The notes under the pieces were generated by a model that did no database searches, was not told where the DNA came from, and was given only the letters and a program-made list of their open reading frames with translations. Shown in pieces: positions 1 to 64,000 of a stretch of DNA of 64,000 bases. The DNA comes from Bradyrhizobium manausense (GTDB lineage: Bacteria; Pseudomonadota; Alphaproteobacteria; Rhizobiales; Xanthobacteraceae), in contig NZ_LJYG01000034.1 in NCBI RefSeq assembly GCF_001440035.1, positions 21,913-85,912 on the forward strand. The letters run 5' to 3'. A program made the position numbers and the translations under genes. Numbering within the stretch: position 1 is the first letter of the stretch; every line of letters starts with the position of its first letter.

Positions 1-1473
1 GAGCCACTCCGCTCGCATGGCGTCATCAAGCGCGCCTGCGCCGTTACCGACGGCTACGCGCGTCGTCGCCGCAAGGACCGCCTCGGGCGCCCCCTTCACG
101 GCGATCAGTACATCCTGCCCATGCTCATGAACGGTCGCCATCATCTTGGCGACCGGATCAAAAGCATGCTTGCGCACGACGCCATGGCCTTCCAGCAAAG
201 CTGTCCGCTTGAAGCCGGCGCGCAGCCCGGCACGCAGAAGCGCGATCTCCATGGGATCGCCGCTGCCGCGCTCGTCGAGACCATTGAGATGCGCATCGTT
301 GCAGAGGACCGCGATCCGGAGCAATTCGGAAGCCTGCGGATCGTTGGCAATCTTCGAGCGCCCGCTTCTTTCTGGAGCGCCGGTCTCGAGCTCGATCTCG
401 CCTGACGACGTGCAGAGCCGTCGCACCGTCATCCGATTTTCGGTTAGGGTACCGGTCTTGTCGGTGAGAATGACCGTGGTCGCCCCGAGCGTCTCGACCG
501 CCGAGAGACGTTCGATCAGTGCATTTTGCTGCGCCATGCGCCACATGCCACGCGCAAGCGCAAGCGTCGCGACGATGGGGAGACCTTCGGGAATTGCGGC
601 GACGGCGAGCGCGATGGCCGCCTCGATCATCAGGAGAGCGTTTTTACCACTCAATAGACCAACGGCACCGATGATGGCGGCGACGACAATCGTCGCCCAG
701 ACGAGTTGCACCGACAGGCGCTCGAGCTTGCGCTCAAGGGGCGAATGACCCGGATCGGCTTCGAGAACTAGCCGCGTCACCCGGCCTAGTTCTGTGATGA
801 TTCCGGTCGCGACCACGACACCAACGCCGGTGCCGCGCGTAATCGCGGTGCCCTTGAACGCCATCGAGGCGCGATCGCCGAGACGGGTGTCTGCGCCGAC
901 CGGGCACGTCTGCTTGTCGATGGCGACCGATTCGCCGGTCAACGTCGACTCGTCTGCGGAGAGACGGGAAGTCTCGATGAGGCGCAGGTCGGCCGACACC
1001 GCGTCGCCAGCGTCCAGAACGACAATATCGCCCGGAACGAGCTCCTCGGCCGGCACGACATGAACGCGACCCTCGCGTCGGACGCGGACGGTGCGCGATC
1101 CAAGCGCACGCAAGGCCTCGATCGAGCGCGCCGCTTTCAACTCGGTTAGGAAGCCGATCAGCGCGTTGATGGCAAGGACCGCAATAATGGCACTGCCTTC
1201 CTCCAGTTCGCCGAAATAGAACGCCAGCCCGGCTGCAAAGCTCAAGAGATAGACGACCGAACTCTTGAACTGGTGCAACAACAGGCTCGTCACGCGGGTG
1301 GGCTGCCGCGAGGTAATCGTGTTCGCACCGAAGCGCTTTCGTCGCGCGTTGACCTCAGCATTGGAGAGCCCCTCGGAAACGGACACGCGCAATTGCCGCA
1401 GCAACTCAGCGACCGGCAGAGCATGCGGGTTTCCCGGCAGGACTAAGTGTTCAGCGACGACGTGCCTTTCTAT
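1..1473 (-). CDS. Cation-transporting P-type ATPase (P2-type), 3' end outside window
   Basis: Minus-strand frame open from 1473 to the window edge. It encodes a P2-type cation pump of the inner membrane that moves an ion at the expense of ATP. An N-terminal cation-ATPase segment is followed by a TGES motif, a PEGLP motif in the transmembrane region and the phosphorylation site DKTGTLTENRM (DKTGT codons near 462-448). PEGLP points to Ca2+- or other P2-type pumps rather than heavy-metal P1B pumps. The start is odd: an in-frame TAA is followed by AAGGAGG, six bases and then an ATA codon (1473-1471) where ATG is expected. The first later common start would lack that ribosome site. The substrate cannot be told from this part. 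A membrane protein gene diverges from it across a gap of about 100 bases. Confidence 0.85.
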   Translation of the reverse strand, partial: MERHVVAEHLVLPGNPHALPVAELLRQLRVSVSEGLSNAEVNARRKRFGANTITSRQPTRVTSLLLHQFKSSVVYLLSFAAGLAFYFGELEEGSAIIAVLAINALIGFLTELKAARSIEALRALGSRTVRVRREGRVHVVPAEELVPGDIVVLDAGDAVSADLRLIETSRLSADESTLTGESVAIDKQTCPVGADTRLGDRASMAFKGTAITRGTGVGVVVATGIITELGRVTRLVLEADPGHSPLERKLERLSVQLVWATIVVAAIIGAVGLLSGKNALLMIEAAIALAVAAIPEGLPIVATLALARGMWRMAQQNALIERLSAVETLGATTVILTDKTGTLTENRMTVRRLCTSSGEIELETGAPERSGRSKIANDPQASELLRIAVLCNDAHLNGLDERGSGDPMEIALLRAGLRAGFKRTALLEGHGVVRKHAFDPVAKMMATVHEHGQDVLIAVKGAPEAVLAATTRVAVGNGAGALDDAMRAEWL

Positions 1474-1581
1474 AGCGAACCTCCTTTACGCCGAGAAACG
1501 GGCACTTAAGATACTCGAGCCTCGATACACGGTATTGACTTGAAGCAAGCGAGGGCAACGAAATCCGGAGCAGTGAAGCCG

Positions 1582-2163
1582 ATGATTGCCCAAACATCCG
1601 AAGAGACGATCGAGCTTCGGGTCGACGACATCGCCCAGCTCTTTCACACGCTTGACCCTTTCCCGTTTCGCGAGCGTGATCTCGATAGAGAAGCGGAGGA
1701 ATACATTGTCGGCTGGGCGCGGGAGCTCTCGGGCCAGCCAGCGATCCGGATTCGAGTTCATCATCCTGATACTGATACGCAAGCGAAAGCCGCGCTGGTG
1801 CTCCGCGAAGCCTTTGGTCACTATTTTGCGGATCGAGCGAACGCAACTCAAAGAGATATCAACGAGCTGTTCAAAATAGGCCGCTGGTCGCTGGCCATCG
1901 GACTCGCCATTCTGATCACGTGTCTGCTCTTGGCGCACGTAGTCGTTGGCTCGCTGTTCGGCGAGCCCTTGCGGCGTCTCCTGGAGGAGAGCCTCTTGAT
2001 CTTGGGGTGGGTTGCGAACTGGCGCCCGTTGGAGATCTTTCTGTATGACTGGTGGCCGCTCGTTCGTCGGCGTGATCTTTACCGACGCCTTTCTAAGGCA
2101 GTTATTGAAACTCGGCCCATCGTTCAGAGCGATGCCGGTATAGCAGCCAGCCAACACGGATAG
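1582..2163 (+). CDS. Hypothetical membrane protein
   Basis: About 193 residues. The soluble N-terminal half is rich in charged residues (FRERDLDREAEEY). One clear hydrophobic segment (SLAIGLAILITCLLLAHVVV) lies in the middle and a second moderately hydrophobic stretch (LLEESLLILGWVANW) follows, then a basic tail. The frame is open from a TTG at 1540. I chose the ATG at 1582 because it follows a GGAG, though the spacing is long; a GTG at 1573 is also possible. It sits between two P-type ATPase genes and points away from the first, so a role linked to ion stress or membrane state is conceivable, but nothing in the sequence shows a function. Confidence 0.6.
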   Translation: MIAQTSEETIELRVDDIAQLFHTLDPFPFRERDLDREAEEYIVGWARELSGQPAIRIRVHHPDTDTQAKAALVLREAFGHYFADRANATQRDINELFKIGRWSLAIGLAILITCLLLAHVVVGSLFGEPLRRLLEESLLILGWVANWRPLEIFLYDWWPLVRRRDLYRRLSKAVIETRPIVQSDAGIAASQHG

Positions 2164-2197
2164 TGCCGTTTCAAGGTAGGAACGGCGTGAACGTCAG

Positions 2198-4495
2198 CTA
2201 AGCCGCCGCCTGGGACGCCACGGCTTCGTAAATATCCTCCTCCTGGGCTGTGTGCATGCGCACCAGCGTTTCGATCGCCTCGATGACCCGCTGGGCGTCT
2301 CGGACAAGGTAGCGGTCGACTTTCTCTGACGGCAGATCCTCCACGATCCGATCGAGCAGCCGGGTCAGGTGCAGGATCTCCCGATGAGCGCGGCTCATGG
2401 CAGAAAGGCCGTAGCGTTCGCGTAGCACCTCCGCAAGCTTCGGATAGACGCTGTCCTCATCGGCGCGCTCATGCGTGGCAACGCTGCCCTGGACGATGCG
2501 CTGAGCATCCCCGATGAGCACTGCGGCGGACGCCGGCGTCGCATCGTCCAACGCATCGACGATCTTGCGCAGGCGGTCGAGGTCCTTGAAGAGGACCTGA
2601 TGATCGTGATGCAATGCCAGCCCCTGCTCCACGGTGATGCGTGCACCGCCACTGCCGAGTCCCGGAGTGAGCGCCCGCAATGCGTTCAGGATGACCGCAA
2701 TGTCGATGACCTCCTGGACGATGGCTGCGGGCACAGGATCAAGCCAGCCGACGGCAGCAGCGACCATTGCCACTAACGACAACCCCATGCCGACCACAAT
2801 GCTTTGCAGAGCGATGCGTCGTGCCCGCTGCGCAATCATGATCGCTTCGCCAACGCGATCGAGCCGGTCGGCCAGGATCACCACATCGGCGGCCTCGGAC
2901 GACGCGGTCGCTCCGCGCGCGCCGAGCGCGACCCCGATATCGGCGACGGCCAGCGCCGGGGCATCATTGATGCCATCGCCGACCATGACGGTCGGATGCA
3001 GCCGCTGTTCGCTGCGCACCGCCTCGACCTTGTCCGAAGGAACGCGGTCGGCCAGCACGGCATCGAGGTCGAGCGCTGCACCCATGGCCTGCGCTGCAGC
3101 GGCGCGATCGCCCGTGACCATTACCATGCGCGCGATGCCGGCATCGCGCAGCAGCCGGATCGCTCGGGGCGTATCGGCCCGCAGCTCGTCGGCCAGTAGC
3201 AGCGCGCCGATCGAGCGGCCATCTACAGCGACGAAGACGATGAGGGCCGAGCGCCATGAGGCGCGCCGGATCGCACGCAGCTCCCAAGGCGACAGTTCGG
3301 CATGCGAGCGAACCAGCTGCCGCGAGCCCGCAGTGACACTTCGCCCGTCAATCACGCCGCTCAAGCCGGTGCCTATGGTCTCCTTGACATGTTCGGGCGC
3401 TTTGAGTTTGAGGCCACGATTGAGAGCCGCGGCCACGATGGTCTTGGCAAGCACGTGATGTGAGGCCTGCTCGAGCGATGCCGCAAGCCTGAGAACCTCG
3501 TCCGGATTCTCCCCGGGAGCGACCTCGATCGAGAGCAACCGTGCCCCTCCGACGGTCAGGGTGCCGGTCTTGTCAAATAGCACCGTATGCGCGCGAGCCA
3601 GCGCTTCCAGCGCTCCTCCACCCTTGACGAGAATGCCGCGCCGGGCCGCTCGCGCCACCCCGGCGATGAAGGCGACCGGTGCGGCCAGGATCAGCGGGCA
3701 AGGCGTCGCCGCCACAAGCACAGCAAGGCTGCGCGTCAAATCACCGGAAATCCGCCATGCCAGAAAGGCGACGACAAGCGTCACCGGGAGAAGGATCAGC
3801 GCAAAACGGTCGGCCATTCGCACAAAGGGAGCCTTCGCCGTTTGGGCCGCCGTCACCATGCGCACGATGCCGGCGTAGGTGCTCTCCCCGGCCAGCGCAG
3901 TCACTGTCAACTCGAAGGTCTCACCCGCGTTCAACGAGCCGGAAAGAACCGCGCTGCCACGGGTCTTCTCGACCGGAATGGGTTCGCCGGTAACCGCGGA
4001 TTCGTCGATGATGGCCGAGGCCGAGCCAACAATACCATCAACCGGCGCGACCTCACCGGCCCTTACGAGAAGCTCGTCGCCGATCGAGATTGCCTCGATC
4101 GGGACCTCTTCGATGCCCTCGTCGCGCTTGCGGTGTCCCTGCCGCGGTGCCCGATCGACCAGGGAGCGCAGGTCACGCTCCGCCCGCGCGATCGCGATAT
4201 CCTCCAGCACGTTGCCGCCGGAATACATCAGCGCAACGACGGCCCCGGCAAGTGGCTGGCCAAGCGCCAACGCCGCGCTCATCGACAGCAGCGCAATCGC
4301 GTCCACGCCGAAGCGACCGCTCAGAAGATCCCTTACGATCGAGACCGCCAGCCCTCCGATCACGGGCGCCGTGCCGAGTTCCCAGGCAAGGTCGGCCAGA
4401 TCAGGCTTGCCCGCCGCTCGCGCGAGAATACCCACGGTCAGTCCCGCAATTGCGATCGCAACCAGACCCCACCTCAGGACCCGCTCAAACAACAT
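2198..4495 (-). CDS. P1B-5-type metal ATPase with C-terminal haemerythrin domain (Nia-like)
   Basis: 765 residues. Inner-membrane metal exporter. The actuator domain has SAVTGEP (about residue 166). The membrane metal site is TPCP (about 264-267) instead of the CPC of Cu+/Zn2+ pumps. The phosphorylation site DKTGTLT is near 308 and MVGDGINDAPAL lies in the hinge. From about residue 590 to the end is a haemerythrin-like four-helix domain (HHDHQ, THERADED, HREI, HTAQEED). TPC plus a haemerythrin tail are the marks of the P1B-5 class, represented by Sinorhizobium Nia, reported to handle Ni and Fe in nodules. There is no N-terminal metal-binding (HMA) domain. A FixK/FNR-like box lies 56-69 bases upstream. 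Family assignment is firm; the metal is inferred from the class. Confidence 0.9.
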   Translation of the reverse strand: MLFERVLRWGLVAIAIAGLTVGILARAAGKPDLADLAWELGTAPVIGGLAVSIVRDLLSGRFGVDAIALLSMSAALALGQPLAGAVVALMYSGGNVLEDIAIARAERDLRSLVDRAPRQGHRKRDEGIEEVPIEAISIGDELLVRAGEVAPVDGIVGSASAIIDESAVTGEPIPVEKTRGSAVLSGSLNAGETFELTVTALAGESTYAGIVRMVTAAQTAKAPFVRMADRFALILLPVTLVVAFLAWRISGDLTRSLAVLVAATPCPLILAAPVAFIAGVARAARRGILVKGGGALEALARAHTVLFDKTGTLTVGGARLLSIEVAPGENPDEVLRLAASLEQASHHVLAKTIVAAALNRGLKLKAPEHVKETIGTGLSGVIDGRSVTAGSRQLVRSHAELSPWELRAIRRASWRSALIVFVAVDGRSIGALLLADELRADTPRAIRLLRDAGIARMVMVTGDRAAAAQAMGAALDLDAVLADRVPSDKVEAVRSEQRLHPTVMVGDGINDAPALAVADIGVALGARGATASSEAADVVILADRLDRVGEAIMIAQRARRIALQSIVVGMGLSLVAMVAAAVGWLDPVPAAIVQEVIDIAVILNALRALTPGLGSGGARITVEQGLALHHDHQVLFKDLDRLRKIVDALDDATPASAAVLIGDAQRIVQGSVATHERADEDSVYPKLAEVLRERYGLSAMSRAHREILHLTRLLDRIVEDLPSEKVDRYLVRDAQRVIEAIETLVRMHTAQEEDIYEAVASQAAA

Positions 4496-4550
4496 GGCTT
4501 CGTTCCACAGCTAAACGAACGTCACCTACTTCCGAGACCAGCTTAGCTGT

Positions 4551-4564
4551 TTGAGCAAGATCAA
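4551..4564 (-). promoter_or_regulatory. FixK/FNR-like box upstream of the P1B-5 ATPase
   Basis: TTGAGCAAGATCAA matches the FNR/FixK consensus TTGAT-N4-ATCAA except for one base. Its centre is about 62 bases before the ATG at 4495. With the usual -41.5 placement, transcription would start near 4516 and leave a leader of about 20 bases. This fits low-oxygen activation of the pump. Confidence 0.6.
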
Positions 4565-5203
4565 CCGGCGAGACGAAGAAGAATGCCTATCTAGAAGCCT
4601 GCCTGCAACGAGGTGAAGGCGTCAAACCATACTTGAACCGCGGTGCGGGTCCCGCAGGCCATCACGCTAATATCGCCGCTCTGCCCTGGTTCGTTCGCTC
4701 AGGGATGACGAGAATCATGCGCCGGCGCCGTGCCAAGACGAAGCGCTTTTTGAATCGGACGCCAAAATTCTTCAGAGATGCCTGAGCTCACCTGCAGTGA
4801 ATGGGAAGCTTAAGCCCTCTTAGGTACAGTATGAAACGTGTCATAGTGATTCTGGGTTGCAGAACTTGTTGGAGGCGATGCAAACGTAAGGGAATTTTGT
4901 CGCCAGTTCGGCGGCATTCAAGTTCAGAAGCTTCTGGCTGTTCATCGGGCTGCGCAAATCGAGCCGCGAAGCCGATGCCGGACTTTCGACCTGCCCCAAA
5001 AGAGGTTCTCACACAGCCTGGGCCACGAATTCTCGCCTTTTCGACTGCCGGTCGAATATCGTAGACGGGAACATCAAGGCGTGCGCGGCATGTCGGACAG
5101 CTCTAAGTCATGGTCGGAGGGGGCAGCCGTCAATGCCCGATCCGCGAGGATCGATAGTGATCTGGTCAATTCGTGGGTAATCGCATCACGCGAGACTGAC
5201 GCC
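4565..5203. other. Intergenic, no convincing gene
   Basis: About 640 bases. Short overlapping frames on both strands (for example 4788-5012 minus and 4801-5064 plus) have no recognisable domain, no good ribosome site and compete with each other. I see no tRNA, repeat or clear terminator. Confidence 0.4.
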
Positions 5204-5542
5204 TTATAAAGGGCTCGAACTTACCATCACGCGCAATCGACAACAGAACTCTTCCACGAGGTCATGCGTAACCTGAAAGTTCGCCAGGACCTTCTCGGCC
5301 CGTAGCCGATCTTCTGTTCCGTCAGCAAACGCGTCACGCAGCCTGCGAAGATAATTCAAGCGATCTCGACATTTGCTGGCTCTCTTTTCCGCGAACTCCA
5401 GATACTCCAAGTTGCGGCCGAGCTTGTCTTCTTCGGCAATCATCAGCTTGCTGATGGTTTCTCGATTGCGGTCGCTAATGTCCTGGCTGGTCAAGATGTT
5501 GAGAAAATGATCGATGTTGGCGCATTCGACAAACCTGTCCAC
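5204..5542 (-). CDS. Small helical hypothetical protein
   Basis: 112 residues from a GTG at 5542, chosen because GGGGAGGA lies seven bases upstream. The longer frame reaching 5695 would run through the FixK-like box. The sequence is charged and probably all-helical: ISDRNRETISKLMIAEEDKLG, then a segment rich in Arg and Glu with regularly spaced leucines. It resembles small uncharacterised proteins I associate with Bradyrhizobium. A perfect FixK/FNR-type box lies about 80-93 bases upstream, between this gene and the divergent Crp/Fnr fragment, so oxygen-linked expression is plausible. Function unknown. Confidence 0.6.
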   Translation of the reverse strand: MDRFVECANIDHFLNILTSQDISDRNRETISKLMIAEEDKLGRNLEYLEFAEKRASKCRDRLNYLRRLRDAFADGTEDRLRAEKVLANFQVTHDLVEEFCCRLRVMVSSSPL

Positions 5543-5621
5543 GAAGCGTCCTCCCCTCTCGAACCGAGTGAAAGGTAACCTCGCAGCGCCGCATCTAGCT
5601 ACCTTCCCGAGAGCTTCAAAG

Positions 5622-5635
5622 TTGATCGCGATCAA
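5622..5635. promoter_or_regulatory. Perfect FixK/FNR box
   Basis: TTGATCGCGATCAA is an exact match to TTGAT-N4-ATCAA and is fully palindromic. It lies between the divergent GTG at 5542 and ATG at 5682 and could serve either direction. Confidence 0.75.
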
Positions 5636-5681
5636 AATACTATTCGATGAAAAGAGTAGAGATACGGGCTGGAGCTGCCCG

Positions 5682-5994
5682 ATGACGAAATACACAGCAG
5701 GACCGGCTATTCACGCGGTGGACCCCTGGGTTCCTGGCAATCCCGTATCGGGTGAACGTCACCAATTGCTCAGCGACGAGGAGCGGGCTCAGCTCACGAG
5801 GATCGCAACCGTCGTTCGCTTCGAAAAGGGTCAAAAGATTTACAGGGAAGGGGAAACCGCAGAGGCGGCATTCAACATCATCAATGGAGTAGTCACCGCC
5901 TACCGGGTAGTGCAAGACACGGAATACGTCCTTTCGTTTTTATATCCTGGTGATCTTTTTGGTCTTTCAGAGGAAGGGCGATATGCAAACGCAA
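5682..5994 (+). pseudogene. Crp/Fnr-family regulator, N-terminal fragment
   Basis: Begins at an ATG (MTKYTAGPAIHAVDPW) and encodes the start of a cyclic-nucleotide-binding-like sensor domain: LLSDEERAQLTRIATVVRFEKGQKIYREGE... and FLYPGDLFGL followed by EGRYANATQ. Similarity stops there, and no dimerisation helix or helix-turn-helix remains. From about 5985-6000 the DNA encodes, in another frame, the tail of a different regulator. The Crp frame runs on to 6191 without family likeness. This is a truncated gene made by a deletion or recombination. A perfect FixK box lies upstream, as is common for fixK/nnrR-like regulators. Confidence 0.8.
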
Positions 5995-6093
5995 CGCAAA
6001 GTCGAAGCGATCCGCGCCTGCCTGAAGGGCGGCCTCATCAACGTGCTGATAACCGACAAGTTTACCGCCGAAAGGCTTCTGAAGCCCGACTAG
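5983..6093 (+). pseudogene. SorC/DeoR-type sugar-binding regulator, C-terminal remnant
   Basis: The last 36 codons (MQTQRKVEAIRACLKGGLIN then VLITDKFTAERLLKPD) look like the extreme C-terminus of SorC-family sugar-responsive regulators (AIRAxLxGGLINVLITDxxTAxxLL). The rest of the gene has been replaced by the Crp/Fnr fragment. It ends 12 bases before the dehydrogenase, so an original sorC-like regulator-dehydrogenase operon for a polyol is likely. Confidence 0.65.
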
Positions 6094-6105
6094 GAAGGGA
6101 CGGAA

Positions 6106-6888
6106 ATGAATCGCTTTGCTGGCAAGACCGTCGTGATCACTGGGGCCAGCCGCGGTATAGGCGCGGCCCTCGCCCGTCGCTTTGCTCGTGAGGGCGGTGC
6201 GGTCGTCGTCTCGGCAAACGAACCGGCCTGCGAACGTGTCGCCGCCGCAATCACCGCGGCAGGCGGCAAGGCGATCGCGCAGGTCGCGGACGTGACCAAG
6301 AAGCCCGATGTCGTCGCGCTCTACGATGCGGCCGAGCGCGCATTCGGGGGCGTCGACGTTTCAGTACAGAACGCCGGCGTCATCACAATCGCTCGCATCG
6401 AGACCATGACCGAGGGCGAATGAGACAAGGTGATGGAGGTCAACACCAAAGGCGTTTTTCTTTGCTGCCAGGAAGCGATAGCTCGCATGCGCCAACACGG
6501 GCATGGCGGAAGACTGATCAATACGGCTTCGGGCCAGGCGCGGCAGGGCTTCGTCTTCACACCGCACTACGCGGCCTCGAAGTTCGGCGTTGTTGGCATC
6601 ACGCAAAGTCTTGCCAAGGAGGTCGCCAAAGAAGGGATCACCGTCAACGCCTTCTGCCCAGGCATCATCGAGACCGACATGTGGGCTTACAATGACGAGG
6701 CGTGGGGAAAGCTGTTGGGAGACTACAAGCCCGGTGAACTGATGGCCGAGTGGGTTCGCAACATTCCCATGGCTCGCGCGGGCTCCGGAGAGGACGTCGC
6801 CGGTTTGGTGACGTTTCTCGCGAGCGACGACGCCGCCTACATCACGGGCCAAACTATCAATGTCGACGGCGGCCTCATCATGTCCTGA
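6106..6888 (+). pseudogene. Short-chain dehydrogenase/reductase interrupted by TGA
   Basis: One continuous frame of about 260 codons with a single internal TGA at 6421-6423. The N-terminal Rossmann motif is TGASRGIGAAL and VQNAGV follows. After the stop come the catalytic Ser (INTASGQ), the YxxxK motif (HYAASK) and a typical C-terminus ending GQTINVDGGLIMS. Context (EGE-stop-DKVMEVNTKG) shows the TGA stands where SDR proteins have TGG (Trp), so it is a one-base nonsense change. SDR enzymes of this type oxidise sugar alcohols or hydroxyacids with NAD(P). A good ribosome site (GGAAGGGACGGAA) precedes the ATG. A restart at 6430 would lack the cofactor site. Confidence 0.85.
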
Positions 6889-7062
6889 CGGATAAAATGT
6901 TGCTCCGAACTGCCGTCCCGCGGAAAATCTCTGCTCCCAATTCATCGAAATGCGAACGGAATCCATGGTCCGGGCCGGCGATCGGCTCTGGGGGAGCTTG
7001 CCCATTGCACCCCCCGGCGATCTGGGTCATACGGCACGCTCCTATCGCAACGAACGGACTCT

Positions 7063-8145
7063 ATGACGATGGCACACTCCATTCCGGAAGTTCTGAAGGC
7101 TTTTGCCGCTGGCGAGCTCGTCGTCGTTACCGACGATGACAATCGCGAAGGCGAAGGCGATTTGATCGTGGCCGCGTCCCTCTGCACGCCCGAGAAGATG
7201 GCGTTCATTGTCCGCCACACCTCCGGGATCGTATGCGCACCCGTCACGACTGAAGACGCCCGTCGGCTCCGGCTTGATCCGATGGTCGCACACAACGACT
7301 CCAACTATTCGACGGCATTCACGGTCTCGATCGACTACAAGCCTGGCATGACGACAGGCATCTCGGCGGAAGAGCGCACCGCGACTTGCCGCGCTCTCGT
7401 CAATTCGAACGTCGGCCCGAACGACCTCGCGCGCCCCGGGCACATCTTCCCTCTGATCGCCCGTGACGGCGGGGTCCTGATGCGCTCCGGCCACACCGAA
7501 GCCGGGATAGATCTTTGCCGGCTGTCGGGTCTGCCGTTGGTCGCCGTTCTCAGCGAGCTGATGAACGACGACGGCACCGTCATGAAAGGTCCTCAGGTTT
7601 CGGCGTTCGCAGAGAGGCACAATCTCAAGCATGTCACGATCGCCGACATGATTGCGTATCGCCAGGCGCGGGAAAAGTTGATCGAGCGGGTTTCTTCCTT
7701 CACTATCGATAGCCCGATTGGCCCGCTTCAAGCGCACGCATACCGGTCTCCATTCGATGAGATCTATCACTTGGCGCTCGTTTACGGAAACATCGGCGAC
7801 GGTACGAACGTCCTGACGCGCTTCTACAAGCCAAACATCGTGAAGGACCTCTTTGGGGGTCCGCAAAAGGTGTTGCAGGCTCTGGAGCACTTCAAGAAGC
7901 GCAAGTCCGGCGTGCTTGTGTACCTTCGGGATGGTGCTGCTGGTGTGCCCGTGGCCCCCATCACCGAACAGAATTCCGCCGATGCAGAACGAAACAAGCA
8001 GTGGCGCGAGGTGGGCGTGGGCGCACAGATATTGCGAGACCTTGGCGTTTCCTCGATCTGCAACCTGTCCTCATCCGTCCACGACTATAAGGGACTATCG
8101 GGCTTCGGCATCGAAATTACCGGAACCGAACCTTTCGACGGATGA
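7063..8145 (+). CDS. ribB: RibB-like 3,4-dihydroxy-2-butanone-4-phosphate synthase with degenerate GTP cyclohydrolase II domain
   Basis: 360 residues. Residues about 5-205 form a DHBP synthase domain with DDDNREGEGDL (metal-binding acidic loop), HTSGIVCAP, ARPGHIFPL and RSGHTEAGIDL; this enzyme makes the four-carbon precursor of riboflavin from ribulose 5-phosphate. Residues about 210-355 resemble GTP cyclohydrolase II but lack the zinc-binding cysteines of RibA, so the second activity is probably absent. It stands apart from other riboflavin genes, between a broken dehydrogenase and a Liv importer. An extra ribB copy could support flavin-dependent enzymes such as those in the cluster at 47-57 kb; that is only an inference. 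Confidence 0.85.
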   Translation: MTMAHSIPEVLKAFAAGELVVVTDDDNREGEGDLIVAASLCTPEKMAFIVRHTSGIVCAPVTTEDARRLRLDPMVAHNDSNYSTAFTVSIDYKPGMTTGISAEERTATCRALVNSNVGPNDLARPGHIFPLIARDGGVLMRSGHTEAGIDLCRLSGLPLVAVLSELMNDDGTVMKGPQVSAFAERHNLKHVTIADMIAYRQAREKLIERVSSFTIDSPIGPLQAHAYRSPFDEIYHLALVYGNIGDGTNVLTRFYKPNIVKDLFGGPQKVLQALEHFKKRKSGVLVYLRDGAAGVPVAPITEQNSADAERNKQWREVGVGAQILRDLGVSSICNLSSSVHDYKGLSGFGIEITGTEPFDG

Positions 8146-8277
8146 TGGCCGGTCGATCATCATGAGCTTAGGCCGCGCGGGTGCTTTGCCCGCTCCGCTT
8201 TTCGGCCTTCTAGCTGTCTCTTGCCGTTTCGAAGGTCCGGCTCACCACATCGGACGCGCGCGACGCCCTAGGCGGAG

Positions 8278-9411
8278 CTATAGCTGGTAAGTTTCTCTCC
8301 CCGGTTTGATGCTTGCTGCATCCACGTGTTTCGTGCCGTTCACCCCGTTGGCATCGCCGAAGCCGCGCTTTCGATCTGCCCCGCTTCTGCACTCTTGATC
8401 TTCTCCCGCCCGTTGGGACTGATTGACCACGACGCGAGTCACGGGAAACCAGGGCCAATTCACCAATCTTGAGAGTAAACTCCAGATACCGCCTGGCGAA
8501 AACAAGGCCATAACGAGGGTCAGGAGGCCGAGGGCGACAAGGTAAGTTGCCCCGAACTGTCCGAAAAAGCGTGTGGCGAAGAAGTACAGCAGCGCACCAA
8601 TGATCGGCCCTTCCAGCCTGCCGACGCCTCCGACCATCACACTGAAAATGCAAATCGAGGACCAGTAGGGATCGAAGCCTGCGTCGGGCGTGATCCGCAG
8701 CTGGGCCATGTAGTACAATGCCCCGGCCATTCCCGTTCCGGCCGCCGCCAGCATCCAGATCATCAAGCGGATTCTCTTGACGTTCACGCCTTGGCTCGCG
8801 GCCGCGACTGGCTCATCGCGATTCGCCGTGAGAGCGAGCCCGAAGCGCGAGCGAAGAAGCACATACGAGCCTCCGACCGTCAACAACAGCAGGAGCGAAC
8901 TCATCATCGTGAGCCCCAAGGCCCGTTGACCGGGCGTGTACTGCGCCATCACGCGCAGTGACATTCCCGATCCGCCATTCACATAGGAGATATTTGCCGT
9001 CAGGAGCCTAAGAGCTTCCGCAAAGACCCAGGTCCCGATGGCGAAGTAAGGGCCCTCGAGCCGACGCAGCAAAATATAGGCCGGGATCGAAACTGCGGCT
9101 GCCGCGAACGCGCTAAGCGGTACCGTCCAAAACGGATTGAAGCCCATGTTGTTCGCAAATACAAAAAGAACATAGCCGCCGACGCCGATAAATGCCTGCT
9201 GGCCTACAGAAACGAGGCCTGCATATCCCGCAAGCAAGTTCCACATTTGCGCGATCGCAATAAGGCAGCTCAGTTCGATGACCCATCGAATGTGACCATT
9301 GCTGGCCCAGTACGGCATCGTCGGGATGGCCGTGACGATCAGCACACTGACTGCGAGCGCAATAACGCTCGAGGTCGTCTGTCGCCGCACAATTACGTTG
9401 GAATAAGACAT
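8278..9411 (-). CDS. Branched-chain amino acid-type ABC transporter permease (LivM-like)
   Basis: 377 residues with about nine hydrophobic segments and the family loops GYAGLVSVGQQAFIGVGGY and GGVGRLEGPIIGALLYF. It is one of the two inner-membrane channel subunits of a HAAT/Liv importer. The C-terminal 50 residues (from about WPWFPVTRV) are polar and not needed for the fold. Last gene of the operon 13023-8278, 15 bases after the LivH-like gene. The cargo is probably not an amino acid: the importer sits next to a dihydroxyacetophenone dioxygenase-like gene, so an aromatic or hydroxyketone compound is a better guess. Confidence 0.9.
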   Translation of the reverse strand: MSYSNVIVRRQTTSSVIALAVSVLIVTAIPTMPYWASNGHIRWVIELSCLIAIAQMWNLLAGYAGLVSVGQQAFIGVGGYVLFVFANNMGFNPFWTVPLSAFAAAAVSIPAYILLRRLEGPYFAIGTWVFAEALRLLTANISYVNGGSGMSLRVMAQYTPGQRALGLTMMSSLLLLLTVGGSYVLLRSRFGLALTANRDEPVAAASQGVNVKRIRLMIWMLAAAGTGMAGALYYMAQLRITPDAGFDPYWSSICIFSVMVGGVGRLEGPIIGALLYFFATRFFGQFGATYLVALGLLTLVMALFSPGGIWSLLSRLVNWPWFPVTRVVVNQSQRAGEDQECRSGADRKRGFGDANGVNGTKHVDAASIKPGRETYQL

Positions 9412-9426
9412 TGATCTGCCGGCTGC

Positions 9427-10284
9427 TCAGGTGCGGGACATCAAGCCCTGCGGACGCAAGGCAAGCACGAGTAGAAAGACGATATGACCGGAGAGGATGC
9501 CCCATCCCGGATCGGCACGAGAGCCGACCACTTGCGCGATGCCCACGATCATCGCGCCAAGAAATGCGCCGCTGATATGCCCCATTCCCCCGATGATGAC
9601 GGCTTCGAACGCGTAGATGAGCTGAGCGCCACCATCCGCGGGGGCCACCGTCGTGCGGGTCGCTTGGCAAAAGGCTGCTGCGCCGAGAATGCCAACCGCT
9701 ATGGCGGTGGCGAGTGCATAGACGCCTTTGGCGTCGACCCCCGATAGAGTTGCGGCCTCTCCATCGGCCGCCGCAGCCCGCAAGGCACGTCCGAACTTCG
9801 TGTATCGGAGTGCCAGATGAAGGCAGGCGGTCAGTGCGACCGCGAAGGCAAATACGCCGAGCGGGAGAACTCCCACATAGAGGGGACCCAACTCAATCGA
9901 CATGGATGAGAGTGCACCAAGCGAGAGCGATCTCGTGTCGGCCGACCAGATCTGCAGCATGAGGTTCTGCAACGCGATCGACAGGCCAAAAGTAGCGACA
10001 AGAGAGGGCAGTGGGTCGGCCTTGACGACTCTATTCAGGACTCCCCGCTGAAGAGCCCACCCGATGATAACGCCCATCGGCACCAGAAGAAAGGGAGCAA
10101 CAAGCGGCGAAACTCCGAGGACGCCGACAAGAGTTATTCCGAGAAGCGCCAGCAGAATGACGAGATCGCCGTGCGCGATGTTGACGATTCGCATTACACC
10201 GAACATCAACGCCATTCCCAGAGCATACTGGGCATAGAGCCCGCCCAGAAGAACACCCTGAACGAGCGCGTCCAGCCACTTCAT
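9427..10284 (-). CDS. Branched-chain amino acid-type ABC transporter permease (LivH-like)
   Basis: 285 residues, about eight membrane segments, with LLGGLYAQYALGMALMFGVM at the start and the family loop AFEAVIIGGMGHISGAFLGA near the end. It is the partner channel subunit of the LivM-like protein. Its ATG overlaps the end of the upstream LivF-like gene by four bases, showing translational coupling within the operon. Confidence 0.92.
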   Translation of the reverse strand: MKWLDALVQGVLLGGLYAQYALGMALMFGVMRIVNIAHGDLVILLALLGITLVGVLGVSPLVAPFLLVPMGVIIGWALQRGVLNRVVKADPLPSLVATFGLSIALQNLMLQIWSADTRSLSLGALSSMSIELGPLYVGVLPLGVFAFAVALTACLHLALRYTKFGRALRAAAADGEAATLSGVDAKGVYALATAIAVGILGAAAFCQATRTTVAPADGGAQLIYAFEAVIIGGMGHISGAFLGAMIVGIAQVVGSRADPGWGILSGHIVFLLVLALRPQGLMSRT

Positions 10285-11003
10285 GAATGTGCTCCAAAGT
10301 ATGCGCGGGAAATTGCCTCCAGACCGATCTCGCAGGACGGGCCGGAAAGAGTCACGCGTCCTTCCAGCAAACAGTACAGGCGATCACTTGAGGACTTTGC
10401 GAGAGACACGTCCTGCTCAACAATCACGATGGACGTGCCGCCCGCGCGGATCTCGGGAAGCTTCTGGTAAATCTCTTTGACGACCTTGGGAGCGAGACCC
10501 AGTGAGATCTCGTCACAAAGAAGCAAGCGAGGCTGTGCCAGCAGGGCGCGGCCTACTGCAACCATCTGCTGTTGCCCGCCCGACAGCCTTTCGACCAATT
10601 CGCGACGGCGCTCCTTCAAGACCGGGAATAGTTCGTGGATTCGCGGGATTGTCCATCGCAATGCTTGCTCGACATCCGTTCGTGATCGGTCGAGGCAGAC
10701 GCGAAGATTGTCCTCCACCGTCATTCCCCTGAACAATCTGCGCCCCTCAGGAACCATCGCGAGCCCTTTGCGCACCAGGGCATGCGCCGGAGTTCTCGAC
10801 GTCGATTCGCCTGCAAATGCGATCTCACCGGCGCTGGGAGATATGAGACCTGTGACCGCCTTCAAGAGCGTGCTCTTGCCCGCGCCATTTGCCCCGATCA
10901 GCGCAACAACTTCACCGGCTGCGATTTCGAACTCGACATTGAAGAGCGCTTGAAAGTCGCCGTAGGCCGCGCACAGATTCCTTACCTTGAGGATCGCCCT
11001 CAT
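10281..11003 (-). CDS. ABC transporter ATPase (LivF-like)
   Basis: 240 residues. Walker A GANGAGKST (about residue 37), signature LSGGQQQMVAVGRALLAQPR and Walker B LLLCDEISLGL followed by a switch His replaced by the usual Liv-type IVEQD. One of two ATPases that drive the Liv-type importer. Start overlaps the end of the LivG-like gene by four bases. Confidence 0.93.
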   Translation of the reverse strand: MRAILKVRNLCAAYGDFQALFNVEFEIAAGEVVALIGANGAGKSTLLKAVTGLISPSAGEIAFAGESTSRTPAHALVRKGLAMVPEGRRLFRGMTVEDNLRVCLDRSRTDVEQALRWTIPRIHELFPVLKERRRELVERLSGGQQQMVAVGRALLAQPRLLLCDEISLGLAPKVVKEIYQKLPEIRAGGTSIVIVEQDVSLAKSSSDRLYCLLEGRVTLSGPSCEIGLEAISRAYFGAHS

Positions 11004-11764
11004 GCCTCGATCCCCATGTACGCCCGGCGAACCTCCGGGTCGGCCATAACATCACCTGGCTTGCCATCCGCAATCTTGGAGCCGAAATCGAGAACCATCA
11101 TGCGGTCTGCGACTGCCATCAACGCGTGGACGACGTGCTCGATCCAGATGATCGTCACGCCGCTATGTTGGATCTTCCGAATCAACGAGACCAGATCGGC
11201 AGCTTCTTCATCGGTCAATCCGCCGGCGATTTCGTCGAGCAGAAGCAGCTTCGGCTCACCTGCCAAGGCCCGCGCCAGTTCAAGTCTCTTGCGGTCGAGA
11301 AGGGTCAGCGCGCCCGCCGGGCGGTTCGCCCGGGAAGACAGACCACAATCCTCAAGGACTGCCAAGCAGGTTCGATACGAGTCGCGCTCCGATTTCCCGG
11401 CCGAGAACATCGCCGAGACCAGAAGATTCTCGAAAGCTGTCATGGCCCCGTACGGACGCGGGATCTGATAGGTTCTCCCGATACCGAGCGCGGCTCGTCG
11501 ATGGGCGGGCAGCTTTGAGAGTGGCCGGCCGGCGAGTGCTATCTGGCCAGAGCTTAATCCCAGATCGCCGCTGATCAGATTGAAGAGCGTGGTTTTCCCT
11601 GCTCCATTGGGACCAAGCACGCCCAATACCTCGCCTACTCCGACGTCGAAGTCGACGTTCTTGATCACATGCAAGCCAGCAAACGATTTTGACACGCCAC
11701 GAGCGGACAGCAGGACCGCGCCCGAGGCGCGATCCCTTGGTTCAACGGCCATGGTGTTCACCAC
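11000..11764 (-). CDS. ABC transporter ATPase (LivG-like)
   Basis: 254 residues. Walker A GPNGAGKTT, the LivG-type signature stretch LTLLDRKRLELARALAGEP, Walker B LLLLDEIAGGL and the C-terminal LivG extension with DFGSKIADGKPGDVMADPEV. Energises the importer together with the LivF-like ATPase. Overlaps the substrate-binding protein gene by seven bases. The first 20 residues before LLSARGVSKSF may be dispensable, so a later start is possible. Confidence 0.93.
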   Translation of the reverse strand: MVNTMAVEPRDRASGAVLLSARGVSKSFAGLHVIKNVDFDVGVGEVLGVLGPNGAGKTTLFNLISGDLGLSSGQIALAGRPLSKLPAHRRAALGIGRTYQIPRPYGAMTAFENLLVSAMFSAGKSERDSYRTCLAVLEDCGLSSRANRPAGALTLLDRKRLELARALAGEPKLLLLDEIAGGLTDEEAADLVSLIRKIQHSGVTIIWIEHVVHALMAVADRMMVLDFGSKIADGKPGDVMADPEVRRAYMGIEA

Positions 11765-13023
11765 GCCATCGGCTGAAGCTTACCCTCGGGCTCCATGATC
11801 GGATAAAGCGAGGTCTCCACGATCTTGAGATCGAAGGGGCGCTTCATGCCTTTGACCCACTGCCCCCCGAGGATCGGCGTCTTGGAGACGTTCGGGTGCA
11901 CGCCACCGAACTTCACCTGACCAATCAATGTGTGCAGATCCGTAGTCTTAAGCGCGTCCCGAATCGCCCCGCGATCCAGCGGATCTTGGCTCCGCCGCAG
12001 CGTATCGATGATGACCTCCCAAATGGCATGCGAGTATCCGAGCGGCTGCGTCCATTGCTTGCCGGTTGAGCTTTCCCATTTTGCCGCAAGTTCCGCGGAT
12101 GTCTCGCCGGTCAGCGATGATTTGTACGGGAAAGAGGGTGTCCACCACACCTCTGTGCTCATTCCCGTTCCCAGTGGACCGATCGCTTCGACCGCAGACG
12201 GGAAGAGCAGCCCCGCTGCAGCGGTGACGACGCGCGGCTTGCAGTTTTGCTGGGCGGATTGAAGCACATAGGTTTTCAGATCGCCCGGATAGACGAGGCC
12301 CCCGAGTATATCGCAGCCGGCCTTCTTGAACTCCGCGATTTGCGCCGAGAAGTCATTGGTGCGAGGTTGAAACTTGCTTGGCGCCGTGACATCGAAGCCG
12401 GCCTTACGCATCGATGGCGGCAGTCCGATCTTCTCGTCCCCCCACACCTCGCCGTCCGTATTCCTGGGAAGAAGCAAGCCGACTTTGTGATTGCTTTCAG
12501 TGGATCGCCAAATGTTGACATAGGTCGCAATGATGTCCTCAAGGCCCCAGAAGAAATGGTAAGTCCAATGAAACTGGCCGCCGCCACGCGGCATGATCAC
12601 GGCTTGCCACGGCGCCGTCGATGACACACAGGGAACGCCGTAGAGCTCGGATTGCTCGGAGACCGGCAGCGTCACGTCGGTGGTCGAGGCCGGCACCATC
12701 AGGTGGACCTCGCCATTCTGGATCAATTCGCCGGCGAGCTCGGAGGCGCGATTGGGATTCGACTGAGCGTCACGGTCGAGTATCTCGATCGAGTATTTCT
12801 TGCCGCGGATTTCGAGACCGTCTGCGAGGAATTTGCGGATCCAGTTCAGAGCGTACTCGTCCGTCTCGCCGAACTGACTAAGTTGCCCGGTACGCGGACT
12901 CACAAATCCGATCTTGATCGTGCTGGATGATTTCGCTCGTAGGACTGCGGGGGCTGCAAGCGCCGCCACACCCGCTGCCAAGATCGACCGACGCGTCATA
13001 CCATTGAGACGCCTGCTGTCCAT
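11758..13023 (-). CDS. Periplasmic substrate-binding protein of Liv-type importer, Tat signal
   Basis: 421 residues. N-terminal twin-arginine signal MTRRSILAAGVAALAAPAVL, then a Peripla_BP_6-type fold beginning IKIGFVSPRTGQLSQFGE and containing ASELAGELIQNGEVHLMVPA. The start at 13023 has a strong GAGGAGGGG ribosome site. First gene of a five-gene operon (binding protein, LivG, LivF, LivH, LivM). It diverges from the cupin dioxygenase gene across about 260 bases, which should hold both promoters. This class often binds aromatic acids or amides as well as amino acids. Confidence 0.92.
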   Translation of the reverse strand: MDSRRLNGMTRRSILAAGVAALAAPAVLRAKSSSTIKIGFVSPRTGQLSQFGETDEYALNWIRKFLADGLEIRGKKYSIEILDRDAQSNPNRASELAGELIQNGEVHLMVPASTTDVTLPVSEQSELYGVPCVSSTAPWQAVIMPRGGGQFHWTYHFFWGLEDIIATYVNIWRSTESNHKVGLLLPRNTDGEVWGDEKIGLPPSMRKAGFDVTAPSKFQPRTNDFSAQIAEFKKAGCDILGGLVYPGDLKTYVLQSAQQNCKPRVVTAAAGLLFPSAVEAIGPLGTGMSTEVWWTPSFPYKSSLTGETSAELAAKWESSTGKQWTQPLGYSHAIWEVIIDTLRRSQDPLDRGAIRDALKTTDLHTLIGQVKFGGVHPNVSKTPILGGQWVKGMKRPFDLKIVETSLYPIMEPEGKLQPMAW

Positions 13024-13285
13024 ATTTCCCCTCCTCTGTTTCCTCGCGCTGCTTCTTCAAGCTGCATTGCCCGCCGAATCCCGCACCCGCGACGCACTCG
13101 GGTATGAGCTGGCTCGTATAAGCAGCGGCTTGGTTTCATAGCCGAGGCTCCCCGCGTTGTCCCGAGCCAGAACCAGCTATGTCGCTGTGAGCGAAACGAT
13201 CGGCCGCGCTGGATCAAGCCGCCCTGCAACAGCCTCCGCGACGTTCGTGTAACAGTGCCCGCCTCACTTCAAGCGGAGGATTCCG

Positions 13286-13819
13286 ATGCCCGAGGCGGCC
13301 ACAAACGAGTTCTGGAAGAACATCAAGCCGATTGAGAAGATTTTCCAGCCAGACGCGCAGCCAGAAGTTTACATCCCGAACGCGCCCATCGATGACGAGC
13401 GCTATTACGTCCCACTCACGGAGACGGTTTCAACGCGTCCGCTCTGGATCTCGCCGTCGCAAAACAGATGGTGCGATATCCTGATGGCCAAGAAGGCCGG
13501 GCTGGTAAATCGTCACTACCATCCTCATCAGGTTTTCGCCTACACGATCTCTGGCAAATGGGGGTATCTCGAGCACGATTGGACGGCGACCGCAGGTGAT
13601 TTCGTCTACGAGACCCCCGGCGAAGGCCATACGCTGGTCGCGTACGAGAGTGACGAGCCGATGCGTGTTCAGTTCAACGTGACCGGGCCCCTCATCTGGC
13701 TGAACGAGAAAGGCGATCCGGACGGATATTTCGACGTGCATATGTACATCGACCTGGCGCGCAAACATTACGACAAGGTCGGTATCGGCGCGGCCTACAT
13801 CGACAAGCTGTTCCGCTGA
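13286..13819 (+). CDS. Cupin dioxygenase, 2,4'-dihydroxyacetophenone dioxygenase-like
   Basis: 177 residues, the same length I recall for 2,4'-dihydroxyacetophenone dioxygenase (DAD). Single cupin barrel with the metal-ligand motif NRHYHPHQVFAY and a second motif GEGHTL, plus an N-terminal arm (FWKNIKPIEKIF). DAD cleaves the C-C bond of an aromatic alpha-hydroxyketone with O2 to give an aromatic acid and formate. The gene is 8 bases upstream of a dehydrogenase able to interconvert vicinal diols and hydroxyketones and diverges from an importer, which fits catabolism of a hydroxyketone. The exact substrate is not shown by the sequence. Confidence 0.8.
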   Translation: MPEAATNEFWKNIKPIEKIFQPDAQPEVYIPNAPIDDERYYVPLTETVSTRPLWISPSQNRWCDILMAKKAGLVNRHYHPHQVFAYTISGKWGYLEHDWTATAGDFVYETPGEGHTLVAYESDEPMRVQFNVTGPLIWLNEKGDPDGYFDVHMYIDLARKHYDKVGIGAAYIDKLFR

Positions 13820-13827
13820 GGTTTGCT

Positions 13828-14877
13828 GTGGAAGACCGTCAGTTTACCGCCGCCGTTTGGTATGGCGCGCGAGATATCAGGGTGGAGCTTCGGCGGACCG
13901 CCCCGCTCTCCGCCAATGAACTGCGCATCAAAGTTGCGAGATGCGGGATTTGTGGGAGCGATCTCCACGAATACGTCAACGGCCCTCACGCGATTCCGGT
14001 GTTACAGGAGCACCCGCTGTCGCGGCGCAAGGCGCCCATCGTCTTGGGACACGAGTTCTGCGGGACCGTAAGCGAGGTGGGCAGCGGCGTGATCGGCTTC
14101 CGAGAGGGGCAACGGGTCGTCATCGAGCCGGAGTACCGATGCGGAAGCTGCAGCGCTTGCCAACGCGGGGAGTACAATCTTTGCGAGTCGATGGGCTTTG
14201 CCGGCCTCATGGGCGATGGCGGTATGGCTGACGAGGCCACGATTCCGGCCTATATGGCCCACGCGCTTCCCGATGAGGTGTCCTTTGCCCAGGCTGCGGT
14301 TCTCGAACCTGCAGCCGTCGCCCTGCATGCCATACGGCGGAGCGGCTTGGGTGCGGGGATGCGTTGTGCAGTGGTGGGCGCGGGCCCCATTGGGCTGTTG
14401 ATCGTTCAACTGGCCAGACTCGCCGGTGCGCGGGAGATCGCAGTCAGCGACCTCTCTGACGCGCGCCTGCAAATGGCCACTCGGCTCGGCGCCACGATCG
14501 CGGTGAACACCGGTCGCGATTCTCTTTCCGACCATGTCCAGGACGTCGACATCTCTTTCGAAGCCGTCGGCGTTCAGTCAGCCCTCACAAGTGCATTCAA
14601 TGTGCTGCGAAAGGGCGGGCGCCTGGTCCTCGTCGGCCTTTTCGGGAAGCCACCTAGTCTGGACGCTTTCGGGCTGGTGAATCGGGAGATCGATCTGATC
14701 TCAAGTGTCGGCTACCGGCACGTCTACCCGGACCTCATCGCCCTGGTCGCTGCGGGTCTGTTCGATCCGTCACGCATCGTAACCCGAGAGATCCGGCTGG
14801 CGGAAGTCGTCCAAGACGGCTTCGAGCGTTTGCTGTCCAACCCGGCAGATGTGAAGATCGTCGTAAATCCCGAGTGA
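13828..14877 (+). CDS. Zinc-dependent medium-chain dehydrogenase, 2,3-butanediol dehydrogenase-like
   Basis: 349 residues from a GTG start preceded by GAGG. Catalytic zinc site CGICGSDLHEY and LGHEFCG, structural zinc loop CGSCSACQRGEYNLC, and Rossmann motif VVGAGPIGLL. The insert HAIPVLQEHPLSRRKAPI is typical of (R,R)-2,3-butanediol dehydrogenases. Likely oxidises or reduces a vicinal diol/hydroxyketone pair with NAD. Probably co-transcribed with the cupin gene. Confidence 0.85.
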   Translation: MEDRQFTAAVWYGARDIRVELRRTAPLSANELRIKVARCGICGSDLHEYVNGPHAIPVLQEHPLSRRKAPIVLGHEFCGTVSEVGSGVIGFREGQRVVIEPEYRCGSCSACQRGEYNLCESMGFAGLMGDGGMADEATIPAYMAHALPDEVSFAQAAVLEPAAVALHAIRRSGLGAGMRCAVVGAGPIGLLIVQLARLAGAREIAVSDLSDARLQMATRLGATIAVNTGRDSLSDHVQDVDISFEAVGVQSALTSAFNVLRKGGRLVLVGLFGKPPSLDAFGLVNREIDLISSVGYRHVYPDLIALVAAGLFDPSRIVTREIRLAEVVQDGFERLLSNPADVKIVVNPE

Positions 14878-14900
14878 TATCAACTTGGATTCAGCAGAAC

Positions 14901-14922
14901 GGACCACGTAATTTTACGGTCC
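14901..14922 (+). repeat. Inverted repeat after the dehydrogenase gene
   Basis: GGACC-AC-GTAA-TT-TTACGGTCC forms a near-perfect hairpin 23 bases after the dehydrogenase stop. There is no T-run directly after it, so it may be a terminator or an operator for the AraC gene. Confidence 0.35.
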
Positions 14923-15022
14923 TGGCGCAGACGTTCGGTTTTTTGTGCCTGTTCCGAAGGCAAGCGGACGGCCTTATTGCCGTTGAAGCAGTTGAGCCGA
15001 CCGGTTAGCATATTGCAAAAAT

Positions 15023-16021
15023 ATGCACGTAGTACCGGGAGGGGACATGCAAGCAGCTTGCCTTGCCGAACGCGGCCGTGCGGGACGGCCCATAAAATTC
15101 GACACCGCGGCGGTTCCCCCGCTCCGGCGCATCAGCTTTTGGGAAGAAAAATGCGCTGATAGGGTCGTCGGGCTTCGGTGCACGTCACTTGAGCCAACCG
15201 GGCTTCAGGCTCAGTTTCAGTACGTCGATTTTGGCGCAATGAAACTGATCGATATCGCGGGTGGACAGCATGTCGTCGAGCGCACTCCTGACCTGGTCCG
15301 CAGGATCGAGAAAGATGCGGTTTTCCTTACTCTGCTGAGCCGCGGCAAGGCGTTCGTCAACAGGGCCAACGACTGTCTGGTGCTCAAGGAGGGCGACTGC
15401 GTTCTCTACGACACCAATCAACCCTACATGCATGGCTTCCCGGGGGAGATGCGGCACGTCATATTCGAGCTTCGCGGCGAAGACTTTCGACAACGCTTCC
15501 CTGCCTGGAATCTCAGCAAGACATTCTGTTTCGATGGTGCGCTTGGCGCCGGCCGATATGTATCAGACAGTCTGCGGAAGATTCTGCGGCGGCATCATCC
15601 GTTTAGTGAGAACTGCGATCTTGATCAGACGATAGAGGAGGAGGTTTGGAAAGGACTGGAACTTGCCTATGAGACGATCAGAGGCAGCCGCACCAACTAT
15701 CAGTTGTTAACGATCGAGCGGATCAAGCAGCTTATCGTGACTAATCTTCGCAATCCCAAGCTGGGGCCGAAATTCATAGCTGACGAGATGGGACTCGGCG
15801 CACGCCAACTCCACCGGCTTTTTGGAGACGAACCAGAGTCCCTGTCTGAAACGATCATGCGTTTGCGGCTCGAGAGGTGCAAGGAGGATCTTCTCAGGCG
15901 CGATCGCCTGAAGGCATCGGTTTCGGAGATTGCTTATTATTGGGGATTTACGAATCTTGCGCACTTCTCTCGGAGATTTAGCGACGAGTTTGGGTGCGCA
16001 CCGTCGAAGGTTCGTCCCTAA
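15023..16021 (+). CDS. AraC-family transcriptional regulator
   Basis: 332 residues. The N-terminal half is an AraC_binding_2/cupin-like sensor (LEPTGLQAQFQYVDFGAMKL, SRGKAFVNRANDCLVLKEGD). The C-terminal 100 residues hold the two helix-turn-helix motifs (FIADEMGLGARQLHRLFG and SVSEIAYYWGFTNLAHFSRRF). Start uncertain: no good ribosome site at 15023, and ATG 15047 has its purine run too close. It follows the cupin and dehydrogenase genes on the same strand and is the obvious regulator for them and the divergent Liv operon. Confidence 0.88.
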   Translation: MHVVPGGDMQAACLAERGRAGRPIKFDTAAVPPLRRISFWEEKCADRVVGLRCTSLEPTGLQAQFQYVDFGAMKLIDIAGGQHVVERTPDLVRRIEKDAVFLTLLSRGKAFVNRANDCLVLKEGDCVLYDTNQPYMHGFPGEMRHVIFELRGEDFRQRFPAWNLSKTFCFDGALGAGRYVSDSLRKILRRHHPFSENCDLDQTIEEEVWKGLELAYETIRGSRTNYQLLTIERIKQLIVTNLRNPKLGPKFIADEMGLGARQLHRLFGDEPESLSETIMRLRLERCKEDLLRRDRLKASVSEIAYYWGFTNLAHFSRRFSDEFGCAPSKVRP

Positions 16022-16314
16022 TCGGTCGGACAAAACGCCAGGATCGTTGACACGTTCGACGCCGCGACAATTGGCGTGTGGCATGTACTAATCATGCCGA
16101 TCAATTCCTGAGCGGAAGCTGGAGGCTCATATCCGGCCAGGCCTCTCAGGCGAGCGGGCTGAACTTCTGGAATCCTGACATAGGCTTGCCACTCCTTGAA
16201 AGGAATCGAAGCGAGGGACGCAAGGATAAGACGCCAAATGTCTCGCACGTGTTCAACGTGCACTCGATCAGTCGGCGTTACACCAATGACAGCTTGTGGC
16301 ACAGTGGGCAGGTT
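16022..16314. other. Intergenic, no recognisable gene
   Basis: About 290 bases between the convergent AraC and MaoC genes. Short frames exist on both strands (16018-16302 minus, 16078-16344 plus) but none shows a family or a good start. Confidence 0.4.
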
Positions 16315-16812
16315 TCAGTTGAAGAAAATGTCTGTGCGGCGTGATCTCAGCGCTCGGTCCCCCGAGTTCAACTCGAGATCGCATGATGCGTCTACCTGCA
16401 CGAAGCGCGGTCGGGCCTTCACCAGCGTCAGCCGCGCCCGTAGCCGGAACACATCGCCGCAACGTACCGCGAAACGAAACCGAACCGAGCGGAGAGCCGC
16501 CGCTCGGCTTTGCGCGGCACCTATGACGACATATGCTTCCTGCAAAAGAGCCGGCACGAGCGCCAGAAGCAATTGGCCGGGCACGATTGTCGCACCTCCG
16601 GCGAGTTCGCAACGGGCACGCTCCATATCGGTATGAACCCAGTTCCGATCACCCGTCAGCGCGACGAAACGGTCGACCTCATCCTGCGTCACCGATCGCC
16701 AGCGCCCGGGAGCGAGTTCGTTGTCCACGAAGTCAGCAAGATCGATCGCCCGCGCGACATGAAGTGCGGTTGCCTGCGTCGGAGCTTCGGGGTCTGGCGG
16801 CATTTGAATCAT
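16315..16812 (-). CDS. MaoC-like hot-dog dehydratase
   Basis: 165 residues with the MaoC hydratase pattern: WRSVTQDEVDRFVALTGDRNWVHTD followed by GATIVPGQLLLALVPALL, giving the catalytic D-x4-H dyad and the hydratase-2 loop. Such enzymes hydrate or dehydrate enoyl-CoA thioesters. It follows the thiolase remnant by 18 bases and would have completed a beta-oxidation-like set (ligase, thiolase, hydratase). It appears intact, although its operon upstream is broken. Confidence 0.8.
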   Translation of the reverse strand: MIQMPPDPEAPTQATALHVARAIDLADFVDNELAPGRWRSVTQDEVDRFVALTGDRNWVHTDMERARCELAGGATIVPGQLLLALVPALLQEAYVVIGAAQSRAAALRSVRFRFAVRCGDVFRLRARLTLVKARPRFVQVDASCDLELNSGDRALRSRRTDIFFN

Positions 16813-16830
16813 TGCGTCCCGTCCTTCTCC

Positions 16831-17545
16831 TCATATCGTCGCAAGCAGGGCGCTGCCGAGCCCGCCCGCGGCTGCGATCGCCGCTAGCCCGATCGCACCG
16901 GTCGATTCCGATTGCATTTCATGCCAGAGGCGCACGGCCAAGGTCGCGCCCGATGCACCGATCGGATGTCCCCGTGCCAGGCCACCGCCGCCACGGTTGA
17001 GCGCCGATTCCTGCACCCCGATGCCGTCGACGCAGGCAATGGCTTGGGCGGCAAATGCCTCCATAACCTCGGCCACCGCAATCTGCGTCGGCGCGATCCG
17101 TTGCGCTGCAAGGAGGCTCTTTGCCGCCGCAATCGGCGCCGCTCCGGGTATGGCCGGGTCGCCGCCGCGGCGGGTCGCCGATATGATCCGCAAGGGCCGC
17201 CTCACTTTGAGCCGCCGGGCCATCGGCTCGGAGACGACCAGCAGGGCTGCTGCGGCGTCGGCTTCAACCGCCACCGTCGCGCGCGTCACGCCAAACGCAG
17301 TATCGCCTGCAAGTGGTGCAAGGCGTAAGCAGGTCGCCTCCGTTAGGCCGCGAGGAAAGGCATCGTGCGACAGGCCCGCGAGCGGCGTGATCTCCGCCGC
17401 GCCGGGCGGAATTTGCAGCGCCTTGCGATGGCTTGCGACGGCGAATTCATCCTGCCGTGCACGCGAAATGCCAAACCTTTCAGCCAGCGTCGCGGCGGCA
17501 GCGATCATGTCAGGGTCCCGCTCCGGCCAAGGCGCGAACGGAGGA
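16831..17545 (-). pseudogene. Thiolase, C-terminal two-thirds only
   Basis: Thiolase likeness begins at about YDRPPFAPWPERDPDMIAAA and runs to the end, including NRGGGGLARGHPIGASGATL with the catalytic His. The N-terminal domain with the nucleophilic Cys is missing: upstream of about 17545 the DNA belongs to an acyl-CoA ligase in another frame. The C-terminal catalytic Cys is also absent: the family CxGG is AAAGG here. The open frame extends to 17913 but the extra part is a shadow of the ligase and bioY. Clearly non-functional as a thiolase. Confidence 0.8.
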
Positions 17546-17861
17546 CGATCGTACCCGGCGCCAGCGGCGTAAGCGCAAGCCGCGCGGTCTCCGTCGGCCA
17601 GGACGGATCCAGAATTTGCGCTTTCCGCCCTGCGCGGCAGGCGGCGAGAAACAGCAACACGAGCGCCGGCCCGTTCGGCAGATGCAACGCAACGCCGCGG
17701 CCCACTGGCACCACCTTCGCCAAATGCCCGGCAAGACGGTTCACGGCCTGATCGAGATCTTTCCAACTCACCGCATGGTCGTCGCAAACGACGGCCAGCC
17801 GGTCCGGCGTCTCCCGGGCATGCCACGACAGGGCTGCAGCGATTGTGGAGGTCGTTGTCAT
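17505..17861 (-). pseudogene. AMP-dependent acyl-CoA ligase, N-terminal fragment
   Basis: Starts at ATG 17861, overlapping the bioY stop (ATGA). It encodes the beginning of an ANL-family ligase: WHARETPDRLAVVCDDHAVS, then GRGVALHLPNGPALVLLFLA. Family likeness ends near APGTIV (about 17545); then 13-14 codons of thiolase DNA are read out of frame until TGA at 17505. The ATP-binding core is gone. The out-of-frame junction shows a deletion of the ligase 3' part and thiolase 5' part. Confidence 0.8.
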
Positions 17862-18412
17862 GAACGGCTGACGATTGCGGCCGGGTAGCTCCGGTGCGAC
17901 GCCTCCGCGACAAAGGCGGTGGCCAGCGCCTTCAAGAGATCGCCCGGCACGAACACCGCGATTGCAGCCAAGGCTTGCGGCAAACTCATCCTTGCCATCG
18001 CCATCAGGCCGAGAATGCCACAGGCATATTCCACCAGGATGCCGCCCGCGATCGCGGCAACGAGCGCCGCGGCGAATACCGGCCGGGTCTTCAGCTGCGC
18101 CATCACGAGACCTGATACAAAGGCGGCGGGAGCAAAGCCGAGCAGGAAGCCCACCGACGGTCCAAAAAGCACGCCGAGCCCGCCGCGTCCGCCCGACAGA
18201 AGCGGCGCTCCGAGCAGCACCACGAACAGAAACAACAGCACCGCCAGCGCGCCATGGCGAGGGCCGAGGACGATCCCAGCCAGCATGACGCCGAGCGTCT
18301 GGGCCGTGATCGGCACACCCATGGCGATGGGTAAGACGATGCTGGGCACCATGCCAAGCGTTGCGATGACAGCGGCAAGCAAAGCGATACGAACGATTGC
18401 GCGGGACTCCAC
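17858..18412 (-). CDS. bioY: BioY biotin transporter S component
   Basis: 184 residues, six hydrophobic segments. BioY hallmarks: VPITAQTLGVMLAGIVLGPR, GRGGLGVLFGPSVGFLLGF and VFVPGDLLKALATAFVA near the end. It captures biotin in the inner membrane and works alone or with an ECF module. The EcfT-like gene lies 12 bases upstream and the broken ligase overlaps its stop. No ATPase (BioM) gene is present, so it may act solo. Confidence 0.92.
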   Translation of the reverse strand: MESRAIVRIALLAAVIATLGMVPSIVLPIAMGVPITAQTLGVMLAGIVLGPRHGALAVLLFLFVVLLGAPLLSGGRGGLGVLFGPSVGFLLGFAPAAFVSGLVMAQLKTRPVFAAALVAAIAGGILVEYACGILGLMAMARMSLPQALAAIAVFVPGDLLKALATAFVAEASHRSYPAAIVSRS

Positions 18413-18424
18413 GGGATTTTTCTC

Positions 18425-18940
18425 CTACAGCGGGGGTAAGCGACGATCGGCGGCGGACCGGTCGAAACCGCGTGCATCGAGCGCTTCCGCGACGCGATCG
18501 GCAAGTTGCAGAATGTCGGCGACGAAAGCGGCCACCAGTCGCAGCGGAATGCGCCGGTGCGTGCGTGCCTTCCAGGCCTCCTCGCGCGCACGCCACCGCG
18601 TCATCACGACGGGCACGAAACGCAGAACAAGTGCCACGGCAAGCGCCATCTTGCGCGGATTGACCCCAAGCGGGCGTAGCAGGTGGAGCACCGGCGCCAG
18701 CACTTCCATCAAAGCGCTCATCGTGGTTGTCATGCTGACGAGATCGGCGAGCAGAAGCATCGCCAACAGCCGCATGGTGACGACGGCGCCGGCGTTCCAA
18801 CCAGCAGACGCCGCCTGCACACCCCCGACGACCACAAGCAGCGGCAGCAATGGCCGCAGCAAGCTGCCGAAGCCAACGCCAACTGCTTCGATCAACCAAT
18901 CCCGCAGGCTTATCGAATATGGAATCACCCGTCGTGGCAC
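18425..18940 (-). CDS. bioN: EcfT/BioN-like transmembrane protein, N-terminus probably replaced
   Basis: 171 residues. From about residue 22 it matches ECF transporter T components: hydrophobic LLRPLLPLLVVVGGV, then TTTMSALMEVLAPVLHLLRPLG and the coupling motif region EAWKART and VAEALDARGFD (ARG signature). The first 20 residues (MPRRVIPYSISLRDWLIEAV) do not look like the family, and the first one or two membrane segments of BioN seem missing. The junction at about 18880-18900 is probably a deletion that also removed bioM. Function doubtful. Confidence 0.7.
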   Translation of the reverse strand: MPRRVIPYSISLRDWLIEAVGVGFGSLLRPLLPLLVVVGGVQAASAGWNAGAVVTMRLLAMLLLADLVSMTTTMSALMEVLAPVLHLLRPLGVNPRKMALAVALVLRFVPVVMTRWRAREEAWKARTHRRIPLRLVAAFVADILQLADRVAEALDARGFDRSAADRRLPPL

Positions 18941-19068
18941 GCCATCTGTAGAGATGGCTCGTCCGCAACGACTTCATCGCAGGGATACATTTGAAGAGCC
19001 GATGGATCGACCAGCAACTAGTGTAATGTGAGTCAGTTGTCCCGTGATTGCATCCTATTAAGAATCGC

Positions 19069-20046
19069 TCACCGCCGATCGCCATTTGCGGCGAGGATGG
19101 TGACTTCTGGCTCCCAGCCCTCAGGTAGTGTCGGCGGACTGACTGATTCCAAATCAAGTCGGACGAACGACGCCAGGATCGACTCGAATGTTTGCGTATC
19201 ACGCGCCCAATGGATGATGCCGTCGAACTCCGTCGACAGCTTGTTCGTCAGATCCAGCGATGAGCGTCGATTGATGCCAACTGGGCTGTCAACTTGGACG
19301 ATCGCGATCCGTTCTCCACCGACCCATCGCACGATATCTTCCGAAAACGCATGCGCGTAGTCGCGACGACCGTCCCAAACCGCTGTGCGGATCTCCTTTC
19401 CAACCGGGGTCACGAACCGGAATATCCAGGGGCAGTCCTCCTGATCGACCGTTGAGGCGGGGTAGAACGCCGGCGGCGACGGGCGATTGAGTGTCGCAGC
19501 TTTCCGTTCCCGGATTTCGCGACGCTGGGCTGACGTCAGGCGAGCGAGCTTTTGGCCATCTTCGTCGAACATCTGAATATGGGGTGAGGAGAATTTCGGC
19601 GCCGTCCCGGCATCGAAAACGTCCGAATTCGGAAACACGAACAGCAGCACATTTCCGATGAAACTGCGCAGATGTCGCAGCACGATGTCCCATGCGATAT
19701 CTGAATCGAGGACACGAACGACATGGAGCGCAGCGCCCGGCGCCGCTATCTTCAAGCGCTCGACGACGGCGAGACCGATGGCGCTGAAGCGCTCTCCATC
19801 GCCAAGGCAGAACCCCACCTGGAAGGCGCGCTCGCCTACGATAGCTCGGTAGGTTTGTAGTGAGATCCGGGCATCCTCCGGGATCGTCGTCTCGCCGGTC
19901 AATTCGCGAATACGTGCGCCATTGATTTCGGCGACCGAAGGCAGCATGTGCAGCTCGATCATGCCGCGGAAACCGTCACCGGACGGCCATGAGGCTTGCT
20001 TGCGCTGCTTCTTTCGTTTGGCTTCACCCAATCCGTTTGCCTCCAA
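19069..20046 (-). CDS. Hypothetical protein beside toxin-antitoxin genes
   Basis: 325 residues, soluble, no recognised family. Begins with a lysine-rich stretch (GEAKRKKQRKQASWPSGDG). Middle has RVLDSDIAWDIVLRHLRSF and LTSAQRREIRERKAATLNRP; C-terminal half contains DGRRDYAHAFSEDIVRWVGG. It ends near the bio remnant and starts 5 bases after the GNAT toxin stop, so it may share transcription with the toxin-antitoxin pair. It marks the left edge of the defence island. Confidence 0.6.
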   Translation of the reverse strand: MEANGLGEAKRKKQRKQASWPSGDGFRGMIELHMLPSVAEINGARIRELTGETTIPEDARISLQTYRAIVGERAFQVGFCLGDGERFSAIGLAVVERLKIAAPGAALHVVRVLDSDIAWDIVLRHLRSFIGNVLLFVFPNSDVFDAGTAPKFSSPHIQMFDEDGQKLARLTSAQRREIRERKAATLNRPSPPAFYPASTVDQEDCPWIFRFVTPVGKEIRTAVWDGRRDYAHAFSEDIVRWVGGERIAIVQVDSPVGINRRSSLDLTNKLSTEFDGIIHWARDTQTFESILASFVRLDLESVSPPTLPEGWEPEVTILAANGDRR

Positions 20047-20050
20047 TACC

Positions 20051-20581
20051 CTAACTGAAAGCCGCGACTACAGTTTCGATGGGTAGATAGAGCGTCCGGC
20101 TGTCCTGCGGATATTCCACGAACTCTGCGCATCGCAGATAGAATTGCTTTGCCGCGTCGTCCTTCGCATGGACAACCACGGCGCCGATGCCGATGCTCTG
20201 CGAAGCAACGGCGATACGGCGCAACGCGTCAGCTAAAAGGTCGGCGCCAAGCCCCTTGCCGGCATGGCTGCGGCTTACAGCCAACCGCCCGATGATCGAC
20301 ACCGGAATCGAGTCGGGCGCGTTGCGCCGCACCTTGCCAGGTGCAGCCGCACGCTCCACGGCACCCGCGGATATGCAGAAATAGGCAACGACCGATGCAC
20401 CCTCGCATACAACATAGGTGCGGGAGAACCGGCTCTCGTTCTTCAATGCACGCTGGCGCAACCAGTCGTTCAGGGCGGCCTCGCCGCAGTCGAAGGCAGA
20501 GAGATTATGCTCGGCGGTCAGTGGAACCGGAGCCTTCAATCGCGCTTCAGGCCGCCCCTTTGCGCGATCTATTTCTGCCAT
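20051..20581 (-). CDS. GNAT-family toxin (TacT-like)
   Basis: 176 residues. GNAT acetyltransferase with the acetyl-CoA loop GRLAVSRSHAGKGLGADLL (Q/RxxGxG/A type) and the toxin-family features FDCGEAALNDWLRQRA and a catalytic Tyr near the end (KQFYLRCAEFVEYP). TacT-type toxins acetylate the amino acid on charged tRNAs and stop translation. Overlaps the antitoxin gene by 13 bases, the usual order antitoxin then toxin. Confidence 0.88.
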   Translation of the reverse strand: MAEIDRAKGRPEARLKAPVPLTAEHNLSAFDCGEAALNDWLRQRALKNESRFSRTYVVCEGASVVAYFCISAGAVERAAAPGKVRRNAPDSIPVSIIGRLAVSRSHAGKGLGADLLADALRRIAVASQSIGIGAVVVHAKDDAAKQFYLRCAEFVEYPQDSRTLYLPIETVVAAFS

Positions 20582-20910
20582 GCCGGCACTCGGCGCAGAA
20601 GCGACCGCAATTTCGGTCCCGGCGCAGGCGGGTTGTCGAGTGCATGCATAAAGGCGTCGTAACGCTTCGCATCGAGCACGAAAAGGCGCTGATCGAGCAG
20701 GACGTCGATCGCCTCGCGGCGCGCGCTCTCGATCATGAATTCGGTGCGTGTCTTGCCTAGGATCGCCGCCGCATCATCAATCATCTGACGGGTGCTGGCT
20801 TCGATCCGCAGATTGATGCTGCCCTTGGTATCCGCAACAGCCGGCCTCTCTGCGACCGTTACGGCCGCAGCGAAATCTTTATCCGTTGAAGTTCCGCGCG
20901 TTTTTGGCAT
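20569..20910 (-). CDS. DUF1778 ribbon-helix-helix antitoxin (TacA-like)
   Basis: 113 residues. The ribbon-helix-helix part is INLRIEASTRQMIDDAAAIL then GKTRTEFMIESARREA, followed by a toxin-wrapping tail (LFVLDAKRYDAFMHALDNPP). Neutralises the downstream GNAT toxin and represses the pair. Confidence 0.88.
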   Translation of the reverse strand: MPKTRGTSTDKDFAAAVTVAERPAVADTKGSINLRIEASTRQMIDDAAAILGKTRTEFMIESARREAIDVLLDQRLFVLDAKRYDAFMHALDNPPAPGPKLRSLLRRVPAWQK

Positions 20911-21115
20911 ACGGCATTATGCCGGCCTGTATCTACAATGTCAATACACGTCACATTCGATCCGGGACAGCATCGACACGAAAATGGCGAAAGTCCCGAA
21001 CCGTGCGTCAAGGTCTGATTTTGCGGCTAGGCTTGCCGACGGACGTCTACAATTGATAACGAAGGTTTGACCACCATGCGTTCGTAGATCCCAGTGGCCT
21101 TCTGATGCGCCTGGC

Positions 21116-21973
21116 CTAGTCGTCCTCGCCTGTCAGCTCTTTCCATCGTCCGATGTCGACATCGACGAAGTCCGTCGGATATCCGCGCCCAATCTGGGTG
21201 AAGCTTGGATCAGTTTCGCTGTGCACGGCCAAGATGGCGTCGGGCTGCAACCGCTGCTGGGCGTAGAGATCGAATGCGCTCTTGTCCGGGATGCAGCCGC
21301 GGATCCGGCCATAGGTGGCGACAACGGCTTTGCCCGCCGCATGGCTGTGGTTGGTGAGCGACAACGGCACCGCAAGCTCGAGGACGCGTGCCGTTCCGAT
21401 CTTTGCAAGCTCGGCGAGCCGCACGCGATCTCGCATCCGCATCGAGGCGACCTCGCCGCCCCAATGGGACATCAGCGGTATCACGCCGGAATCGTCGGTC
21501 GCGATCGGATGGGAGACCATCCAGAACTTGTTCGACCGGGATTGCAGTTGCTCGCTGTGAAAGGGGCTGGCGTCGTAAAGGATGCTCGACGCCTCGGCCG
21601 AGAGGTTGCCCGCGGCAACCAGGGCATCAAGCCTGGCGCGTAGAGTTGTGGGCGTCGAGAGGTGGACGCCATCGCGGTGAAGGATAGCGATCTCTGAGTC
21701 CGTCATGCGCGTGTAGTGATAGGCCCGGATCGTACGCTCCTGCATCATCTCACCAATTGCATCCCGGAGCGCGTAGAAGCCGCCAGCGTACGGGTTGTCT
21801 GGCCGGATCAGCCGGCGACCGGGTCCTTTGCCGCAATCGTATGCGAGGAAAATCTCATGGTCCGTCGTCATGTAATTCTGGATCAGGTTCGCATGTTCAT
21901 CAAGGACGACCATGAGGTCTTGGTCGAACGTTGCTGCATTCCAAACGTCGATCGGGCGCAATTCCATAGGCAT
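21116..21973 (-). CDS. Hypothetical protein, fourth gene of the Gabija operon
   Basis: 285 residues, no recognised domain. Notable pieces: EIFLAYDCGKGPGRRLIRPD, RTIRAYHYTRMTDSEIAILH and CIPDKSAFDLYAQQRLQPDA. The segment around AYHYTRMTDSE-HRDGVHLSTP resembles ADP-ribosyltransferase-like or toxin-like openings seen in other families, but this is weak. Its ATG lies 1-2 bases from the end of the DUF4238 gene, so it is translated from the same message as gajA, gajB and DUF4238. That linkage is the main reason to think it takes part in defence. Confidence 0.65.
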   Translation of the reverse strand: MPMELRPIDVWNAATFDQDLMVVLDEHANLIQNYMTTDHEIFLAYDCGKGPGRRLIRPDNPYAGGFYALRDAIGEMMQERTIRAYHYTRMTDSEIAILHRDGVHLSTPTTLRARLDALVAAGNLSAEASSILYDASPFHSEQLQSRSNKFWMVSHPIATDDSGVIPLMSHWGGEVASMRMRDRVRLAELAKIGTARVLELAVPLSLTNHSHAAGKAVVATYGRIRGCIPDKSAFDLYAQQRLQPDAILAVHSETDPSFTQIGRGYPTDFVDVDIGRWKELTGEDD

Positions 21974-21974
21974 G

Positions 21975-22904
21975 TCATGAGTTGTTGGGATCGGGAAGCG
22001 ACTGGCTCCCGACCTGGGACTTGAGACGATCGAGTTCCTGTTTGTCCCCGACGATCCACCGACGGGCGCGCGCGGCGTTCTCTAAATTCAGATTCTGAAT
22101 ATCGTGCTCAGGGGCAATCGTCGATGAAATGCCCAGCGCCGGAGCGTCGGTTGGGGTCAGATAGAGCGCGACGTCCCGCGAAAGAGCGGCTCGCAGATCC
22201 GACATATCGCCCTTGTTGTAGAGCACGCCCGCGTCGCCCAGAATGAAGCGCCCTGCGGCATCGGTTTTTACGGTCCAGTTGAAGGTCAAAAGCCTGTCGC
22301 GCACGATATTGCGTCCGTCGGGATTTTTGACGACATCCGTGAATGGCAGCTCGGGTACGCCGCCCTGCGATACGAGCGCCAGGATGATTTGCTCCAGCGC
22401 GTCTTCCGCGTCCTGCAATCCCAAGGACTTGATGTGGTTGAATTCGGCTTCGGTAATGGACGCCCCAGGAAAGCTCTCTTCCCAGCGCCCACGGAACGAA
22501 GCGAAATCGGGAGCGTCGAACGTCTCCAGGAGGCTCATCGTCAGTTCCTGCGCTCTCGGTGCGAAAGATGCGACGACGTCCGGATCTCGCAAGATCTGGA
22601 CCGCGAGGTACGAGGCTAGCGCTTCTTTCGCGGCCTGGCTCCGGTCACCGCCGTTGATGATGCGGTCGAATGTCGCGCTGCCCTGCGCATCGATTTTATT
22701 GAGGTCGACCGTCTCGAGCGTCGTGTCGTCCGCGCCATTCGGCTGTACCGTGTAGAGATTCATGATCTGCATCAATTGTCTGGACGAGCGATCACCGATG
22801 CGGTCTGTGTTCTTGTCATACGACCAGAGCTTGCCGTCCGGACTCTGGAAGCGGCGAATCCAGAACTGCGGTATGAAATGATGTCTGCGCGGCTTATTGG
22901 TCAT
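21975..22904 (-). CDS. DUF4238 protein, third gene of the Gabija operon
   Basis: 309 residues. Starts with the DUF4238 hallmark RRHHFIPQFWIRRFQSPDGKL, with LWSYDKNTDR and a middle segment TAFD-like FILGDAGVLY. DUF4238 proteins are uncharacterised, often found near defence genes; the HHFIPQFWLRxF start may form a catalytic or nucleic-acid-binding surface. Overlaps the end of gajB by 11 bases, so it is translationally coupled to it. Confidence 0.8.
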   Translation of the reverse strand: MTNKPRRHHFIPQFWIRRFQSPDGKLWSYDKNTDRIGDRSSRQLMQIMNLYTVQPNGADDTTLETVDLNKIDAQGSATFDRIINGGDRSQAAKEALASYLAVQILRDPDVVASFAPRAQELTMSLLETFDAPDFASFRGRWEESFPGASITEAEFNHIKSLGLQDAEDALEQIILALVSQGGVPELPFTDVVKNPDGRNIVRDRLLTFNWTVKTDAAGRFILGDAGVLYNKGDMSDLRAALSRDVALYLTPTDAPALGISSTIAPEHDIQNLNLENAARARRWIVGDKQELDRLKSQVGSQSLPDPNNS

Positions 22905-24624
22905 GGCTCGTTCGTAATGGAAGGAGGTGGCACGGGCGATCCTCGGGCGTCATGATCATCACTGCGCGACGCGCGCGGGTTGCAGCAACGTGAAGGTTGA
23001 AGCGGGCGGAGCGTTCGTCATCGGCGCCGGTGCGCTGGAGGTAGCGCTGAAACTGGCCTTCGAAGGCGATGACCTCGTCGAATTCCTTTCCCTTTGCTTT
23101 GTGAATCGTCATGACGGTGACACCGTGCTGCGGGCGGGTGGTGGCTGCAAATTGATCGTCCACGACGGCCGCGGCCAGCAAGGCACGGGCGTTGCGATAG
23201 GCGCCATGGGTGCGCCAAGCCTCGGCCAGCCTGGATTCGATTTGGGCGCCGCGCCGCAACAGGCGCATGTGACGCGCTTCCTTGGCCACGGCCTGGAACT
23301 CTTTACGATCGCTTGCATTGAGGCAGGCCCGGATGGCCCGCCAGTCCGTCATAGGATCTCCCGACAGAGCCAGGGTTGCAACGGTGTCCATAAGGTTTCG
23401 AATGCCGGGTCCGATACCGCGTGCTTCGAGGCCGTCTAGTCCACGGCCTCGGACAGCTGTGGCTAGGTCGCGATATCGGGCCGCCTTTCGGAGCGCACCT
23501 CCCGATGCCTCTTCGCTTCTGCCGAGTTCGAACGCGGCAAGTCCGTCCAGGATCGCGGCGGCGAGATGCTGGTGCGAGCGCGGCTCCATAAGCAATGCGA
23601 TCAGGTCGGCAGCAAGCATCGGTCCCTCGGCGGCAACGAGGATGTCGACCGGATAGGCCGGGAGGCCGTGAACAGCCTGGGCCATGTAGTCGAAGACGTT
23701 GATGGCCAGCGTGTTTGCGGGAACGAGCACCGCGAGTGACCACTCGGCGTTGCGGCGGAGGCGGGCAACAGCCCTGAGGATTTCCTGCTTGAGCGGGCGC
23801 AGGCTGCGGCCGCGATAGCATGTGACGGTGACACCATCATAATTCGCGGCCCGGTACTCGCCGTCGATGATATCATTGGCAAATTGGGCGATCGCGGTGC
23901 CTGGGCTTCGATTATTCTCGCCGGCAAAGTCAAAGGGCGTGGGATCGAAGGCTTCGATATATTCGTCGAAGCGACGTGGATGTGCGCCCTTGAAGTCGTA
24001 GATTCGCTGCTTGGGGTCGCCCAGCGCGATGAGCCGGCTGTGGCGGCCGAGCTGGGCGACCATCTGCCATTCCTCGGCGTTCGTATCTTGGAACTCGTCG
24101 ACGATGATGAGCGGATAGGCCCGCGCATAGGCAAGCGCGAGAGCAGGTGCGGTTTGGAGTAGTTCGGTCAGGAGTGTCGGAAAGAGATCGAACGCGACCA
24201 ACCCATCATTTTCGAACAGCTGTCGCTGGCGCGCTGCGCGAGCGGCGCCCACGAGACCGGCAAGATGCGCGCGTGCCTTTGCAGGGAGAAGCAGGGCGAC
24301 CCCGCGCTTGGCGCAGAGAAGGTAGCCGTGACTCTTGAGGATCGTCCATGCAAAGCCATGGTAGGTGTTGATTTCGATCCGCGGCATCAGCGCACGCGGC
24401 AGGGTGGCGGTGGCCTGTTCCGCGACACGCGCGACGGTCGCTCGCGCGAAGCTGAGGAATAAGGCCTTTCCGAGCGGTCCGAGCCGCTGCGCATCGAGAT
24501 CTGCGCAAGCTTTGGCGAGGGCAATCGTCGTTTTGCCCGAACCTGCGCCTCCACGAACGAGAATGTTACCATCGGTCCGTAGGAGGCGTTGCCTTTGATC
24601 ACACAGGATCAACGCCATCGCCAT
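22894..24624 (-). CDS. gajB: UvrD/Rep-like helicase of Gabija system (GajB)
   Basis: 576 residues, superfamily 1 helicase. Walker A RGGAGSGKTTIALAKA (about residue 25), motif II IIVDEFQDTNAEEWQ, motif III LIALGDPKQRIYDFKGA, and C-terminal motifs TIHKAKGKEFDEVIAFEG and HVAATRARRAVMI. Gabija GajB senses DNA ends or nucleotide change made by GajA and helps destroy or block phage DNA. Overlaps gajA by 26 bases. Pairing with an OLD-family nuclease defines Gabija. Confidence 0.88.
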   Translation of the reverse strand: MAMALILCDQRQRLLRTDGNILVRGGAGSGKTTIALAKACADLDAQRLGPLGKALFLSFARATVARVAEQATATLPRALMPRIEINTYHGFAWTILKSHGYLLCAKRGVALLLPAKARAHLAGLVGAARAARQRQLFENDGLVAFDLFPTLLTELLQTAPALALAYARAYPLIIVDEFQDTNAEEWQMVAQLGRHSRLIALGDPKQRIYDFKGAHPRRFDEYIEAFDPTPFDFAGENNRSPGTAIAQFANDIIDGEYRAANYDGVTVTCYRGRSLRPLKQEILRAVARLRRNAEWSLAVLVPANTLAINVFDYMAQAVHGLPAYPVDILVAAEGPMLAADLIALLMEPRSHQHLAAAILDGLAAFELGRSEEASGGALRKAARYRDLATAVRGRGLDGLEARGIGPGIRNLMDTVATLALSGDPMTDWRAIRACLNASDRKEFQAVAKEARHMRLLRRGAQIESRLAEAWRTHGAYRNARALLAAAVVDDQFAATTRPQHGVTVMTIHKAKGKEFDEVIAFEGQFQRYLQRTGADDERSARFNLHVAATRARRAVMIMTPEDRPCHLLPLRTSHDQ

Positions 24625-26416
24625 TATCCGAAGATATTCGCTTGCACCAGGGGGCGGGTGGCGGTGGCGGCGGCAGCGGCGCAGCCAAGTTTTTCAGCGC
24701 CGTGATGATCTGCAGCATGGTTGGGGGGAAATGTCCCAACTGGCATTGCTCGAAGAAAATGGTGAGATAGTCGTCACCCTTCTTGTGCTTGAATAGTGCG
24801 AGAAAAGCCTCCCGATAAGCAGCTTCAGGCGATCCGGGGAATGGCAAAAGGTTGTTGAGGGCCTGCGGCCATTCGCCGGCGGCCACGAAGAACTGTACAA
24901 ACCACGCCTGCATCGGAACCGATATTTCGGCAGCGAGGAGGTCTTCGAACCCCGCGTAGGGCTGTTCATACGCGGCGTCGCATGACGCGACGATCGCGGC
25001 GCCGGCCGGCTGAGCCTGTTGATCGAAGATGGTCGCGACAGTCTTGCCCAAACTGCGGAAGAAGGCCGCGAACGCGGCGACAGACGTTTGGCCACCGGCG
25101 TCGAAGGGCACCCATCCGAGGGCGTCGAGTCGTTGATAGTGCGCCGGCGCGAGCTCCGCCGCGCGACGAGCAACCGCGCTATAAGCCACAAGCTCGGTCT
25201 TGCCCTCGACGACAATGACCCGACGCGCGAGTAGCGCTTCGCAGAAGCGGGTGCGAAACCCGTCGCGGAACGTCTTGAGCTTCAGGTTGGCGGGAAGCTC
25301 GATATTGGAGGCGTTAAGCACGCCGGCTGTATTCCGCGTCAGCACCATCATCTGCTCGGGTTGGAACTGTTCGATCACGTAAGGCGAATGCGACGTGAAG
25401 AGCGCTTGGGCGGCGATCGACCTCACCTTGTCGACAACACGCTTCTGCACGTGAGGTGGAAGTGAGAGCTCGGGCTCCTCCATCGCAAAGATGACGCGGC
25501 CGTTGCGTCGTTGTGCGATGAGGCCAAGCATTGCCAGGACCAGCGCATTGATCGTTCCCGATCCTTGATGCTGGAACGGGGCAGCGTAGCCTGGGACGCC
25601 GGTGGCCAGGAACGATTTCAGCACACGGCGGAGATCATCGCGGGTGAGATCGGATACACGAAGATGCGGCGCGTCGGCCCATTCACCGGGAACGATGTCG
25701 CGCATGGCGTCGCGAATGGCCGTCAGGATGCGCCCGAATTCAGGATCGTTGTCGCCAACGACGTCGAGATCGCGGAGCTGGCGCAACAACCCCTCCCACA
25801 TGCGAGTACGGACCTCGTACGTCTTGAGGATGATGTCGAGGAGCGAACCCCGCTCCATCGAGAGCGCCCTGTTGCCGGTGCGCAGCGCGCGCAGATGCAG
25901 AAAGCCGAATTCGCGCTTGTCGCTCGAGCGGCATTCGTTGATCAGGGTGCCGTCGTCCAGACGTGGCACCGCGAACCAAGTTTTCGCGGTGAAGTCGTCG
26001 TTCTCGGGGTCGTAAGCGCCCTCGAACCGGATGCGGACGGCGGGATCGACGCCTTCCTGAGCCAAGTCGGCCCCCTGCCCTGGCCCCAGGAGCGACCGAT
26101 CGGCTTGCCGCCAGAATTCGAGATTGTTGCGAAATTTCGTGCAATGCTGCTCGTCGAGACCGGTGATGACGACTTCGACGATGATCAGCTTTGCAGGCGC
26201 ACCCTCAGCCGGGAGATAATCCCCGCCATAGAAATCATGTTCGTCGATCGCCTGCGCACGCGCGAGCCGATCTGGACCAATGGCAAGCTCGATGGCTTCG
26301 AGTACGGTTGATTTTCCAGTGTTGTTGTCGCCAAGGAGGACGGATGTGCCGGAAAAATGGACTTCTGCCTGTCTTATGCCTCGAAAATTCTCGATAAAAG
26401 CACGAGCTATTTTCAC
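24599..26416 (-). CDS. gajA: OLD-family ATPase/TOPRIM endonuclease of Gabija system (GajA)
   Basis: 605 residues. ABC-like ATPase: Walker A LLGDNNTGKSTVLEAIELA, signature region QHQGSGTINALVLAMLGL, Walker B VIFAMEEPELSLPP and FTSHSPYVIEQF. TOPRIM part: VIVVEGKTELVAYSAVARR with the catalytic Glu; the following acidic motif reads IFDQQAQ rather than a plain DxD. In Gabija, GajA is a site-specific DNA nickase inhibited by nucleotides and activated when phage depletes NTPs. First gene of a four-gene operon with tight overlaps. The C-terminus ends with a proline run (PLPPPPPPAPW) near the overlap with gajB. Confidence 0.9.
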   Translation of the reverse strand: MKIARAFIENFRGIRQAEVHFSGTSVLLGDNNTGKSTVLEAIELAIGPDRLARAQAIDEHDFYGGDYLPAEGAPAKLIIVEVVITGLDEQHCTKFRNNLEFWRQADRSLLGPGQGADLAQEGVDPAVRIRFEGAYDPENDDFTAKTWFAVPRLDDGTLINECRSSDKREFGFLHLRALRTGNRALSMERGSLLDIILKTYEVRTRMWEGLLRQLRDLDVVGDNDPEFGRILTAIRDAMRDIVPGEWADAPHLRVSDLTRDDLRRVLKSFLATGVPGYAAPFQHQGSGTINALVLAMLGLIAQRRNGRVIFAMEEPELSLPPHVQKRVVDKVRSIAAQALFTSHSPYVIEQFQPEQMMVLTRNTAGVLNASNIELPANLKLKTFRDGFRTRFCEALLARRVIVVEGKTELVAYSAVARRAAELAPAHYQRLDALGWVPFDAGGQTSVAAFAAFFRSLGKTVATIFDQQAQPAGAAIVASCDAAYEQPYAGFEDLLAAEISVPMQAWFVQFFVAAGEWPQALNNLLPFPGSPEAAYREAFLALFKHKKGDDYLTIFFEQCQLGHFPPTMLQIITALKNLAAPLPPPPPPAPWCKRISSDNGDGVDPV

Positions 26417-26634
26417 AATGCCCCCTCAAGCATCTTTTTTTGTCGAATTGAAGCATATCAGTCTATTTCGGCACTGTTCGCCAGCTAAACTAACGTCGGT
26501 GGCTCAAATTCCGGACGAGCCGTTCTACCTCGACACTCGCACGGCAAGCCAGACAGAAACGAAATAGATTAACAAAGTAGCGAAGGTCGATTTTTTCCAC
26601 CAGACAAACAGGCAATGCAACGAGACTCAGGGTA

Positions 26635-27900
26635 TCACACACTACGCTCTGCAGTATTCAGGCCTCCGCGTCGGGAGAGGGACGCGATAACGTTATCGAG
26701 ACGGCGCAGCAGGTCGTCGTACGTAAGGATGTCCATCATGTTGGAATACTTGCGCTTGATCACCTCTAGATCGAATAGTTGATCATCGGCGAGTGCGGAC
26801 GTTCCGTCGGCACGTTTGTCACGACCCAGCAAAATCATGGCCTTCGGGTTAGTCACTCGGATCTGCATGCCGGGTGGAAGAAAATCGGCGTACCGTGTCG
26901 TGAGCTGCCGCTCGCCTTCAACACCCCATTTCGAAAGGTGAAAGAGATATTTCTCGGCCTGCATGATCGTTCCAGATAGCTCCTTGGTCGGAACGCTATT
27001 GCCTCGGTAGAGGCCCCGGCTCAGCAGTACGTCGTCGAAAGGCTTCTTGATCTCGATAACATCGATGCTTCCCCCGGCATCGATGAGGCAGATGTCGATG
27101 AACCTGTTTTTCCGCGTTCCGGGCTTGGAGTAGAAATCTGCAACAGTGACGCTTTCGAGTACGGCAACGTATTTTGGAAAGAGCAGGAGGATGACCTTGA
27201 TGATCAGCCTTTGCCAGTCCTTTTCGCTGTAAGATGTCGCCTCGGCGAGCCAGGCCAAGATGGTGTCGCGCAACATCACGTACTTATCGATTTCGGCCTG
27301 GATGAGCGCGGGCTGCTCCAGCGGAGCGGCTGACACGGCGGAGCCTCGGCGGGCAAGATAGGCTTCGTATTTCTCTCTCGCAGCCGCGTTGCCATCGAGC
27401 ACCTCTCCCACAATCGACTCGACGCGTGCCCTGGCATAGCGATCGAGCTCGGACGAGTTCGGGAATTTCGCGAGAAGCTCGCGAAAAATCTCGACCGGTA
27501 TCCTGTCCTGTCGCGAACCTCCGACGACGATCTCGCCGAAGGGTTGCTTCACCTTCTCGATACGCGGGAAAATGCGGATGTTGCGTTCAGCGACGAAGGT
27601 CTTGCGCTCAAGGCGGATGCCGCTATCGGCGATAAGAACATCCTGATCGCATCCCAGAATCCGGCCCGGAATCCGAAAATAGCCCGCTTCCTTCGTCGCA
27701 AACCGGAATCGGTATACTGGTTCCTCGGCGCCCCTCTTCGAAGGAGCCGTCAGCAGGTCGGCGGATTCAAAGGTAAAGCCGCTGCTGACGGTGACTTCGC
27801 CGTCGTCCTTCAGCCTTCTGGAGGCCCACTCAGGATCGTTGTTCTCGACCTTGTATTCGAGAATTAGGCCTCGGTTGTCTTCTTCAAAGCCGATCATCAC
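26635..27900 (-). CDS. sduA: Shedu anti-phage protein SduA (DUF4263 nuclease)
   Basis: 421 residues. The C-terminal DUF4263 nuclease core reads [20 protein letters not shown] followed by KPF, giving the D...ExK active site, with [18 protein letters not shown] after it and [11 protein letters not shown] at the end. The N-terminal half (Shedu-specific beta-rich region) holds [16 protein letters not shown] and [10 protein letters not shown]. Shedu works as a single-gene defence that nicks phage DNA. It sits 218 bases upstream of gajA in the same orientation but with its own spacing, so it is a separate unit in the island. Confidence 0.88.
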
Positions 27901-28138
27901 GGACTACCAATGCCTCGCCTGTGGCTCCGGTCGCAAAGATGTTGACGCATCCTCACACATAAAAGAAAGGCTGCCGCTCCTCTCCCTTCGCGGATCCCAT
28001 GACAAGGACATCTCCAATCATTCCCGCAATCAGTCAGTCCTATGATGTCGCCAAGCACTGCGCGGATGTCGGGCTTTGCGTTCTTGCTGCGCATTACGGT
28101 AAGATGCAGCGGATTGGGCGTATCAGGCCGATACGTGG

Positions 28139-29221
28139 TCAGTCATCCGCCAATAGCTTCTTGAAGTGCTCCCCGGATTTTCGCCACTCCTCGAACGCCT
28201 CCCGATTCGTCTCGTGAAGATCAATCTCGACGTAGCTCGTGCGAATGATCGCCAGCAGGGCTTCCAGCTGCCGATGCATCTCGCTGCGCGCGACAAGAAT
28301 CGCCTGCCAGTCGGTCTCTTGCTCCTCAGTAACCAGCATATCGCCGGGACTTGAGAAGACGTTCATGCCGGAGCGGGTGTCCGTGTAGTTCCGTCCGTAG
28401 GACGTCGCTTCGTTCCAAGCCGCATCGAGCCCACGAAAGGCGGCATCGAGCGCAGGATCATTGATATGAAATAGAGAGTTGCTGATTACACCGTGATAGC
28501 TTTCATAGTAAAACAAGTCGCGATTAAGGATGGAGTGGGGCAGGCGTTCGATGTGCTCTTGCAATGCTGGAATGGCAAATTGTGAGAGGGCCCACCGCGC
28601 AGCGCGCAGATCGCGTTGGCGGCGAACCTGAGCCGGGTCCATCAGCCTGAGTTCGGCAGGACGAGGCGGATTGCCGTTCAGTATTACCGTGAGCGCACTG
28701 ACGAACAGATCGGTCAATCGCTCGATGCCCTTCTTATCGTTCGCCTCCTTGACCCGGTATTGCGAGATCCGCTGGCGATCAAAATCGAATGGGAGGTCTT
28801 CGTATTTGGCAATCGACAGGTTCGTGAGCAGGATCATTCGATTCCAGCCAAGATGTGCTGCGGCATAGCCAACCTCGAAAGTCACGTTCGGGTTGGGGCA
28901 AGGCCGCGCCTTAATTTCCGTAGATGCTGGCGGCGTGACCGTCGTTATGTCACCAACGAAGATGTCCGCGGCCTCGATTTTCTCCAATATCGAGCGCGGC
29001 ACATTGTCCGCACCCATCATGTCGCGGGTCGCCTCGTCGAGTTTCAGCGTGAGCTCCGGCTGCCCCTCCTCAATCCGGGCGGCGGCCGCAACAAGTGCCT
29101 GGCGGATAGCATTTCGGTTGGTGCCGGCAGGAGAATCACTTTGCCATGCATAAAAGACGGCGTATTCGGTCTTGCTCAAGTGTTTGCTCTTTATCGGGCG
29201 TGTCTGCTGGAATTTCTGCAT
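28139..29221 (-). CDS. TIR-like nucleotide-binding protein
   Basis: 360 residues. The N-terminal 200 residues match the family that starts [21 protein letters not shown] and contains [20 protein letters not shown] and [20 protein letters not shown], a TIR/SEFIR-like fold with a conserved Glu (FEVGYA) in the place of the NADase Glu. The C-terminal 150 residues (from [19 protein letters not shown]) are helical and may be the sensor or oligomerisation part. Proteins of this type are common in defence islands and probably bind or cleave nucleotides such as NAD; no partner gene is adjacent. Start: ATG 29221; a later start near residue 17 ([10 protein letters not shown]) is possible. Confidence 0.7.
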
Positions 29222-29820
29222 ATTGAACGGAAGTCGAGGTTCCTAGCAACATAGCGTTCGACTGTAGCGTCGCGAACAGCCGATCTCGAAGGCTGACCGT
29301 GGCCGACCGAACTACGACGGCGACTTAGTCTTAGCAGACGCCTTCGATCCATCTATGAGCAAACCCCTGCGATGGTAGCTAGCCGGGCCGTTGGACACCC
29401 TCGCGAATTCTATCGCTCACCGACCGTACCGGCGGCTTATCACGTGCATCGGCCCCTTGCTGGCCTGACGGCAGCCATCAGCCGCTCTTCCAGTACGGAT
29501 TCTTGGAGGCGCTACCGTCGATCCCCAGGCGGCGACTCGTCGGGGGAAAGAGGTAGCGGAGGAGCGACTCGCCCCCGACGACAGGGTTCGCTGGACTGTT
29601 GAGAATGCCTGGAAGCCCCTCCCGGCAGGGCATCTCGCGCAGCGGCTACGCTGGGCTGGCAACGGATGCAGACGTTTAAGCAAGACCGAGTGGCGGTGCC
29701 GAAAGCACCCTGATCACATTGTCGAGATGCGTTCCTCAACAGCTCAAAAAAACACCGTTTGAAAAACCGTTTTAGTTCGGTCGTCTCAAACGGTTCGCGA
29801 GGGTAAGTCATTGAAAGACT
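29222..29820. other. Non-coding stretch at the island edge
   Basis: About 600 bases between the TIR-like gene and the tRNA-Lys fragment. Only short unsupported frames. Holds a 9-bp inverted repeat (see 29538-29580). Probably decayed mobile-element DNA. Confidence 0.4.
29538..29580. repeat. Inverted repeat CGTCGGGGG / CCCCCGACG
   Basis: Two 9-base arms (29538-29546 and 29572-29580) separated by 25 bases that also contain a repeated GCGACTCG word. No gene nearby explains it; could be a recombinase or regulator site. Confidence 0.35.
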
Positions 29821-29875
29821 TGGTGGGCGCACTAGGGCTCGAACCTGGGACCCGCTGATTAAGAGTCAGCTGCTC
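29821..29875 (-). pseudogene. tRNA-Lys(CTT) 3' fragment (attachment-site scar)
   Basis: On the minus strand: GAGCAGCTGACTCTTAATCA, GCGGGTCCCAGGTTCGAGCC and CTAGTGCGCCCACCA. This gives an anticodon arm GCTGA-CTCTTAA-TCAGC with CTT, a T arm and an acceptor 3' strand with CCA. The 5' acceptor strand and D arm are absent. One T-stem pair is mismatched. Such a 3' half is what an element integrating in a tRNA gene leaves at its distal end. Confidence 0.8.
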
Positions 29876-30001
29876 CGCGGAATGCCAATCTTGGCACCTC
29901 TACCTTGGGTCGCCCCCCGAATCACAGAGACATTGGTGCGGTTCGTACCACCACTCGCGCCAGCGTCCATCAAGCGCAATTGAATCCTTGAATAGTCACC
30001 C

Positions 30002-30265
30002 ACGGTTCGCACCCTCGCTCTCAATGCCAAAGCCAAGCTGGTTCGGGTCGAGAACCCCTCCGACAAGGGACCGCACTTCCGCATCTTCGCCGGCAATGTC
30101 GAGCTGGGAGCCGCCTGGCAGAAGACCGCCAGGGATACCGAGCGCGATTACCTCTCGGTCAAGCTGGACGATCCGAGCTTCCCGGCTCCGATCTATGCCA
30201 CCCTGATCGAGGTGGAGGGCCAGGACGGCCTCCAGCTCATCTGGTCCCGCCCGAATCGGGATTGA
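30002..30265 (+). pseudogene. DUF736 protein, N-terminally truncated copy
   Basis: The frame after a TAG at 29993-29995 encodes [20 protein letters not shown], then [20 protein letters not shown] and ends [11 protein letters not shown]. It matches the intact DUF736 protein at 40605-40916 almost residue for residue but lacks the first 20 residues and any start codon. A strong hairpin follows both copies. The copy begins about 125 bases from the tRNA-Lys fragment. Confidence 0.85.
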
Positions 30266-30279
30266 GGGCCCACGGCAAC

Positions 30280-30301
30280 GGCCCCGCCGAAAGGCGGGGC
30301 C
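30280..30301 (+). terminator. Hairpin after the DUF736 remnant
   Basis: GGCCCCGCC-GAAA-GGCGGGGCC, a perfect 9-bp stem with a GAAA loop followed by ATTTG. The intact DUF736 gene has a similar hairpin after it. Confidence 0.6.
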
Positions 30302-30405
30302 ATTTGCCCGCTGTCAGAGCCTCGGGTCACGGGGCCGTGATAGCCACTGTTCCATGTCATTCAAATGTATTACATCTCGCTATGCGTGAGAATAGGGAGG
30401 TCGCT

Positions 30406-30714
30406 ATGGCTTCGAATGCCTTGGTCCAAACCCGCATCGATGCGGACGTGAAGGAAAAGGCCACTGCGGTTCTGGAAAACATGGGTCTCACGGTATCCGA
30501 CGCCGTTCGGATCCTGCTGACGCGCACGGCCAATGAAGGGATGCTTCCTCTGGAACTCGTGAGCAACAGCCAAGCTTACGATAGCTGGTTTCGTGAGAAG
30601 GTGCGCCAGGCGTTGGCCGACACGCCGCCCGATATCGATGATTCCGAGGTCGAAACGCATTTCGCACAACGCCGTGCCGCTGCGCTTCGACAGGCACCGG
30701 AGCAGGAACGGTGA
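30406..30714 (+). CDS. RelB/DinJ-family antitoxin
   Basis: 102 residues from ATG 30406, preceded by GGGAGG; ATG 30382 is an in-frame alternative. RelB/DinJ start MASNALVQTRIDADVKEKAT followed by GLTVSDAVRILLTRTANEG (ribbon-helix-helix). The tail (PDIDDSEVETHFAQRRAAAL) would bind the toxin. Its stop overlaps the GTG of a RelE-like toxin gene. Confidence 0.85.
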   Translation: MASNALVQTRIDADVKEKATAVLENMGLTVSDAVRILLTRTANEGMLPLELVSNSQAYDSWFREKVRQALADTPPDIDDSEVETHFAQRRAAALRQAPEQER

Positions 30715-31007
30715 AACTAGCCTAGTCGCGCTTCGCGTTGTCTGATCGCGACGGCATTTTCAGCTACATCGAGGCCGAGAATCCTCGTGCCGCGGTCCAT
30801 GTCGACGAACAGATTGCGAATGCCGCGCGGCGCCTGCTCGACTTTCCGGATAGCGGTCGGCCGGGGCGTGTCGCTGGGACACGCGAGTTGGTCATTCCGC
30901 GTACATCTTTTGTCGCGGCGTACCTGGTCGACGGCGATACCGTTCGCATCTTGCGCGTGCTCCATGGCGCGCAGATGTGGCCCGACGAACTTACCAACGA
31001 CGATTGA
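30711..31007 (+). pseudogene. RelE/ParE-family toxin with amber codon
   Basis: From the GTG at 30711 (overlapping the antitoxin stop as GTGA) the frame reads VKLA-stop-SRFALSDRDGIFSYIEAE, with TAG at 30723-30725 where the family has Trp (KLxWSRxAL). The remainder is intact: ENPRAAVHVDEQI, FPDSGRPGRVAGTRELVIP and YLVDGDTVRILRVLHGAQMW, a ParE/RelE fold. Initiation at TTG 30738 would give an 89-residue product missing the first strand. Probably an inactivated toxin whose antitoxin remains. Confidence 0.8.
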
Positions 31008-31298
31008 GGCGGCTCCGTACAGTATCGTGCGACCAGCTGGACGGGCAAGTTTCGATTTATTGCTCATATCGTAGGTTGGCTACGATAAATACGATCAAAC
31101 TAAATTTTGGTCTCGCGTGCGTGCCGGACGAATAGAGGTCTTGGTTAGCGTCTCGAGCGTGACCGGAGTTTTCGTCACACCCTCGGGCGCTGAAAACGGC
31201 CGCTGCGCTGGATTCAGCCGCGCGGCATTTTTGTGGTGCCTTTTTCATCTGGACGAGACGGCCTTTCTGCCGAGCGTTCACAGAACGGGCTTTCGCCT

Positions 31299-32498
31299 CT
31301 ACAGGACGCCCCACGCCCGATAGCGTCCCCGGCCGGTCGCCTCGCGCAGCCCGAGCTCGGCGACCAGGTTTTGGGCAGCACGGGGAGTGATCCCGAGTTC
31401 CGCCGCGATCATGCCCGCAGAGACGATCGGCCTCGTCAGCACATAGTCGAGGAGAGCTGGCAGTCTTGAAGTGGTGCGACGGCCGGCGAGTTTTCGGGCG
31501 AGCAGGTTTCTGGTCATCAGCCAGCGGTCGTGATCCTTGCGGCCAGACTCGGCGGCGGCTGTCATGGCGTCGAGTTGCACGACCAAACGCGCTGCGGCTT
31601 CGCGTGGCCGCCGGCGCTCACGCTGAATGCTTTTCAGCCCAGCATGCAGGCACGGTAGATGCGATCGCGTTTTGCCGCGGTCCCTCAATAATGCCGCAGC
31701 GAGCAGGCGGCCGAGCCAAGGCGTATGCTCGAGCGGTTCGATCTCACCCCAGGCGTCGGCGGCAATCGCCCCTGCCAAGGTCGGCGGCAAGCCGCGAGTC
31801 TGGTCGACCACATCGCGCCAGTGATCGAGGCGTTCCTCCTCATCCCAGTCGGGATCGTAGATGAGAGAATCCCGCTCCGCCCGAAACCGAGTCTCGTCGG
31901 CAAGCCTGCGCTCCGCCCTGGCATTCGCTGCGTCGACCGCGTCGAAAGCGGCGGCCAGATGGGGATCGGTCTCAAGGATACCGAGGGGCAATTCGAGACC
32001 CACCTCCTCCCGCTCGGGGGCCTCGTCGATCTCAAAACCTCCCTCACCTTCCTTCCGGTTGCTCGCCTCCTGCTCTCGCTCCCCCCGCCCGCGGAGGCTG
32101 GAAAGCCCCGAAGCCGACAGCGCCCATTCGGGCTTCGCCTCGGCGATGCGCCGACGGGCGCGCAGCACCGCGTGGGCGCGAGTCAGCTCATGTGTGGGAG
32201 CGCGAACGTCCATGCCTGCGTCGTGGAGCACGAGGTCATCGAGGTGGACAAGTTCGCCGTCCAGCCACAAACTGGCGCAGGCATCGGTGAAGTGTGTCCG
32301 GCTGATTGCGCCGTCACGGATTGGGCTTTTGGCCAGCCGCTCGTCGAAGCGGGCCACGGCATCCTCGGCGGCGGCGAGCGGCCCGGCGAGCTCGGCCCAG
32401 GGCAGCGGATCGGGGATTTTGTATGTGGGCAGCAAGGTCCTGATAACCTTAACGGGAACCAGCGAAACGGAAGCTAACATGGCTTTCGCTTCCGTCAT
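31299..32498 (-). CDS. DUF1612 / helix-turn-helix protein (RHE_PE00001-like)
   Basis: About 399 residues from ATG 32498; the frame stays open to 32555, so a longer start is possible. Segments YKIPDPLPWAELAGPLAAAE and FTDACASLWLDGELVHLDDL are typical of the rhizobial plasmid family annotated DUF1612. The C-terminal 60 residues form a helix-turn-helix (IVSAGMIAAELGITPRAAQN). A linker with many Arg and Glu separates the parts. These proteins are frequent on rhizobial plasmids and islands near mobility genes; function unknown, presumably DNA-binding. Confidence 0.8.
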   Translation of the reverse strand: MTEAKAMLASVSLVPVKVIRTLLPTYKIPDPLPWAELAGPLAAAEDAVARFDERLAKSPIRDGAISRTHFTDACASLWLDGELVHLDDLVLHDAGMDVRAPTHELTRAHAVLRARRRIAEAKPEWALSASGLSSLRGRGEREQEASNRKEGEGGFEIDEAPEREEVGLELPLGILETDPHLAAAFDAVDAANARAERRLADETRFRAERDSLIYDPDWDEEERLDHWRDVVDQTRGLPPTLAGAIAADAWGEIEPLEHTPWLGRLLAAALLRDRGKTRSHLPCLHAGLKSIQRERRRPREAAARLVVQLDAMTAAAESGRKDHDRWLMTRNLLARKLAGRRTTSRLPALLDYVLTRPIVSAGMIAAELGITPRAAQNLVAELGLREATGRGRYRAWGVL

Positions 32499-32788
32499 AG
32501 CGACGTCGGTTCCGGATCGTCCCCCTCGCAAATCAACGGGTTCTGACAACCCCAAGCTAAGCTAGTCACCGGTCGGCACCAGGCGCCGAGAAGATGCGCC
32601 GCTGGTCAGCTCCCCTGCCCTCTTCCGGACGCCGTCGGCCGCCGGTTCGCGCTCAGATGTCCTCGTCGGTCAGGTCGATTGTCGTCACGGCTATCGGGCG
32701 CGCTTCCCGGCGTAGGTTTGCTGGCTTCGCCGCGAATCGACGTTCACTACTTCTGCCACGCTCAGGCTCGCTTCGATAGTAGCGCTTG

Positions 32789-33184
32789 TCAGGCCGCCTC
32801 GATGTCGGTCTGCGGAAAATCGGCGCCCTTGAACATCAACGGTTGACCGAGATGGCGGGCGCAGGCGTAGGCGAAACAGTCCCCAAAATTGAGCCGTGCC
32901 GGGTGTCGACCCTTACCGTAACGGTCGTATGCTTCGAGCGCGATGCGGGCTGTTTCGGGCGCCACGTTCACCATTTTGATTTCCATCAGCGCGAGATAGC
33001 TCTCGACCGCTTCGGCCGCCGCGGCGATCGGCAGATCGAGCACGCGGGCGATGGCAATCGCCGCCTCCCACACGGCCAGCGGCGAGGTCAGACGGGTTGT
33101 GCTTTGTTGCATGCGGGCCAGCAGCTCGCGCGCCTCGTCTTCGTCGGTCAGCATCGCAGTGAGCGCCGAGGCGTCGATGAACAT
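32789..33184 (-). CDS. vapC: VapC-type PIN-domain toxin
   Basis: 131 residues. PIN ribonuclease with the acidic set MFIDASALTAML, WEAAIAIARVL and LNFGDCFAYACARHLGQPLM. Cleaves RNA (often tRNA) when free of antitoxin. ATG overlaps the antitoxin stop (ATGA). Confidence 0.9.
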   Translation of the reverse strand: MFIDASALTAMLTDEDEARELLARMQQSTTRLTSPLAVWEAAIAIARVLDLPIAAAAEAVESYLALMEIKMVNVAPETARIALEAYDRYGKGRHPARLNFGDCFAYACARHLGQPLMFKGADFPQTDIEAA

Positions 33185-33429
33185 CAGAAATTCTCGTACA
33201 GGCTGTCGCGGAACGCCTTGTCCGCAGGTTTACCGCTCTGCGGATTGCCCTTTGCCTTCAAATCGCGACAAAACTGGACGCCCAGGTCGACCAAGGACGG
33301 CCTGCCCTGCTCGCGTTCGAGTTCATGGGCGAGCGCCGTGTGTACGGCCTCGGTCAGTCCGATTTTCTTTAACGCTGCGACCCTGCGGGCCAGCGCGTCG
33401 GTCTCGGGATTTTTGATATGGAAGGCCAT
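33184..33429 (-). CDS. vapB: VapB-type antitoxin
   Basis: 81 residues from ATG 33429, chosen for its GAGGAG ribosome site; the frame is open to 33471. Starts MAFHIKNPETDALARRVAAL as in Rv0623-type (PF07704) antitoxins, with a toxin-binding tail KPADKAFRDSLYENF. Partner of the overlapping PIN toxin. Confidence 0.88.
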   Translation of the reverse strand: MAFHIKNPETDALARRVAALKKIGLTEAVHTALAHELEREQGRPSLVDLGVQFCRDLKAKGNPQSGKPADKAFRDSLYENF

Positions 33430-33536
33430 CCGGCGCTCCTCTAGCGCTTGTCGTGTATCCCTATATAACATTCCGGATACACCGCGTGAAGGTCTCGGGA
33501 TTCTCTCGCCAAGTTCGCTGGAAAACTCGTAAAAGC

Positions 33537-33956
33537 ATGGCGGACCAGGATTTTTTATGGTTAACGTTCTATGAGCGCCATCCCTCTTCGACTCCCGATG
33601 CGGCCTCGATCGAAGCCGTCCTGACAGGGCTCGATCCTGCCTCGGTCGACGCGGATCTCATCCCCGCGCTCGTCGCGGCTTTCCCGAGATTCGATTTCAG
33701 CCTCGCCCGGATCGACATGATTACTGGCGCGATACCCGGTCGGTCATTCGGCCGGACGGCACCCGAGCTGGGGAGCTGCGGCAGTGCGGAGCTCGCCAAA
33801 GATCGGGGGGATATCAAAGCACTTTGGACGCGTCTGAAAGACACTGATCTGCAGATTACAGGGTGGCACGGGACCAGCGCCTTCGTCTTCGCCCCGACCG
33901 GACCCGCGGCCGCTGACTATATCCAGATCGCGCTTGGCCGAGAAATCGAATGGTGA
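33537..33956 (+). CDS. Hypothetical protein, probably 5' part of a broken gene
   Basis: 139 residues from ATG 33537 (MADQDFLWLTFYERHPSSTP). Content: SIEAVLTGLDPASVDADLIP and ITGWHGTSAFVFAPTGPAAA. After TGA (33954-33956) the same frame continues with protein-like AGPVVNPDYRPWGEEELLDP, suggesting that the stop may be new and the original protein was longer. No family recognised. Confidence 0.45.
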   Translation: MADQDFLWLTFYERHPSSTPDAASIEAVLTGLDPASVDADLIPALVAAFPRFDFSLARIDMITGAIPGRSFGRTAPELGSCGSAELAKDRGDIKALWTRLKDTDLQITGWHGTSAFVFAPTGPAAADYIQIALGREIEW

Positions 33957-34750
33957 GCCGGCCCGGTCGTCAATCCGGACTATCGGCCATGGGGTGAAGA
34001 GGAGCTGCTCGATCCCAGCTGGCCCCGCCGCGATCCCCTGCCCGAGACAGACCGCCTCGCCGGCCCGATCGACCGGCTGCTCGATCGCGCCGGTGGCGCC
34101 TTCGTTCATATCCGCAGTTTTCTCGACCGCTGCAGCCGCGTGGAGCGTGACAAGCGAGAGGCCAAGCGGCCCGAGATGGACCGGCGCAGGATCCGCGAAG
34201 TAGGGCTCAGGGAACGCGCGAGAGGCCATTCCTCGAGGCGGTCCCCGAGTGGTTCGATCACGTGCCACGGGAGGTGCGCTTCTTTCAAGATTGGGAGGAA
34301 TCGACCGCCATGCCGCAGCGTGTGTTTGAGCATTGGGCACTTGATGTTCGTGATTATACCCACAAGGGCGAGCGCGAAGTCGGTTTCATCCCCCGGCCGC
34401 TGAAGCATCCGAAGGAGCGGCTGCTCATGGCACCGGATGTTTCGGTACATCTGCTGATGGATCGGATTGAGGCCGTGGACGACGAGGTCGACCTTTCCTT
34501 CGGTTGGTTCTTTCTGATGACCCATGGCCATTGGGTTGATCCCGACATCGGCCTGGCGATAGCACAAGGTCTGAAGGCACAGCGCGTTCGTCTGGCCGAT
34601 TCGACGCTCGCGTGCTGCTGCGCTGGGCGGATCGAAGCTACGGCTTTTGACGGCGCTGTCCGTGGGCGATCTTACGTCGTGCTCGCTGGCTTAACCAAAA
34701 GCCGGTCCTACTGCAGCTTGATGCGTTCTCAACGCTGCTCCTCCCGATGA
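33957..34750 (+). pseudogene. Degraded coding region
   Basis: Protein-like sequence spread over two frames: first NPDYRPWGEEELLDPSWPRR and DRLLDRAGGAFVHIRSFLDR to about 34215, then in another frame VPREVRFFQDWEESTAMPQR and APDVSVHLLMDRIEAVDDEV with SFGWFFLMTHGHW to about 34590, after which the frame changes again. No family recognised. The pattern fits a former gene with at least two frameshifts. Confidence 0.45.
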
Positions 34751-34950
34751 AGCGGCGCGATCGGCTTCATCGACGGTACGTGCAGGTCCACAAATATTTT
34801 GCCTGCGCGAATGGGACCTTGCACCGGCGGAAGGGCAGGAAGCCGTGGTCGCCCAGCCCGACCCGCGCTCGGCACGGCACGCCTGCGGTTCCGCTAGCAG
34901 CGAAGTAGGAATAGACTGCGCGGCACGTCGATTCGGCCCAAATTGAGAAA

Positions 34951-34966
34951 GTTGACCGCGGTCAAC
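34951..34966. promoter_or_regulatory. parS-like palindrome 1 (repABC)
   Basis: GTTGACCGCGGTCAAC, a perfect 16-bp palindrome of the GTT-N10-AAC type known for repABC centromere sites. About 215 bases upstream of repA. Confidence 0.8.
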
Positions 34967-35020
34967 TTGATCCGCTCGGCGCGAGGTGCTTGCAGCAATA
35001 TGGAAGCGGGCGGCGTCCTA

Positions 35021-35036
35021 GTTGACCGCGGTCAAC
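35021..35036. promoter_or_regulatory. parS-like palindrome 2 (repABC)
   Basis: Second identical copy of GTTGACCGCGGTCAAC, 70 bases after the first and about 145 bases before repA. It could also serve in RepA/RepB autoregulation. Confidence 0.8.
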
Positions 35037-35179
35037 TTTTGCATTCGTGCGGGGCAACCCGGAATGGCCGTTAACGATCCGTTTACCCTTTAATTGTTGC
35101 GCTATCGCTCAGAATCGGGCGTACTAGCCACGCTTTGCGCGCGTCGCGCATCCGAAATTCGTAACTACGCGAGAAAGCC

Positions 35180-36406
35180 GTGGCCCTGAACGATCAACAA
35201 GCGATGGCGCCAATCCCGTCGGCCGCCCCCCCAGCGATTCATGATACGATCGCTGCCGACGCGCGGGAACTCTCCGCGAAGCTTCATGCACACCGAACGA
35301 AGCTGTTCCCGCCACAAGCCCGAAAGAATCTCCGCCGGTTCACGTCTGGCGAAGTCGCTAAACTCGTCGGTATCAATGACGGCTATCTTCGCCAATTGTC
35401 GCTGGAGGGGAGGGGCCCCCAGCCCGACACCAGTCCATCGGGTCGAAGGTCGTACACTTTCGAGGACATTCAGAGCCTTCGAGCTTATCTCGATGAATCA
35501 GGCAAGGGTGCGCGCCGATACCGACCGCATCGCGTCGCTGGCGAACAGTTGCAAGTCATCGGCGTCGTTAACTTCAAGGGCGGCTCAGGCAAGACAACGA
35601 CCGCAGCGCACCTAGCTCAACATCTCACGCTGCAAGGCTATCGGGTGCTCGCGATCGATCTCGATCCGCAGGCCTCCCTTTCCGCGCTGCACGGCTACCA
35701 GCCAGAGTTTGATGTCGAGGAGAACGGAACTCTATACGGGGCCATCCGCTATGACGGCGCACGTCGCGAGCTCAGTGAGATCATTCGGCAGACCTACTTT
35801 CTCGGGCTCGACATCATCCCCGGGAATATCGAATTGATGGAATTCGAACATGAAACCCCGAAAGCGTTAGCTATGCGCCAGTCGGGTGATCCGCTCTTCT
35901 TTGCCCGCGTAGCCCGTGCCCTCGCCACTGTCCAAGACCGATACGACGTCGTCGTGATCGATTGTCCGCCTCAGCTTGGATTTCTCACGCTCTCCGCGCT
36001 CTGTGCAGCAACCGCAATTCTGATTCCCGTGCATCCACAGATGCTCGATGTCATGTCGATGTGCCAATTTCTGATCATGACATCCGACCTCCTTGCCGTC
36101 GTCGCCAAGGCGGGCGGCAATATGAACTACGACTGGATGCGCTATCTCGTCACCCGCTACGAGCCCGGTGATGGACCGCAGGCCCAAATGGTCGGCTTCA
36201 TGCGCTCGCTATTCGGTGATCGCATGGTCACCAACATGATGCTGAAAAGTACGGCGATCTCGGACGCCGGCATCACGAAACAAACGCTCTATGAGGTCAG
36301 CCGCGATCAGTTCACACGCGCTACCTACGACCGCGCGATGGAATCGCTAGACAGCGTCAATGGTGAAATTCAAAGCCTCATCCAGGCTGCATGGGGGAGG
36401 ACCTGA
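35180..36406 (+). CDS. repA: RepA partition ATPase of a repABC replicon
   Basis: 408 residues. N-terminal RepA-specific part with a helix-turn-helix (FTSGEVAKLVGINDGYLRQL), then ParA ATPase: VVNFKGGSGKTTTAAHLAQH (deviant Walker A), AIDLDPQASLSALHG and VVIDCPPQLGFLTLSAL. Segregates the plasmid with RepB and represses the operon. Stop overlaps the repB start (TGATG). Appears intact. Confidence 0.93.
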   Translation: MALNDQQAMAPIPSAAPPAIHDTIAADARELSAKLHAHRTKLFPPQARKNLRRFTSGEVAKLVGINDGYLRQLSLEGRGPQPDTSPSGRRSYTFEDIQSLRAYLDESGKGARRYRPHRVAGEQLQVIGVVNFKGGSGKTTTAAHLAQHLTLQGYRVLAIDLDPQASLSALHGYQPEFDVEENGTLYGAIRYDGARRELSEIIRQTYFLGLDIIPGNIELMEFEHETPKALAMRQSGDPLFFARVARALATVQDRYDVVVIDCPPQLGFLTLSALCAATAILIPVHPQMLDVMSMCQFLIMTSDLLAVVAKAGGNMNYDWMRYLVTRYEPGDGPQAQMVGFMRSLFGDRMVTNMMLKSTAISDAGITKQTLYEVSRDQFTRATYDRAMESLDSVNGEIQSLIQAAWGRT

Positions 36407-37422
36407 TGGGTCGCAAAAACCTGCTTGCTGACCTCTTGGACGATAAGTTGACCGCGGTCAACGAACCGCTGTCAGGTGAGCCCAGCGACAATCGGAGACC
36501 ATCACAACCAACACTCGGATCGCGCGGGGCAGTCGGCGCTATGAGCCGTTCGCTCGAGATGTTGTCCGCGGAGCGCGATGCCGCCAAGGCCCTGACCGAA
36601 CAACTCAGCACTGGACAGGCCGTTGTTGAAATCGATCCAGGATTAATCGACGCCTCGATCGTCCCGGATCGCATGACCGGCGTGAATGAGAAGCACGCTG
36701 CTCTCGTTGAATCAATTCGTACCAACGGGCAATTGGTTCCGATCCTTCTTCGCCCACATCCGACCAGCCCAGGACGGTTTCAGATCGCCTATGGCCATCG
36801 CCGGGTCCGTGCGCTTGCTGAGCTTGGCCATCCGGCGCGAGCTGTGGTCCGTGACCTCAGCGACGAAGACCTGGTGGTCGCACAGGGAAAAGAGAATGGC
36901 GAGCGTGAGGATCTGTCCTTCATTGAGCGGGCAAGCTATGGCGCCGCGCTTGAGGATCGTGGGTTCAAGCGTGAGATCATCATGGCGGCGCTCAGCGTCG
37001 ACAAGACAGAGCTCTCGCGCCTCATTTCCGTCTGTCGAGCTTTGCCACGCAGCTTGATTGACGCGATCGGGCCGGCGCCGAAAACCGGGCGTCGGCGCTG
37101 GATGGAACTCGCAGAGCGGATGGCGGGGCGCCACGATCAAAAGTCATTAGCTGACGCAATGGCCAGTGATCGTTTCGTGCGTGCGACCTCCGATGATCGT
37201 TTCGCAATCGTGTTCGCCGCGCTCGCGCCTCGCAAGTCCAAAACCCCACGGCCGACCACTTGGGCTGATGACGATGGCAAGAAGATCGTCAAGATCGAAC
37301 GTCGCGCAGATCGCGTCACGCTAGCGCTCGATGAAAAGGCCGCACCAGCATTCGGAGATTTCGTGATTTCGCGGCTGCCGGAACTCTACCGATCTTTTCG
37401 GGAGGGGCGCACCGATGACTGA
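36406..37422 (+). CDS. repB: RepB partition protein of a repABC replicon
   Basis: 338 residues from ATG 36406. ParB-type nuclease-like box LVESIRTNGQLVPILLRPHP and IAYGHRRVRALAELG, EREDLSFIERASYGAALEDR, a helix-turn-helix around FKREIIMAALSVDKTELSRL and a C-terminal dimerisation part. Binds parS. A third parS copy lies inside its 5' coding sequence (36447-36462) and reads as KLTAVNEP in the protein. Confidence 0.93.
   Translation: MGRKNLLADLLDDKLTAVNEPLSGEPSDNRRPSQPTLGSRGAVGAMSRSLEMLSAERDAAKALTEQLSTGQAVVEIDPGLIDASIVPDRMTGVNEKHAALVESIRTNGQLVPILLRPHPTSPGRFQIAYGHRRVRALAELGHPARAVVRDLSDEDLVVAQGKENGEREDLSFIERASYGAALEDRGFKREIIMAALSVDKTELSRLISVCRALPRSLIDAIGPAPKTGRRRWMELAERMAGRHDQKSLADAMASDRFVRATSDDRFAIVFAALAPRKSKTPRPTTWADDDGKKIVKIERRADRVTLALDEKAAPAFGDFVISRLPELYRSFREGRTDD
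36447..36462. promoter_or_regulatory. parS-like palindrome 3 (inside repB)
   Basis: Third exact GTTGACCGCGGTCAAC, in the repB coding region from codon 14. Sites within rep genes are known in repABC replicons. Confidence 0.75.
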
Positions 37423-37519
37423 CATCGTGCGTCTTGCCGCTTTGGATATGGCGCTGCCGGGACCTCTCATGGTCGGGCGGCGCGATGCGTACCTGCGTTT
37501 CCGTCCTCTAACCACAGGA

Positions 37520-37595
37520 GCATAGCGGAAAAAGAAAAGGCCCCCGGAACGTCTCCGTCCGAAAGCCTTCTCTCGTCACGTTTGGCGACTGACAG
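37520..37595 (-). ncRNA. repABC antisense RNA (ctRNA), inferred
   Basis: The repB-repC gap (37423-37684) is where repABC replicons encode a small antisense RNA that limits RepC. On the minus strand a TTGACT (37622-37617) could be the -35, with a weak -10 around 37600-37594. Downstream is a hairpin AAGGCTTTCGGACGGA / TCCGGGGGCCTT region (about 37535-37569) followed by TTTTCTTTTT, a good intrinsic terminator. Ends are approximate. Confidence 0.6.
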
Positions 37596-37684
37596 AGAAT
37601 CACTTTCGCGAATCGCAGTCAAGCGTCTTTAACGACGGCGCCGTTTTGGCGAGCAGATTTTCTTTGCCCGCATGAGGCAAAGAC

Positions 37685-38917
37685 ATGCAGTCACACTCTC
37701 CAACGACGCCCTTTGGGCGGCGATCGTTGACGCTTGCCCATGTGGCAAGCCAAATGGTCGCAACAGAACGCCCTCCCGAAAAGATCGTGCACAAATGGAA
37801 GATCTTCCATGCCATCTGCACGGCACGGCCGCGCCTTGGTGTGTCGGAACGTTCGCTGTCGGTCTTAAACGCGCTCCTGACTTTCCATCCTGAGACCGCG
37901 CTCACAGGAGAGGATGATCTGATCGTCTTCCCGTCGAACCATCAGCTCAGCCGGCGGGCGCACGGCATGCCGGCATCGACGCTGCGGCGTCACCTGGCTG
38001 TCCTGGTCGACGCGGGACTGATCATTCGGCGCGATAGTCCAAATGGTAAGCGCTACGCGCGGAAGGACGATGCCGGCGAAATCGAGCTCGCCTTCGGCTT
38101 CGATCTGTCACCGCTTGTCGTGCGCTCGGAAGAGTTCGAGAGCCTGGCGGCCGATATCGAAGCGGAAGCCCGCGCACTCAAACTCGTGCGTGAACGGATC
38201 ACGTTGTGCCGGCGCGACATCGCGAAGATGATTGCAACTGGCATCGAGGAAGGCGTCCCAACGCGCAGGGCAGGGCAGGGGCCCGCCGATTGGCAGGAGG
38301 TGCATGCCGCCTTCCGCGCAATGGTCGCTCAGATTCCGCGCACCGCGACGCGCCAGGAGCTTGAGCCGATCGCCGACGAGTTGTCGCAACTGGCTGACGA
38401 TGTACTCAATCTTCTGGAAGCACACATCAAATCGAAGAATCCGAGCGCCAATGAGTCCCATTCTGAGCGCCACATACAGAATTCAAATACCGATCCCTTT
38501 ACTGATCTTGAACCTCGCCTTCGAGAAGGCAGGGCGGCGGGAGCTGAGCCAAAGCCTCAACCATCGCGAGTCAGGGAAGGGACGTATCCGTTGGGTATGG
38601 TCCTGAGTGCATGTCCGGATATCGTCGACTATGCGAAGGGTGGAATTTCGAACTGGCGCGATTTCTTCGCCACGGCGGCCGTCGTGCGGTCGTCGCTGGG
38701 GATCAGCCCAAGCGCCTGGGAGGAGGCACAAACCGTCCTGGGTGAAATGCAGGCCGCGGTGGTTGTCGCCTGCATCTTGCAGCGTGGCACAGCGATTAGA
38801 TCGGCTGGCGGCTACTTGCGCGGATTGACGCGGAAGGCGGAGGTCGGAGAGTTTTCTCTTGGTCCAATTCTCATGTCGCAGATTAACTCCCGGCTCCATG
38901 AAAAACGGACGGCCTGA
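37685..38917 (+). CDS. repC: RepC replication initiator
   Basis: 410 residues. N-terminal winged helix typical of RepC (RPRLGVSERSLSVLNALLTF, FPSNHQLSRRAHGMPASTLR, RHLAVLVDAGLIIRRDSPNG). Central SEEFESLAADIEAEARALKL and C-terminal YPLGMVLSACPDIVDYAKGG and IRSAGGYLRGLTRKAEVGEF. Start has a GAGG eight bases upstream. In this family the origin lies inside repC. The gene looks complete, so the replicon may still be able to replicate. Confidence 0.93.
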   Translation: MQSHSPTTPFGRRSLTLAHVASQMVATERPPEKIVHKWKIFHAICTARPRLGVSERSLSVLNALLTFHPETALTGEDDLIVFPSNHQLSRRAHGMPASTLRRHLAVLVDAGLIIRRDSPNGKRYARKDDAGEIELAFGFDLSPLVVRSEEFESLAADIEAEARALKLVRERITLCRRDIAKMIATGIEEGVPTRRAGQGPADWQEVHAAFRAMVAQIPRTATRQELEPIADELSQLADDVLNLLEAHIKSKNPSANESHSERHIQNSNTDPFTDLEPRLREGRAAGAEPKPQPSRVREGTYPLGMVLSACPDIVDYAKGGISNWRDFFATAAVVRSSLGISPSAWEEAQTVLGEMQAAVVVACILQRGTAIRSAGGYLRGLTRKAEVGEFSLGPILMSQINSRLHEKRTA

Positions 38918-39722
38918 CGGATGGGTAAGCGTCTCTGTGCGCTATCGCCTCGGCTCGGGCTGACGCGTCGTGGTCTGAGCTTGCGGTTAAGGTCGAATGG
39001 AGTCTGGGCAGCGCCGGGCAGAAGACCGGCGGCCCCGAGATCGTCCGTGCGGCGATTGCGCCCCCCGGATCATGCGCCGGCGGCGGGGGCGGGGGCGGAT
39101 CGCGAGGTTGTTTTACCGAGCACGCCGCTCTGCCGACTGACCGGGACCTGCGGGGATGGCTGCGGCGCCTCAAGAAACGTCAGGCCGACGCTGCGAACAA
39201 TCAGCCTCCCAGCAGAATGCAAAGCGTGGGGGACGAGGTGGCTTCTGGACCGACTAAAATTAAGACAGTCAGTGAATGGTCGCCTCGGTCGATGGAAGAC
39301 ACGGAAAACCGACGATCCGGCCGTGATCGGAGCAAGTTACCGGGATGGGATTGGTCAAGCTTCGCCGGAGCCGGAAAACAGGATGGTCGGCGGTGTCGCA
39401 CGCGGCGGCGGGATGGACCGACCGCCTCCGGATCCTGGTTTGCTCTTCAAGTCGTATCGTTGGGCCAGGGCGAGCAGCCGCCGCCTGGTGAACGGGTCCG
39501 CATTCTCGGCCAAATCGCGCGCCCGCTGCGCGAAGCCTCTGTAGAAATCTTCCACGACGCCACCCCCGCAACTTCACTGAAAGGCTCAATTTCACTCTTG
39601 ACGGGCTGCTGCGTCAAGCGAGCGGAACACACCCGGACAGATTTCGGCGCTTACCGCTTGTGCCTGCGGGCCACATGAAACTAAGGCTGCGCTCGGCAGG
39701 AAAAAATTGATGACCGCGCTAA
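38918..39722. other. Region after repC without clear genes
   Basis: About 800 bases. Several overlapping frames of poor composition on both strands; no domain or ribosome-site support. Confidence 0.4.
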
Positions 39723-39891
39723 ATGCGCGGCCGCAAGCTGTGCCCGTCGTGCGGAAAGGCAATGACGGCCATTCCCGACGATGTCGCCGATGGGCGGCCG
39801 CTATGTTTGCCTTGCCTGCGAGGACGATCCGCTGCACGACCCTGCCGCCCGGAAGTGGGCGGATAGCCCGCTGCGGCCGCCGGCTAAATAG
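39723..39891 (+). pseudogene. Small zinc-ribbon protein, probably frameshifted
   Basis: Two short frames overlap. The first (ATG 39723) reads MRGRKLCPSCGKAMTAIPDD and ends at TAG 39866. The second (ATG 39781) reads GGRYVCLACEDDPLHDPAAR followed by KWADSPLRPPAK and ends at 39891. Joined by one shift near 39790-39800 they make a coherent protein of about 55 residues with CPSCG and CLACE knuckles. Either frame alone has only half the zinc site. No homologue is named. Confidence 0.5.
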
Positions 39892-40604
39892 CGTCCAATC
39901 GAGATCGAGCCCGGCTCGCGGAACTGCTGCCGAGGACCGATTGTGCTCACAAGCCAACTCCAATGCTGTGGCGTTGCAACCCCTACTTTGAGCTTGGTTC
40001 TATCGCGCGTGCCGGCGGAGCCGCCGCGGGGTGGGCGGCCGGCATGTCCACCGCTGCGAGCTTTTGCTTGGCACCTCGCAGGGCGGTGGCCCGCTTGGAT
40101 GCGAAAGGCGAGGCTGCATCCACATGTCGAGTACGTCGCCAGTCTCGTCATTGATCTTGCGATGGCGACCTCGACCTGCCGATATTGCTGACAGCGACGA
40201 TCTCCATTGCCGGTGATGACGCGGCGCCTAGGTGGCCTGCTTAAGGTGAACTGCGTTTTGCTGCTACGCCCGTTGCCTTGAGAGCCGAATGGCTGAACCG
40301 ATTAGAACCGCCGGTCTTCATTCCATGTGTTTTTGCGACGGGCGCACCGATCTGCGTCCTCGATAGAGGCTGGTCTGACCGAAGGCCGATCCCGCTTCGC
40401 GGGCTCTCGATCTTGTCCCCGCAACGTCCGTCCTCGACTTTCTTCCCCTGGCGCTGCGCACCATTCCTCGCGGTTCAAGAAAGTCGCTGCCGGCCGCCCT
40501 CCATTTCATTTCGGCCCTTTGGGTGCAGGTCGATCGCCTCCGGTCTCACGACCGCCATCCAGGACGCGATAGGCGCGGCCCGAGAAAACAAAGGGAATGA
40601 GACA
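39892..40604. other. Intergenic before the DUF736 gene
   Basis: About 700 bases with no supported gene. A ribosome site (AAAGGGA) just before 40605 belongs to DUF736. Confidence 0.4.
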
Positions 40605-40916
40605 ATGGCTACCATCGGCACCTTCACCTCCATGGGCAATGGCTTCTCCGGCGCGATCAAGACGCTCAACCTCAACGTCAAGGCCAAGCTGATCCGCGTC
40701 GAAAATCCTTCCGACAAGGGACCGCACTTCCGCATCTACTCGGGCAACGTCGAGTTGGGTGCGGCCTGGCAGAAGACCGCCAAGGACACCGAGCGCGACT
40801 ACCTCTCGGTCAAGCTGGACGATCCGAGCTTCCCCGCTCCGATCTACGCCACCCTGACCGAGGTCGAGGGTGCCGAGGGCCTCCAACTGATCTGGTCCCG
40901 GCCGAACCGGGACTGA
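40605..40916 (+). CDS. DUF736 family protein
   Basis: 103 residues: [20 protein letters not shown] and then [40 protein letters not shown], ending [12 protein letters not shown]736 is a small cytosolic family found on rhizobial conjugative plasmids and ICEs, possibly a nucleic-acid-binding fold; function not established. A truncated second copy is at 30002-30265. Followed by a strong hairpin. Confidence 0.92.
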
Positions 40917-40926
40917 GGCTCAGCTA

Positions 40927-40954
40927 GCGGGCTCCGCCGCAAGGCGGGGCCCGC
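40927..40954 (+). terminator. Hairpin after DUF736
   Basis: GCGGGCTCCGCC-GCAA-GGCGGGGCCCGC, 12-bp stem with one G-T pair, followed by TTCCCTT. May reduce readthrough into the small gene at 40979. Confidence 0.6.
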
Positions 40955-40978
40955 TTCCCTTCGACAGGAGATGCGATC

Positions 40979-41122
40979 ATGACCATCGACACCATTGAAG
41001 AATTGCGTGCCGAGCTGCGCGAATGCGTATTCACGCCGGCGGAACGCAAGGCGCTGGAACGCGAGCTGGCCGAACTCATCCGCCAGCGCAACGAAGCGCT
41101 CGCAGCCGAGGAGGGGGCATAA
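40979..41122 (+). CDS. Small hypothetical protein
   Basis: 47 residues: MTIDTIEELRAELRECVFTP then AERKALERELAELIRQRNEA. Strongly helical, probably a coiled-coil hairpin. AGGAG lies eight bases before the ATG. The codon use and position behind DUF736 and its hairpin look genuine. Function unknown. Confidence 0.65.
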   Translation: MTIDTIEELRAELRECVFTPAERKALERELAELIRQRNEALAAEEGA

Positions 41123-41130
41123 GCCCCCTT
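41113..41130 (+). terminator. Terminator overlapping the small gene stop
   Basis: GGGGGC-ATAA-GCCCCC followed by TTGTCTT; the stop codon lies in the loop. On the minus strand it would serve the HU gene, which ends at 41141, only weakly. Confidence 0.55.
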
Positions 41131-41140
41131 GTCTTGCGTC

Positions 41141-41446
41141 TTACGTCGCACCTTCGCTAGGGACCGCTGCTCCGTTCAGAACATCCTTGATGGCTTTGGC
41201 GGGTGTAAAGGTCAGCTTCTTGGAAGCTGCGATCGCAATCGTCGCGCCGGTCGACGGATTGCGGCCCTCACGGGCGGGGCTGTCCTTGACCTTGAACTTG
41301 CCGAACCCTGGAAGGCTTGTCTCGGCTCCGCCTACGGCCGCATTCAGCGATGGCCTTGAACACGCTTTCGACATGGTTTTCGCCTGAGCTTTTGTCAGGT
41401 CGTTCGCGGTTGCAATCTTTTCGGCGATCTCATTGGCAGTCGTCAT
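41141..41446 (-). CDS. HU-family DNA-binding protein with compensated frameshift
   Basis: 101 residues. Start MTTANEIAEKIATANDLTKA and end GFGKFKVKDSPAREGRNPST and TIAIAASKKLTFTPAKAIKD are standard HU. Between them the protein reads KTMSKACSRPSLNAAVGG where HU has a helix like KTIVESVFKAIADAAVGG. The DNA encodes VESVFKAIAE in the next frame, so one base was lost near 41372 and one gained near 41344. The altered helix is in the dimer core, so folding may suffer. HU bends and compacts DNA. Confidence 0.85.
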   Translation of the reverse strand: MTTANEIAEKIATANDLTKAQAKTMSKACSRPSLNAAVGGAETSLPGFGKFKVKDSPAREGRNPSTGATIAIAASKKLTFTPAKAIKDVLNGAAVPSEGAT

Positions 41447-41552
41447 GAGACGAGCTCTGTCTTGTTTCGATTTTGCTCGTCTGACATCAAAGCAGTGGAA
41501 CAGATAGAGCCGACATCACAGGCGGAGCCGCAGTCCCCGAAAAATTGTCAGA

Positions 41553-41849
41553 CTATGACAGGTTTCCGTCCGCTGCAGCGTAACCGCGCCTCCACTTGGC
41601 GCGCTCCAGCCGTGCGAAGGCCTCGACCGCCTCTGCACCGCCATCGAAGGTCTGCACCATAGTCTGGCCATTCGTGCCGATCCGGCCCCAATCGCGGACC
41701 AGCGACATTTCTCCGACCAACGTCGGCTGCGTAGATAGCGCATAAAACCGTCGCATATTGCGAGCGGCATCGATGTGGCGCAGATGAAGCGGTTCTGGTT
41801 CGGCTTTCGGCACGGACGGTTTCTCGCTTCCTCCGCAAGCGCCGTCCAA
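41553..41849 (-). CDS. WGR-domain protein
   Basis: 98 residues. Contains NMRRFYALSTQPTLVGEMSL and VRDWGRIGTNGQTMVQTFDG with the W-G-R motif, then EAFARLERAKWRRGYAA. WGR domains bind nucleic acids (known from PARP and MolR-like proteins). Small stand-alone WGR proteins are common on rhizobial plasmids. Confidence 0.88.
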   Translation of the reverse strand: MDGACGGSEKPSVPKAEPEPLHLRHIDAARNMRRFYALSTQPTLVGEMSLVRDWGRIGTNGQTMVQTFDGGAEAVEAFARLERAKWRRGYAAADGNLS

Positions 41850-42551
41850 TGAGTTTTATGAATCGACCGGGCAGATCGATTCATTTTATCGATAGGTCAA
41901 TTGCGCCGAAAACGCCGGGACCCATCGCCGGACTAAACCTTTCGTCAGCGGAGACTTTGCTATCGGACGCGCGCGTCGCAATGCCTAGCTTGCAATTGCG
42001 CCTTTCTTTATCGCAACAGCCGGCCGTAAGAGATCGCCCCTTGATGCAAAGCTTCCTGCGGCCAGTATGGGTAGTGTCGGCACTTTGTCGCTACAGCAAG
42101 CAGCCTCGAGAGGGGCGACACGCGTCTTTCTCGCGATAGGTAGATCGTATTCCCATCGATGCAGATAGCCGTCGCATAAGAGAATTCGTATCCAGCGGGT
42201 CCACTCTTGCAGCAGTGTCCGCTTGGGCGAGCCCCTGCGGGGACGGCTCTACTCGCGCCGGCGCGGCGACGCTCCCGGAGCCCACAAGCGGTCTCCGCGC
42301 ATTCGCGTGACGATCCTCTCGCGACTGTCGCAGCCCCGGCAACGAGCACGATTCCCGACTCACTTTCCAGATTGCTCCCCCCGATAGCTATGGACTGACC
42401 TGACTCTTCTGGCAGGGGATTCGCTGGATGAATTTGGGGATCGTTCCCGCGATCGGATTCGCAATCGCTGTTGGTTCAAACCAACATCCCCCACGTCATG
42501 ATGGACGATGGATATGCCCCCGGCGTCGTCAGACCCACTTCGGACCCCAAT
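41850..42551. other. Intergenic upstream of parAB
   Basis: About 700 bases with no supported gene. Its right end holds a 16-bp palindrome (42470-42485) that is likely a partition site. Confidence 0.45.
42470..42485. promoter_or_regulatory. Palindrome GTTGGTT-CA-AACCAAC, candidate parS of second parAB
   Basis: Perfect 7-bp arms with a two-base centre, ending 66 bases before parA. A related palindrome (GTTGGT-GCGA-ACCAAC) follows the parAB unit at 44598-44613. Confidence 0.6.
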
Positions 42552-43313
42552 ATGAAGACCATTGTCATCAACAATCAAAAGGGCGGGGTCGGCAAGACGA
42601 CCCTTGCTGTGCATTTGGCTTGGTTCATGGCGGAAACCAATCTCCGCGTTCTCGTGATCGACGTTGATGCACAGAGCAATGCGTCAGACACGCTGAGGCA
42701 GTACGCCGGTTCAACGTTAGCCGCGGATTTGTTCAAGCCCGGGATACGGATCGCACCTCGGGAAGGCGAGGGCCTAACGCTTGCGCCGGCCGATAGCTCA
42801 CTGACTGACCTCGATCGCAGCAATGCAGCCGCCATAACGACTCTGCAAGAGAACCTCGCTATCGCGTCGGATCAGTTCGATGCCTGCGTCATCGATACGC
42901 CGCCATCACTTGGACTTCGCAGTGTCGGCTGTTTGGTTGCGGCGTCGCATGTGCTGGCCCCCATCTATCTGGAGGACTATTCGATCAAGGGCGTCAAGGG
43001 TCTGATGCAAACCTTTATCGGCGTGCAGAGGCGCTACGGCCGTCAGGATACGAAGTTCCTCGGGTTGCTGCCTTCGAACTTCAATACGAAATCGCCCCGT
43101 CAAAGGACGCATCTTGAGCAGCTGTTGCGCGAGGCTGGCAAATATGTGTTCCCGGGGCAGATCGTTGCAAGGGATGGCTACGCTGAGGCCGTCGCGGAAC
43201 GCCTGCCAGTCTGGAAGCTGAAGCGTCGCTCTGCGCAGGAGGCTGGTCGGGAAATCCGGGATGTTCTCGCCAAGATCGTCGCGCAGATGGACGAGACGGC
43301 ACATGGCGCTTGA
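42552..43313 (+). CDS. parA: ParA-family partition ATPase (second system)
   Basis: 253 residues from ATG 42552 (MKTIVINNQKGGVGKTTLAV). Deviant Walker A, VIDVDAQSNASDTL and CVIDTPPSLGLRSVGCLVAA. Lacks the N-terminal helix-turn-helix of RepA, so it is a Soj/type Ib-like ParA. Together with parB it forms a partition module separate from repABC. Overlaps parB by 11 bases. Confidence 0.9.
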   Translation: MKTIVINNQKGGVGKTTLAVHLAWFMAETNLRVLVIDVDAQSNASDTLRQYAGSTLAADLFKPGIRIAPREGEGLTLAPADSSLTDLDRSNAAAITTLQENLAIASDQFDACVIDTPPSLGLRSVGCLVAASHVLAPIYLEDYSIKGVKGLMQTFIGVQRRYGRQDTKFLGLLPSNFNTKSPRQRTHLEQLLREAGKYVFPGQIVARDGYAEAVAERLPVWKLKRRSAQEAGREIRDVLAKIVAQMDETAHGA

Positions 43314-44106
43314 TCTCAGCTTCAAGCAGCTCATCGACGCTGCGGAAGATGGTGCCGCCACAATCGGGCAACCGACTTGCATCTCGATCGACCGTATCGA
43401 CGAAGATCCGGACCAGCCCCGTCGCAGCTTCGAAAAACACAAGCTCGACGAGCTTACGCAATCAATCCTTCAGCATGGAGTGCTGCAACCGATCGTGCTG
43501 CGGCACGCGACCGAGGAAGGCCGGTACGTGATCGTCATGGGTGCGAGGCGGTATCGTGCTGCTAAGCGCGCCGGGCTCCGTGACATCCCGGCTTTCATTC
43601 ATGCGGCTGGTTCTGCGGATCGTTATGTTCAGATGATCGAGAATATTCAGCGTGATGACCTCAATGCCCCCGAAATCGCGGCGTTCATCGCGGAGCGCTT
43701 GGAGCAGGGTGATAACCAAGCTGACATCTCGCGCAAGCTCGGCAAGCCCAGGGACTGGGTGTCTCGCTACGCATCGGTTCAGAATATGCCGAAGTTCCTT
43801 CGCTCGAAGCTTGCCGGTTCATCAATCCGCGCTGTGTATGAGCTCTACCAGGCTTGGCGTGAGCAGCCCAATGCGATTGAGACTTTATGCGCAGCACAGG
43901 AAAGCTTCACAGACGCACACGCCCGTCAGCTAGCTCGCAAGATTCGCACGGAAGTCCGCGGCTCCGCTGCTGATAGCGAAGGGGCTGCTGGAGCTCAGCC
44001 AGCACGCCAGGTCGAACAGCAACCGACATCGCGACCCATAGAGATCGTGTTGCGGCGGCTGCGGGAAAACCCCGGAACTCTTCGGTCAATCGGAACGAGC
44101 GAATGA
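43303..44106 (+). CDS. parB: ParB-family DNA-binding protein (second system)
   Basis: 267 residues. ISIDRIDEDPDQPRRSFEKH, LTQSILQHGVLQPIVLRHAT, VIMGARRYRAAKRAGLRDIP and MIENIQRDDLNAPEIAAFIA form the ParB CTPase box; helix-turn-helix near NQADISRKLGKPRDWVSRYA. Related to KorB/ParB. Overlaps parA at its start and the next small gene (ATGA) at its stop. Confidence 0.92.
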   Translation: MALDLSFKQLIDAAEDGAATIGQPTCISIDRIDEDPDQPRRSFEKHKLDELTQSILQHGVLQPIVLRHATEEGRYVIVMGARRYRAAKRAGLRDIPAFIHAAGSADRYVQMIENIQRDDLNAPEIAAFIAERLEQGDNQADISRKLGKPRDWVSRYASVQNMPKFLRSKLAGSSIRAVYELYQAWREQPNAIETLCAAQESFTDAHARQLARKIRTEVRGSAADSEGAAGAQPARQVEQQPTSRPIEIVLRRLRENPGTLRSIGTSE

Positions 44107-44276
44107 GCGCATCGCTGACGATCAGAGTGCGCCACCAAGATCGTACGGGCTGTCTTTTGGTCGATCGGCTCGCGTCTCAAGGCTCACGACACGCAGTGCT
44201 GTTGGTCGATGGCGCAGACGAAGCGGAAGAGGTTCAAGCATCGACCGTCACAATCGAAGAGATCCTTTTCGCATGA
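44103..44276 (+). CDS. Small hypothetical protein after parB
   Basis: 57 residues: MSASLTIRVRHQDRTGCLLV and DRLASQGSRHAVLLVDGADE, ending VTIEEILFA. ATGA overlaps at both ends place it within the parAB operon. No family recognised. Confidence 0.55.
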   Translation: MSASLTIRVRHQDRTGCLLVDRLASQGSRHAVLLVDGADEAEEVQASTVTIEEILFA

Positions 44277-44644
44277 ACTTGGTCTTAGACAGTCTCCTCA
44301 GAAAAATTGCTGCGGTCGATGTGCCGGCGGAGCGGATTTCCCATCCGAAGGATGCCGCGTTAGCGCAGCAGCCGGAGGCCGAACGCGCCCCCCACAGCGC
44401 TGTAGAGAGGCCGGAGGCTGCTGGAAAGCCGCGGTCCACATGCTCGGTGCCCATATTGCCGATCTGGACGCCCAGCTTCCCTGGAGTAGAAGGATTAGGG
44501 GCGACGGCTGCGTCACTCCCGGAGGAATTCTCCGCATCGATCGCCGGCGCGGTTGGATCTCACCTGCGGCAACTCCCGAGCTTTGAATGCCGAGCCTGTT
44601 GGTGCGAACCAACATGGAGGGGCGGAAGGATTCGCACTTTCTAG
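44273..44644 (+). CDS. Hypothetical protein
   Basis: 123 residues (MNLVLDSLLRKIAAVDVPAE). Begins in an ATGA overlap with the small gene before it. The later half is low in recognisable structure and includes the palindrome at 44598-44613, so the 3' end may be degenerate. Confidence 0.4.
   Translation: MNLVLDSLLRKIAAVDVPAERISHPKDAALAQQPEAERAPHSAVERPEAAGKPRSTCSVPILPIWTPSFPGVEGLGATAASLPEEFSASIAGAVGSHLRQLPSFECRACWCEPTWRGGRIRTF
44598..44613. promoter_or_regulatory. Palindrome GTTGGT-GCGA-ACCAAC, candidate second parS
   Basis: Six-base perfect arms identical to those of the palindrome before parA; four-base centre. About 87 bases before the relaxase start. Confidence 0.55.
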
Positions 44645-44699
44645 TGCAGGATAGGCTTCGCGCCAGCGATGTATTACACCTCAATTAGGATTGGAGTGC

Positions 44700-45980
44700 A
44701 TGGCTCTGATCTCGCTTCGCGTCTCCGACGAAGTTGCGGCGGAGTTCTCAGCTTTTGCTGCTACTCAGGGCGGCAAGTCAGCGCTGCTGCGTCGTCTCAT
44801 TGCCGATGCACTGGCTGCACCAACGCCGCGCATCTTGGCGTTGCCCGTCGGACGGCAGAAAAAGGTGACGGTGCGATTTCGCGAGAGCGAGATGCGGCAG
44901 CTCGCAGAAGTCTCACATCAGCGGGGCATGACGCGAACCGGCTGGATTGTTGCACTGGTGCGCTCACGATTGGGGTCACCCGTGCAGCATTCCCCGAACG
45001 AGCATGACGCGCTTCGCGCGATCGTTCGCGAGCTCAACCGGATTGGCGGCAACATCAATCAGATCGCGCGTGCCGCAAACACCAGTGTGCTGCAGGGCAG
45101 GGCGGTTGAGCCCGATCTATCCGCAATTCAAGAGGCGAAATTGGTCATCGAAAGAGAGCTCGCGCAATTGCGTAGTGCGCTGCACGGCAACGCGGATGCG
45201 ACGCTGGCAGGTCGTTCGGGATTGAAAGATCTGCAGCAACGCTGGGAGGATGATGCCGGTCTCGACGACAAGCGCCGTCGCGATGGATCGCTCTCGGTCA
45301 ACATCATTCTGTCGATGCCGGCTGGCACCGATGCCGCCGCCGTCAAGGATTCAGCCCGGGCATTTGCCATCGACACGTTCGGCTACAACCATGACTACGT
45401 CTTCGTTCAGCACCTCGATGACAAACACCCCCACGTGCACCTGACCGTTCGGTCGCTGGGCCATGACGGCAAGCGCCTCAATCCGCGCAAGGCGGATCTT
45501 CAGGCTTGGCGAGAGCGGTTTGCTGGCGAACTCCGGCTTCGCGGGATCGCGGCGGAGGCAACGCCGCGGCGGACCCGAGGACGGGTACGAAAGGCCGATC
45601 GGGGAGCGGTCCTCGCTTTGCGCAAGCGAAAGATCACGCCCGATGTCGATCGGCTCGCCCGTAAGGAGGTGCTTTCGGAGGTGAGGGGCGGAAGGACTGC
45701 CAAACGTCCTTGGGACGAGCAGATTAAGTCGCGTCAGGACGCGATCAGGAGGCGATATCTCGAGTATGCAGCCGAGCTGCAGCGCTCTGGAGTGGCAGCA
45801 GATGAGGCGCTAGCGCGACAGATACGGCAATTCGTCAACGAAATGCCCGCCGTTGAAACTCGTCGGCATGGGCTGAAGAACGCGCTTTCGGAGCTTGCCA
45901 ATACGCGGGGACGCAGCGCGGAGCACAGAATCGAGGTAGAAGGGGGCGCCAAAGCACGAGGCAACGAGCGTACCAGGTAA
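44700..45980 (+). CDS. MobC-relaxase fusion (mobilisation protein)
   Basis: 426 residues from ATG 44700. First 60 residues resemble a ribbon-helix-helix (MALISLRVSDEVAAEFSAFA). Residues about 60-170 match MobC relaxosome proteins (RELNRIGGNINQIARAAN). Then a VirD2/MobA-type relaxase core with the three-His motif FVQHLDDKHPHVHLTVRSLG, and a charged tail with KRPWDEQIKSRQDAIRRRYL. The Tyr-bearing motif I that normally opens the relaxase domain is not obvious. It would nick oriT for transfer. Its stop lies two bases before the tRNA-Met fragment. Confidence 0.75.
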   Translation: MALISLRVSDEVAAEFSAFAATQGGKSALLRRLIADALAAPTPRILALPVGRQKKVTVRFRESEMRQLAEVSHQRGMTRTGWIVALVRSRLGSPVQHSPNEHDALRAIVRELNRIGGNINQIARAANTSVLQGRAVEPDLSAIQEAKLVIERELAQLRSALHGNADATLAGRSGLKDLQQRWEDDAGLDDKRRRDGSLSVNIILSMPAGTDAAAVKDSARAFAIDTFGYNHDYVFVQHLDDKHPHVHLTVRSLGHDGKRLNPRKADLQAWRERFAGELRLRGIAAEATPRRTRGRVRKADRGAVLALRKRKITPDVDRLARKEVLSEVRGGRTAKRPWDEQIKSRQDAIRRRYLEYAAELQRSGVAADEALARQIRQFVNEMPAVETRRHGLKNALSELANTRGRSAEHRIEVEGGAKARGNERTR

Positions 45981-45982
45981 CC

Positions 45983-46037
45983 GAGCGCAGGAATCATAAT
46001 CCTGGGGTCGGGGGTTCGAGTCCCTCCCCCGCTACCA
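45983..46037 (+). pseudogene. tRNA-Met(CAT) 3' fragment (attachment-site scar)
   Basis: GAGCGCAGGAATCATAATCC, then TGGGGTCGGGGGTTCGAGTC and CCTCCCCCGCTACCA. Anticodon arm CAGGA-ATCATAA-TCCTG with CAT, T arm and acceptor 3' strand with CCA. The 5' half is missing; the relaxase gene is directly upstream. It starts at the same GAGC position as the tRNA-Lys fragment. Confidence 0.85.
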
Positions 46038-46653
46038 ACGATCCCCCCGACATAGCCATGTTCGGAAACAGGGCCGGATTGCCGCACAGCGCGGCGAGCC
46101 GCCCCTTGATGTCGGTCTGCACGCTCCGGTCATCTTCGCTATTGGCCTTGGTTCCAGCCCCTCCCGGTCGGCTCGGGCTGGCATGCACGATGATCGCCGT
46201 CACCAACTCGCGGATGGTCGCAAACTCGGTCGGGGTGCCGTGCTTGAATTGGTCAGCCAACTCCAGGACGGCACGCTTGTAGCGGTCGAGCGCCTTCGGG
46301 TGTAGGGCGATCACGTCGTCGACTTCCTTAGCCGCCTCAAGTCGGCCGGCAAGGATTGTGCGCTCAGCTTCCAACTCGCGCATTCGAGGAGCTAACGGCC
46401 CGGCCGGCACCCCTTCCTTGGTGATCGCATCGACAGCGCGTCTGATCTCGCGGTCGATCTCTCCGAGCCGCCGTTCTATCCGGGCACGCTCGGCGTTCGC
46501 CTCCTGCTTCAGCCGTTTGCGCTCAGCGTTGTAGGCATCGACATACTTGGCAATCGTCTGCGGATGCGCGAGATGTTGGCGCAAACCTTTGATGGCCAAG
46601 CCTTCGATGTCATCGAGGTAGATGGGTCGGCCATTGTCGCAGGAGCCGACTGG
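45994..46653 (-). pseudogene. Large serine recombinase, C-terminal remnant
   Basis: Open from a TGA at 46656-46654. Starts SCDNGRPIYLDDIEGLAIKG, the end of the zinc ribbon of serine recombinases, then LRQHLAHPQTIAKYVDAYNA, a long coiled coil (RARIERRLGEIDREIRRAVD) and the C-terminal GRLAALCGNPALFPNM. The catalytic Ser domain is missing. The last residues (GEGLEPPTPGL) are read from the antisense strand of the tRNA-Met fragment, as is usual when such a recombinase abuts its tRNA target. Confidence 0.8.
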
Positions 46654-46730
46654 TCAACTTGCATTAGAGGTTTGTGTCCAGGCAACTCGGTCTGCTCGCA
46701 GGCGGACCTTACGATGGTCCAATAACGTTC

Positions 46731-47345
46731 TCAGAACGTCGGCGGCGTGTTGATCCAGACAGCGCGCATTTGGGATTTTCCGGGGTTGCGATAAGCATGG
46801 GGAAGGTCCGAAGGAAAATAGAAGGAGTCACCTGCGCGTAGAAGATGCTTCTCGTTGTTGATGGTCAGCTCAAGTTGCCCTTCCACCACGAAGCCTACCT
46901 CTTCCCCTTTGTGCTGAAGAGTCCCGTTCGTATGCCCTCCGGGCTCAATGACAACGAGAAACCCCTCTAGCAATCGTCCCTCTGCCGAAGGCACGAGGAT
47001 TTCGGCCATCACACCCTCGCTGCCGGCAGCCTTCTTATGGCCGATGACTTTGCGCTGCTCCGGACGCATGATCGTCCAGGGCTCCGCCGCTTCGCTGCTG
47101 AGAAGCGTCGATACGCTGAGATCAAGAGCCTTGCACAGGCGGTGCAGCGTGGTGAGCGAAGGGATTGCGCGCTCGTTTTCGATCTTCGAAAGCATGCTTT
47201 CCGAACAACCGGCCGCGTCCGCTACGTCCTTCAGACGCATGTGATTGACAAGGCGCGCGTGCTTGAGTCGTGCGCCGATCCGCGGGGCGTCTGACCTGGG
47301 CTGCTCGACAGAGAGTTTCGAAGCGGCTGTCCGTTTTGGTTTCAA
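46731..47345 (-). CDS. XRE-cupin transcriptional regulator of the pyrimidine-like cluster
   Basis: 204 residues. N-terminal helix-turn-helix of the XRE class (LKDVADAAGCSESMLSKIEN), then a cupin sensor (VVIEPGGHTNGTLQHKGEEV, GDSFYFPSDLPHAYRNPG). Such proteins bind a metabolite in the cupin and repress or activate neighbouring catabolic genes. It diverges from the RutA-like gene; the gap (47346-47489) holds a 17-bp palindrome that recurs before two more units of the cluster. Confidence 0.88.
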   Translation of the reverse strand: MKPKRTAASKLSVEQPRSDAPRIGARLKHARLVNHMRLKDVADAAGCSESMLSKIENERAIPSLTTLHRLCKALDLSVSTLLSSEAAEPWTIMRPEQRKVIGHKKAAGSEGVMAEILVPSAEGRLLEGFLVVIEPGGHTNGTLQHKGEEVGFVVEGQLELTINNEKHLLRAGDSFYFPSDLPHAYRNPGKSQMRAVWINTPPTF

Positions 47346-47432
47346 AATCGATTCTCCACGTCAGCAGCATTAGCCAAGCGGGCGGTCAGGGGCAACGCCC
47401 ACTTTATCGTCATTGCTGCCTAATTTATCTGC

Positions 47433-47449
47433 ATGAAAGTAACTTGAAT
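47433..47449. promoter_or_regulatory. Operator copy A
   Basis: ATGAAAGT-A-ACTTGAAT. Right half identical to the perfect palindrome at 55757-55773; left half two changes. In the divergent region between the XRE-cupin regulator and the RutA-like gene, 41 bases before ATG 47490. Confidence 0.6.
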
Positions 47450-47489
47450 AGCATGCAATATGCTTCCGACGCTAACGACGGAGGTCCAC

Positions 47490-48575
47490 ATGGTGCGTCC
47501 ACTCGATCTGGGCATTTTTCTTCCCAACGCCAAAGGTGGAGCAATCATGGCCACGGGATCGCCTCCTCAATACTCGCCTAACTGGGAGCTGAACCGCAAA
47601 AACGCTCTACTGGCCGAGGAGGCCGGGTTCGAATTTCTGCTCTCCATGGTGAAGTGGCGCGGCTTCGGAGGTGAGACCAACCATTGGGACTACTCCCTCG
47701 AGTCGTTTTCCCTGATGGCGGCATGCGCTGCGGTCACCTCACGCATCCAACTTTACGCCTCGGTGGCAATCCCGACGATTCACCCTGGTGTCATCGCGAA
47801 GATGGCCTCGACCATAGACGACATCAGCAAGGGCCGCTTCGGCGTGAACATCGTTAGCGGCTGGAACAAGCTCGAGTATTCCCAGATGGGGCTCTGGCAG
47901 GGTGACGACTACTTCAAACGACGATACGAATATGCTGCTGAGTATCTTGAGTTGCTGCGTAGGCTTTGGACACAGGACCGGGTCACCCATCGCAGCGACT
48001 TTTTCCATTTCGACGACTGCAAGTCCTATCCGAAACCGTCGCGCGAGATTCCGGTCATCTGCGCAGGTCAGTCGGAGCGCGGCATCTCCTTTACGGCGCA
48101 ACATGCGGATTTTGGCTTCCTCGGCGGGCAGGACGATTCGCTCGCGGATCTTGGCCGGCTGAACGACAAGTTACAGGCGTCGGCCGCGCGTTTCGGACGC
48201 AAAGTGGGAGCATACGTCTTGCTCACGGTCATCGCGGAGGAGACCGACGAAGCGGCCTTCGCCAAGCGCGATCATTACATCCAGACTAGCGATAAGGCTG
48301 CAATGGCCGAGTGGGCGCGTGTCGCCGGCATGGATTTTTCGCGCGCGACCTATAAGGACCTTGCGGTCCAGACCTTCATGGCCATCCCCTATGTCGCCGG
48401 ATCGTATTCGACCGTTGCGCGCTATCTGGATGGGCTCGCGGAAAACGGCTTGGCGGGCGTCTGCTTCATATTCCCCGACTACGAGCACGATCTGAAACGT
48501 CTGATCGACAACGTCCTCCCGCTCATGAAGCATAAGCGCCCTGCCGAACAGCCTTCGCTGGCGCTTGTGCCATGA
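47490..48575 (+). CDS. Flavin-dependent monooxygenase, RutA-like (luciferase family)
   Basis: 361 residues from ATG 47490, chosen for GGAGG five bases upstream (frame open from 47460). Bacterial luciferase-like fold with DLGIFLPNAKGGAIMATGSP, FEFLLSMVKWRGFGGETNHW, KGRFGVNIVSGWNKLEYSQM and VICAGQSERGISFTAQHADF, all typical of pyrimidine monooxygenase RutA. RutA uses reduced FMN and O2 to cut the uracil ring between N3 and C4. No RutB/RutC/RutD genes are present, so the substrate may differ from uracil. ATGA overlap with the next gene. Confidence 0.88.
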   Translation: MVRPLDLGIFLPNAKGGAIMATGSPPQYSPNWELNRKNALLAEEAGFEFLLSMVKWRGFGGETNHWDYSLESFSLMAACAAVTSRIQLYASVAIPTIHPGVIAKMASTIDDISKGRFGVNIVSGWNKLEYSQMGLWQGDDYFKRRYEYAAEYLELLRRLWTQDRVTHRSDFFHFDDCKSYPKPSREIPVICAGQSERGISFTAQHADFGFLGGQDDSLADLGRLNDKLQASAARFGRKVGAYVLLTVIAEETDEAAFAKRDHYIQTSDKAAMAEWARVAGMDFSRATYKDLAVQTFMAIPYVAGSYSTVARYLDGLAENGLAGVCFIFPDYEHDLKRLIDNVLPLMKHKRPAEQPSLALVP

Positions 48576-49168
48576 TCTCGCGATCGATCGAGGGCGAAGC
48601 AATCGCTCAGCTCTTCACACGCGCTCGGACGCCTTCCGCCTGGAGTTCGACACCGATCGAAATGGCGACTCTCAAGCAACTCTACGAGCTCGCAAAGCTG
48701 GGCCCGACCAGCGCAAACTGCCAGCCGATGCGGCTCGCTTTCGTCACGACTTCTGCAGCCAAAGAACAACTGCTGCTGGCGTTGTCGAGAGGAAACGTAA
48801 AGAAGGCGGCGTCGGCCCCGGCGATCGCCATTGTTGCTCAGGACCGCAATTATCTGGACCGCCTGCCGGAGCTTTACCCCGTGGGTTACGACGCCCGCTC
48901 CTGGTTCAATACGTCCCCGGATGCGGTCGCGGGCCATGGGGAGCGCAACACCATGCTGCAGGCGGCCTATCTCATCATGGCTGCGCGTGCGCTCGGTATC
49001 GATTGCGGCCCGATGTCCGGCTTTGACCGGGATGCAATCAATAAGATCTTTTTCCCCGATCAGAGCTGGGACGCAAAGCTGCTGATCGGCCTGGGATTTG
49101 CCGCCGAGCCTGTACGCGAGCCGCGGAAGCCACGGCTCCGCGTCGAAGATGCTTGCCGCTTCATTTGA
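48572..49168 (+). CDS. Nitroreductase-family reductase, RutE-like
   Basis: 198 residues. Core motifs LYELAKLGPTSANCQPMRLA, FNTSPDAVAGHGERNTMLQA and ARALGIDCGPMSGFDRDAIN match RutE/HadB-type malonic semialdehyde reductases of the nitroreductase fold. They reduce a semialdehyde to a hydroxy acid with NAD(P)H and flavin. Coupled to the RutA-like gene by an ATGA overlap. Confidence 0.85.
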   Translation: MISRSIEGEAIAQLFTRARTPSAWSSTPIEMATLKQLYELAKLGPTSANCQPMRLAFVTTSAAKEQLLLALSRGNVKKAASAPAIAIVAQDRNYLDRLPELYPVGYDARSWFNTSPDAVAGHGERNTMLQAAYLIMAARALGIDCGPMSGFDRDAINKIFFPDQSWDAKLLIGLGFAAEPVREPRKPRLRVEDACRFI

Positions 49169-49183
49169 TCGAACGGAGCCGTT

Positions 49184-49948
49184 ATGACTATCGATTACAA
49201 AAGGCCTGCTTTCGGTTCCTTCATTGTCGAGCATGCGAGTGTTTCGACCGTCCGCATCGCCGCAAGCGCTGATGCAGATTTCCTTATCTTTGACGGCGAA
49301 CATGGATGCATGGAGTCCGCATCGCTGCGCAATGCAATTGCTATGTGCAATGCGCTTTCAATCGATGCTGTGGTTCGCGTCCCCGCTGTTGATAGCGAAT
49401 TGCTCTCACAGGGTCTGGACGCGGGTGCGCGCGGGATCCTCATCCCGAACGTGCAGTCTGCGGAAGAGGCGCAGCTCGCCGTCGCACGCGCCAAATTTCC
49501 TCCTGCCGGAAAGCGCGGGGCTGCTTTCGGTAGCGCTCAGGACGGCTACGCCGGCGGCAACGTCGCGAGCAAGATTGTCGAGGCGAACGCTCGTACCCTG
49601 ATCTTGTGCATGATCGAGAGCCCGCTCGGAATGGCGCAGGCCAATCGGATCGCGTCGATCGAAGGCGTGGACGGTTTGTGGTTCGGATACATTGATTTCA
49701 GCATCGCAGCATCCGTTCCGGGCCAACTTGAGCATGAATTAGTCACGGCGGCCCGTAAGCAAATAGCCGCGGCATGTCGCGATCACAGCAAGAGAGCATG
49801 CGTGATGGTTACCTCGGCGGCCGAGCTGTCGCGCTATGCGGAAGACGGCTTCGATGTGATCGCCTACGGATCCGACGCGTTCGTGATGAAGCAGGGGTTT
49901 TCGACCGGCATCGAGCTGTGTCGCAGACAGTTCGGCAATCTTCAATAG
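49184..49948 (+). CDS. HpcH/HpaI-family aldolase
   Basis: 254 residues. FGSFIVEHASVSTVRIAASA, FLIFDGEHGCM (base), GARGILIPNVQSAEEAQLAV and metal ligands in LCMIESPLGMAQ and WFGYIDFSI. Class II pyruvate-type aldolases of this family split or join 2-keto-3-hydroxy acids. The usual GxxDL reads GYIDF, a small deviation near the second metal ligand. Fifteen bases after the RutE-like gene, in the same operon. Confidence 0.85.
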   Translation: MTIDYKRPAFGSFIVEHASVSTVRIAASADADFLIFDGEHGCMESASLRNAIAMCNALSIDAVVRVPAVDSELLSQGLDAGARGILIPNVQSAEEAQLAVARAKFPPAGKRGAAFGSAQDGYAGGNVASKIVEANARTLILCMIESPLGMAQANRIASIEGVDGLWFGYIDFSIAASVPGQLEHELVTAARKQIAAACRDHSKRACVMVTSAAELSRYAEDGFDVIAYGSDAFVMKQGFSTGIELCRRQFGNLQ

Positions 49949-49956
49949 TGAATTGA

Positions 49957-50982
49957 ATGAGGACAATGATGAGCATGAGCGATTCCGTACCCACCATCGA
50001 CGTTTCGCGATTCGTCCACGGGAGCCCATCAGAACGCGACGCGGTCGTCCGCCAGGTTGCCGAAACCTGCGAGCGTATCGGTTTCTTTCTCATCAAAGGG
50101 CACGGCGTTCCCGACGATCTCATCGCTCGGACATATGCCTCCGCACGCTCGTTCTTCGACCTCCCCAAGGAGGAAAAGCTTGAGGTAAAGCGAATCAGGC
50201 CGGAAGTCAGCCGGGGCTACAACTCGCTCGCAGACCAGAGCCTGTCGCGAAGCATGGGTATTCTCTCGCCGCCCGATCTACAGGAAAGCTTCAATATTGG
50301 GCCGCTGAATGCCGGCTCTGATCCCTACTTTACCGAGGGCTTTGGAGTGGTCCACTTCGCGCCCAATCAATGGCCCAAGCGTCCGAGCGACTTCCGCGCG
50401 AACGCGACCGAGTACTACAGTGCGATGGAAAAGGTGTCGTGGCAATTGATGCGGATCTTCGCGCTCTCGCTCGGGCTTGAGGAGAGCTTTTTCGATGGGA
50501 AGATCGACAAGCACGTCAGCAGCCTGCGCTTCATCAACTATCCCGATCAGCCGTTGCCCCCAGCCGAAGGCCAGAAGCGCGCCGGCGAGCACACCGATTA
50601 CGGCGCTCTCACCATCCTGAAGGTCGAGGACGCGCCGGGTGGGCTGCAAGTGCGCGACCGAGCGGGAAATTGGATCGATATCGGCTACCTGCCGGGCACC
50701 TTTGTCGTCAACATCGGCGATCTCATGATGCAATGGACCAATGATCGCTGGATTTCCACCCTGCACAGGGTGATGAACCCGCCGCTGGACGCAGCAACGA
50801 GCCGTCGCATCTCTTTGGTGTTCTTTCATCAGCCGAACTACGACGCCGAAGTCGCGTGCCTACCCACCTGTGCGTCGGCCGAGAACCCGGCCAAGTATCC
50901 CGCGACCACGTCGGGTGCGCATTGGCGCGGGAAGAACCAGGCCGCGAGGAACGTCAAGCCGGCTGAGGAGAAGGTTGCCTGA
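49957..50982 (+). CDS. 2-oxoglutarate/Fe(II) oxygenase (isopenicillin N synthase-like)
   Basis: 341 residues; start may be any of several clustered ATGs (49957, 49966, 49969 or 49975). N-terminal DIOX_N part (VPTIDVSRF, FFLIKGHGVPDDLIARTYAS). Iron site H-x-D in GEHTDYGALTILKVEDAPGG and the distal His in TLHRVMNPP; 2-oxoglutarate Arg in SRRISLVFFHQPN. Such enzymes hydroxylate or demethylate small molecules, including nucleobases (thymine 7-hydroxylase). Eight bases after the aldolase gene. Confidence 0.88.
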   Translation: MRTMMSMSDSVPTIDVSRFVHGSPSERDAVVRQVAETCERIGFFLIKGHGVPDDLIARTYASARSFFDLPKEEKLEVKRIRPEVSRGYNSLADQSLSRSMGILSPPDLQESFNIGPLNAGSDPYFTEGFGVVHFAPNQWPKRPSDFRANATEYYSAMEKVSWQLMRIFALSLGLEESFFDGKIDKHVSSLRFINYPDQPLPPAEGQKRAGEHTDYGALTILKVEDAPGGLQVRDRAGNWIDIGYLPGTFVVNIGDLMMQWTNDRWISTLHRVMNPPLDAATSRRISLVFFHQPNYDAEVACLPTCASAENPAKYPATTSGAHWRGKNQAARNVKPAEEKVA

Positions 50983-51000
50983 TAAAGCGACTTTCTGGGC

Positions 51001-51017
51001 TGGAAAGTGACTTGAAA
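51001..51017. promoter_or_regulatory. Operator copy B
   Basis: TGGAAAGT-G-ACTTGAAA, the same core AAGT-N-ACTTGAA as copies A and C. A weaker half-like word AAAGCGACTTT lies just before (50984-50994). Upstream of the BMP transporter genes. Confidence 0.55.
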
Positions 51018-51133
51018 ATCAGCGGTCGAACGAAATTCGACTGCTGGGACTCAAAATCATTCGAAATATCAACACGGTCGGTCGTGGCATCGTTTTTGCG
51101 ATGTCATCGATCGCGCAACATCCGGAGGCGGAA

Positions 51134-52150
51134 ATGGCAGGTGACAGACGTTCGATCTCATTAACGCGCCGCAGTGCTCTCGTGACGCTCGGCTCCATCG
51201 CGGGATCTGCGTTACTCAATCGTTCCTCATATGCGGCCGACAAGCTGAAGGTCGCAGGCGTCTATTCGGTTCCCGTGGATCAACAATGGGCAAGTCGGCT
51301 GCACATTGCTCTAAAGGCAGCGGAGGCGAGGGGCGATATCGTATACAGCTGGTCGGAGAGCGTAGCGAACACCGACATGGAGCGGACGATCCGCGACTGG
51401 GCGGAGAAGAAGCCGCAACTCGTCATCGCCGATGCGTTCGCAATAGAGCGCAACGCTAGGAAAGTCGCCGCCGACTATCCCAAAACGGCCTTCCTGATGG
51501 GATCCAGCTTCGGCCCAACCGATCCGAACTACTCAGTCTTCGACAATTTCATTCAGGATGCGTCTTATCTGACCGGCATCATCGCTGGCGGAATGTCGAA
51601 ATCGGGAGTGATCGGCATGGTCGGCGGCTATCCCATTCCGGAAGTCAACCGCCTGATGAACGCGTTCATGGAAGGCGTTCGCGAGGTCAATCCAAAGGCG
51701 AAGTTCTTCATAAGCTTCATCGGGAGCTGGTTTGATCCCCCCAAGGCCAAGGAAGCGGCCTACGCCCAGATCGAGCGCGGCGCGGACCTGCTCTATGCGG
51801 AACGTTTCGGCGTCTCGGATGCCGCCAAGGAGAAAGGCGTGTTGACCATCGGAAACCTCGTCAATACGCAGCCGCAATATCCGAATACAGTCGTGGTATC
51901 GGCGCTGTGGCACATGGAGCCGACGATAGACAAGGTCATCGCCAAGCTGAAGGAAGGATCCTACAAAGCTGAGGATTACGGCTCATTCAGCATGATGAAA
52001 TTTGGCGGTGCTTCGGTCTCCCCGCTCGGCACTTTCGAAGGCAAGGTGCCAAGCGAGATCATGGCGAAAGTTGCCGATCGGGAAAAGGCCATTCGCGATG
52101 GAAGCTTCGTAGTGAAGGTCAACGATACCGAGCCGAAGTCGACGGTGTGA
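51134..52150 (+). CDS. BMP-family periplasmic binding protein (nucleoside-type importer)
   Basis: 338 residues from ATG 51134 (GGAGG upstream); ATG 51101 is an alternative. Tat-like signal LTRRSALVTLGSIAGSALL. PF02608 (BMP/Med) features: DKLKVAGVYSVPVDQQWASR, DAFAIERNARKVAADYPKTA, FQDASYLTGIIAGGMSKSG-like region and IGMVGGYPIPEVNRLMNAFM. BMP proteins bind nucleosides or purine-like compounds. GTGA overlap with the ATPase gene. Confidence 0.9.
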   Translation: MAGDRRSISLTRRSALVTLGSIAGSALLNRSSYAADKLKVAGVYSVPVDQQWASRLHIALKAAEARGDIVYSWSESVANTDMERTIRDWAEKKPQLVIADAFAIERNARKVAADYPKTAFLMGSSFGPTDPNYSVFDNFIQDASYLTGIIAGGMSKSGVIGMVGGYPIPEVNRLMNAFMEGVREVNPKAKFFISFIGSWFDPPKAKEAAYAQIERGADLLYAERFGVSDAAKEKGVLTIGNLVNTQPQYPNTVVVSALWHMEPTIDKVIAKLKEGSYKAEDYGSFSMMKFGGASVSPLGTFEGKVPSEIMAKVADREKAIRDGSFVVKVNDTEPKSTV

Positions 52151-53703
52151 ACGTCCAGGTCGCTCCGGTGGAAGGATCAGTCGGCATCCGCAGACCTGCT
52201 CTGCGTATCTCCAGTGTTTGCAAGCGATTTGGTTCGTTAATTGCGAACGATGATGTGAGCTTTACCCTGGAGGCAGGGCAGGTTCTCGCGTTGCTCGGCG
52301 AGAACGGCGCCGGCAAGACGACCCTGATGAACATCCTGTTCGGCCACTACGTAGCAGACAGCGGCGCAATTGAGATCGGGGGTGCGTCTCTGTCGCCGGG
52401 CTCACCGCAGGCGGCGCTACGAGCCGGGATCGGAATGGTGCATCAGCACTTCGCACTGGCGGACAACCTGAGCGTTGCCGAGAACATCATCATCGGGACC
52501 GAATCTCTCCTCCTGCCCTGGCATCGTGCGAAGGCGAAGGAGAAGATCCTTGATATCGCGCGTCGGTACGGCCTTGCTTTGGATCCCGATGCGCTGGTGC
52601 GGGATATTTCGGTCGGCGAACGCCAGCGCGTTGAAATCGTCAAAGCGCTCTATCGCGATGCACGCATCCTGGTCCTGGACGAGCCGACGGCTGTCCTGAC
52701 GCCACAGGAAGCCGAGGCACTGTTCGCGACGTTGCGCATCCTGGTCTCCAACGGCGTTGCGGTAATTTTCATCAGTCATAAGCTTCGCGAAGTCCTGTCA
52801 GTCGCCGACAAAATTATCGTCATGCGACAGGGGAAAGTAGTGGCAGAGCGTCGCGCGTCAGAAACCAGCCGGGAAGAGCTCGCGGAGCTGATGGTGGGCC
52901 GCAAGGTTGCCTTTCCGGATCGAAAGCCGGTCAGCGTTGGTCCTGCCGTGCTACGGCTCGACGGTATCGTTCTCCGTCAAGGCGGCAATCGCCCCCATGT
53001 CCTCGACGGCGTGAACCTCGAAGTGAGGCAGCACGAGATTCTGGGAATCGCTGGCATCGCCGGTAACGGTCAGGCAGCGTTGGCCGATATTGCATGCGGA
53101 GTTCTCGCACCCTCCGAAGGGTTGATCCATCTTTCCGGTGACCCTGTCCGGTCCGACCCGTCAGAGTTCGTCAAGCGCGGCGTTGCCCGAATCCCGGAAG
53201 ACCGACACGCCACGGGTCTGATCCCTGATATGTCTGTGTGGGAGAATGTCGTGGCCGAGCGGTACCGCTCGGAAGCCTTTGCGGTGGCCGGGCTGCAGCG
53301 CGTCGGAGCTGCGCGGAAATACGCCGAGCTGGTCATCGCCCAGTTCGATGTGCGCGGTGCAGCTCCCAACACCTCCGCCAAGCAGCTCTCAGGCGGGAAC
53401 ATGCAGAAGCTGATCCTTGGACGTACCCTGCTGCAAGATCCCGGCGTGATCGTGGCGACTCAGCCGACACGCGGCCTGGACATCGGTGCGGTCGCTTATG
53501 TGCATCGCAAGCTCCTGGAGGCGCGAGATCGTGGTGCCGGCATTCTCTTGATCAGCGAAGATATCGATGAGCTGTTCTCGCTCTCCGATCGAATCGCGGT
53601 GATGTTCCGCGGCTCGCTCAGCAGTCCGGTGCGCACTGAGACGCTCAGTCTGCAGGAGCTGGGATTGAGGATGGCCGGCCAAAACTCTACGGGAGGGCGA
53701 TAG
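52147..53703 (+). CDS. ABC transporter ATPase, two-domain (YufO/BmpA partner type)
   Basis: 518 residues from GTG 52147. First nucleotide-binding domain has Walker A GENGAGKTTLMN, signature VGERQRVEIVKAL and Walker B ILVLDEPTAVL. Second domain has a degenerate Walker A (GIAGIAGNGQAAL) and signature LSGGNMQKLILGRTL with the Glu of the Walker B changed (VIVATQPTRGLD), as usual for the sugar/nucleoside class. Energises uptake through the two permeases. Overlaps its neighbours by one to four bases. Confidence 0.92.
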   Translation: MNVQVAPVEGSVGIRRPALRISSVCKRFGSLIANDDVSFTLEAGQVLALLGENGAGKTTLMNILFGHYVADSGAIEIGGASLSPGSPQAALRAGIGMVHQHFALADNLSVAENIIIGTESLLLPWHRAKAKEKILDIARRYGLALDPDALVRDISVGERQRVEIVKALYRDARILVLDEPTAVLTPQEAEALFATLRILVSNGVAVIFISHKLREVLSVADKIIVMRQGKVVAERRASETSREELAELMVGRKVAFPDRKPVSVGPAVLRLDGIVLRQGGNRPHVLDGVNLEVRQHEILGIAGIAGNGQAALADIACGVLAPSEGLIHLSGDPVRSDPSEFVKRGVARIPEDRHATGLIPDMSVWENVVAERYRSEAFAVAGLQRVGAARKYAELVIAQFDVRGAAPNTSAKQLSGGNMQKLILGRTLLQDPGVIVATQPTRGLDIGAVAYVHRKLLEARDRGAGILLISEDIDELFSLSDRIAVMFRGSLSSPVRTETLSLQELGLRMAGQNSTGGR

Positions 53704-54767
53704 TGCGAGTAGAAAGGCGCGATTTCAGCCCCCTTGCCGTCAGGCTCGCGGCCCCCGGGGTGGCGGTGCTTGCAAGCCTGTTGATCTGCTCCTCACTCAT
53801 CAAGGCGGCCGGCGCTCCCGTGCTCTGGGCTTATTGGACCATGCTTGTGGGCGCGGTGGGAAGCCTGAACTCTGTCTCCGAGACGTTAACCCGCGCAACA
53901 CCCTTGATCTTCACGGGCCTGTCGGTCGCCGTCGCGTTTCGTGCGCGGATATGGAATATCGGCGCCGAAGGCCAATTATACGCAGGCGCCCTTGCAACGG
54001 TCCTCGTGGCCGAGGAAGGCGGGCGGATTGCAGCGGTTGTGCCCCATTGGGCGCTCCCCATCGTGGCCGCTGGCGCTGCCTTCGCGCTCGGTGCGGCGCT
54101 TCTGCTCGGTCCGGTCGTCTTGAAAGTCAAGCTCGGGGTCGACGAGGTAGTAACGACCCTCCTATCGAATTTCGTGATGCTGCTCTTTGTGTCCTACCTG
54201 CTCGACGGGCCTTTCAAGGATCCAATGTCGATGGGATGGCCGCAGACGCCGCCGGTTGATGCGACCGTCAGCTTGCGTCATCTGCTTGGCGGGACCGCCA
54301 GGCTGCACGCGGGCTTTTTGTTCGCGTTGCTCGGGGCGGCATTGCTCTGGCTTTTCAACGTGCGCAGTGTTTGGGGATATGAGATGCGCGCGGTCGGACT
54401 CAGCCTAAACGGCGCGCGTTTCGCCGGCATGCCCGTAACCTCTGTGCTGCTTCGGGTAGCCGTATTGTCCGGCGGCATCGCCGGAATCGCCGGCTTCAAT
54501 GAAATCGCAGGGGTTAAGGGCTACCTGACGCTCGATATGTCGCCGGGCTTTGGCTATAGCGGCATCGTCGTTGCGATGCTGGCCCAGTTGCATCCCGTAG
54601 GCGTCGTGATCTCCGCGGTGTTTGTCGCGGCGATTTTCGTCGGAGCCGATGCCATGAGCCGCGCAGTCGCGGTTCCGAACTACATTGCCGACGTGATCGT
54701 GTCGGTCAGTCTGCTCACGATGCTGGTCGCTATGATGCTAACGCGGTACATGATCCGCCATGAGTAG
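53703..54767 (+). CDS. ABC transporter permease (nucleoside type, YufP-like)
   Basis: 354 residues from GTG 53703. BPD_transp_2 fold with FTGLSVAVAFRARIWNIGAE and GQLYAGALATV (the cytosolic EAA-like GAEGQ motif), and KLGVDEVVTTLLSNFVMLLF. Channel subunit of the BMP-type importer. Start overlaps the ATPase stop by one base. Confidence 0.92.
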   Translation: MRVERRDFSPLAVRLAAPGVAVLASLLICSSLIKAAGAPVLWAYWTMLVGAVGSLNSVSETLTRATPLIFTGLSVAVAFRARIWNIGAEGQLYAGALATVLVAEEGGRIAAVVPHWALPIVAAGAAFALGAALLLGPVVLKVKLGVDEVVTTLLSNFVMLLFVSYLLDGPFKDPMSMGWPQTPPVDATVSLRHLLGGTARLHAGFLFALLGAALLWLFNVRSVWGYEMRAVGLSLNGARFAGMPVTSVLLRVAVLSGGIAGIAGFNEIAGVKGYLTLDMSPGFGYSGIVVAMLAQLHPVGVVISAVFVAAIFVGADAMSRAVAVPNYIADVIVSVSLLTMLVAMMLTRYMIRHE

Positions 54768-55698
54768 CACGCTCGATGTCGTCCTCACGGCGAGCTTCTG
54801 GGCTGCGACGCTGCGGATTTGTGCGCCGCTGCTGTTTGGGACCCTCGGCGAGTTGATATGCGAGCGTGCCGGCGTGCTCAACCTCGGGATCGAGGGCATC
54901 ATGACGGCCGGAGCACTGAGCGGCTGGTTGACCGTCTACTACGGAGCGGATCTTTGGACCGGAGTCTGCGTGGCCGCACTTGTAGGCGCAATCTTCGGCC
55001 TCTTGCACGGCTTCCTCACCGTGCCCCTGGGGCTTTCCCAGCATGTGACCGGTATCGGAATATCCCTGCTGGGAGCATCGTTGAGCTATTTCAGCTTCAG
55101 ATTGCTGATTGCTTCAACCGCAACGCCGACCATCAAGCCATTCAGCGCCGTTCGGGTGCCGCTCCTGGCCGACATTCCTCTCGTCGGACCGGTGCTCTTC
55201 GAGCAATCGCCACTCGTCTACCTCGCTTTCTCGCTGGCCATAGCCGTTTCCTACATCTTGTACAGGACACCGCTTGGGCTTGCGGTCAGGATGGTCGGTG
55301 AAAATGCGATGGCGGCCGACGCGCAAGGCGTGAGTGTGGTTGGCATCCGTATGGCAGCGGTCGTCGTCGGCTCGGCAATCATGGCAATCGGAGGGGCCTT
55401 CCTGACGTTATCGGCATTCAACGCCTTCTTCGTGAATCTCGTTAACGGGAGAGGGTGGATCTGCATTGCCCTCGTCGTCTTCTCCTCATGGAAGCCAGCC
55501 AGGGCGATCGTTGCATCGCTGTTCTTTGCATCGCTTGAAGCACTGCAGATCCGGCTCCAGCAGGGCTCTGGCGGATTGCCCTACCAATTCTTCCTGATGC
55601 TGCCTTACCTCCTGAGCATCGTCGCTCTCATCGCTGTCGCTCGCAGGGTCTCAGGCCCGCAATCGTTGATGGTGCCGTTCAGGAGAGGAGAGCGGTAG
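54760..55698 (+). CDS. ABC transporter permease (nucleoside type, YufQ-like)
   Basis: 312 residues. Starts with ATLRICAPLLFGTLGELICE and RAGVLNLGIEGIMTAGAL, the family motif, with GLSQHVTGIGISLLGASLSY later. Second channel subunit; overlaps the first by eight bases. Last gene of the importer operon. Confidence 0.92.
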   Translation: MSSTLDVVLTASFWAATLRICAPLLFGTLGELICERAGVLNLGIEGIMTAGALSGWLTVYYGADLWTGVCVAALVGAIFGLLHGFLTVPLGLSQHVTGIGISLLGASLSYFSFRLLIASTATPTIKPFSAVRVPLLADIPLVGPVLFEQSPLVYLAFSLAIAVSYILYRTPLGLAVRMVGENAMAADAQGVSVVGIRMAAVVVGSAIMAIGGAFLTLSAFNAFFVNLVNGRGWICIALVVFSSWKPARAIVASLFFASLEALQIRLQQGSGGLPYQFFLMLPYLLSIVALIAVARRVSGPQSLMVPFRRGER

Positions 55699-55756
55699 CC
55701 GTCCGCCGCCAGCATGCCTAAAAAGTGAACTTGTCCAGCAGCGAGAGGTCTGCCAT

Positions 55757-55773
55757 ATTCAAGTCACTTGAAT
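55757..55773. promoter_or_regulatory. Operator copy C (perfect palindrome)
   Basis: ATTCAAGT-C-ACTTGAAT, perfect 8-bp arms. Twenty bases before the RutF-like start, so a bound protein would block the promoter or ribosome entry. Confidence 0.7.
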
Positions 55774-55793
55774 AAAATTCAGGAGACAAATCC

Positions 55794-56294
55794 TTGAGCA
55801 GTGCGACCGGGATCAGAAGCGCTCTTAGCAACTATGCGACGGGCGTGACGGTGATCACCGCACGTGACGGCGATGGTCTCTGCGGCCTCACAGCGAACTC
55901 TTTCACATCCGTGTCCCTCAGCCCACCGCTGCTGTTGTTTTGTATCGGCCGCGCGCGAGCCTCGTTCGAGGTTTTTAGAAGATCGGAGACATTCTCCGTC
56001 AACGTGCTCAGCGCCACCCAGAAACATCTCTCCGACCGCTTCGCGTCATCCGGAAAGGAAAAGTGGCGTGGGATCGAATACGCCGAGGACGAATTTGGAA
56101 ACGCGATATTCCCCGGTTCAGCTGCGACCTTTAGTTGCCGCAAAAAAGAAATGGTTGATGCAGCCGATCACATGATCGTGCTGGGTGAAGTCTTGGGATT
56201 CCGGGAGGATCGGAAGCACAGTCCCCTGGTGTATTGCCGGAGCAGCTATTGCCTTCCCGTTGATCTTGATCGAGAGCCGCGCCCCGCCGCATGA
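55794..56294 (+). CDS. Flavin reductase, RutF/HpaC-like
   Basis: 166 residues from a TTG with AGGAG eight bases upstream. Flavin-reductase-like fold: ALSNYATGVTVITARDGDGL, CGLTANSFTSVSLSPPLLLF and FSVNVLSATQKHLSDRFASS. Supplies reduced FMN to a monooxygenase, here most likely the RutA-like enzyme 8 kb upstream, which has no reductase of its own nearby. Perfect operator palindrome just upstream. Confidence 0.9.
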   Translation: MSSATGIRSALSNYATGVTVITARDGDGLCGLTANSFTSVSLSPPLLLFCIGRARASFEVFRRSETFSVNVLSATQKHLSDRFASSGKEKWRGIEYAEDEFGNAIFPGSAATFSCRKKEMVDAADHMIVLGEVLGFREDRKHSPLVYCRSSYCLPVDLDREPRPAA

Positions 56295-56344
56295 TAGCGA
56301 CCTTCAGGAAGGCATTGGCTTTCTAGAGAATAGGCAGCTAACCC

Positions 56345-57778
56345 ATGGAACAGATTCCCGCGAGCTATCTGTTCGGAGAGAACGCGCGTGTTCTGGAAAA
56401 TGCATCGCTCGCGATCCGCGACGGTAAGATCAATCGAATCGACAATGGAGAGTCGTCTCCCGCCGGGCGTTCGCTCATCATTCCCGCTCTGATCAATGCT
56501 CACGACCACGCTCGTCCGCGGCTCTCGTCGTTCGGCGCGATCGACATGCCGCTCGAAAGCTGGATTCTGCGTTCAGCCTTGGCGACGCCACCCGATCCAT
56601 ATCTAGTCGCCGTGTCCGCTCTGGGCCGTTCTGCGAGGGCGGGCTGCGGGGGCATGATGATTCACTACACTCGCCCCAGCGGCAAATTGAGCATGGTCGA
56701 GGAAGCGCAAGCGATCGCGTGTGCTGCCAAAGATGTCGGCCTTCGGCTCGCCTTCGCCCCAGCGCTCCGCGACCAGAATCCGGTCGTCTATGGAGACACG
56801 GAGGAGTTCCTGAATCGGCTGCCGGTCGACGCCGCCGCGGTTGTCCGCGAGATGTTTGTCAAGCCGCCGGCCGAGCCCGGGCAGCTGATCACGATGACCG
56901 AGGAGGTCGCCGCCGCCATTGAGGGACCGACAGTGGACGTCCAATTTGGACCGGCCGGAGTCCAATGGTGCTCGCGCGAGCTGCTCGAAGGCGTTGCCGA
57001 GGCTTCCGCACTTACAGGACGACGCATCCACATGCATCTTCTGGAAACTCCCTACCAGCGCCAGTGGGCAGATCGGGAGTTTCCAGGTGGGATCGTAGAG
57101 TATTTGAGGGATATCGGGCTCCTGTCACCCCGATTGACCTTGGCTCATTGCGTTCATGTCACGCCTGCAGAACAGGAGATCATTGCGGCCAGCGGGAGCC
57201 GTATCGTCACAAACTTCAGCTCAAATCTGCACCTCAGCTCAGGCATCGCTCCGATCGGCCGCGCCTATCGTTGTGGCTGTCCTATCTGCGTCGGGGTCGA
57301 CGGGCTTGCGCTCGATGAAGACGACGACATCCTGCGGGAGATGCGGCTTGTCAGGCTCGCTCACAGAGGGGACGGATTCCCGACCAACTGGACCGCGGCG
57401 GAATTTCTTTCGCACGTCGTGACGAATGGCCGTGCCGCAATCGGTGCGCCGGGTGACGGTCTGCTGAAGGCCGGAGCTCCGGCAGATTTCACCGTTCTTG
57501 ATTACGAACTGCTTGATCATGATCGCCTGGTTGAAGTTGATCCAATTGGCCTGCTTTTTAGTCGGGGAAATAGCACCTTGGTGAAGGATGTTGTCGTGGC
57601 GGGTCGTGTTGTGGTGAAGAATGGTGGCCTAGTTGGTATCAATCTTGACCAAGTCGAGCACGAACTTAGGAGCCATTATCGAGCGAACATCTCCCGCAGC
57701 AGTCGGCTGCAGGATTGTTGGCCAACTCTCGAAGCAGAAACCGCTCGATGGTTTTTGAACTTTCAAAGCTGTGGGTAG
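56345..57778 (+). CDS. Amidohydrolase, TRZ/ATZ deaminase family
   Basis: 477 residues. Metal site of the family: PALINAHDHARPRL (HxH), HMHLLETPYQR, LTLAHCVHVTP and the Asp in CVGVDGLALDEDDD. The family includes guanine, cytosine and S-adenosylhomocysteine deaminases and triazine hydrolases. NAHDHARP replaces the commoner NTHxH. Follows the RutF-like gene by 50 bases. Likely hydrolyses an amino or ring substituent of the imported heterocycle before RutA-type cleavage. Confidence 0.87.
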   Translation: MEQIPASYLFGENARVLENASLAIRDGKINRIDNGESSPAGRSLIIPALINAHDHARPRLSSFGAIDMPLESWILRSALATPPDPYLVAVSALGRSARAGCGGMMIHYTRPSGKLSMVEEAQAIACAAKDVGLRLAFAPALRDQNPVVYGDTEEFLNRLPVDAAAVVREMFVKPPAEPGQLITMTEEVAAAIEGPTVDVQFGPAGVQWCSRELLEGVAEASALTGRRIHMHLLETPYQRQWADREFPGGIVEYLRDIGLLSPRLTLAHCVHVTPAEQEIIAASGSRIVTNFSSNLHLSSGIAPIGRAYRCGCPICVGVDGLALDEDDDILREMRLVRLAHRGDGFPTNWTAAEFLSHVVTNGRAAIGAPGDGLLKAGAPADFTVLDYELLDHDRLVEVDPIGLLFSRGNSTLVKDVVVAGRVVVKNGGLVGINLDQVEHELRSHYRANISRSSRLQDCWPTLEAETARWFLNFQSCG

Positions 57779-58130
57779 CGATCTCAAGCCCGAAATCATC
57801 TGATCCTCTCGCGGTTGCCCCGCTTTTTCGCTGCGCGCCTTCCTCATCAAGACGAACGGGGAGATGATGACCGCGCGCCACCGCGCGGCTTCTCGCCGGC
57901 TCGCCGTAGGCGTCGCGACTGTTCATTGCGCAAAAAGCTATGCACGCGAAAGCTGCGACTTTGCAAAATGCCGTTTCGTGGAAATCGGCGCGGCCTGCAT
58001 CCGGGCGTCTCAACTTCAAACGCTGTTTGAAAAATCGCGAGGAGGCGATCAACCGCAGCTTGCGAAATGTATTTGACGAAGCCTGAAAGCCGCATCAAAC
58101 TCCCGACAAAACAAGAGTTGGAGGAAACGA
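57779..58130. other. Intergenic before the sugar importer
   Basis: About 350 bases. Overlapping short frames only. Presumably holds the promoter of the Rbs-type operon; no clear box recognised. Confidence 0.45.
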
Positions 58131-59156
58131 ATGCGGTGGCCCCTGGCGTTGCGCGGCCTTGTCGTTCCAGAGACCGCCCCGCGCATTCCCTTCAATATCG
58201 CAAAGCCAAACCAGGAGCAGATCGTGCTCCTGATCACGATCGTGCTGCTCGTCGTGTTCGGGTTCACGCTAAGCGGCTTTGCCACTGTGTCCAATCTGCT
58301 CAATCTGTTGCGCAGTATCTCCATCCTGGGCGTGCTCGGCCTCGGTATGGGGCTGATCGTGATAAGCCGCGGCATTGACCTCAGCCAGGTCGCGACCCTG
58401 GCAGGCTGCTGGGCCATCGCCCTGATCGAGATGCAGCGCGGCGTGCCGGTCGGCGCCGCCGTCCTCCTCGCGCTCGCCATCGCGCTGCTGATCGGCGTCA
58501 CCAATGGCGTCATGGTCGCCTTTGTCGAGGCGCCGCCTCTGTTCGTGACGCTGGCCGCCGGCTTCGTGATCTATGGGCTGGCGTTCTGGTTGGCGCCGGC
58601 CTGGGTGGTCTACGCGCCCAGGGATGCACCCGGGCTGATGTTCGCCGGCGCCGGGCGCCTGTTGGGCGTTCCCGTCCCGATCCTGGTGTTCGCCGTTTCC
58701 GCGATCGCCATGCATCTGTTTCTGTCGCGCACCTCGATCGGCCGCTTCATCTATGCGCAGGGCGATAATCCCGAGGCCGCGCGGCTCACCGGCATCCCGC
58801 TCCGGCCGCTGATCGTGCTCGAATATGCGCTGGTCGCCTTCCTCGCCTGGCTCGCCGGTCTCGTATGGGTCGGCACCACCGGTAGCATGCAGATGGCGAT
58901 CACCCAGGGCACGATGATCTTCGACGTGGTGCTGGTCGTCGTTATTGGCGGCATAAGCCTGATCGGCGGGCGCGGCAGCGTATTCTCGGTCGTGGTCGGC
59001 TGCATCCTGATCGGCACGCTGCTGAATGCGTTCACCATCATGGACGTCAACAGCGAAGTCCAGAACATCATCAAGGGCGTGGTTCTGCTGGCCGCCATCG
59101 TGCTCGACAATTTCCTGCATCCGCGGGACGAGGAGACGGCGCGGCAGGGAGACTGA
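58131..59156 (+). CDS. Ribose-type ABC transporter permease (RbsC-like)
   Basis: 341 residues from ATG 58131 (GGAGG upstream). BPD_transp_2 fold: LGLGMGLIVISRGIDLSQVA, GVTNGVMVAFVEAPPLFVTL and GGISLIGGRGSVFSVVVGCI. Inner-membrane channel of a CUT2 sugar importer. First gene of the operon that continues beyond the window. Confidence 0.92.
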   Translation: MRWPLALRGLVVPETAPRIPFNIAKPNQEQIVLLITIVLLVVFGFTLSGFATVSNLLNLLRSISILGVLGLGMGLIVISRGIDLSQVATLAGCWAIALIEMQRGVPVGAAVLLALAIALLIGVTNGVMVAFVEAPPLFVTLAAGFVIYGLAFWLAPAWVVYAPRDAPGLMFAGAGRLLGVPVPILVFAVSAIAMHLFLSRTSIGRFIYAQGDNPEAARLTGIPLRPLIVLEYALVAFLAWLAGLVWVGTTGSMQMAITQGTMIFDVVLVVVIGGISLIGGRGSVFSVVVGCILIGTLLNAFTIMDVNSEVQNIIKGVVLLAAIVLDNFLHPRDEETARQGD

Positions 59157-59249
59157 CGAGGCTTACTCAACGAAGCAAAACCTAACGAGGCAAAACCTAA
59201 CGAGGAATGCCGCCAAGGCATCCCGTCTCATCAACAACAGGAGGAACCC

Positions 59250-60275
59250 ATGAAGATCAGGACACTCTGGACGATCGCGATCACAGGCGCTGCGCTGGCC
59301 GCGCTGCCGTCGCAGGTGCCCGCGCAGGAGGAAGGCGGTACCAAGACAGCGCGCGAGCTTCGCGCCTCCTATGACAAAGCGCTGCAGGGCAAGACCATCG
59401 CCTACCTGCCTATCGCGCTCGGCGTTCCCCTGTCCGACGAATGGGGCAGGGTGGTGCAGGAAGAGGCGGAATGGCGCGGCATGAAATTCATTGTCCGCGA
59501 TCCCAACAACAATCCGTCGGCGATGCAGCAGGCGCTCACGGCGTTGGTCGACCAGAAGCCTGACGTGCTGATCGTGCAAAATCCGAGCGTCACGCTGCTG
59601 ATGAAGGACCTGAAGCGCGCCGAAGCGCAGGGCACGCACGTCATCCAGATCAACATGTCGTCGAACTACAAGTCCGGCGCCTTCGTCGGTGCCGACTGGC
59701 GCGAAATCGGCAAGATGCTGGCCACCGAGGTCGTCAAGGTCTGCGGCACCGGTTCCGGCAAGTCCGGCAAGGTCCAGATCGTGCAGGGCGAGCTGACGGC
59801 GGCGGCGAGCGTCGATCAGGTCGGCGGCATCATGGAGGTGCTGAACAAGGATACCAACATCAAGGTGGTGTCGAACCAGGCCGCCAACTGGGACGCCAAC
59901 ACCGCGCTGAACATCACCGCCACCGTGATCCAGCAGCATCCGGATCTCTGCGCCTCGATCGGGTTCTGGGGCATCATGGAATCCGGTGCCGCGCAGGCGA
60001 TCCGCAACGCGGGCAAGATCGACGATGTCAAGGTCTTCGCCTCGGGCGAGGGCTCCTCGCTCGATTGCGACCAGGTGACTTCCGGCAATTTCTACAAATT
60101 CCTGAGCTACAAGGCGACCGAGCAGGGCCACGATCTGATGTTTGCCGCCGAAACGCTGCTGATGTCCGGCGAAAAGCCTGGCACGAAGAACCTCGAATAT
60201 TACACGCGACCCATCTGGCTCGATAAGACCAACGCGTCCGGAGCCAACTGCTTCGCGCTTCCCAAGAAGAGCTGA
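59250..60275 (+). CDS. Periplasmic sugar-binding protein (RbsB/Peripla_BP_4-like)
   Basis: 341 residues. Sec signal MKIRTLWTIAITGAALAALP with cleavage after PAQ. Then GKTIAYLPIALGVPLSDEWG, QQALTALVDQKPDVLIVQNP and VFASGEGSSLDCDQVTSGNF. Delivers a monosaccharide or similar polyol to the permeases. Sequence keeps Cys at three places that may form a disulphide. Confidence 0.9.
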   Translation: MKIRTLWTIAITGAALAALPSQVPAQEEGGTKTARELRASYDKALQGKTIAYLPIALGVPLSDEWGRVVQEEAEWRGMKFIVRDPNNNPSAMQQALTALVDQKPDVLIVQNPSVTLLMKDLKRAEAQGTHVIQINMSSNYKSGAFVGADWREIGKMLATEVVKVCGTGSGKSGKVQIVQGELTAAASVDQVGGIMEVLNKDTNIKVVSNQAANWDANTALNITATVIQQHPDLCASIGFWGIMESGAAQAIRNAGKIDDVKVFASGEGSSLDCDQVTSGNFYKFLSYKATEQGHDLMFAAETLLMSGEKPGTKNLEYYTRPIWLDKTNASGANCFALPKKS

Positions 60276-60332
60276 CGCGAATCTGAGCCGGTGTGCGCCG
60301 CTGCACGCCGGCCGCTTGGGAGTTCCCGGATC

Positions 60333-62480
60333 ATGTCGACGATCGAAGCCTTTGCCGAGTCCCTAACACAATCGGCGCGGCGGTTCTCGCCGCGCCTGCT
60401 GCTGTCCGAACTGCTGCTCAAGCAATGGTTCGAGCCGGTCGTCCCGTTCACGGTGATGATCGGACTGTGGCTTTATTTCGCGCTCACGATTCCCGATTAC
60501 GCTTCGGTGCAGAACGGGCTGTCGCTGCTGCGCCTGTTTGCCGAGTTCGGATTCGTGGCACTCGCGATGGGCTTTTGCCTTATCAGCGGCGGCATCGACC
60601 TGTCGGTCGGGGCGATCTTCGCGCTGTGCAATTTCGCGGCGCTGTTCTTCCTCCTTGTGATGGAGTGGCCGGTCGGTCTCGTCGTGGTCGCGACACTTTG
60701 CGTCGGGGCCGCGCTCGGTAGCATCAACGGCCTCCTCATAGGCTTCCTGAAGGCGCGGCCGTTCCTGACCACGCTGGTGACGCTGATCATTCTGCGTGCC
60801 TCGGTCAACCTGCTCAACACCGGCTATGCCCAGGTGTTCGCCACCAATTCGGTCGACAGCGATGCCTGGGACTTCATCGGCACCGGCAGCGTGCTCGGCA
60901 TTCCCGTCAACGCGGCGACGCTCTTCCTGGTGCTGCTGATCTGTCACATCTTTCTGTCGCGCTCGCGCTATGGCTGGCATTTGACCGCGATCGGCGCCAG
61001 CCGCAAGGCGGCGCGGCATGCCGGCATCCGGGTCCGGCTGATGCTGTTCCTCACCTATGTGCTGTCGGGCACGCTGTGCGCGGCGAGCGGAATTTTCTAT
61101 GCCGCGCGCCAGGCCTCGACGGATTCGACGACGGGCGTCGGCTGGGAGTTCCAGGCGCTGACCGCGGTCGTGCTCGGCGGGATCTCGCTTGCCGGCGGCA
61201 AGGGTACGGTATGGCGGGCGATGATCGGCGCGCTGATCGTCTTCCTCCTCATCAATGGCTTGGTCCGGATGGGTATCCCCGGCTACGTCACGTCGGCGGT
61301 CACCGGCATGATCCTGCTCGCCGCCGTCGGCATCGATGTCAAATGGTCGAAGAACCGCGGCAAGGCCATCCAGAAGATCTACGTGAATCCCGCCTATGTG
61401 GCGTTCTCTCCCGCGCCCTCCGTGCAGCGCGGCTCGGCATCGCCCTTTGCCCAGAACGATCGCTTGATTCACGCCCAGGTCATCGGCCTCGACCAGGTCG
61501 AGGGGCCGGAGGATGTCATCGTCGACCGCCAGGGCCGTGTCTACGGCTCGACCCGCGACGGCAACGTGATCCGCTTCTCGGGAGAGAACTTCGAACAGCG
61601 CGAGGTGTTCGCCCATATCGGCGGCCGCCCCCTCGGCATGCAGTTCGACCGCGACGAGAACCTGATCGTGGCGGTTGCCGGCATGGGCGTCTATGGCGTC
61701 GCGCCCGATGGCCGTGTGTTCAAGGTCACCGACGAGACCAATCGCACCTGGTACAAGCTCAACGACGATTCCCGCCTGCGCATGGCCGATGATCTCGATA
61801 TCGCGCCGGACGGCAAGATCTATTTCAGCGATTGCACCACTCGCTATGAGATGACGACCAACACGCTCGACATCCTTGAGGCGCGGCCCAATGGCCGCGT
61901 GGTCTGTTACGATCCCAAGACCAGAACGACGCGGACCGTCATCAATCACTTCTATTTTCCGAACGGCGTGTGCGTTTCTCATGACGGGAAATCGGTGCTG
62001 ATCGCGAGCACTTCACTCTGCAAGATATTCCGTTACTGGATCGAGGGACCGAAGAAGGGCAGGACCGAGGTTCTAATCGACGAACTCCCCGGTAATCCCG
62101 ATAACATCAACCGCGCCTCCGACGGCAATTACTGGCTGGCGCTCGTCGGCATCCGCACGCCCACCTTCGACCTCTCGGTGCGCAAGCCCGGATTCCGCCT
62201 GCGCATGGTCAAGCAGGTGCCGACCGACGAATGGCTCGCGCCGGCGCTGAACCATGGCTGCGTGCTGAAATTCAACGAACAGGGCGAGGCGCTCGAATCC
62301 TGGTGGGATCCGACCGGCATCTCGCATTCGACCCTGACCTCGATGCGCGAGCACAAGGGTTATCTCTATCTCGGCGGCCTCGAGAACAACCGCATCGGCC
62401 GCATCAAGCTCGACGGTGTCGACGAGAGCTGGACCGGATACGACGCCTATTGGGGCGACAAGAGCAGGGTCAAAGGATAA
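60333..62480 (+). CDS. Fusion: ABC sugar permease plus SMP-30/strictosidine-synthase-like propeller
   Basis: 715 residues from ATG 60333 (frame open from 60291). Residues about 1-340 are an RbsC-type permease (FCLISGGIDLSVGAIFALCN, GSINGLLIGFLKARPFLTTL, LGGISLAGGKGTVWRAMIGA). From about residue 365 a six-bladed beta-propeller follows: GLDQVEGPEDVIVDRQGRVY, FEQREVFAHIGGRPLGMQFD, DDLDIAPDGKIYFSDCTTRY and FYFPNGVCVSHDGKSVLIAS. These are SMP-30/strictosidine synthase-like, a group with lactonases. Topology prediction would decide on which side the propeller lies. Frame is continuous, so the fusion is real. Confidence 0.9.
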   Translation: MSTIEAFAESLTQSARRFSPRLLLSELLLKQWFEPVVPFTVMIGLWLYFALTIPDYASVQNGLSLLRLFAEFGFVALAMGFCLISGGIDLSVGAIFALCNFAALFFLLVMEWPVGLVVVATLCVGAALGSINGLLIGFLKARPFLTTLVTLIILRASVNLLNTGYAQVFATNSVDSDAWDFIGTGSVLGIPVNAATLFLVLLICHIFLSRSRYGWHLTAIGASRKAARHAGIRVRLMLFLTYVLSGTLCAASGIFYAARQASTDSTTGVGWEFQALTAVVLGGISLAGGKGTVWRAMIGALIVFLLINGLVRMGIPGYVTSAVTGMILLAAVGIDVKWSKNRGKAIQKIYVNPAYVAFSPAPSVQRGSASPFAQNDRLIHAQVIGLDQVEGPEDVIVDRQGRVYGSTRDGNVIRFSGENFEQREVFAHIGGRPLGMQFDRDENLIVAVAGMGVYGVAPDGRVFKVTDETNRTWYKLNDDSRLRMADDLDIAPDGKIYFSDCTTRYEMTTNTLDILEARPNGRVVCYDPKTRTTRTVINHFYFPNGVCVSHDGKSVLIASTSLCKIFRYWIEGPKKGRTEVLIDELPGNPDNINRASDGNYWLALVGIRTPTFDLSVRKPGFRLRMVKQVPTDEWLAPALNHGCVLKFNEQGEALESWWDPTGISHSTLTSMREHKGYLYLGGLENNRIGRIKLDGVDESWTGYDAYWGDKSRVKG

Positions 62481-62485
62481 CTGCC

Positions 62486-63607
62486 ATGGGATTCTTCGGT
62501 CATCTCCTGCGCGATATCCGCAGCGTCATCGACCGCGACGGCGGCCAGAACGCGATCCCCCCGCTCGATGGCGCGCTAAGCCCCAACGACCGGTTGGATG
62601 AGGCGACCGTCATCGGCGATCCCCTGCCGGGCGTCGACGATGTCATTGCAGCACCCGACGGATCGATCTTCGCCTCGGCTGGGCGACGGGTGCTGAAACT
62701 TTCGGGGGCGGATTTCGCGACGCGGACGCTGGTTGCCGAATTCGACGGCGATGCGGGTGGACTTGCGGTTCACCCCGACGGACGGCTGCTCGTCTGCGTG
62801 GCCGGCCGTGGCCTCGCAGCAATTGATCCGGCCAATCCCGATCTGGTGTGGCTGCAGTCCGCGGACGGCCGCCCTTTGGTCGGGCTGCTCTCGGTGGTCG
62901 CGCATCCCGATGGCCGCATCTTCGTGGTCGAAGGCGCTGCCGGCTGCACACCGGACCAATGGCGGCGGGACCTGATGGAGAAGCGGAGCCAAGGGAGGTT
63001 GATTGCGTGCGGGCCGGATCTCGGAAGTGCCGAGGTGCTGCTGCGCGATCTGTCCTATCCCTATGGAGTTGTGGTGTCCGCCGACGGCAAAAGCCTGTGG
63101 CTCACCGAGAGCGGCGCGTATTGCTTGAGCCGCTTTCCGCTCACCGCAAGCGTGCTGGGGCAGGGCGAGGTGGTCGCCGGTAATTTGCCGGGCTACCCTG
63201 GCCGGATGCATCCGGATGGTCGTGGCGGCTATCTGCTCGGCCTGTTCGCGCGACGCACGCATCTCATCGAATTCGTGCTCAAGGAGGACGATTTCCGGGA
63301 GGAGATGATGCGGGCGATGCCGGAAAATTATTGGATCGCGCCGGCGCTCACCGGCGGTTCCGATTGCCTCGAGCCAATGCAGATCGGCGGCGTCAAGGCG
63401 CTCGGCATCCAAAAACCCTGGGCGCCGCCGCGCTCCTATGGGCTGCTCGTGCATCTCGACGCCGAGGGCGAAGCGACGGACAGCCTGCATAGCCGCGCCG
63501 GCGGCCGCTTCCATGGCGTCACCGCCGCCTGCGCAACGCCACAAGGCGTGGTCATCGCCGCCCGCGGCGCCGGATGCCTTCTACTCCACACGGGAGAGCT
63601 CCGATGA
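62486..63607 (+). CDS. SMP-30/strictosidine-synthase-like protein
   Basis: 373 residues from ATG 62486. Propeller repeats: LPGVDDVIAAPDGSIFASAG, GLAVHPDGRLLVCVAGRGLA, SVVAHPDGRIFVVEGAAGCT and YPYGVVVSADGKSLWLTESG. No signal peptide is evident, so it probably acts in the cytosol. Likely a sugar lactonase or related hydrolase. ATGA overlap with the ATPase gene downstream. Confidence 0.85.
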   Translation: MGFFGHLLRDIRSVIDRDGGQNAIPPLDGALSPNDRLDEATVIGDPLPGVDDVIAAPDGSIFASAGRRVLKLSGADFATRTLVAEFDGDAGGLAVHPDGRLLVCVAGRGLAAIDPANPDLVWLQSADGRPLVGLLSVVAHPDGRIFVVEGAAGCTPDQWRRDLMEKRSQGRLIACGPDLGSAEVLLRDLSYPYGVVVSADGKSLWLTESGAYCLSRFPLTASVLGQGEVVAGNLPGYPGRMHPDGRGGYLLGLFARRTHLIEFVLKEDDFREEMMRAMPENYWIAPALTGGSDCLEPMQIGGVKALGIQKPWAPPRSYGLLVHLDAEGEATDSLHSRAGGRFHGVTAACATPQGVVIAARGAGCLLLHTGELR

Positions 63608-64000
63608 GCGATGGTGCAAACCTTGTCAACGCCACCGAGCCGGTGCTCGAGATCGTCGGCGGCAGCAAGATCTATGGCGGCGTGCATGCCATCGAGGGTG
63701 TCAACTTCAATCTCTATGCGGGCGAGGTGCATGCCCTCGTCGGCGAGAACGGCGCCGGAAAATCGACGCTGTGCAAGGCGATTGCGGGGGCGATCCAACT
63801 CACCTCCGGCGAATACCGGCTCGATGGCAAGCAGGTGAAGCTCGAACAGCCGCGCGATGCTTTGAACGCCGGCATCTGCATGGTCTATCAGGAGACGAGC
63901 CTGGTGCCGACCATGACGGCAGCGCAGAATATAGAGCTCGGCAACGAAAACCTGTTGACGCGCTTCCGCACCCTCAACATCCAGGCACAGCAGCTGCTGC
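63604..64000 (+). CDS. Sugar ABC transporter ATPase (RbsA/MglA-like), 3' end outside window
   Basis: First 132 residues visible: EIVGGSKIYGGVHAIEGVNF, Walker A GENGAGKSTLCKA and the Q loop MVYQETSLVPTMTAAQNIEL. Energy-coupling subunit of the importer; two-domain protein of about 500 residues expected. Coupled to the preceding gene by ATGA. Confidence 0.9.
   Translation, partial: MSDGANLVNATEPVLEIVGGSKIYGGVHAIEGVNFNLYAGEVHALVGENGAGKSTLCKAIAGAIQLTSGEYRLDGKQVKLEQPRDALNAGICMVYQETSLVPTMTAAQNIELGNENLLTRFRTLNIQAQQLL

Follow-up and report, generated by a model that had tools for sequence, protein, structure and literature searches.

The closest described system is the Rut pathway of E. coli, encoded by rutABCDEFG, which includes a RutA-type monooxygenase, a flavin reductase and the semialdehyde reductase RutE. 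RutA-type flavin enzymes use an unusual N5-peroxide chemistry to cleave amide bonds. For single components, fungal thymine-7-hydroxylase (NcT7H) and the purine-binding BMP-family proteins AtzT and Brucella 3s99 are the nearest points of reference. The substrates of RutA described in the consulted part of PMC7662398 are uracil and thymine. According to excerpts of PMC6834077, the ligands of AtzT include guanine, ammeline and hydroxyatrazine; pyrimidines are far poorer ligands, thymine, cytosine and uracil being bound only at 620-1600 uM. Among open-licence PMC papers, none was found on an operon like the one analysed here.

The window is a stretch of 64,000 nt from Bradyrhizobium manausense. 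In its region 46731-57778, ten genes on the plus strand form an operon with intergenic gaps of -8 to 118 bp, accompanied by a divergent gene for an XRE-cupin regulator. The cluster is carried on plasmid-like DNA of a soil bacterium. Profile matches located all gene families listed in a preliminary description of this DNA and, with the E. coli operon for comparison, bore out its claim that RutB, RutC, RutD and RutG are absent: none was detected among the eleven genes of the cluster. Unlike the Rut system, the operon is also devoid of RutR, and a 2-oxoglutarate (2OG) oxygenase, an aldolase, a deaminase, an ABC importer and the XRE-cupin regulator are added.

Judged from sequence, and with a probability of a little under 0.6, the operon would be a mobile, rarely carried catabolic unit that breaks down a planar N-heterocycle, with an amino-/oxo-pyrimidine as the likeliest kind, by RutA-type chemistry distinct from the Rut pathway. 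Counted in favour of this reading were the conservation of the gene set as a sharply bounded unit, the RutA-type O2 pocket, a RutE score above its cut-off, the likeness to AtzT and heterocycle-type neighbourhoods. Since the neighbourhoods of relatives, the AtzT match, the O2-pocket residues and the conservation of the gene set all support a nucleobase-like N-heterocycle, the class of pathway proposed in the preliminary description was retained, without its terms RutF-like and nucleoside. That the cluster lacks a RutB-like hydrolase to act on the opened ring was counted against the reading. In the proposed order of steps, the BMP transporter would import an amino-substituted base, which the TRZ/ATZ enzyme would deaminate to a lactam. 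The 2OG oxygenase would hydroxylate either a carbon substituent or a methyl group on nitrogen, and oxidative cleavage of the N-C(=O) bond would fall to the RutA-type enzyme together with the flavin reductase. Once ammonia has been lost, the HpcH/HpaI aldolase may split the carbon skeleton to give a semialdehyde, with formaldehyde or pyruvate, and RutE would reduce this semialdehyde, in the simplest case malonic semialdehyde to 3-hydroxypropionate. Because it joins a divergent RutA to an oxygenase and an aldolase, the operon could point to a novel substrate of N5-peroxide chemistry and to a pyrimidine-like pathway that ends in a new way.

The RutA-type flavin (LLM) monooxygenase gene (47460..48575, +) may start at the ATG at 47490, where the homolog in the metagenome-assembled genome (MAG) discussed below begins. 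Its product scored 350.4 bits with the RutA equivalog TIGR03612, below the cut-off of 498.3. In a tree of 47 rows, with 13 rows omitted as duplicate copies of genes under two locus ids, it belonged to a separate clade (support 100/99), outside the clade containing all 29 RutB/C-linked RutAs, and it is 38-44% identical to those compared. These 29 RutAs have 175 columns with a constancy of 90% or more, of which 99 are the same in all five window-type proteins. The analysis suggests that uracil is not the substrate of some RutA-related proteins that fall outside the RutB/C-linked clade. The O2-pocket residues named in the consulted parts of PMC10005588, PMC7662398 and PMC8234197 are kept in five of five window-type proteins: L65, Ser for T105, N134-I-V136 and F224. 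Of the dioxygen motif F/L-T/S-NxV-A-F/L/Y of flavin-N5-peroxide group C monooxygenases of the RutA/DszA kind, given in an excerpt of PMC8234197, all positions were checked but the Ala, which went unlocated.

These data bear on a rearranged uracil/thymine Rut pathway, in which the usual RutA and RutE steps would be complemented by RutB/C/D functions from elsewhere in the genome, and oxygenase, aldolase and deaminase would only widen the range to thymine or cytosine. Such an arrangement is quite improbable given the position of RutA outside the clade of all 29 RutB/C-linked proteins, the 38-44% identity, the 99 of 175 shared columns and an operon without RutB, RutG and RutR. It would agree with RutE exceeding its cut-off and with RutB-like sequences elsewhere in the genome, where a RutB query found five places at 30-36% identity, one of them with an in-frame stop. 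A Rut pathway without RutC still supplies E. coli with enough nitrogen, as stated in part of PMC8113886. The reductive pyrimidine pathway was queried with E. coli PreA, which was unmatched in the genome; run without a positive control, this search is uninformative.

A sulfonate or sulfone utilisation operon with an SsuD/SfnG-like monooxygenase was also considered; the preliminary description had named action of homologous clusters on a known unrelated substrate, for example an alkanesulfonate, as a finding that would overturn its own proposal. The LLM family as such would be compatible, and a binding protein adjoining the cluster in the MAG, of the NMT1 type, shows an SsuA-family match below threshold (65.7 of 163.5 bits). 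The monooxygenase, however, reached only 149.5 bits with SfnG (TIGR04021, cut-off 382.95) and 88.7 bits with alkanesulfonate monooxygenase (TIGR03565, cut-off 518.2) compared to 350.4 bits with RutA, and a deaminase and a base-binding-like importer would be left unexplained. Family scores and the conserved O2 pocket do not favour this reading, which appears very improbable.

The flavin reductase (55794..56294, +; PF01613, 133.9 bits) is probably the electron donor of the RutA-type enzyme. The name RutF-like proved inexact, since the protein is nearer to HpaC/FerA-type families (143.9 and 133.2 bits, both below cut-off) than to the RutF equivalog TIGR03615 (75 bits, cut-off 254.75).

The RutE-type malonic semialdehyde reductase of the nitroreductase family (48572..49168, +) passes its equivalog NF003768 with 244.5 bits (cut-off 152). 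The adjacent gene (49184..49948, +) specifies an HpcH/HpaI class II aldolase (PF03328, 110.7 bits, cut-off 25), which reached no equivalog, the best being 115.4 of 393 bits. In comparison with its best solved relative, 1dxe, the equivalents of H50, R75, E153 and D179, which we take to be the catalytic residues in the numbering of that structure, are present, and GPSD is changed to GYID. Ordinary HpaI chemistry requires a 4-hydroxy-2-oxo acid, and a plain uracil ring yields none. This substrate need was counted against the preferred pyrimidine-type reading. It would be accommodated if the operon acted on a pyridine, a purine-derived or a man-made heterocycle, for example of the nicotinate or triazine type, in which case the aldolase would produce pyruvate and a semialdehyde for RutE from a 4-hydroxy-2-oxo acid; aldolase family and residues agree with this. 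Such a substrate is nevertheless unlikely, as the best family of RutE is malonic semialdehyde reductase and the RutA substrates described in the excerpt of PMC7662398 are those mentioned above. In favour of such a ring, a T7H-like oxygenase, HxnY, is encoded in a fungal nicotinate cluster, though in the consulted part of PMC9304392 its authors were unable to assign a function. The preference of AtzT for guanine, ammeline and hydroxyatrazine (excerpts of PMC6834077) also fits a non-pyrimidine ring.

The 2OG/Fe(II) oxygenase (49957..50982, +; PF14226 and PF03171) is IPNS/T7H-like, with matches to 9ovh (175 bits) and thymine dioxygenase 5c3p (160 bits). As in NcT7H, the metal and 2OG ligands and the equivalents of R190, Y217 and F292 are kept; unlike NcT7H, Ser is found at N87 and Gln at N294. 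The three kept residues are common also to 9ovh, which is named EFE, so the residue mapping is not diagnostic of thymine specificity. This lack of diagnostic value was counted against the preferred reading. A more specific route, for 5-substituted pyrimidines such as thymine, 5-methylcytosine or a hydroxymethyl aminopyrimidine, is speculative and improbable. The oxygenase would make or use a C5-hydroxymethyl group, like fungal T7H, RutA would open the ring, and the aldolase would take formaldehyde off 2-(hydroxymethyl)malonic semialdehyde to leave malonic semialdehyde for RutE. If true, this route would avoid 2-methyl-3-hydroxypropionate, the product of thymine in the E. coli Rut pathway. Oxygenase relatives at 53-55% identity are adjoined by BMP-type transporter genes in all four loci read, by an isochorismatase in two and by a cytosine-deaminase-like amidohydrolase in one. 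In an oxygenase tree (n=13), the window group and this BMP-linked group were not shown as sisters.

The BMP importer comprises four genes (51101-55698), all on the plus strand: an AtzT-like substrate-binding protein (51101..52150; PF02608), an ATPase (52147..53703; PF00005 in two stretches), permease 1 (53703..54767; PF02653) and permease 2 (54760..55698; NF047928, 182.8 bits, below the cut-off of 465). The nearest solved relatives of the binding protein are AtzT (6pi5, 109 bits) and 3s99 (103 bits). W210 and E181 align with W194 and E165 of AtzT, and W210, E181, F113 and S155 fit its guanine site. W63 fits by the 3s99 alignment, in which it pairs with a Trp; Y45 of AtzT aligns with an Ala, W63 being one column off. 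Unlike in AtzT, the contacts S97, N169, N218 and N220 are replaced by A112, L185, E234 and F236. These replacements, the mismatch at Y45 and the weak pyrimidine binding of AtzT were counted against the preferred reading. A BMP importer had been predicted correctly; the qualification nucleoside is too specific, as the best solved relative binds bases.

The TRZ/ATZ-type amidohydrolase (56345..57778, +; PF01979, 104.3 bits, cut-off 25), a probable aminohydrolase, keeps HDH, HLLE, H and D, which we assume to be metal-site motifs; the deaminase homolog of locus L080 was left out of this check. With the 8-oxoguanine deaminase equivalog NF006055 it scored 128 bits, below the cut-off of 532. Deaminase relatives (56-63% identical) in other Bradyrhizobium loci share the subfamily and the metal-site motifs and occur with an NMT1-type ABC transporter; a cytosine-deaminase-like amidohydrolase is nearby in four of five genus loci read. 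Unlike in the window, no RutA, RutE, aldolase or 2OG oxygenase homolog was called in these five. On three plasmids, deaminase relatives adjoin an acetamidase/formamidase, and on one also a ring-opening amidohydrolase. NMT1 transporter and acetamidase neighbours raised the possibility of the thiamin pyrimidine (HMP) as substrate, on which a literature search found nothing on point.

Overall, some deaminase, oxygenase and RutA relatives lie near cytosine-deaminase-like, RutB/BiuH-like, ring-opening or PuuE-like enzymes, the last in two Reyranella-order RutA loci. Most of these neighbour matches are below curated cut-offs, and the ORF sets of neighbour loci were missing a binding protein (L115), an amidohydrolase (L119) and a BMP protein (L120). 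Heterocycle context was not seen for aldolase relatives on plasmids, a deaminase relative in Rhizobium, an oxygenase relative in R. bangladeshense and a RutA relative in G569. Both the sub-cut-off matches and the relatives of this second kind were counted against the preferred reading.

In Bradyrhizobium sp. LTSP849, the ten-gene operon and the divergent regulator gene are collinear with the window. DNA similarity extends over 46733-56272 and 56474-57607 and ends at the cluster edges, with none beyond. dN/dS values for ten genes were 0.032-0.127, with dS of 1.0-2.5 near saturation, so that the ratios are rough; RutE, for which no ORF was picked in LTSP849 or the MAG, is 78% identical at the protein level. 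Against the MAG, dS was not computable for RutA and aldolase. Because of collinearity, sharp similarity edges and low dN/dS, the gene set exceeds chance, as the check for joint conservation suggested in the preliminary description confirmed; chance assembly or decayed genes were rejected on the grounds of collinearity and low dN/dS. The MAG contains a shorter version, consisting of regulator, RutA, RutE, aldolase, 2OG oxygenase and flavin reductase, next to a different transporter. The MAG cluster lacks the deaminase and the BMP importer, which are therefore outside the smallest conserved core; a 62% identical deaminase is encoded elsewhere in that genome. Their absence from the cluster and the adjoining NMT1-type binding protein were likewise counted against the preferred reading. 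The cluster is rare, occurring in three of 265 genus genomes, and in two Reyranella-order genomes the matching locus has only RutA and a weaker regulator. The RutA search covered at most about 1,200 of 97,973 genomes, in overlapping samples, and one exact-pattern scan reaching close relatives only.

The regulator (46731..47345, -) matches PF01381 and, with its C-terminal cupin, PF07883 above cut-off, and homologs at the same position are 91% identical in LTSP849 and 83% identical in the MAG. The divergent intergenic region contains a candidate operator (47403..47434), a direct repeat TTTATCnnCAT in two copies 21 bp apart. No such repeat was detected in loci L014 and L015 at up to three mismatches. 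It is present without mismatches in the window and LTSP849 and with two in the MAG, and corresponds to a conserved block in the three-way alignment. The pattern, itself derived from this site, was found in 0 of 100 shuffles at up to two mismatches.

Family searches detected in the window all genes named in the preliminary description, which had proposed a nucleobase catabolic cluster. A divergent XRE-cupin regulator gene (46731-47345, minus strand) precedes ten plus-strand genes (47460-57778), which are tightly spaced (intergenic gaps of -8 to 118 bp) and specify, in this order, a RutA-like protein, a RutE-like protein, an HpcH/HpaI aldolase, a 2OG oxygenase, a BMP binding protein, an ABC ATPase, two permeases, a flavin reductase, and a TRZ/ATZ-type amidohydrolase, here called deaminase. 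The operon is real, conserved, and rare, and it is probably a new heterocycle-degrading system related to Rut, the uracil pathway of E. coli. No description of such an operon was found in the open-licence PMC literature.

A single search of the named genome collection with the RutA-like protein as query yielded four loci. That the genes are conserved together is shown by a collinear cluster in Bradyrhizobium sp. LTSP849 (11 of 11 genes, order unchanged, protein identity 69-91%) and by a short version in a Hyphomicrobiales MAG (G193), which the genome search groups with the genus of the window. Proteins retained in the MAG cluster (52-84% identity) are the regulator, RutA, RutE, the aldolase, the oxygenase, and the flavin reductase; BMP transporter and deaminase are missing. 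On the opposite side of its regulator lie genes for an ATPase, a permease, and a binding protein of NMT1 type. In Rhodospirillales bacterium URHD0017 and Reyranella soli, both of one order, RutA (76%) and the regulator (45-46%) are the genes of the eleven present within 10 kb, with further weak matches only to other ABC and LLM genes. DNA similarity between the window and LTSP849 covers 46733-56272 and 56474-57607, with none beyond; because it ends at the cluster edges, the cluster is a unit set in differing surroundings. Values of dN/dS for this pair were 0.032-0.127 at dS 1.0-2.5 (ten genes; RutE is not among them, as the ORF picker overlooked it). RutA of the window type occurs in 3/265 genus genomes, including its own of 9.1 Mb, and in 2/76 genomes of the Reyranella order. 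An order sample (n=397) contained it in its own genome only, and a phylum sample (n=398) gave no RutA match above 45% identity apart from genome G000.

The RutA-like protein reaches 350.4 bits with the RutA equivalog, below the cut-off of 498.3, while SfnG (149.5 bits) and alkanesulfonate monooxygenase (88.7 bits) score lower; among solved proteins, RutA structures match it best (309 bits). Homologs linked to RutB/C are 38-44% identical to it among those collected. In a tree of 47 proteins, which was used for clade separateness only because the tree tool flagged long branches, the five window-type proteins form a single clade (support 100/99). They lie outside a 38-row clade (100/99) of all 29 RutB/C-linked proteins and nine others, and in this the window enzyme differs from the RutAs of the Rut pathway. 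Among the 29 proteins, 175 columns are constant to at least 90%, and 99 of these are identical in all five. Among O2-pocket residues of RutA-kind enzymes named in passages of PMC10005588, PMC7662398, and PMC8234197, L65, N134, V136, and F224 are retained and T105 is represented by Ser; W139 is kept too, and E292 varies in both groups. Nearby positions are altered jointly (L70 to W, E78 to N, F79 to H, Q140 to N). We read this pattern as suggesting oxygen chemistry as in RutA, and the substrate pocket would be different.

The RutE-like protein clears its equivalog cut-off (244.5 bits vs 152). The flavin reductase, formerly called RutF-like, is HpaC/FerA-like and not a RutF. For the oxygenase, the best solved matches are 9ovh (175 bits) and a fungal thymine dioxygenase (160 bits). 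Compared with the latter, equivalents of H214, D216, H271, R286, S288, Y194, R190, Y217, and F292 are retained, the metal site among them, but N87 and N294 are replaced by Ser and Gln; the equivalent of E122 is of uncertain placement. Since R190, Y217, and F292 are common to 9ovh as well, the comparison points to a member of that oxygenase family, metal site included, and does not indicate thymine as substrate. The aldolase reached no equivalog cut-off (best 115.4 of 393 bits). Its His, Arg, Glu, and Asp, which we take to be catalytic, align with H50, R75, E153, and D179 of 1dxe, and GYID stands in place of the GPSD segment. The deaminase shows HDH, HLLE, H, and D motifs and matched no equivalog.

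Among solved structures, the BMP protein is most closely related to AtzT (109 bits) and to 3s99 of Brucella (103 bits). According to passages of PMC6834077, AtzT binds guanine at 110 nM with the ring between Y45 and W194 and further contacts from S97, the F98 backbone, E165, N218, and N220; affinities for thymine, cytosine, and uracil are only 620-1600 uM, and 3s99 was modelled with adenine. Residues were mapped through printed alignments in which five was added to the chain position to give the numbering of the paper. At W194 and T139 the window protein has W210 and S155, and it also has F113 and E181, so the Trp and Glu equivalents of AtzT are kept, but four polar contacts, S97, N169, N218, and N220, are replaced by A112, L185, E234, and F236. 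W63 matches a Trp in the alignment with 3s99 but falls one column ahead of AtzT Y45. These residues would favour a flat ring over a sugar, and one other than guanine; they do not appear to favour a plain pyrimidine.

At four loci with oxygenases of 53-55% identity (G200, G178, G090, and a Tistrella plasmid), BMP-type transporter genes (4/4, binding protein called in three) and a VOC protein (4/4, one checked by family search) are present. Two have an isochorismatase (the one tested matched BiuH best and RutB more weakly, sub-threshold) and one a cytosine-deaminase-like amidohydrolase (370.9 of 438 bits, below cut-off). Oxygenase relatives of Reyranella soli (51%, 49%) adjoin a TRZ-type deaminase, a TadA-like deaminase, and a Rid protein. 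Those of G032 (46%) and G077 (43%) lie, judged by eye, near NMT1-like binding proteins and near a cyclic-amidohydrolase-like and an M20 carbamoylase-like protein, respectively; neighbours of the single Rhizobium plasmid relative examined (41%) are unrelated.

Both Reyranella-order RutA copies have in their vicinity genes for a PuuE-like protein (414.1 of 424.6 bits in URHD0017, by eye in R. soli), for an arylformamidase-like cyclase (57.2 of 223 bits), and for another LLM monooxygenase; R. soli adds a caprolactamase-alpha-like protein (549.7 of 1000 bits). Within the genus, two non-Rut RutA homologs are accompanied by isochorismatases, of which one was tested, as well as by a CE4 deacetylase and an amidohydrolase. 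No heterocycle theme is evident around the homolog of G569, nor clear heterocycle neighbours for the two of G668. The aldolase relatives on plasmids (33-37%, those examined) adjoin sugar-type ABC genes and dehydrogenases including a semialdehyde dehydrogenase, and no heterocycle genes. Separately, locus L054, from a genome of the same order, has four RutA homologs in tandem with a flavin reductase after them (5708-10351), and a RutB-like match.

Scoring the best few candidates in each genome, 124/265 genus genomes match the deaminase at E 1e-60 or better; 119, including its own and LTSP849, have a homolog of at least 56% identity and five weaker ones only. Five such loci (L115-L119) have an ABC ATPase and a GntR-type regulator nearby (5/5 each), an NMT1-type binding protein (4/5, by eye; the one searched exceeds the family cut-off), and a cytosine-deaminase-like amidohydrolase (4/5; one searched, best 256.9 of 408 bits, below cut-off). 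The MAG carries a 62% deaminase copy outside its cluster in a locus of this kind. Homologs of 46-49% on plasmids of Azospirillum (two) and Skermanella (one) sit with ABC genes, an SDR, allantoinase/dihydroorotase-type enzymes, and acetamidase/formamidase, and in Skermanella also with a ring-opening amidohydrolase. A Rhizobium homolog (39%) has different neighbours.

We commit to the following proposal. The substrate would be imported, deaminated, hydroxylated, opened at a lactam by the RutA-type enzyme, and cleaved in a retro-aldol reaction, and RutE would reduce the resulting semialdehyde. The aldolase could release formaldehyde from 2-(hydroxymethyl)malonic semialdehyde, if a C5-substituted pyrimidine is degraded, or convert a 4-hydroxy-2-oxo acid to pyruvate, the usual cleavage, and a semialdehyde, if the ring is pyridine-type or larger; both schemes would finish at RutE.

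The divergent intergenic region of 114 bp contains a direct repeat, TTTATCnnCAT, in two copies 21 bp apart. It is present in the clusters of the window, LTSP849, and the MAG (0, 0, and 2 mismatches) and is a candidate operator. Near the cluster, genes of repABC type at 35180-38917 (RepB and RepC families above cut-off) indicate that the stretch is probably a plasmid or integrated plasmid. A ParA/ParB pair and a MobC/NikA/relaxase-like protein (42471-45980) lie directly upstream of the cluster. When nine other short stretches from its genome were compared with the window (G+C 0.605), eight had a higher value, 0.629-0.658, and the ninth had 0.597. These features are consistent with an accessory replicon or integrated element, and with the patchy distribution of the cluster. 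By eye, 45994-46599 resembles the end of a serine recombinase, with no Pfam match. At 22894-27900 (minus strand), a Gabija pair, GajB/GajA (691.6 and 795 bits), adjoins Shedu SduA (561 bits); both are known defence systems. Single reading frames specify a P-type ATPase with a C-terminal hemerythrin domain (2198-4495, minus strand) and an unusual fusion of an ABC permease to a strictosidine-synthase/SMP-30-like domain (60291-62480), beside ribose-type ABC genes. A RibBA-type protein with DHBP synthase and GTP cyclohydrolase II domains is encoded at 7063-8145, on what is probably an accessory replicon.
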